From positions 1-23,646 of the IMG/VR virus record IMGVR_UViG_3300032291_000247: 23,646 bases of DNA; one strand, written 5' to 3'. Position numbers and translations under genes: made by a program. Below are positions 1-23,646 of the stretch, one piece after another (positions within the stretch are counted from its first letter, which is position 1; each line of letters begins with the position of its first letter). Below the pieces are notes generated by a model, which saw only the letters and a program-made list of their open reading frames with translations, ran no database searches and was not told the DNA's origin. The stretch is from a virus.

Positions 1-51
1 AAGATCAAGACGCTCTTTGAGCTATGGAATAATAGGAAGGACGACAAGTGA
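1..51 (+). CDS. C-terminal end of an upstream gene (partial)
   Basis: Frame 1 is open from the window edge to a TGA at 49-51 and gives a charged tail ending in LWNNRKDDK. The stop overlaps the GTG start of the endolysin gene as GTGA, a typical translational-coupling arrangement that supports a real gene. Too little is present to name it. A holin is a reasonable guess, because the lysis cassette here lacks an obvious holin and many holins end in a charged tail just before the endolysin. That is inference from position only. Confidence 0.5.
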   Translation, partial: KIKTLFELWNNRKDDK

Positions 52-659
52 GCCTTATAAACCTTCAACAGAAAATAGGAGTAACGGCAGATGGTGCATT
101 CGGTCCGGGAACATTTAAAAAGGCTGCGGCTTTCTATAAACTTTCGCCAGATAGGGCAGCGCATTTCTTTGCTCAAACAGCGCATGAAAGCGGCGGCTTC
201 AAAGCTTTTAGCGAGAACCTTAACTATGGTGCGAAAGGTTTACGCGGTATCTTTGGCAAGTATTTCCAGACTGAAGCAATGGCTAAAGCGTATGAACGCC
301 AGCCAAAAAAGATTGCTAATCGGGTATACGCAAACCGCATGGGCAATGGCGATGAAGCGTCTGGGGATGGCTGGAAGTTCCGTGGACGTGGCGCTCTCCA
401 GCTTACTGGCAAAGACAATTACCAAGCCTTCGCAAACTACATCGGACGACCCGAAGTAATGGACAACCCAGACCTTGTGGCTGGGGAACTATGCTTTGAA
501 AGCGCGCTGTGGTTCTTCGACCGCAACAAACTGTGGTCGATCTGCGACCGAGGTACAGGCGACGCCGCGATCCTCGCACTGACAAAGCGGATCAACGGGG
601 GCACACACGGCCTCAACGACCGTAAGGCAAAGACGAAGAAGTACGCGACATGGCTTTAA
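48..659 (+). CDS. Endolysin, GH19 chitinase/lysozyme type
   Basis: Peptidoglycan-degrading lysis enzyme. The start is GTG at 48, preceded by an AGGAAGG Shine-Dalgarno at 34-40. Residues 9-27 (DGAFGPGT core) look like a short peptidoglycan-binding_1-type motif. The catalytic domain follows: AQTAHESGG (about 42-50) with the expected general-acid Glu47, then SENLNY with Glu56, KFRGRGALQLTGKDNY (about 110-125), and a C-terminal RINGG segment. These are hallmark motifs of GH19 phage endolysins, and 203 residues is a usual length for a small one. I see no signal peptide or N-terminal membrane anchor, so export would need a holin. The gene overlaps the spanin gene by 10 nt. Confidence 0.93.
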   Translation: MSLINLQQKIGVTADGAFGPGTFKKAAAFYKLSPDRAAHFFAQTAHESGGFKAFSENLNYGAKGLRGIFGKYFQTEAMAKAYERQPKKIANRVYANRMGNGDEASGDGWKFRGRGALQLTGKDNYQAFANYIGRPEVMDNPDLVAGELCFESALWFFDRNKLWSICDRGTGDAAILALTKRINGGTHGLNDRKAKTKKYATWL

Positions 660-1051
660 TTCCCAACCCTGTGATGCTTTACGCATTGGGCGGCGCGCTT
701 ATTATTGGCGCGGCATCCGGCTACAAGGTCCGTGACTGGCAGTGCGATGCCGCCTTCGCAAAGGCGCTGGAGAAGGCTGAAAAGCTACGTGTCAAAAAAC
801 AAGAGGTAGTAGATGATGTTTCGCAAACCTACGAAGTTGAACGAGATCAAGCCAATGTGGTGGCAACCGAACGAACCAACACCATTCGTGAGATATACAA
901 AACGGCTCCTGCCGTTCCTGTTGATTGCGCTGGTTCTGATGCTCTGCGCCGGGTGCTCGAAGGCGGTGTCCGTGACGCCAATGCCGCTTCCTCCGGCGAA
1001 CCTAGCGGCGAAGTGTCCAACGCTTCAAGATCCACCAAAGGTGTTGATTGA
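650..1051 (+). CDS. Rz: Rz-like inner-membrane spanin
   Basis: Predicted i-spanin that works with the outer-membrane lipoprotein encoded in the overlapping frame to disrupt the outer membrane at lysis. One N-terminal membrane segment (about residues 7-25, LYALGGALIIGAASG core) is followed by a charged, probably coiled-coil periplasmic stretch (about 33-82). The VDCAGSDALRRVL motif (about 91-103) resembles the C-terminal region of many Rz proteins. The ATG at 650 lies inside the last codons of the endolysin gene (10-nt overlap), with a GAAGAAG-type ribosome site upstream. The 133-residue length suits the family. Function is assigned from topology and gene order more than from residue conservation. 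Confidence 0.8.
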   Translation: MALIPNPVMLYALGGALIIGAASGYKVRDWQCDAAFAKALEKAEKLRVKKQEVVDDVSQTYEVERDQANVVATERTNTIREIYKTAPAVPVDCAGSDALRRVLEGGVRDANAASSGEPSGEVSNASRSTKGVD

Positions 1052-1160
1052 CCCCGAGCGTGCGCTCTGGGAGGCTGACATTATTGCGAAATATACAGAT
1101 TGTAGTAGCAAGCATCGCTTGACAGTAAAAGCGTGGGAAGATGCCGTAAACGCCAAGTGA
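813..1160 (+). CDS. Rz1: Rz1-like outer-membrane lipoprotein spanin
   Basis: Predicted o-spanin, read in a different frame and largely embedded in the Rz gene. A basic N-region and hydrophobic stretch (RLLPFLLIALVLML, about 31-44) lead to a lipobox-like CAGC with the lipidated Cys at residue 48. The -3 position is Cys rather than the usual Leu. The mature part is proline-rich at first (VTPMPLPPANLAAKCP), then has the Cys- and Trp-containing helical tail seen in many embedded o-spanins. An AAGAGG ribosome site at 801-806 lies 6 nt before the ATG at 813, supporting this start; the ATG at 816 is equally possible. It extends 109 nt beyond the Rz stop. Confidence 0.8.
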   Translation: MMFRKPTKLNEIKPMWWQPNEPTPFVRYTKRLLPFLLIALVLMLCAGCSKAVSVTPMPLPPANLAAKCPTLQDPPKVLIDPERALWEADIIAKYTDCSSKHRLTVKAWEDAVNAK

Positions 1161-1189
1161 CGTGAGCGACACAGCCAGAAAGGCTCCTA

Positions 1190-2371
1190 ATGCCTAGAAC
1201 TATAAGTGTAGACGAGAAGCTCTTTGACTTCTGCACACCGAACCAACGCAAAGTCCTTGACGCAATAATTTTCTACGGCGGCGCAAAAGCCGCCGACGAA
1301 GCCCTTGGCATGTATAAGGGCGGCGCGTCTGAGATATACAACAACGTCAAGAACAAGGCCGCGAAGGTGGGCTACTCACCGGAGCACGACTTCACGCGTC
1401 CAGTGCCAGATGGCTACACCGCAAAAGGGGTCAGCACCTACTACAACAAAGAAGGTAAACCAACAGGGCAGTGGGTCAAGGCGTCTATTGATAACGAGCG
1501 TCAGCAGCAGATATTCCGTGATGCTCTTAACGCGATGGCGAGCACTCTGCCGCGCCTCGATCCAATCATCGCGCCAGAGCAGTTCAACGCCGACCTACTG
1601 ACGCTGTACACGCTAACCGACGCGCACATCGGCATGCTGGCGTGGCACCGCGAGAACATGCAGGCCGACTGGGATTTGCAGATTGCAGAGGCTGTCATTG
1701 TCGGCTGCTTCGAGCAGATCATCAAATGCTCGCCCGACAGCGAGACGGCCGTGCTGAACCAGCTCGGCGACTTGCTGCACTATGACGGCCTGTCGGCCGT
1801 TACGCCAACCAGCGGGCACGTCCTCGACGCTGACGGCCGCTTCACCAAGATGGTCGAAGTTGCCGTGCGTGTGCTGCGCCGCATCATCAACATGTTGCTG
1901 GCCAAACACAAGAACGTCCACGTCATCCTCGCGGAGGGCAACCACGACATGGCCTCGTCTGTGTGGCTGCGCACGATGTTCAAGGCGCTGTATGAAAACG
2001 AGCCGCGCATCACCGTTGATGACAGCGCGCTGCCGTACTACGCATATGAATTTGGCGACGTCATGCTGACCTTCCACCACAGCCACTTGAAGAAGTTTGG
2101 CGCGATGCGTGAGGTTATTCCCGCCATGTTCTCCGAGATATGGGGGCGCACAAAGAAGCGGTATTGCCACACAGGGAATTACCACCACACCAAAGAAGAG
2201 GAACATGCAGGCCTGAAGGTTTTCCAGCACCCGACACTGGCCGCTCGCGACGCATACGCCTCTCGCGGCGCGTGGTTCTCGGACAGGGAAGTGTGTTCGA
2301 TCACGTACCACAAAAAGTTCGGGCAGGGGATGCGGGTCTACGCTTGCCCTGAGATGCTGGATGCCGTATGA
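1190..2371 (+). CDS. Calcineurin-like metallophosphoesterase with N-terminal putative DNA-binding region
   Basis: Predicted metal-dependent phosphoesterase or nuclease. Its motifs appear in canonical order: TDAHIG (D144, H146), NQLGDLLHYDG (D194), EGNHDM (N251, H252, D253), a His cluster TFHHSHLKK (296-299) and TGNYHHT (about 328-334). Together these supply the two-metal ligands of the calcineurin-like superfamily (Mre11/SbcD fold). Residues about 10-70 (TPNQRKVLDAIIFYGG onward) look like a helix-turn-helix of the kind found in phage terminase small subunits and sigma-like regions; this part is inference. A Shine-Dalgarno AGAAAGG at 1177-1183 sets the start. The gene sits between lysis and tail genes. 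Possible roles are processing of packaged or replicating DNA or attack on host DNA; the substrate cannot be told from sequence. Confidence 0.85.
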   Translation: MPRTISVDEKLFDFCTPNQRKVLDAIIFYGGAKAADEALGMYKGGASEIYNNVKNKAAKVGYSPEHDFTRPVPDGYTAKGVSTYYNKEGKPTGQWVKASIDNERQQQIFRDALNAMASTLPRLDPIIAPEQFNADLLTLYTLTDAHIGMLAWHRENMQADWDLQIAEAVIVGCFEQIIKCSPDSETAVLNQLGDLLHYDGLSAVTPTSGHVLDADGRFTKMVEVAVRVLRRIINMLLAKHKNVHVILAEGNHDMASSVWLRTMFKALYENEPRITVDDSALPYYAYEFGDVMLTFHHSHLKKFGAMREVIPAMFSEIWGRTKKRYCHTGNYHHTKEEEHAGLKVFQHPTLAARDAYASRGAWFSDREVCSITYHKKFGQGMRVYACPEMLDAV

Positions 2372-2425
2372 TGAATGCGGGTTTCCTAGTGCGCAAAACG
2401 TAAAAAACTGATATAGGGGCGGGTT

Positions 2426-3079
2426 ATGGCCACTACGATGACATTCACGACGTTGAAACAAGACGTGCAGCGCTATCTTGAGCGCGGCAACACGCTTGCG
2501 TCCGACCCCATTGTCTTTGAGCAAATCCCTCGCCTAATCAACCTCGCCGAGCGTCGCATCGCCCGCGAGCTTAAGATCGAGGGCTTCATCAACGTGGTGA
2601 CCGGCACGCTCTCCAGCGGCCAGTCTGTATACCCCAAGCCCGACCGCTGGCGCGATACGGTGTCGATGAGCATCGGCACTGGTACGGGGAACAACACCCG
2701 TAAAGTCTTGTTCTCCCGCGTGTACGAGTATCTGCGGTCCTACTGGCCGAACGCCTTAGAGACGGACGTGCCCCTCTTTTACAGCGACTATGACTACAGC
2801 CACTGGTTGCTGGCCCCAACGCCGAACGCCGACTACCCGTTCGAGATCTTGTACTACGAGCTGCCGCCCTTACTCGACGAGAGCGTGCAGACAAACTGGA
2901 TTACCGAATACGCCCCGCAGCTCCTGCTTTACGGCACGCTGGTTGAGGCGACGCCGTTCCTGAAGAACGACGAACGCATCCCAGTTTGGCAGAGCATGTA
3001 CGACCGCGCGGCGGCAATGTTGAACGGCGAAGACCTCGCTAAAATTCTAGACCGATCCGCCGTGCGCAAGGAGGCATAA
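2426..3079 (+). CDS. Tail adaptor (head-to-tail connector) protein, SU10-like
   Basis: Structural protein expected to sit below the portal and join the capsid to the short tail. The N-terminus LKQDVQRYLERG (about 10-21), followed by QIPRLINLAERRIARELKI (about 33-51), is the helical signature of the phage SU10-type adaptor family found in many podoviruses; the middle is beta-rich and the C-terminus helical. At 217 residues it has the usual length. The ATG at 2426 follows an AGGGGCGGG purine-rich site. The gene begins after a 54-bp gap with no clear promoter and overlaps the tail-fibre start by 1 nt. A nozzle-like gene further along supports a podovirus tail. Confidence 0.82.
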   Translation: MATTMTFTTLKQDVQRYLERGNTLASDPIVFEQIPRLINLAERRIARELKIEGFINVVTGTLSSGQSVYPKPDRWRDTVSMSIGTGTGNNTRKVLFSRVYEYLRSYWPNALETDVPLFYSDYDYSHWLLAPTPNADYPFEILYYELPPLLDESVQTNWITEYAPQLLLYGTLVEATPFLKNDERIPVWQSMYDRAAAMLNGEDLAKILDRSAVRKEA

Positions 3080-4767
3080 TGTCCACGTCATTTACACAAG
3101 TTTTTGGTGGTACGACGATATACCCCTCGGACGTATCCTACCTCGCACTCGCGCTAACTGGGAACACCACACTTCAGTGGCCGCTTGAGGCCACCACCGG
3201 CAACAACATCGTCGCGCGCATCATCGACGTCACACCGACGGGCGCGTTCACCATAACAATGCCGGACGCGACCGAAGTGGGTGTCGGCCAGACGATCCTG
3301 TTCAATAACCTCGGGCCGAGCACCATCAACGTCAACAGCGCGTCTGGTGCCGCAATTCTGACCATAGAGGCGGGCCAGCAGTGGCAGTGCTACCTCATCA
3401 ACAACACGACTGTTGGCGGCACGTGGCGCACGTTCCGCTACGGCGCTGCCGTGGCGCAGGCTCAAGCCGCCGCGCTGGCTGGCGCTGGCTTAATCGCGGA
3501 TGGGTCAACACTCGCCCAGAACTACGACGTCGCTGACTTCTCTGTTACGCCGTACACCTCAACGACCGCTGACCGCGCTAGGATTTTTGTTTGGACCGGC
3601 GGCCTCGGCACATTTAACCTGCCGACTGCTGTCTCCGCTGGCGACGGTTGGTTCGTACAGATCCGTAACGGAGGCCAAGGTGACCTGACCATCGACCCGT
3701 CTGGCACCGAGCTTATCAACGCGGCGTCCACGCTGCGCTTGCAGCCGGGCGACAGCGCCGTGATCGTAAGCGACGGCGTGCAGTGGTACACCATCGGCCT
3801 CGGCCAGCAGGCGGTCTTCGCCTTCGACTACACGACCATCGCCGTCACTGGCGGCACGTACACGCTCGCTGGCTCTGAGCTGAACCGCATCGCGTACAAG
3901 TTCACAGGCACACTGGCCTCCAACGCCAACATCGTCGTGCCCGCAACGGTGCAGCAATACTGGGTCAACAACGCCACGACCGGCGCGTTCACGCTTGGCG
4001 TCAAGACCGCCAGCGGCACAGCCACTTTGGTCACTCAGGGCGCAACGGCCATCCTGTACTGCGATGGCACGGAAATCATATCGGCAACCACCTCGGCGGC
4101 CTTCGCGGGCGTCCTACCTGTAACACAGGGCGGGACAGGTGCGACTACCGCGTCAGGCGCGCGTACCAACCTCGGCGCAACGGGTATCGGCTCGGCGCTG
4201 TTTACCGCCGCGACTGCGGCGAGTGCTCGGGGCACTATAACCGCCGCAGCCTCTGGCGCGAACTCCGACATCACGTCGATCACTGGCCTCACAACGGCGT
4301 TGACTGTCGCGCAAGGCGGCACAGGCGCGACGACGGCAGGCGGTGCGTTGACTAACCTCGGCGCGGCAGCCGCTGGCGCGAACACCGACATCACTGCCCT
4401 CGACCAAGACGTGACGATCACGGCCACTGGTACGATAGCGGCGGGCACACTCGGCTATCGCGGTCTGCCACAGAACAGCCAGACCGGTGCGTACACGCTG
4501 GCGTTGTCTGATGCGGGCAAGCAGGTTTCCAACACGACTGGCGGCTTTGTCATTCCGGCTAATGGTTCGGTAGCCTTCCCCATCGGGACAGCGGTCGCCC
4601 TCTTCAACAACAGCGGCAGCAGCCAAACGGTGTCCATCACGACAGATACGCTACGTCAGGCAGGGACCGCGAACACGGGGACGCGCACTCTCGCGCAATA
4701 CGGCCTAGCAACGTGCGTTAAAGTTGCCTCTACTACATGGGTAATCAGCGGCGCGGGTCTCAGCTAA
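3079..4767 (+). CDS. Tail fibre / receptor-binding-type structural protein
   Basis: Long Gly/Thr/Ala-rich beta protein of 562 residues. Two copies of QGGTGATTA (350-358 and 412-420), each followed by a TNLGA segment and an AGAN[ST]DIT-type segment, are the classic repeats of phage tail fibres and side-tail fibres. Around them lie four similar beta modules (about 22-121, 150-241, 255-337 and 470-560), each running from a YTL- or FNLP-like strand through a V.NN or IRN turn to a Trp-containing end. The start is set by a perfect AAGGAGG at 3068-3074, and the ATG overlaps the adaptor stop by 1 nt. The position after the adaptor suggests a virion fibre or appendage. Receptor recognition is inferred, and the host target is unknown. 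Confidence 0.75.
   Translation: MSTSFTQVFGGTTIYPSDVSYLALALTGNTTLQWPLEATTGNNIVARIIDVTPTGAFTITMPDATEVGVGQTILFNNLGPSTINVNSASGAAILTIEAGQQWQCYLINNTTVGGTWRTFRYGAAVAQAQAAALAGAGLIADGSTLAQNYDVADFSVTPYTSTTADRARIFVWTGGLGTFNLPTAVSAGDGWFVQIRNGGQGDLTIDPSGTELINAASTLRLQPGDSAVIVSDGVQWYTIGLGQQAVFAFDYTTIAVTGGTYTLAGSELNRIAYKFTGTLASNANIVVPATVQQYWVNNATTGAFTLGVKTASGTATLVTQGATAILYCDGTEIISATTSAAFAGVLPVTQGGTGATTASGARTNLGATGIGSALFTAATAASARGTITAAASGANSDITSITGLTTALTVAQGGTGATTAGGALTNLGAAAAGANTDITALDQDVTITATGTIAAGTLGYRGLPQNSQTGAYTLALSDAGKQVSNTTGGFVIPANGSVAFPIGTAVALFNNSGSSQTVSITTDTLRQAGTANTGTRTLAQYGLATCVKVASTTWVISGAGLS
4126..4395 (+). repeat. Tail-fibre QGGTG repeat, two copies
   Basis: Within the fibre gene, the segment beginning at 4126 and the one beginning at 4312 both encode QGGTGATTA, then a [AR]TNLGA segment, then ANxDIT. 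They are protein-level repeats with diverged third codon positions, so they are old structural repeats and not recent DNA duplications. Confidence 0.75.
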
Positions 4768-5171
4768 TGACTGGGATTATATGCGCTCTGGCTGGAAGCG
4801 GCGGCGGCTCCGAATACATTGGCGAAGCAACGGTAACCGTCGGGTTCCTATCACAAGGCAGTTTCTCCAGCTACGGTAAGGGCGGCGGCGGCCAAGGTAG
4901 CATTGCCCCTGCAACATGGGCAAATAGCGGCTTGACTGTCGATACACTTAAAGACGTTTATAACTCTGGTGTGCCAGCGTGGTTAGATTTCACGGTTATT
5001 GGAAGCGCGCCTAATTCTGGTTGGGAAACACTGACTGTCGGGGGAACCACGATAAACCGCGTTGACGGCTCGTATACTAACAATGGGTCAACGACGACAT
5101 GGATATTTAACGGCGCGCCCACCGTGTTCGGTACAACTGTTGGTGATACGAGGACAGTCGTATGGGGATAG
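4767..5171 (+). CDS. Small Gly-rich protein of the tail-fibre locus, function unknown
   Basis: I take the ATG at 4767, which overlaps the fibre stop by 1 nt, over an in-frame ATG at 4737 that would overlap the fibre gene by 31 nt. The product is 134 residues: a hydrophobic start (MTGIICALAGSGGG), a Gly/Ser-rich middle (YGKGGGGQGS) and a beta-rich C-terminus ending in TVGDTRTVVWG. No catalytic motif is visible. Small Gly-rich proteins after fibre genes are common in podoviruses, where they may be minor fibre components or chaperones, but no function can be assigned. The base composition is visibly more AT-rich than the flanking fibre and nozzle genes, consistent with an exchangeable locus. Confidence 0.65.
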   Translation: MTGIICALAGSGGGSEYIGEATVTVGFLSQGSFSSYGKGGGGQGSIAPATWANSGLTVDTLKDVYNSGVPAWLDFTVIGSAPNSGWETLTVGGTTINRVDGSYTNNGSTTTWIFNGAPTVFGTTVGDTRTVVWG

Positions 5172-5338
5172 CAATCTTCTACCCAGCAAACGAAGCTGAA
5201 TGGTACGCCAAGGGTACGCTTGAGGGCGGCACCTACTTCGAAGTGCCTGCTGTGTTTAATCCGGATGGCACTTGCGATACAGCGGCTACCGACGCTAAAG
5301 TGCAGCAGTTAATCTTTGCCTTGAGTGTGAAAAGCTAA
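5162..5338 (+). CDS. 58-residue protein between fibre and nozzle genes
   Basis: A short reading frame begins at ATG 5162, overlaps the previous gene by 10 nt, and its TAA at 5336-5338 overlaps the nozzle ATG by 1 nt. This exact tiling of an otherwise empty gap is the main argument that it is real. The product begins MGIAIFYPANEAEWYAKG, contains YFEVPAVFNPDG and ends in ALSVKS. I recognise no family, signal peptide or membrane segment. Given its position it may assist the fibre or tail. Like the gene before it, it is less GC-rich than its neighbours. Confidence 0.6.
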   Translation: MGIAIFYPANEAEWYAKGTLEGGTYFEVPAVFNPDGTCDTAATDAKVQQLIFALSVKS

Positions 5339-7113
5339 TGCCTGAACAAATCGTACAGATACGCTCCGCCCCCGGCATCAAGCGCGACGGCACCAAGTTC
5401 GAGGGCGACCAGTACGTCGACGGCCAGTGGGTCCGCTTCCAGCGTGGGTTGCCGCGTAAGATCGGCGGCTACCGCTCGATCAACAAGTTCCTGCGCGGCC
5501 TGCCGCGTGCGCTGCACGAGTATACGCAGGATCTGCTGACATACGTCCACGCAGGCTCGTCCGACCGCCTTGAGCGCTTCTTCATCGACGCCACGTACAA
5601 CACGAGCGTCATCACCGACCGCACACCCTCGTCGGGCTTCACCACAGCCGACGCAAACATGTGGCAGTTCGCCACGGCGTACGACACGACGAACGGCAAC
5701 CAGATCGTCGCGCAAGTCGCGCCGAACCTGAACTGCATATGCAACAGCGACGGCGGCGCGCTCTTCGTCGGCAACCTCCTTGGCACGTCTGTTCTGACGC
5801 AAGTCACCACGGTGCCCGCAAACTTCAGCGTCACTGGCGGCGTGGTCACACTGCCGCCGTACACATTCGCCTTCGGCAACGACGGCTACGCGGCGTGGTC
5901 CGTGCCTAACGACCCCGCCGACTTCACCGGCTCCGGCGCGGGCAATGCGTACATCACCGGTCAAAAGATCGTCAAGGGAATGCCACTGCGTGGCGGCCCC
6001 GGAAACAGCCCGTCGGGACTGTTTTGGTCGGCGGACAGCCTCATTCGAGGCACGTATGTCGGCGGCACGGCGGTGTTCCAGTTCGACACGATCAGTGCGC
6101 AGTCGTCAATCTTGGCAGCCAACAGCGTCATCGAGTATGACGGCATCTTCTACTGGATCGGCACCGACCGCTTCTTAATGTTCAACGGCGTCGTGCGCGA
6201 AGTCGAGAACAACCTGAACATCAACTTCTTCTTCGACAACCTGAACTATGCGCAGCGCCAGAAGGTGTTCGCGTACAAGGTTCCGCGCTTCGGCGAGATA
6301 TGGTGGTGCTTCCCGTTCGGCGACAGCATCGAGCCGAACCACGCCGTCATCTACAACGTGCGTGAGAATACGTGGTACGACACCGAGCTGCCCAATGGCG
6401 GTCGCGGTGCGGGCCTCTTCCCTGCTGTGTTCAGCAAGCCGCTCCTGTCCGGCGTCGAGCCGCAGGAGGCTCAAGCAGTTAGCGTCGCCATCAACGCGGC
6501 AGGAACCGGCTACACCGTAGGCAACACCCTCGACGTTGTGGGCGGTCTCGGCCAGATTGACGCGGAGCTGACGGTGACCACCGTCAACGGCTCCGGCGGT
6601 ATTACTGGCGTCACCATCAGCAACGCGGGTCAGTATGACGAAATCCCAGCCAACCCAGTAAGCGTGACTGGAGGCTCGGGCAGCGCGGCCACGTTCAACC
6701 TGACATTCGACAACCCGTACAAGTTCTGGGTTCACGAGGTCGGCACAGATGAGATCGACGGCCTGACGCTCAACCCGATACAGTCGTATTTCGAGACGGC
6801 TGACCTGTCGCTGCCCGTCACGTCGGGCATCAACAAGTCCATGCAGGCCTTGATGATTGAACCAGACTTCGTGCAGAGCGGCGACATGACTGTGCAGGTT
6901 ATGGGCCGAGCCAACGCCCGTGCGCCTGAAGTGAACGGCATCATCATGACGTTTGTGGAAGACCCAGAGACGCCGCAGGAGCAGGTCGTCTTCCTCAAGA
7001 CACAGCGCCGCGAGCTGCGCTTCCGCTTCGAGAGCAACACCCTCGGCGGCAACTATCAGATGGGCCTCGTGCTTGCGCACGTCCAGCCCGGCGACGGGAC
7101 GACACTGGGATGA
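5338..7113 (+). CDS. Tail nozzle / P22 gp10-like tail hub protein
   Basis: A 591-residue beta-rich protein following the adaptor and fibre genes. The N-terminus (VQIRSAPGIKRDGTKFEGD, then QWVRFQRGLPRKIGGY) is typical of podovirus nozzle or packaged-DNA-stabilising proteins that close the tail tube below the adaptor. Repeated short blade-like stretches (FYWIGTDRFLMFNG, WWCFPFG, AVIYNVRENTWYDTE) suggest a beta-propeller. Residues about 378-458 form a Gly-rich insert (GTGYTVGNTLDVVGG to GSAATFNLTF), after which the nozzle pattern resumes with YKFWVHEVGTDEIDG and SYFETADL. It overlaps its neighbours by 1 nt upstream and 4 nt downstream. The assignment rests on remembered family patterns and gene order. 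Confidence 0.72.
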   Translation: MPEQIVQIRSAPGIKRDGTKFEGDQYVDGQWVRFQRGLPRKIGGYRSINKFLRGLPRALHEYTQDLLTYVHAGSSDRLERFFIDATYNTSVITDRTPSSGFTTADANMWQFATAYDTTNGNQIVAQVAPNLNCICNSDGGALFVGNLLGTSVLTQVTTVPANFSVTGGVVTLPPYTFAFGNDGYAAWSVPNDPADFTGSGAGNAYITGQKIVKGMPLRGGPGNSPSGLFWSADSLIRGTYVGGTAVFQFDTISAQSSILAANSVIEYDGIFYWIGTDRFLMFNGVVREVENNLNINFFFDNLNYAQRQKVFAYKVPRFGEIWWCFPFGDSIEPNHAVIYNVRENTWYDTELPNGGRGAGLFPAVFSKPLLSGVEPQEAQAVSVAINAAGTGYTVGNTLDVVGGLGQIDAELTVTTVNGSGGITGVTISNAGQYDEIPANPVSVTGGSGSAATFNLTFDNPYKFWVHEVGTDEIDGLTLNPIQSYFETADLSLPVTSGINKSMQALMIEPDFVQSGDMTVQVMGRANARAPEVNGIIMTFVEDPETPQEQVVFLKTQRRELRFRFESNTLGGNYQMGLVLAHVQPGDGTTLG

Positions 7114-7346
7114 TCGACCCTCGTGGAATGACTTGGCAAGACTGGGCCTGTTCGGTTATACTGTCCGTCAACGACGCGTGGGCATTCGGCACACCTCCCG
7201 CAGAGGCCGAGTGGCAAGGCTGGGCGATAGGGCTGTTGCGTGCCTCCCCATTTACGCAGCAAATTATTCCCGACCCATACCAGTTCTCGGATTGGCGTGA
7301 GTGGGGAATGCGTGTATATCCAATGCTCGAAGGTACAAGCTCATGA
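7110..7346 (+). CDS. 78-residue tail-locus protein, function unknown
   Basis: The ATG overlaps the nozzle stop as ATGA and its own stop overlaps the next gene as ATGA, so it is embedded in the translationally coupled string. The product is Trp-rich (WQDWACS, WQGWAIG, FSDWREWGMRVYPML) with no membrane segment or catalytic motif. Similar short Trp-rich proteins with a W..W motif occur after nozzle genes in related podoviruses, but I know of no defined role. A minor tail or assembly protein is the simplest guess. Confidence 0.65.
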   Translation: MIDPRGMTWQDWACSVILSVNDAWAFGTPPAEAEWQGWAIGLLRASPFTQQIIPDPYQFSDWREWGMRVYPMLEGTSS

Positions 7347-9715
7347 ACTACATCCCCGGCTTCAGCAACTATCTGGAAACGTCCATGCCGCGCTACGCGA
7401 AGGGCGGCCCTGCGCGGTTCAACGGGGAAGACATTTATGGCGGTGCCGCAGTCATGGACACGCCCCGTCAGGCGGCGGTCGCGCCGACGACGCAAGCTGC
7501 TGCGTCTGCGGCGGCCCCAGAAACTGAAGCTCAGGAACGCGCGCGACTTACAGCTTACCTTCCCGCTGCACTTTTGGGCGGCGCAAACCCGAATGATTTC
7601 GACATGGGGTTCCTGCGCCAAATGGCGAAGAACGCCGACCGGTACTATTGGGACCAAAAAGAAGCCGCCCATACGAAGGCGAACCCCCGTGTTAGTTACG
7701 CGACGGCGGACCCCGCCGAGTACTACAAGGCTTTCGGCACGGTGCCTATCTCCTTTACCGGGACTTCAGGATACATGGACAAGGGTGTTAAAGGCCCGTC
7801 TATCGACTATCTGACACCCGAAGCTGGCGCGACTTACTCGCTGTACAGCCCAAAAACGGGACAACTTATTGGCACCGGCACTGGGGCTGAAGGCCTGCTG
7901 GCGTTGGCCAAACAAGCCAACGACATGAACGAAAGTCAAGGCCGTAAGGCCGACTTCCAACTCGTGAAGACGGGTGCCGGTTCTACCACCCCAGAGGTTT
8001 TAGGCACCAACTTATACAACAGCGACCGCACGGCGCTGGGCAATGTTATGAGTGTGGTCGGTAAGGCACTGCCCCTCGCGACGATGTTCATACCGGGCTT
8101 GAACGTCCTCAGCGGTATCGCCGTTGGCGCGGGCCTCGGCGGCGTAGGCGCGCAGTTGCAGGGTAAGAACGCCCTTAAAGGCGCGCTCATGGGAGGTTTG
8201 TCTTCGGCTGGCGGTCAAGTGCTTGGGCCAGCACTCGAGGGTGGAGGCGCTCTTGGCGCTAATCTGGCCCCAAGGCTCGCCACCTCAATCGGCACGGGCA
8301 TCGGCTCGACCGCAGGTGGTTTGGTCACAGGCCAGAGCCTGAAGAACTCTCTCCTTGGGGGTGTCGCTTCTGGCGCGCTTAGTTACATGTCACCCGACAT
8401 AACTAAAGGTCTTAAAGATCTTGGCATAGTTCCGGGCGCGAATGTTAATACCAACACTAGCGGCAGCGCCCCCAGCGGTGGTGACATCGTGGTTAGCGCA
8501 ACCCCCGCAGTCACCCCAACTAACCTAAACACATCTTTCGGTAATTCGCAGAATAAGATCCAACAGATGGTAAAACCAAAGACTGAAACCCCGTACGACG
8601 GCCTCACCGTCACCGGCGGCAAGTTCGGTACTGTTGGTTTTGGTGGCGACCTGTCCGGTGCCGACCGGTTCGGCACGCCCGGAAGCGACACCTCCGCGTT
8701 TAAGAAGATGTACGAAGAGCCTTACGACCCGAATGAAATCCTCGTTAAGGCTACTACGACGACTACCCCCGTTTCCAGTGGTCTATCGCCCGACGTGCAG
8801 GCTGGAATAGCTGAATTTGAGAAGAACCCCATCATCTCTGAAGGTTCTAAGAGGGTTACCCCCGTTTCCGCTCCGGTAACAGGCCCTCTTACAACAACAG
8901 CTCCAGCGGTTCTGCCGAAGGACATTGTCGTAGACGCCACTACGAAGACTACCCCCGTTTCCAGCGGTTTCACCCTGTCGTCGGATACGCTTTCTGAGAT
9001 TGACAAACTGTCTGAAGCGGAAAGAAAAGCTAAGGAAGAAGAAGCCAAGAAGAAGCTCGAAGTCGAAGACTACCTGCGCCTCGCAAGTCTTGCCACCGGC
9101 CTAGTCGGCAACCTCACCGGCGGCGGTAAAGACGGCTCAGGCTCGTCGGGCACATACATCCCCGGCGGCGTTGGCAGCGGCCGCCTGAACCCAATCTTCT
9201 CGGCCCAACTGCCCGCAGCGGGCGGTCTCGGCACTGTCGGCGCGACCCGCACGGCGCGTCAGTTGGGCGACGTAGACTGGCTTACTTACGGCATGCGGCC
9301 TGAGCTTAAATTCTTCGACTACGCGACGTCGCCAGCCAACCCCGCGCCTGTCACAACACCCGTGCCCGGCAACCCCGCTGGCCCAATTATGCAACAGCGC
9401 GATCCTATGGTTATGGCCGAGGGCGGCGCACTCGCCGCAAAGCGTGGTGGCCGGTCACAACGCACTGAATTTGCAGTCAACGGCCCCGGCACTGGCCGCA
9501 GCGATGACATCCCTGCGGTGCTGTCCGACGGTGAATATGTCATCGACGCCGAGACTGTCGCCCTATTGGGTGACGGATCGAGCAAGGCTGGCGCGAAGAA
9601 GCTGGACGACCTGCGGGTCAAAGTTCGTAAACACAAGGGTCAGAAGTTGGCAAAGGGCCGTTTTAGTGCTAATGCCAAGAAGCCCGAAGCATATCTGTCT
9701 GGAGGACGTATTTAA
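7343..9715 (+). CDS. Large virion-associated protein, probable internal or ejection protein
   Basis: I take the ATG at 7343 (ATGA overlap, GAAGG upstream), giving 790 residues; an in-frame ATG at 7301 adds 14 residues. The N-terminus has MPRYAKGG (15-22). Residues about 235-350 form a long Gly/Ala/Leu-rich hydrophobic stretch (LPLATMFIPGLNVLSGIAVG and similar), suitable for membrane insertion. A Thr/Pro-rich region with repeats (about 380-545) follows, then a charged helix (EAERKAKEEEAKKKLEVEDY, about 557-576). A compact C-terminal domain after MAEGG contains GTGRSDDIPAVLSDGEYVID and EAYLSGGR, a motif I recall from many environmental phage proteins. It heads a run of internal-protein genes. 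Ejection through the tail is inference; no lytic transglycosylase motif is visible. Confidence 0.65.
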   Translation: MNYIPGFSNYLETSMPRYAKGGPARFNGEDIYGGAAVMDTPRQAAVAPTTQAAASAAAPETEAQERARLTAYLPAALLGGANPNDFDMGFLRQMAKNADRYYWDQKEAAHTKANPRVSYATADPAEYYKAFGTVPISFTGTSGYMDKGVKGPSIDYLTPEAGATYSLYSPKTGQLIGTGTGAEGLLALAKQANDMNESQGRKADFQLVKTGAGSTTPEVLGTNLYNSDRTALGNVMSVVGKALPLATMFIPGLNVLSGIAVGAGLGGVGAQLQGKNALKGALMGGLSSAGGQVLGPALEGGGALGANLAPRLATSIGTGIGSTAGGLVTGQSLKNSLLGGVASGALSYMSPDITKGLKDLGIVPGANVNTNTSGSAPSGGDIVVSATPAVTPTNLNTSFGNSQNKIQQMVKPKTETPYDGLTVTGGKFGTVGFGGDLSGADRFGTPGSDTSAFKKMYEEPYDPNEILVKATTTTTPVSSGLSPDVQAGIAEFEKNPIISEGSKRVTPVSAPVTGPLTTTAPAVLPKDIVVDATTKTTPVSSGFTLSSDTLSEIDKLSEAERKAKEEEAKKKLEVEDYLRLASLATGLVGNLTGGGKDGSGSSGTYIPGGVGSGRLNPIFSAQLPAAGGLGTVGATRTARQLGDVDWLTYGMRPELKFFDYATSPANPAPVTTPVPGNPAGPIMQQRDPMVMAEGGALAAKRGGRSQRTEFAVNGPGTGRSDDIPAVLSDGEYVIDAETVALLGDGSSKAGAKKLDDLRVKVRKHKGQKLAKGRFSANAKKPEAYLSGGRI
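8751..8968 (+). repeat. Intragenic TTPVSSG-coding repeats
   Basis: The DNA at 8751-8782 and 8938-8968 is nearly identical (ACTACCCCCGTTTCCAG core) and encodes KATTTTTPVSSG and DATTKTTPVSSG. A shorter related copy is at 8856-8869 (TTACCCCCGTTTCC). Each full copy follows an acidic/aliphatic lead ([DE]I[LV]V[KD]AT), and a further diverged lead (DIVVSATPAVTP) lies near residue 381. These look like linker repeats within the large virion protein. Confidence 0.7.
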
Positions 9716-10773
9716 TGGCTGTCAGTTCATTCATGGCCGAAGGGGCAACAATCCCGCAAGGCTCGGCCCTCACGGACGTAACCAAACAGACGGTGATGCC
9801 TGAGTGGTACACTAACTATGCGATGGATATGCTTTCGGGGCAGAAGGCTTTAGCCAGCCGTCCGTACCAAACCGCGCCCATGCCACGCATTGCGGGCTTC
9901 ACGCCGACGCAAGAGAAGTCCTTCGGCATGACCGAGACTGCGGCCGGTGCATACCAGCCGATGCTCGACCAAGCCACGCAGGCCGCGCAGGCAGCCGCAA
10001 ACGCGCCGGGCGCGCTCAACGTAGCGCAGCCGTACTTGACGCAGGCGGGCCAGACGTCCGTGTCGAACATCGGCCAGTACATGGACCCGTACAACGAGGC
10101 CGTCACCAAACGCATCGCCGAGTTGGGCACACGCAACCTCACCGAAAACATTATGCCTCAGATCGAGGGACGCTACATCCAAGCCGGTCAGCTCGGCTTC
10201 GGCGGACGCGGTGGCGCGGGCACGCCGTCGGGCATGATGACCGACACCTCACGCGCCATTCGCGACACCAGCGCCGACATCCTCGGCAAGCAGACCGAGG
10301 CGCTTCAGTCCGGCTACGCGCAGGCCGCAGGGCTTGCGGGCACCGACTTGGCGCGCTTTGGCAACCTTGCAGGCACGGCTGGCAATCTGGCGCAGGCACA
10401 ACAGCAACAGCAGCTCGCCGCCTCCGGCGCTCTGTCCTCACTCGGCGAGCAGGCGCAGACCCTCGGCCTCACCGGCGCGGGCGCACTGGGCAACGTCGGC
10501 GCGCTGCAACAGCAACAGGGTCAGAAGAACCTCGACGTGGCCTACGGCGACTTCCTGCGTCAGCAGGGCTACGAGCAGGAGCAGATCGACAACATGATGA
10601 AGACGTTCCAAGGCGTCGCCTCCGGTATCCCGACTGCGACACAAGAGTACGGCATCTCGCCGTCGAGCGCGGAGCAGAAATACCCAGCCAGCACGGCGTC
10701 GAATGTCGCCGCTGGTTTGTCTGGCGGGGCGGCTCTTATTAAGGAATTGAAGGACGCGGGCGTTTTCAAATGA
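9715..10773 (+). CDS. Probable virion internal protein, Gln/Ala/Gly-rich
   Basis: A 352-residue protein with a GGAGG site at 9701-9705 and a 1-nt overlap with the gene before. It begins MAVSSFMAEGATIPQG, has PYQTAPMPRIAGFTPTQEKS near residue 50, and a YMDPYNEAVTKRIAELGTRN segment followed by GQLGFGGRGGAG (about 122-170). YM.PY plus a Gly-rich FGG stretch is a pattern I recall from small DNA-ejection or internal proteins of podoviruses. Residues about 215-275 are Gln-rich (two QQQQ blocks) and probably helical, and a Gly/Ala-rich segment lies near the C-terminus. No enzyme motif is visible. Its position between two presumed internal proteins supports an injected role. Confidence 0.6.
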   Translation: MAVSSFMAEGATIPQGSALTDVTKQTVMPEWYTNYAMDMLSGQKALASRPYQTAPMPRIAGFTPTQEKSFGMTETAAGAYQPMLDQATQAAQAAANAPGALNVAQPYLTQAGQTSVSNIGQYMDPYNEAVTKRIAELGTRNLTENIMPQIEGRYIQAGQLGFGGRGGAGTPSGMMTDTSRAIRDTSADILGKQTEALQSGYAQAAGLAGTDLARFGNLAGTAGNLAQAQQQQQLAASGALSSLGEQAQTLGLTGAGALGNVGALQQQQGQKNLDVAYGDFLRQQGYEQEQIDNMMKTFQGVASGIPTATQEYGISPSSAEQKYPASTASNVAAGLSGGAALIKELKDAGVFK

Positions 10774-11525
10774 TTACGGTCGATCCGCCCCTCGCACCGT
10801 GGCAGATTGACCATATTCGTAAGATGCAAGAAGAATTGGGTTTGCCGCAAACGGCACCTGACACAGAGGAAGTTACGATGGACGAAGAACTGAACGGCCA
10901 ACCCCCCGCAGATACTGGCGATGTGGCAGGCGGATTGTCGGTGTACGGCGACGCTGATGTCAAGGCGGCTATGGATAAGGAGGCAACACTCGCGGGCGAG
11001 CGCGAGAAGTATTACGACAGGATTGCCAAGGCACTTGAAGAGAAGCGCTACGGCCCGTCGTTCAGCGAGCGCATGTTCCAACTGTCGGCGGCGTTTGCCG
11101 CACCAACAAGCACGCGCGGCTTCAGCGGCGTCATGGGCAACATCATGCCCGTCTTGGCGGCACAGCAGAAGGCTCGGCGCGAGGGCGAGATTAGCCGCCG
11201 TGAGGCGCTTGAGCAGTTGGAGGCAAACCGCCTCACCAACAAGTTGGGCCTCGCTAGGCAGGACACGCAGACGAAGATCGCCCTTGCGAAGTTGGCGAAG
11301 CAGCCCCCTGTTAGGGGCGTTGCTGTCGGCGACACGTTGCGTAACCCGTATACCAATGAGGTTATGGGTCCAGAGTACAACCGCGTGCCGATGCCTGACT
11401 ACTACAAAGCTCTTGAAGCCGCCCCGACACCGGAAAACTTACAAGCCGCAGTGGCGTATTATCCGACGTTTGCGGTACAACTCAAGGCAGCTTATGACCG
11501 TGGCTTAAAGAATAAAGGACGTTAA
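10770..11525 (+). CDS. Helical virion-locus protein, probable small ejection protein
   Basis: The ATG overlaps the previous stop as ATGA. The product is 251 residues: an acidic N-terminus (about 20-60), then a long charged helix (about 65-95, DKEATLAGEREKYYDRIAKA), then GPSFSERMFQLSAAFAAPTS (about 94-113) and a second amphipathic helix (AAQQKARREGEISRREALEQ, about 129-148). The GPS.SE....AAF..PT pattern recurs in uncharacterised proteins beside podovirus internal genes. No catalytic residues or membrane segments are evident. The stop is immediately followed by the next ATG. Confidence 0.6.
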   Translation: MITVDPPLAPWQIDHIRKMQEELGLPQTAPDTEEVTMDEELNGQPPADTGDVAGGLSVYGDADVKAAMDKEATLAGEREKYYDRIAKALEEKRYGPSFSERMFQLSAAFAAPTSTRGFSGVMGNIMPVLAAQQKARREGEISRREALEQLEANRLTNKLGLARQDTQTKIALAKLAKQPPVRGVAVGDTLRNPYTNEVMGPEYNRVPMPDYYKALEAAPTPENLQAAVAYYPTFAVQLKAAYDRGLKNKGR

Positions 11526-14500
11526 ATGCAAACGCTCAATCCTGCGGACTTTTTAGACACGCAAGCATCACCAAAGCAATCGAAGGCGTCGGCTGAGGCG
11601 CAAACCTCTGGCGCTGAAGCTAGGTATGCGGATATGGCGAAGGGTGCTGAGGCTCGGAAGAAGCAAGCCGAAGCCGACATCGTCAACGCAACGTCAGTAG
11701 ACGCAATCCGAGAGGCCCGCGCAAGGGCAGACAAAGCTGAAGTTGACCTTCAGGCTGCTCGTGAGGCACTCGCGAAGGGTCCAGCCAAGAGCGTTACTGA
11801 AATTGAGTTAGATGCAAAAGCTAAGGGCGCAAAATCGCGCGCGGCAGTCGTGCGCGCGCAGATGCTAAATAACATCCAACTGTACAAGAACGAGATTAAA
11901 GGCCAACCGGCCTCGCGCCTGTTTGGTTACACGGAAATGTTCGACAAACCTAGCTTTGGTGGCGTAGTCCCAGCTATTCCCGCTTACGAAAATTTCACCA
12001 AAGCCAACGCCGCTATCCTCCCGCTGATACGCCCTCTCGTCGCGCAGTCGTCGAAGGAAGGCGACAGCGACAAGGAAATGGCGGTTTTCATGGCCTATAT
12101 TCCCGAAGCTGGGGACAGCGACCGCACAATCGAAACCAAGTACGCCATGCTTGATACCCTTATCGCCGGTATGGCCGAGGGGCGTCCCGCGTCCGAAATC
12201 GTGGCGATGGGCGTCAAGCCGCGCAACGTAGATGACGTAGAAATGTCGATCCGCCGCGAACTGGCACCGAACGAAATTAAAGGCTATCGCATCCCCGCCA
12301 CAACTGAAGGCAAAATCCGTGCGCTGTATGCTGACAAGCAACTTACGCCAGAGGCGTATGCCGATCTCGTTGTCGCAGGAGCCATAGAGGCAGGCCTAAA
12401 ACCCGACGAGGCGTTTAAGGCCGACGCGTTGGCCAAGGGCGCAGAAGCCGTATCCAATATGGAGAAAGGCATTCAGTGGGGCGGCTTTAGTTATGGCGAC
12501 GTAGACAAGGCAGCTAAAGAAGGTCTCGCTTGGCCAGAAGCCGCGTTGTCTGGCGTGATCAACCTCCCGTATAGCGCCCTTGAGACGTTCGCAGAGACCG
12601 GAAAGGCGCTAACCGTTGGTTTACCCGAGACGGTACAAACCATAGGAAAACTGGCAGGCGACGCCATCGGCGTGACCGACGGCGAAACTTTGCAAGCCCT
12701 CGGTGAGTTTTACACCAACCGGTACCTCACGGAACAAGGCTTCAAGGAGGCAATCGCGCAAAACCCTTTTGAGGTTTTGTTGGACGCAAGCACGGTTAGC
12801 GGTGCCTTGGGCAAGGTCGGCAAACTTGAGGCTGCGACAAAACTAAGCAACGCGCTAGACCCAGTTGCGCTAGCCACTCGTGTGGCAAAGTTTCCGTTTC
12901 AAACAGCGGCGGGTGCTGGGCGTTTGGCGCGCGAAGGTGTCACAGAGGCTCTCGGTGTCACCACCGGCGCAGGCGGCGACGCACTGCGTGAGGCGGCGAA
13001 GGCTGGTCGCGAAGGCGGCGAAGGTGCCAAAACTTTCCTCGAAAACATGCGCGGTGGCGGCAGCATGGAAGACGTGCTGAACCAAGCCCGCGAGGCTGTG
13101 GGCAATATGCGCAAAAATGCGTCAGAAGCGTATCGCACTGGTATGCTTGATGTCAGCAAGGACAAGAGCGTTGTTGACTTCACGCCCATCTATGATCGGT
13201 TGAGCAAGTTGCGCGAGCGTGCGTACATCGGCGATAAAGTCAAAAACCCGTCGGCCGCAGCCGTCTACGAGAAGGCCAAAAGCATCGTTGACGACTGGAA
13301 CACCAGCGACCCCGCAGTGTTTCATACGCCGGAAGGCATGGACGGCCTCAAGCAGCGTCTGGGCGACTTGTCCAACGATTTTGCAACGGAAAACAATCGC
13401 CGCGCCGCGTCTATAGCATCTGGTGTGTACGATGAGGTGCGCAAGTCGATCAATAATCAGGTGCCTAGCTATGCCAAGGTCATGGAAGGTTACGAAACCG
13501 CGACCAAGACCATGCGCGACATCGAGAACACCCTTTCGCTGAAGCCGGGCGCACAGATTGACACTTCATTGCGTAAGCTCCAGTCGATCATGCGTAACAA
13601 CGCCAACACCAACTATGGTCGGCGTGTTGAACTGGGCCGCACACTTGAGGAGGCTGGCGCTGAAGGACTGTTCCCGTCTCTGGCGGGCCAGCAGTTGTCC
13701 ACGAAAACACCTCGCGGCCTCGGGCAGGTAACCGCTGGCGGTAGCATATTGGGCGCTATCCCAACTGGGGGCGCATCGCTGTTTGGCTTGCCTTTAGCGT
13801 CGCCCCGTCTGATGGGTGAAACCGCGTTCAAAGCAGGCCAAGCCACAGGCGCAGCCGAGAGGGCGGTAACACCCTTCATGCAAAGCATGGCGGGTCGCAC
13901 GGCACCGTACAGCGACGCCATATTGGGGCTTGTTGAAAAGTACAACGCCAACCGACTTCCTATTCAGGGCGGCATGGCGGCCATTCAGGGTCTCGAAGGC
14001 GCGCAAATGCGGCCTGAAGAACAGGTTAACGTCACGGCCACCGAGGGTTACCCTGCGCAGGCTATGGCGGATCTTGCGGCGCGTTACGAGATGACACCTG
14101 TCGCCGCAGAGCCAGAGGCCGCAGCGGTGCCTGTGGAAGGCACCGTCTTAGTGGACGGCCGCCCAACGGAGATACGCGGGGACGGACGCCGCTATTTCAT
14201 AGGCACCAACGAGCTTGCCGAGGCGGATAACGACCCGCTCTTGGACCGCAGCGATCCCGCACTCGGCATGTACCGTGGCGGCACCGTGCAGGCGTTCAAG
14301 AATGGTGGCGACAAGGGCACGCCTAAGAAGCGGACAAGCTGGTACGACGACCTGACGATGGCGGTCAGCCGCCGCAGTAATGACCTTGTGGCAGCGGCCG
14401 CCGATCTGGCGGACAAATACGGCATATCACCGGCCAACGCCACCGCGTGGATCGCGCAGAATGTCGCTGGCTACTCGCCGCAACAGGCCGCACAGATCCG

Positions 14501-15011
14501 CCGCAACCTGAGCGGCGTGAGCAATCGTGCTATCGTCAATGCCGGTGCCGCGTCGAACGAGACCCGCTTCCGTAACGCTGGCGGTCGCGGCGCTCGCTCG
14601 GCCGACATGGTGACGTTGCCTGTTCGCATGAGCGACGTAGCCTACCGGGTTCAGGACATTCCACGCGCAGTCGTAAGCGAGACCCCTAAAGCGCTTCGGG
14701 CCGCAGGCAATTACATCACCAGCACCGCGCCGCAGACTATGCTCCGCGACGCGCAGCGCGCAGGTTCTGTCGCCATTAACGCAATCGCGGAGGATCCGTA
14801 TGGCGTGGCTTTTGATACAGCCTTGTATCCTGCGTTTCCGATAGCGGCCAGCGCGGGCGACTTCGCTGCGATGCGCGGCGGGGCGCGCGAGCTAAGTCCG
14901 TACGTGCGTGACGACGTTGAAGCCGCAGATGCCAAGCGTATGGTTGATGCGCTGTCGGTGCTGCCAATAAGCGGCGGGATGGCGGGTCGTCGCCTAACAA
15001 AGAAGCGCTAA
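11526..15011 (+). CDS. Giant internal virion (DNA-ejection) protein, 1161 residues
   Basis: The largest gene of the window; ATG at 11526 follows an AAAGGAC site with no gap to the gene before. The N-terminus is Ala/Lys/Glu-rich coiled coil (about 30-90). A segment around 400-455 (FKEAIAQNPFEVLLDASTVS, then LSNALDPVALATRV) matches a pattern I recall in very large phage proteins delivered with the genome. Residues about 735-760 are Gly/Ala-rich and hydrophobic. At 915-928 is MYRGGTVQAFKNGG, separating a C-terminal domain (about 930-1161) of mixed helices ending in a basic RRLTKKR tail. I find no transglycosylase or polymerase motif. Size and position parallel T7 gp16-like internal proteins, but homology is not shown. 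Confidence 0.65.
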   Translation: MQTLNPADFLDTQASPKQSKASAEAQTSGAEARYADMAKGAEARKKQAEADIVNATSVDAIREARARADKAEVDLQAAREALAKGPAKSVTEIELDAKAKGAKSRAAVVRAQMLNNIQLYKNEIKGQPASRLFGYTEMFDKPSFGGVVPAIPAYENFTKANAAILPLIRPLVAQSSKEGDSDKEMAVFMAYIPEAGDSDRTIETKYAMLDTLIAGMAEGRPASEIVAMGVKPRNVDDVEMSIRRELAPNEIKGYRIPATTEGKIRALYADKQLTPEAYADLVVAGAIEAGLKPDEAFKADALAKGAEAVSNMEKGIQWGGFSYGDVDKAAKEGLAWPEAALSGVINLPYSALETFAETGKALTVGLPETVQTIGKLAGDAIGVTDGETLQALGEFYTNRYLTEQGFKEAIAQNPFEVLLDASTVSGALGKVGKLEAATKLSNALDPVALATRVAKFPFQTAAGAGRLAREGVTEALGVTTGAGGDALREAAKAGREGGEGAKTFLENMRGGGSMEDVLNQAREAVGNMRKNASEAYRTGMLDVSKDKSVVDFTPIYDRLSKLRERAYIGDKVKNPSAAAVYEKAKSIVDDWNTSDPAVFHTPEGMDGLKQRLGDLSNDFATENNRRAASIASGVYDEVRKSINNQVPSYAKVMEGYETATKTMRDIENTLSLKPGAQIDTSLRKLQSIMRNNANTNYGRRVELGRTLEEAGAEGLFPSLAGQQLSTKTPRGLGQVTAGGSILGAIPTGGASLFGLPLASPRLMGETAFKAGQATGAAERAVTPFMQSMAGRTAPYSDAILGLVEKYNANRLPIQGGMAAIQGLEGAQMRPEEQVNVTATEGYPAQAMADLAARYEMTPVAAEPEAAAVPVEGTVLVDGRPTEIRGDGRRYFIGTNELAEADNDPLLDRSDPALGMYRGGTVQAFKNGGDKGTPKKRTSWYDDLTMAVSRRSNDLVAAAADLADKYGISPANATAWIAQNVAGYSPQQAAQIRRNLSGVSNRAIVNAGAASNETRFRNAGGRGARSADMVTLPVRMSDVAYRVQDIPRAVVSETPKALRAAGNYITSTAPQTMLRDAQRAGSVAINAIAEDPYGVAFDTALYPAFPIAASAGDFAAMRGGARELSPYVRDDVEAADAKRMVDALSVLPISGGMAGRRLTKKR

Positions 15012-15013
15012 CG

Positions 15014-16135
15014 ATGGGTATCCCGTCACGTTTCGCCGCCAAAGCTGCTGCCAAAGCTGCTGCCAAGGCTGCCGGTAAAGCTGCAAAACTGAAGGTTATC
15101 CCTAAACCAAAGGTGGAAACACCTCCGGCCAGACCGCGCGCGGTAACACGACCCGACGATAAGTTTCGGGGTGAAGGTACGCCTCAGATAACGGTTGTGA
15201 AGCCCAAAAAACCTTTTGTAGCCCGAAGCACAACTCAATCCCAGATCGACGACATGATAGCGTCTGGCTTAGTGCGCCCAAAAGAAGGCGGTTACGGCAA
15301 ACAGCAATCTCCGCAAATCTATTTTGGCGAAAGTGACGCCGCGCTGCCGACGGACGTGTTTAGCCGCCCACGGCCGGGTAAATTTGTACTTGTTGGGAAA
15401 AGCGAGAACCTTGCGGGCCGAGAAGGCCCAATCAGCCTCGATGACCTTGAGCATATATGGGAAGACGTAGACGGCGAGATTGTAGACATTCTACCCGACG
15501 TCCTACGCAAAAACCAAGAGTTTGTACCGACGCGCGCGCCGTCGTTAGACATGGGCACTGAGGCACGCATGGCGCGCGCCCGTGACATGGGCTTCGACGT
15601 AGACAACCCATTGTACGTTTCTACGTTAGGTGACGTTGCGGCCTTCAACCCGCGCGGCGAATTTCGCGGCCATAAGGGCATTTCCGGCATCAGCTTGACC
15701 GACAACCCCGAACTGGCCTCACGCTATTTGGACCGATACGGCGAGATCGACTATAAGGGCGAGCCTTTCAGCAAACAGATGATGAAGGTTCTGATACGAC
15801 CGGGCGAGATTGAAGGGTTCGACAATCCCATCCCTAGCCAATACACCCTCGGTGCGCCGCTGCCTGAAGGCTACGCGTGGCCTTCCGCGTTAGAAAACGT
15901 CGATACCGCTGTCTTCCCAGATGCCGTGCCACGGACAGGCGCTATCCGCCACCTCGAGCCGGGCACCCAAGGCGCTATCGAAGGTTTGGAGTACATCCTC
16001 CGCGACCCGACGCGGGTGCGCTCGTTTACCGCCGCCTTCGATCCTGAGTATTTTGACAGTCCAGATCTTATGAAAGCGCGTGGCGGCCTCGCCGTGAAGC
16101 CCCGTAAATATGCCGTCAAGAAATCAAGGAAGTAG
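15014..16135 (+). CDS. Putative ADP-ribosyltransferase-like protein with Ala/Lys-rich leader
   Basis: The gene begins 2 nt after the giant protein gene. Residues 1-27 (MGIPSRFAAKAAAKAAAKAA onward) form an amphipathic Ala/Lys helix nearly shared with the next gene. The C-terminal half resembles phage domains of the ART/PARP-like kind: RARDMGFDVDNPLYVST (188-204), AAF (209-211), GISLTDNPELASRYL (225-239) and VRSFTAAFDPEYFDSPDL (335-352). In the family as I know it, the first motif usually reads LYHGT; here it is LYVST, so the NAD-contacting His appears lost. The enzyme may be inactive, changed in substrate, or only distantly related. The protein ends with KARGGLAVK plus a basic tail. Injection with the genome is inferred from gene order. 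Confidence 0.5.
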   Translation: MGIPSRFAAKAAAKAAAKAAGKAAKLKVIPKPKVETPPARPRAVTRPDDKFRGEGTPQITVVKPKKPFVARSTTQSQIDDMIASGLVRPKEGGYGKQQSPQIYFGESDAALPTDVFSRPRPGKFVLVGKSENLAGREGPISLDDLEHIWEDVDGEIVDILPDVLRKNQEFVPTRAPSLDMGTEARMARARDMGFDVDNPLYVSTLGDVAAFNPRGEFRGHKGISGISLTDNPELASRYLDRYGEIDYKGEPFSKQMMKVLIRPGEIEGFDNPIPSQYTLGAPLPEGYAWPSALENVDTAVFPDAVPRTGAIRHLEPGTQGAIEGLEYILRDPTRVRSFTAAFDPEYFDSPDLMKARGGLAVKPRKYAVKKSRK

Positions 16136-16137
16136 CT

Positions 16138-17580
16138 ATGGGTATTGGGTCACGTTTCGCCGCTAAGGCCGCAGCCAAAGCAACAGCTAAAGCCGCGACC
16201 AAAGCGGAACGCGAAGCCGCCGAACGGGCCGCCGCTAAGGCTGCCGCTAAGGCCGCCGCTAAGGCCGCCGCTAAGGCGGAACGCGAAGCTGCCGCTAAGG
16301 CTGCCGCTAAGACAGATAAACCACTAGCGGTTAAAACACAGTCAGCGGCACCCGCGTACATAAAGACCGGGTCTGGTGCAAATCGTGATTTGGCTGCGGA
16401 TGTTTTCGCCGCTACCTCAAGCAAACAAAAAGGCGCACCTTCGTTTTCTGATTGGCGCGCGGCCAACGAGGATACCCTCGGAACCATGTTTGACTATGGG
16501 TCGCTTCGCAACGTCCCTGACGTTCCCCAGTTTCAGATTGAGCGGTCGGTTCCGGCGCAAGGGCCATCCGCTCGTATCGTTGACGCATTAGCGAACCCCG
16601 ATGTTGCGCGCGGCATCAATGAGACAGTTGAACGTGGCGCGGAGCGCGGTGGGTTGGAGTGGTACAACACCGACCCGTTGTACCGGCGTTTGGTTAGTTC
16701 TGTCGGTGAGACTAACGCGCCCGCAGAATACTCACGCCTTATGGATGTTGTTGCGGCCACCAGCCCCCGCGCGAAGGTGCAAGACAACATTCGCATGGCG
16801 TCTTACTACAATTATTTGCTAAAGAATGGCATCCCTATCCCCGACAAACCTGCGGCGGGTTACGGCTCTATCGCCCAAGGCAGCCACGTTAAACACGCGC
16901 GTAACATCGGCAATGAAGGCGGCTGGAACATCTTTGAAAATCCAAAGCCCGCGAGCTTCTCCAGCAACCTACAAGGCAACCAACAAGTCGCTACGATTGA
17001 TACGCACAATTTCCGTTTACCGGGGATTATCAGTCAAGACCCGCGCTTCCTCGCAACATCGTTCGACGAGTTGGTGAAGCCTGAGTTAAATGACCGCACA
17101 AAAATTATTGAGGATCTTGTCGCGCAGTACCCCAACATGCAAGGCGTGGACATAGATAGGTTCGTCTCCAGACTAGAAGGGCCGAAGCCTAAAGTTTCGT
17201 TCAGGCCGCAGGACTGGTTAAAGTCTGGGTCAATTTCGATGGAAGAAGCGGTTAATCGTCCGAACTTCTGGGCGTCGCAACCAAACGACAACGAGTACGG
17301 CTACTACGAGAGCTGGCAACAGGATCAAGCTAAAAAACTCGGCATGTCACCAGCGCAATATCAGGCGTCAATGTGGGTTGGCGGTGGCGAAGATACGGGC
17401 CTCGGCTCAGTCGCTGAACCGTTCCTAAAGACGTTTGAGGCCCGCATCAAGTACACCGCTGACCGCCTTGGCGTTTCCCCTGATGTTGTCATGGAGAAAA
17501 TGCTCAAGGGTGAGATGCCTTTGATGGCGCAGGGCGGTTCGGTTGACGCGCAGGAGCTGGCGGAGAAATACGCCGTGTAA
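16138..17580 (+). CDS. Phage protein with Ala/Lys leader and unidentified catalytic-looking domain
   Basis: The ATG at 16138 is preceded by AAGGA at 16126-16130 and lies 2 nt after the previous stop. Residues 1-58 are a long AAAK-type helix with a repeated KAEREAA block. The C-terminal domain (about 105-465) has well-formed motifs: GGLEWYNTDPLYRRL (171-185), DVVAATSPRAKVQDN (203-217), ATIDTHNFRLPG (285-296), KKLGMSPAQYQASMWVGGGE (399-418) and FEARIKYTADRLGVSP (433-448). WY, TSP...N and IDTH patterns recur in uncharacterised phage proteins I have seen next to internal virion genes. Conserved Asp/His residues hint at an enzyme, but no function can be named. It ends with PLMAQGGSVDA. It is the last gene of the forward unit, before a hairpin. 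Confidence 0.6.
   Translation: MGIGSRFAAKAAAKATAKAATKAEREAAERAAAKAAAKAAAKAAAKAEREAAAKAAAKTDKPLAVKTQSAAPAYIKTGSGANRDLAADVFAATSSKQKGAPSFSDWRAANEDTLGTMFDYGSLRNVPDVPQFQIERSVPAQGPSARIVDALANPDVARGINETVERGAERGGLEWYNTDPLYRRLVSSVGETNAPAEYSRLMDVVAATSPRAKVQDNIRMASYYNYLLKNGIPIPDKPAAGYGSIAQGSHVKHARNIGNEGGWNIFENPKPASFSSNLQGNQQVATIDTHNFRLPGIISQDPRFLATSFDELVKPELNDRTKIIEDLVAQYPNMQGVDIDRFVSRLEGPKPKVSFRPQDWLKSGSISMEEAVNRPNFWASQPNDNEYGYYESWQQDQAKKLGMSPAQYQASMWVGGGEDTGLGSVAEPFLKTFEARIKYTADRLGVSPDVVMEKMLKGEMPLMAQGGSVDAQELAEKYAV
16228..16311 (+). repeat. 12-bp tandem repeat coding AAAK
   Basis: Units of GC[CT]GCCGCTAAG occur at 16228, 16240, 16252 and 16264, then again at 16288 and 16300 after a GCGGAACGCGAA unit at 16276. 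A longer copy pair, AAAGCGGAACGCGAAG at 16201 and its near-identical form at 16273, is offset by 72 nt. This looks like slippage or unequal duplication within the leader helix. A shorter run of related units is in the neighbouring gene at about 15044-15079. Confidence 0.85.
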
Positions 17581-17583
17581 CCA

Positions 17584-17618
17584 TTTCGGGGATTGGCATC
17601 TGATGTGCGTCCCCGAAA
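17584..17618. terminator. Hairpin between convergent operons
   Basis: TTTCGGGGA (17584-17592) and TCCCCGAAA (17610-17618) form a perfect 9-bp stem with a 17-nt loop that contains a small CAT/ATG inner pairing. It lies just after the last late gene and just before the stop of the last replication gene, where a bidirectional terminator is expected. No clear U-tract follows on either strand, so it could be a weak or factor-assisted terminator or an RNA-stabilising hairpin. Confidence 0.55.
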
Positions 17619-17640
17619 CTCCCAGTGTTAATGCGTTTCT

Positions 17641-17973
17641 TCATCGTCCGTCTCCCTTCGCTTCGGCCAGCAACGCGGCATAGGCAATGTTGTCCTCGGC
17701 GCTGTCGGCGTGGTACTCGCTGCGCGTGAACAGGCGCACCAGCTTGACTTGCTGCATGAACATCCAACCCTCGCTCTCGGTCAGGTCGCGGCCGGTGATG
17801 GCGTTGAAGGCCGTCACGATCTTGCCCATCGAACGCTCGCCCTCTGGCTCGTCATAGGTCGCGGATCGATCGTGCATGTGCGCCGCAGCGCGGCCCAACA
17901 GTTCGGCGGCCTTTGGCTCTGGCACCTTAGCCATTTCGTTAAGTTCTTCGTTTATCTCTTTGATGATTTTCAT
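17641..17973 (-). CDS. DUF6378-like phage protein
   Basis: A 110-residue protein and the last gene of the leftward replication unit. Its ATG overlaps the helicase stop as ATGA, with AAGGAAAAG upstream. The core DRSATYDEPEGERSMGKIV (35-53), AFNAITGRDLTESEGW (55-70) and ADSAEDNIAYAALLAEA (89-105) match a small-protein family common in phages, which I believe is DUF6378. The spacing of acidic residues resembles all-alpha nucleotide pyrophosphohydrolase (MazG-like) folds, but this is only an impression and no activity is claimed. It is co-transcribed with the helicase and OB-like protein genes. Confidence 0.7.
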   Translation of the reverse strand: MKIIKEINEELNEMAKVPEPKAAELLGRAAAHMHDRSATYDEPEGERSMGKIVTAFNAITGRDLTESEGWMFMQQVKLVRLFTRSEYHADSAEDNIAYAALLAEAKGDGR

Positions 17974-19337
17974 TTTCTTTTCCTTCGTTTCATTGCCTCT
18001 AACAGCACCTCTTGAATGCTGCGCTTACTTGACAGGCGCTCCATGACGACCTCGTCCACGGTGTCGCGCGCCAGTATCGGGTAAATCAGCACAGGGCGGT
18101 CGTGCCCCGCCTGCTTCTGCCGCATGGGGCCAATGCGCTCGATGATCTGCATGTGCTCTTCTAAATTCCAGTTAACGCCGAAGAACGCCAATATGTTCCC
18201 GCCGTCGGCCAAGTTCAGCCCGTGCCCCGCCGACGCAGGGTGAGCGAATAGTAGCGGCACCCGCCCGGCGTTCCAATCCCTGATCGTATCAGGGTTAGCG
18301 TCCAGCACCCTGCCTTGACGGAAACGGATTTGTAGACGTTGAAGGTCGTGCTTGAAATTGTAGGCCACCAAGACGGGCGCGCCGTTAGCCTCCTCGATAA
18401 TGCTTTCCAGTGCGTCCAGCTTGGCATTATGGATGTCCTCCCACTTCCCTTCCTCGCCCACATACATCGCGCCGTTGGCAATCTGCAACAGCTTCTGCGT
18501 CCGCACGGCGGCGTTGGCCGCCTCGACCTCGTTCTCCGCGAGCTGCGCGAACATCTCCGTCTCCATCGACACGTACAGCTTGCGCACCGACGGGATGAAG
18601 TCGGTGTAGACTGGCACCACGTTCGGCTCTTCGACGGACAGCGCACGGACAGTCAGGCAGACGTCGCGCAGCTTCTCCTCGACCTCACGCTGCGTGTGCT
18701 CGTAAGGCACGAGGCTGTAGCCGTCGTACCCCTTGCGGAACCACCGCTGCTCGAAGGCGCTGAATGTGCGGCCCAGACGCTCGCCCTTGTCCAGAAACCA
18801 TATCTGCCCCCACAGATCCTTTATGCCGTTGGGCGCAGGCGTCCCTGTGAGGCCGATAAAGCGGCTCCCCTCTCCGTGGACCACCTGACCCAGCATTCGT
18901 GCCCTAGAGCCTCCCTGACGCAGCCTGTAGGACTTCAGGCGGGTGAACTCGTCCGCGACCACAGTCTTGAACGGCCACGCGTCGCCCAGCTCCCTGCGGA
19001 GCCACCCGATGTTGTCGTAATTCATGCAGTAGATGTCGGCGTCTTTGGCCACCGCACGTTCGCGCTGCTTCGGCGTGCCTGTTATAACACTGACGCGCAG
19101 GTGCGACAGGTGGTCCCACTTCTGGACCTCCTCGGGCCACGTTGACTTCGCGACGCGTAAAGGGGCCAGCACGAGTACGGGGTAGATGTCGTCTATAACC
19201 GACATGTTGTCCAGCGCCGTGAGCGTGGTGACGGTCTTACCGCCACCCATCGGCATCCACAGCGCACAGCGCGGCACGTCGTACAGGAAGCGCATGGCGT
19301 CCTGCTGATAGTCGTGTGGTACGAAGGTACGTGTCAC
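17970..19337 (-). CDS. SNF2-family DEAD/DEAH-type helicase
   Basis: Predicted dsDNA translocase/ATPase of the phage SNF2 type (455 residues). Residues 7-15 form the Q-like start (PHDYQQDAM). Walker A is MGGGKTVTT (30-38), motif II is VVADEFTRLK (126-135), motif III is LTGTPAPNG (163-171), motif V is HPASAGHGLNL (366-376), and motif VI is QIIERIGPMRQKQ (397-409). Motif II reads DEFT where DEAH or DE[SA].. is usual, and motif VI has PM inserted where RI.RIGQ is usual; the catalytic Asp-Glu is kept. The start is GTG at 19337, overlapping the upstream stop as GTGA. In this cassette type it is found with PolA, VRR-NUC and DUF2815 genes. It probably acts in fork remodelling or recombination. Confidence 0.9.
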   Translation of the reverse strand: MTRTFVPHDYQQDAMRFLYDVPRCALWMPMGGGKTVTTLTALDNMSVIDDIYPVLVLAPLRVAKSTWPEEVQKWDHLSHLRVSVITGTPKQRERAVAKDADIYCMNYDNIGWLRRELGDAWPFKTVVADEFTRLKSYRLRQGGSRARMLGQVVHGEGSRFIGLTGTPAPNGIKDLWGQIWFLDKGERLGRTFSAFEQRWFRKGYDGYSLVPYEHTQREVEEKLRDVCLTVRALSVEEPNVVPVYTDFIPSVRKLYVSMETEMFAQLAENEVEAANAAVRTQKLLQIANGAMYVGEEGKWEDIHNAKLDALESIIEEANGAPVLVAYNFKHDLQRLQIRFRQGRVLDANPDTIRDWNAGRVPLLFAHPASAGHGLNLADGGNILAFFGVNWNLEEHMQIIERIGPMRQKQAGHDRPVLIYPILARDTVDEVVMERLSSKRSIQEVLLEAMKRRKRK

Positions 19338-20035
19338 TCTGCCCCCTCGAACTTGGGCCGCGCAATGATGGTCTGCGGCACGCCTTCGCGCAACTCGTGC
19401 GCCTTGACGGTGGCCTTGCCGCGCACCTTCTCGCCGCGCTCAAACGCGATGCTGCCCTTGTAGACGATGACGTTGTTGTCACTGTCGCGGAAGATCGTGA
19501 TGTAGACCGTGCCGAACTGGCTGTCGAAGCTGTGCGTGCGCTCGGCGGTCAGGTCGAAGTCGCGACGCTCGCCAACCGTGCCAACGTGGTTGGTGTTGGC
19601 ATCGGCCGCCTTGGCCTCGGCGCGGGCAACTTCGCGACCGGCCAGCTTGTCCTGTGCGTTGGCAAACGCCTTAGCGACAGCGGCATGCTGGCCATCGGTA
19701 AGGCCGCCCCAGTTTTCGATAGCTTCGCGCATATTGTCAAGGAACTCACCGCGAGCGTAGAACGATAGCGGGTGACTAACGCGCTTGCACTTGCAACGAT
19801 AGTCGCGGCCATTCAACTCGAAGCGGTGCTCAGGGTAGCCGTCTTCCAAGTGGCAGAGCGGGTCCAGCAGCCAGTTCTGCTTGCCGAACTCACCTTCGTT
19901 GAACAACCAGTCAGAGAGTATCTGCGCGTCTTCATGCGCGGCAAACCACTTGGCGCGGCCAGTCTTGGCGCGGTTTATCTTGATCCGCGCCTTGATAGCG
20001 GCTTCGTAGCGGGCTTCGTTCTCGATGTATGCCAT
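19334..20035 (-). CDS. Replication-module protein with OB-fold-like C-terminus
   Basis: A 233-residue protein; the ATG is preceded by GGAGA about 7 nt upstream. The N-terminal half is helical with a CKC motif (YRCKCKRVSHPLSFYARGEF, about 79-98) and LFNEGEFGKQNWLLDP (about 44-59). The C-terminal part has HVGTVGER (150-157), FGTVYITIFRDSDNNVIVYK (174-193) and VKAHELREGVPQTIIARPK (210-228). VG..GER, then D.DGN-like, then VKAH....G..QT...R is a strand-rich pattern I recall from small nucleic-acid-binding domains and predict to be OB-like. The lone Cys pair could bind metal but lacks a full ligand set. The role is probably DNA binding in replication; I cannot name the family. Confidence 0.7.
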   Translation of the reverse strand: MAYIENEARYEAAIKARIKINRAKTGRAKWFAAHEDAQILSDWLFNEGEFGKQNWLLDPLCHLEDGYPEHRFELNGRDYRCKCKRVSHPLSFYARGEFLDNMREAIENWGGLTDGQHAAVAKAFANAQDKLAGREVARAEAKAADANTNHVGTVGERRDFDLTAERTHSFDSQFGTVYITIFRDSDNNVIVYKGSIAFERGEKVRGKATVKAHELREGVPQTIIARPKFEGAE

Positions 20036-20040
20036 GTCAA

Positions 20041-20056
20041 TTCTCCGTTGTTGGTA
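20041..20056. promoter_or_regulatory. 16-nt motif shared with the polymerase leader
   Basis: TTCTCCGTTGTTGGTA here matches TTCCCCGTTGTTGGTA at 15 of 16 positions, the latter read on the opposite strand at 22371-22386. Both sit in the only two gaps longer than 35 nt in the leftward operon. In this copy the motif covers the ribosome-binding site of the OB-like protein gene, so a bound protein or RNA would affect its translation. It may be an operator or coincidence. Confidence 0.3.
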
Positions 20057-20075
20057 CGCCTTAGTGGCACATCAA

Positions 20076-20372
20076 CTAACTGGTTGCAACCCCCTTTCGC
20101 ACTTTTTCCACAATTTCGTCGATTTCTTCATTCGTCCGCGCAATGTACACCGGAATGCCGTAGGTCTGCATGCGCTGGATCTCTTGCTGCTGCACTTTGC
20201 TGACGCGGTCGTTGTCGGCCTTGATCTCGATGAAGGCCGCATTGGGCCACGTCCACCACACAAAGCAGTCAGGGCAGCCGTTACGGCCCTCCCAGCGCAC
20301 CTTGCGGTACTGACCCCCGCTCTTCTGCACTAACTGCTTCAGGCGGTCCTGTAGCTTGCCTGCGGGCGTCAT
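20076..20372 (-). CDS. VRR-NUC domain nuclease
   Basis: A 98-residue single-domain protein of the VRR-NUC (PD-(D/E)XK superfamily) type common in phage replication modules. The active-site pattern is present: EGRNGCPDCFV with D35, FIEIKADN with E49 and K51, followed by the VQQQEIQRM helix with conserved Gln (61-63) and the GIPVYIA strand (72-78). It starts 3 nt after the polymerase stop, so it is coupled to the polymerase. VRR-NUC proteins cleave branched DNA such as Holliday junctions or flaps; the exact substrate here is not known. Confidence 0.9.
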   Translation of the reverse strand: MTPAGKLQDRLKQLVQKSGGQYRKVRWEGRNGCPDCFVWWTWPNAAFIEIKADNDRVSKVQQQEIQRMQTYGIPVYIARTNEEIDEIVEKVRKGVATS

Positions 20373-20375
20373 GCC

Positions 20376-22334
20376 TCAGTCCTTCTTGTAGCGGTAAGTT
20401 TCGAACCCAGCCGCAGCCAGCGGCAGGCCAACGGCCCACGACGGGTTGGTGGCCATGATCGACGCGAGGTGCGCCACGCTGTAGTCGTCCGTGTCCGGCA
20501 CCTCGGTGATCAACTCGTCATGCACGCGGATGCAGACTTCGTAGCCGTGCTCCTCTGCGCCGACCATGCCGGTCATAAATACGTCGCGTGCGACGGCCTG
20601 AACGATGTTCTCCACCAGCTTGCCGCCGTAGGTCTCAATCCGCTCCCACTTCTTGGTGAACTGGTTCACGCCCTCGAACGTGATGCGTCCGTCCTCGATC
20701 TTGGCGTTGCGGTAGGACAGGTAGCGCCCGCTCGGCAGCTTGATGCGCAGCCAGTCGTCCTTCATGTCGAACTGAAGCATGTCGTAATGCGACAGGTCAT
20801 CTGGCTTACGGATTGCCGCCTTGGCCGCCGCCTCGACGCCGTACCAGAGTTTGACGACGTTGCCGTGCGCCGTGCGCCACGCGCTGACCAGTGGTTGGAT
20901 GTCGTCGTCGGACATGGCCGCGACCGCAGGGCCGCCCATCGTGCGGAAGGCACCGACGCCGCCCTGATAGCCGCACGCCAGCTCCATCGTCTTGCCGTAC
21001 TGGCGCATGGACCCGTCGCCGTTCTTCTTGTTCTCGACCACCTCTTCGGGGTCGACGTTGAAGCCCTTGGCATACGCCACGACGTACAGGTCGTGCCCGA
21101 CGCCTCGGTCGAAGTCGTAGAAGGCCTCGACCTTCCAGTCCTCACCGGCCAGCCACGCAAGCACGCGGCCCTCGATGTTGGACAAGTCGGCGATGACCAG
21201 CTTGCGGCCCTCTGGGGCCACTAGACAGCCGCGCACGGCGGACGAGCAGAGGTCGGTCACGTTGTCGAACAGCAGGTCTTCGCAGTCCAGCTTCATCGCC
21301 GCGATGCCGCCCTCGATCACGTCGGCGTCCATCGTCGGACGCGGCAGGTTCTGCGGCTGGAATATCCGCCCCGCGTCACGGCCTGTGCGCGATGCGCCGC
21401 AGAACTGAAGCGTGCCGCGTAGACGGCCGTCGGTCGACGTTGCGTCGAGCAGCACCTTGTACTTAGCTGGCGAGGTGGCTGCCGCCTGCTGCCGGATTTC
21501 CAACAGCTCACGCACATAGGGCGTAAGCCCATCGCTGCGGAGCAGTTCCGCGACCGTGCCCTTAGTCAAATCCTTTGGCGTGAAATTGTGATAGTCCCGC
21601 AGATACTGCAAGAAGCGCGCACCCTGCGTCAACTTCGTTACGTGTCCGCCTGTCAGATCGGCTGCACGAGCGGCCAGAGTTCCTGAAGTTCTTCGAAAAG
21701 CTCGAAGGGCTGCATGGGCGAGTTCGAGGTCGATGGCAATGCCACGGTCATTAACTCTTTGGTCGATCCGCCAAAGGTTCCGCTCACTCCGACTATTGTT
21801 CCAATTCGGCAGGCGTCCATATACGTCTCGCATCGCGTCCACATCGAGGCGGGCGTATTCGATGAACTCGTTCCATTCGGTGGGGTGACTGGCACTGTCG
21901 GCTCTCCTCAACTTCATGTTCTTTGGTCGTGGCTTCGTGAACAAGTGTATCAGCTTTTTACCCGCCTTGTCTTTAGCTTTATCGGTCGGGACACCAAGAA
22001 CGTCGCATAACGTGCCCAGCGAGCCGGGGAGGCTGTGGGCCAGCGCCTGCACCATCGTGTCGCGTATCTTCTCCACCGGCACGTCCAAGCCGCAGTGGCG
22101 CAGCACGGTGCGGTCGAAGTGGCTGTTGTGAATGACGATCCGCTCGGCTGCGTTGATCAGCGCCTGAAGGTCGCGCTTCCACGCGGGGCGCTGCTGCGTG
22201 TCCCACACGTCGGTGGGCTGGTCGTCCACAGCGACGGCGACCAACAGCACCTCGGCCTCTTCGGCGTAGCGGTGCGTCCCATGCGTGATCGGCACGGGGC
22301 TGTAGGTCTCAAGATCTAGGTAAAGTATTTGCAT
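20376..22334 (-). CDS. Family A DNA polymerase with 3'-5' exonuclease
   Basis: Replicative polymerase of the PolA type, 652 residues from the chosen ATG at 22334. The frame is open to 22445, but GAGGGG lies just before 22334, the exonuclease begins at once with MQILYLDLET, and the extension would cover a hairpin. Exonuclease motifs: YLDLET (D7, E9), HNSHFDR (D74) and YARLDVDAM (Y160, D164). Polymerase motifs: A is VIADLSNIEGR (D383, E388), in place of the common DYSQIELR; B is RQYGKTMELACGYQGG (K448, Y456); C is IRVHDELI (H605, D606, E607). All catalytic acids are intact. DLSNIEGR is typical of the polymerases that travel with DUF2815 and VRR-NUC genes. No 5'-3' exonuclease domain is present. 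Confidence 0.95.
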   Translation of the reverse strand: MQILYLDLETYSPVPITHGTHRYAEEAEVLLVAVAVDDQPTDVWDTQQRPAWKRDLQALINAAERIVIHNSHFDRTVLRHCGLDVPVEKIRDTMVQALAHSLPGSLGTLCDVLGVPTDKAKDKAGKKLIHLFTKPRPKNMKLRRADSASHPTEWNEFIEYARLDVDAMRDVYGRLPNWNNSRSERNLWRIDQRVNDRGIAIDLELAHAALRAFRRTSGTLAARAADLTGGHVTKLTQGARFLQYLRDYHNFTPKDLTKGTVAELLRSDGLTPYVRELLEIRQQAAATSPAKYKVLLDATSTDGRLRGTLQFCGASRTGRDAGRIFQPQNLPRPTMDADVIEGGIAAMKLDCEDLLFDNVTDLCSSAVRGCLVAPEGRKLVIADLSNIEGRVLAWLAGEDWKVEAFYDFDRGVGHDLYVVAYAKGFNVDPEEVVENKKNGDGSMRQYGKTMELACGYQGGVGAFRTMGGPAVAAMSDDDIQPLVSAWRTAHGNVVKLWYGVEAAAKAAIRKPDDLSHYDMLQFDMKDDWLRIKLPSGRYLSYRNAKIEDGRITFEGVNQFTKKWERIETYGGKLVENIVQAVARDVFMTGMVGAEEHGYEVCIRVHDELITEVPDTDDYSVAHLASIMATNPSWAVGLPLAAAGFETYRYKKD

Positions 22335-22345
22335 GTACCCCTCAA

Positions 22346-22420
22346 TTCTGGTGGACCGCGCCGCGCTAGTTACCAACAACGGGGAAGGGATCACCCGGTG
22401 CGTGGCGCGGCCCGCCAGAA
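22346..22420. repeat. 17-bp inverted repeat before the polymerase gene
   Basis: The arms 22346-22362 and 22404-22420 pair at 15 of 17 positions, with one G-T wobble and one mismatch, around a 41-nt spacer that contains GGGATCACCC. The inner edge lies 12 nt from the polymerase ATG, next to its ribosome site. On the leftward transcript the 5' arm starts inside the T-run that follows the hairpin at 22422-22478, so the two structures could compete. It may be an operator, origin element or RNA regulatory structure. Confidence 0.7.
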
Positions 22421-22421
22421 A

Positions 22422-22478
22422 AGAGGGCGCGACGGTTGCTTCCAACTAATGCCGAAGCATCCAACCGCCGCGCCGTCT
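22422..22478 (-). terminator. Probable Rho-independent terminator or attenuator
   Basis: On the - strand, GGCGCGGCGGTTG pairs with CAACCGTCGCGCC (22426-22438 with 22462-22474; one G-U, otherwise perfect). A further inner stem GCTTC/GAAGC is separated by a short bulge, and outer AGA/TCT pairing extends the stem. It is followed on the - strand by CTCTTTTCT. This is the form of an intrinsic terminator, placed 9 nt after the GapR stop and upstream of the polymerase gene. Confidence 0.65.
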
Positions 22479-22486
22479 CTATAGCG

Positions 22487-22744
22487 TTAAATTAGGTCGA
22501 GGCCAATAGCCGACGCATATGCGTCAACAAGGTAGCGTTCTTCCTGCCGCTTGTCGGGGTCTAACGCCCGCAGGCGAAGGACTTGCCGCATGATCTTGAC
22601 GTCGTAGCCGCGAGACTTGCCCTCGGCGAAAACGTCTTTGATGTCCTCGGCGATTTCCTTCTTCTGCTCTTCCATCTTTTCGATGCGTTCAAAGAGCAGG
22701 TTCAGTTCGTCACCGGCGACGAGGTTGTGTCCGATGTCCGACAT
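22487..22744 (-). CDS. gapR: GapR-family (DUF2312) nucleoid-associated protein
   Basis: An 85-residue helical protein matching GapR along its length: VAGDELNLLFERIEKMEEQK (9-28, dimer helix), EIAEDIKDVFAEGKSRGYDV (30-49), KIMRQVLRLR (50-59) and DKRQEERYLVDAYASAIG (64-81). In Caulobacter, GapR forms tetramers that clamp overtwisted DNA ahead of forks and stimulate gyrase and topoisomerase IV. From memory, the basic stretch after YDVK is less Lys-rich here than in host GapR, which might change affinity. The ATG overlaps the DUF2815 stop by 1 nt. Encoding it between the ssDNA-binding protein and polymerase genes suggests a role in relieving fork torsion. GapR is largely alphaproteobacterial, which supports that host. 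Confidence 0.9.
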   Translation of the reverse strand: MSDIGHNLVAGDELNLLFERIEKMEEQKKEIAEDIKDVFAEGKSRGYDVKIMRQVLRLRALDPDKRQEERYLVDAYASAIGLDLI

Positions 22745-23310
22745 TACAGAAGATCATCCGCGTCAACCGCGAAGTCAGCGAACTCGCTGGCTGAGGCTGG
22801 TGCGCTGCCGCCAAAGTTCTCGCCGTCATTGGCAAACATGACGCCGCGCAGGGTGCAGTTAATGCGCTGACCCCACTTGTTGTCCTGTGGCCAGATGTCG
22901 ACCGACGCGTGGACGTAACAGCCTGAGTAGATCAGACGCTCAATCTCTGCGGTGCTTTTGACTTCGTTGCCGAGGCGGTCAATGACCGTAGGCTGTGTGC
23001 CAGCGTTGCGTGCGGACAGGTAGAACTTGTTCTCGAAGCCCGCATATGGCTGGCGTGTCTTCTTGTTGCGGTACTCGGCCTCAACAAAGCAGACTTTCCG
23101 GTCGTCGGTCAGGGCGTCGATCACCTCTTGCGCCTCGTCCTTCCACTTGTCCTTGGCCGCGTCCAAGATGGCGTCCTTGATCTGCTTCACGTGCTCGCCC
23201 TTCGGGTCGACGATCAGCTTTGCTCCGTAGGCTGGCTCGCCCTCGCCGAAGGATTGCGGCGAACCCAGAGCTGGGAAGGCGATACGGATATTTTTAAGCA
23301 TTACTTGCAT
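22744..23310 (-). CDS. DUF2815 / Enc34-type ssDNA-binding protein
   Basis: Predicted phage single-strand DNA-binding protein of 188 residues. The family pattern is visible: MLKNIRIAFPALGSPQSFGE (4-23), AYGAKLIVDP (27-36), FYLSARN (96-102), YSGCYVHASVDIWPQDNKWG (128-147) and INCTLRGVMFANDGENFGG (150-168). It ends with an acidic tail (FADFAVDADDLL) like those SSBs use to recruit partners. The ATG at 23310 has GAGGA 8 nt upstream; an alternative ATG at 23301 would shorten it by three residues and is poorly spaced. It lies 11 nt after the DUF2800 stop, and this pair is the standard start of this replication cassette. Confidence 0.93.
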   Translation of the reverse strand: MQVMLKNIRIAFPALGSPQSFGEGEPAYGAKLIVDPKGEHVKQIKDAILDAAKDKWKDEAQEVIDALTDDRKVCFVEAEYRNKKTRQPYAGFENKFYLSARNAGTQPTVIDRLGNEVKSTAEIERLIYSGCYVHASVDIWPQDNKWGQRINCTLRGVMFANDGENFGGSAPASASEFADFAVDADDLL

Positions 23311-23321
23311 TTTTCATTTCC

Positions 23322-23646
23322 TCAGTTTGCAGTTAAGTCACGGAAATCATCCATGACGGGTTTTACGACCATCTCTGGCCGCTTATCGGTGGCGGGTGCC
23401 ACTGATGGCTTGCCCTCGCTCCGAACGATCTGCTCTTGCAGGTTCGCCCAGCGCTTGGGGTTTTCTTTGAACACCTTCTCAGCCTTTGTGGGGCTGATCA
23501 GCTTGAAGTCATAGACCTGATCGTCACGCATGCGGAAGGTTTTCTTCATCATGTCTTCGACGGCCTTTGCGTCCCTCCAGTCGCGATTGCCAGCACGCCC
23601 TTCGACCAGCTTGTATCCGGTGACAGGCTGACCCGCAAGCAGGCGA
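23322..23646 (-). CDS. DUF2800 protein, C-terminal part (5' end outside window)
   Basis: The frame is open from the window edge and gives about 107 residues. TGYKLVEGRAGNRDWRD, then VYDFKLISPTKAEKVFKEN, RWANLQEQIVRSEGKPSVAP and TDKRPEM are the typical C-terminal segments of DUF2800 phage proteins. A full-length member is several hundred residues, so most of it, including any RecB-like nuclease region, is to the right of the window. An internal ATG pair at 23547-23552 is not the true start, because family residues continue upstream of it. It precedes the DUF2815 gene in the same order as in other phages. Confidence 0.88.
   Translation of the reverse strand, partial: RLLAGQPVTGYKLVEGRAGNRDWRDAKAVEDMMKKTFRMRDDQVYDFKLISPTKAEKVFKENPKRWANLQEQIVRSEGKPSVAPATDKRPEMVVKPVMDDFRDLTAN

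Follow-up and report, generated by a model that had tools for sequence, protein, structure and literature searches.

A leader shared by adjacent phage genes with unrelated payloads, and its recurrence among related phages

Two adjacent genes with a common leader

The DNA analysed here, referred to as the window, is the 23,646-nucleotide IMG/VR virus record IMGVR_UViG_3300032291_000247, which probably comes from a short-tailed member of the tailed phages. A presumed ejection (internal virion) protein of 1161 residues (11526–15011, plus strand) is followed on the same strand by gene 1 (373 residues, 15014–16135) and gene 2 (480 residues, 16138–17580). The order and extents of these open reading frames are as originally predicted, with gaps of 2 nt on either side of gene 1. 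Both genes thus lie directly behind the ejection protein and are co-directional with the preceding virion genes. An SNF2-type helicase on the opposite strand (17970–19337, minus) forms the right-hand border of the locus and served as a search anchor. The 1161-residue protein has 63 relatives in IMG/VR, the closest at 45–79% identity, and profile searches gave it no Pfam or PHROG name. The 352-residue protein upstream of it matches the DNA ejection protein family phrog_4287 (E = 3e-6). Scans for sigma-70 promoters and terminators returned matches at chance level only.

Several other features of the window were recorded. An endolysin-like ORF (48–659) adjoins an Rz-like ORF (650–1160) in which a lipoprotein-like ORF (813–1160) is embedded in another frame; these were assigned by eye. 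A structural protein (5338–7113, phrog_3287) carries an insert at residues 379–440 with similarity both to domain I of the tail sheath protein Gp18 and to families of head decoration proteins. At the C-terminus (9470–9715) of an 804-residue protein, the stretch GPGTGxSDDIPAVLSDGEYVIDA matches tape measure families (phrog_6090, phrog_25241), in contrast to the short-tailed look of the phage. A long Ala-rich ORF on the minus strand (16116–16487) mirrors the Ala/Lys leader of gene 2 and is probably an artefact of composition.

Genes 1 and 2 begin with the same leader, MGI[PG]SRFAAKAAAKA. The copy in gene 1 is MGIPSRFAAKAAAKAAAKAAGKAAKLK (15014–15094, plus strand), predicted as a helix over residues 6–26 in a low-confidence AlphaFold model (ten-sequence alignment, pLDDT 36), and the copy in gene 2 is MGIGSRFAAKAAAKATAKAATKAEREA (16138–16218, plus strand), where the Ala/Lys/Glu helix extends to about residue 54–60. 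Fourteen of the first 15 residues and 37 of the first 44 nucleotides are identical between the genes. When the first 60 residues were shuffled 100,000 times with their composition preserved, no shuffle reached this match, the best agreeing at 9 of 15 positions versus 13 observed after the Met. Past the leader the proteins diverge completely, as had been claimed; BLASTP of gene 1 against gene 2 finds nothing (best E = 2.4). Neither protein has a Pfam hit at curated cut-offs, and the only NCBIfam match for either is to TolA, which comes from the A/K stretch and lies far below cut-off.

The part of gene 1 that had been called ART-like could be traced by homology. While gene 1 itself gives no direct Pfam hit, its second half is homologous to a relative's ART-PolyVal protein (29% over 213 columns, E = 1e-7), whose own Pfam ART-PolyVal match has E = 2e-6. 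The domain covers residues 176–345 (15539–16048, plus strand) and is probably degenerate at the catalytic His. The His of the YHGT motif is replaced in gene 1 (YVST), and for this reason the domain may be inactive. The core of gene 2 (residues 196–296; 16723–17025, plus strand) matches the profile of phrog_3842 (E = 9e-6) and is DUF7178-like; gene 2 has no Pfam DUF7178 match of its own, and one related payload (L131) matches both families. Gene 2 is modelled as all-helical, the core included (AlphaFold, pLDDT 71), with no meaningful PDB match by fold or by sequence, and a search of GTDB genomes yielded no relatives of it. With an ART domain that lacks the usual His and a fold unlike solved structures, no activity can be assigned to either gene.

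Leaders and payloads among related phages

A degenerate DNA pattern for MGI.SRFAAKAA occurs at eight places on five contigs among 2.9 million IMG/VR viral contigs. All eight are gene starts at this one locus, flanked by the ejection protein on one side and the opposite-strand SNF2-type helicase on the other, and a looser pattern added a single contig (L012). The original prediction asked whether this leader is also attached to other C-terminal domains encoded here, and across the matching phages at least six payloads stand behind it: two ART types, DUF7178-like, PcfJ-like, GNAT-like and one unnamed. For instance, in L007 and L008 it begins a ParB-like/ART protein as well as an unnamed protein of 427–429 residues, and in L081 a GNAT-like and a PcfJ-like payload. 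L080 has four consecutive leader genes, the first (VGVASRF) and fourth (MGVARF) of which were identified by reading the contig.

We then sampled helicase-anchored loci, ejection-protein loci and payload loci, a set that comprises 75 cassette genes from 54 genomes. These fall into 16 leader types when clustered by their first 32 residues and into 14 payload types when clustered by the C-terminal region. Recognised payloads include ART-PolyVal (E down to 2e-18), PBECR5 (best E = 3e-15), PcfJ and DUF7178. Each window gene has one recognisable payload, and gene 1 of L078 combines a ParB-like domain with an ART. Neighbouring genes with different payloads have the same leader in 22 of 25 pairs, whereas the same payload in different genomes has the same leader in 12.8% of 290 pairs; these counts are approximate, since the set includes near-duplicate contigs of a single phage type and a rule was used to place the ORF starts. 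When genes were permuted among the 17 multi-gene genomes, none of 2000 permutations reached the observed mean, and with the Ala/Lys type removed none of 5000 did so. The test of leader sharing needs genomes with several such genes, and leaders 2, 4 and 5 occur in single-gene genomes. One payload sits behind up to seven leader types. These data show that the leader depends on the phage rather than on the payload.

Leaders also change often. At least 29 changes of leader type were counted on a helicase tree of 50 genomes, and the window and L083 have different leaders despite helicases that are 97% identical. Such frequent exchange of payloads and leaders, together with tandem genes 2 nt apart, would fit shared 5′ ends that have no function in the protein and were either left behind by tandem duplication or serve as arms for recombination when payloads are exchanged. 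The substitution pattern points the other way. Over 12 leader pairs of several types (11 within one genome, one between genomes), pS is 0.53 and pN is 0.094, whereas recent homogenisation would leave pS low. Synonymous sites have diverged and non-synonymous sites have been kept, which indicates that the leader is selected as protein, and copies this old with the protein held speak against a duplication of recent date and against a sequence kept just for recombination. In addition, co-resident leaders match even where the payload between them has been swapped. We therefore regard duplication or recombination as very unlikely to account for the shared leaders. The suggestion that a targeting-type N-terminus stands on different payloads gains support, as the leader recurs on other domains and its protein sequence is kept while the DNA diverges.

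A second alternative is that the leader is simply an Ala/Lys helical spacer, or a basic arm that binds the packaged genome, with no specific receptor. The leader of the window (leader 0) is (AAAK)n-like, has a net charge of about +5, is modelled as a helix and gives the weak TolA-like match described above, all of which fit this idea. On the other hand, leaders 1, 3, 6 and 7 are near-neutral (−0.8 to +1.2) and not repetitive, yet they are shared in the same way. Moreover, every leader-0 gene of the closest phages retains the first ten residues (GI.SRFAAK), whereas the length or make-up of the A/K run is variable. A spacer or DNA-binding arm is thus unlikely to be the whole function of the leader, and a DNA-binding A/K tail is ruled out as a general explanation, given that non-basic leaders behave alike. 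For the same reason the leader is not generic low-complexity sequence, a possibility that the original prediction had raised against itself.

The arrangement is also seen in two cultured Roseobacter phages, whose host is FZCC0083. The leader MANPVKxxxxxLGxxVID precedes unrelated payloads between the portal and head genes of CRP-902 (2291–7542, four genes) and CRP-901 (7806–11514, two genes). In CRP-902, MANP[VI]KxxxxxxG begins gp72, gp68, gp66 and gp65, four genes whose remainders are unrelated. In CRP-901, gp68 is a gene-2-like protein between portal and head genes, and gp66 is a PBECR5 nuclease whose first 20 residues are partly common with those of gp68. Among 50,697 phage records, strong matches to this leader were confined to CRP-901 and CRP-902; a leader-1 peptide search in phage isolates gave no convincing match. 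The available part of the paper describing CRP-901 and CRP-902 (PMC10149686) makes no mention of virion proteomics. In these cultured phages the leader rule is directly testable.

C-terminal tails and ejection-protein modules

These relatives in culture and the many leader types were absent from the first reading of the window, as were two further features: a tail at the C-terminus that stays constant, and an association of leaders with modules of the ejection protein. Gene 1 ends in a constant element, ARGGLAVKPRKYAVKKSRK (residues 355–373; 16076–16132, plus strand), that is common to the leader genes of L007, L079, L080 and L081 and slightly changed in the leader-1 genes of L119 and L120. 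The C-terminal end of gene 2 is AQGGSVDAQELAEKYAV, and its tail MAQGGSVDAQELAEKYAV (17524–17577, plus strand) is kept in gene 2 homologues. Of 58 cassette proteins, 46 have a GG tail, as do 9 of 15 ejection proteins, versus 9 of 104 replication-side ORFs. The motif [LFYM]AV[KRN] occurs 75 times in cassette proteins, compared to 5.9 ± 2.4 in shuffles, an excess that is descriptive because the motif was picked after reading the sequences. Most of its sites, many of them preceded by GG, fall either within the linker that follows the leader or within the final 45 residues, and ejection and replication proteins show little excess.

The C-terminal ∼223 residues of the window's ejection protein (939–1161; 14340–15008, plus strand) form a module, termed A, delimited by sequence matches and HMM. 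In L012 this module is a separate gene (12265–13011, 51%). Its second half is also found at the N-terminus of leader-2 and leader-4 payload proteins (31–35%, E∼1e-5; HMM E down to 2e-9), which indicates an exchange of modules between the ejection protein and the cargo. Module A accompanies leader 0 in all six genomes with data (counting L012, with its separate gene), and leader 1 goes with a different module, B, at the C-terminus of the ejection protein in 12 of 12 genomes. Fisher P values are 6.5e-7 for leader 0 and module A (5 genomes on the tree) and 2.4e-6 for leader 1 and module B (12 genomes); with the few tree-independent pairs the associations hold in 4/4 and 4–5/6 (P = 0.06–0.125). 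Physical linkage could contribute to the association. Module B, which is of the FGDE helical type, occurs twice in the ejection proteins of L105, L107, L131 and L140, near residue 150–400 and at the C-terminus, and is a stand-alone small gene in other phages.

Another possibility is that the leader targets a membrane, a pole or a partner enzyme in the producing cell, or aids translation, and that these proteins are not virion components. Many leaders are predicted amphipathic helices, as this would allow, and a virion location is itself deduced. Against it, the genes follow virion genes in one direction of transcription, their payload types are those of polyvalent proteins, described as virion-delivered (PMC5512222), and the C-terminal module of the ejection protein has been exchanged with payload N-termini. 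We consider targeting within the producing cell quite unlikely.

A probable cargo locus, and comparison with known systems

We think it likely that the locus is an exchangeable cargo cassette and that the leader is a phage-specific packaging and ejection tag on early effectors. From the position behind the ejection protein, the polyvalent payload types and the modules exchanged with the ejection protein, we infer delivery in the virion. The leader would act as an address tag specific to the phage, assisted by the short C-terminal tail, and would bring unrelated proteins into the particle. Docking to the assembly of ejection proteins is the most likely route, and the module exchange makes it the most economical model. 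The cargo would then enter the host alongside the DNA and serve early in infection as effectors or in counter-defence. More tentatively, the leaders may be mutually exclusive address codes, one per phage for all of its cargo, read by the cognate ejection-protein module (A for leader 0, B for leader 1) with a second C-terminal signal, [LFYM]AV[KRN] after GG. If so, a cargo gene would be usable only once the resident leader is attached, and loading and ejection in small phages would work as plug and socket.

In dozens of related aquatic phages, then, unrelated effector-type proteins stand behind a leader owned by the phage. Such repetition with many tags and cargos suggests a plug-in system for particle loading and injection. 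It also offers a way to recognise from sequence those virion-delivered effectors whose function is unknown, namely to look behind the leader, and the leaders are candidate tags for loading proteins into small-phage particles. We found no earlier description of this arrangement in the literature searched, in which subscription journals were thinly covered.

Parts of the arrangement have counterparts elsewhere. MuF polymorphic toxins (PMC5576092) likewise join a constant N-terminal part to a variable C-terminal payload and are linked to packaging genes. However, they belong to temperate phages, and no integrase was seen in the window and no MuF domain in its genes or the relatives scanned; the leader here is about 15–110 residues long and itself varies between phages. 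In phage SPN3US, the head proteins gp53 and gp54 have identical first 15 residues within a propeptide (PMC5694885), but these are paralogues cut by prohead protease.

Polyvalent proteins, which carry ART-PolyVal and PBECR-type domains, are encoded near virion genes, and their packaging and injection have been predicted (Iyer et al. 2017, PMC5512222). The payloads described here include domains of that repertoire and are also encoded among virion genes. Polyvalent proteins, however, combine many domains in one polypeptide, whereas here the payloads appear to be spread over separate genes, each with the same leader, and the available text of that account has no short interchangeable leader.

For phage P1 DarB, 30 N-terminal residues suffice to package a reporter (PMC9024508). 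In both cases the signal, or putative signal, is N-terminal, with ∼30 residues in DarB; DarB is a large virion-delivered protein and its signal was studied on that one protein, whereas here two to four neighbouring genes of a phage have the same leader. The internal proteins Ip1–3 of phage T4 are homologous to one another solely in an N-terminal leader, which directs packaging (PMC12373910, PMC3012670). Searches of 11 near-full-length relatives found no prohead protease of the S78 or ClpP type, although diverged proteases could escape detection and the S77 search was run without a positive control; cleavage of the leader as in T4 is consequently not supported. T4 and the phages described here are unrelated, and the latter have many leader families, one per phage, along with a constant C-terminal tail, polyvalent-type payloads and an association with ejection-protein modules. 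We do not claim membership of the T4 type; the likeness appears to be one of architecture. As with T4 Ip1–Ip3 and their capsid-targeting sequence (CTS), a short leader stands on otherwise unrelated proteins at exchangeable loci, with many payloads across relatives. The T4 and P1 leaders send proteins into capsids, and the arrangement described here bears on how broadly such a device is used among phages and how new effectors come to enter it.
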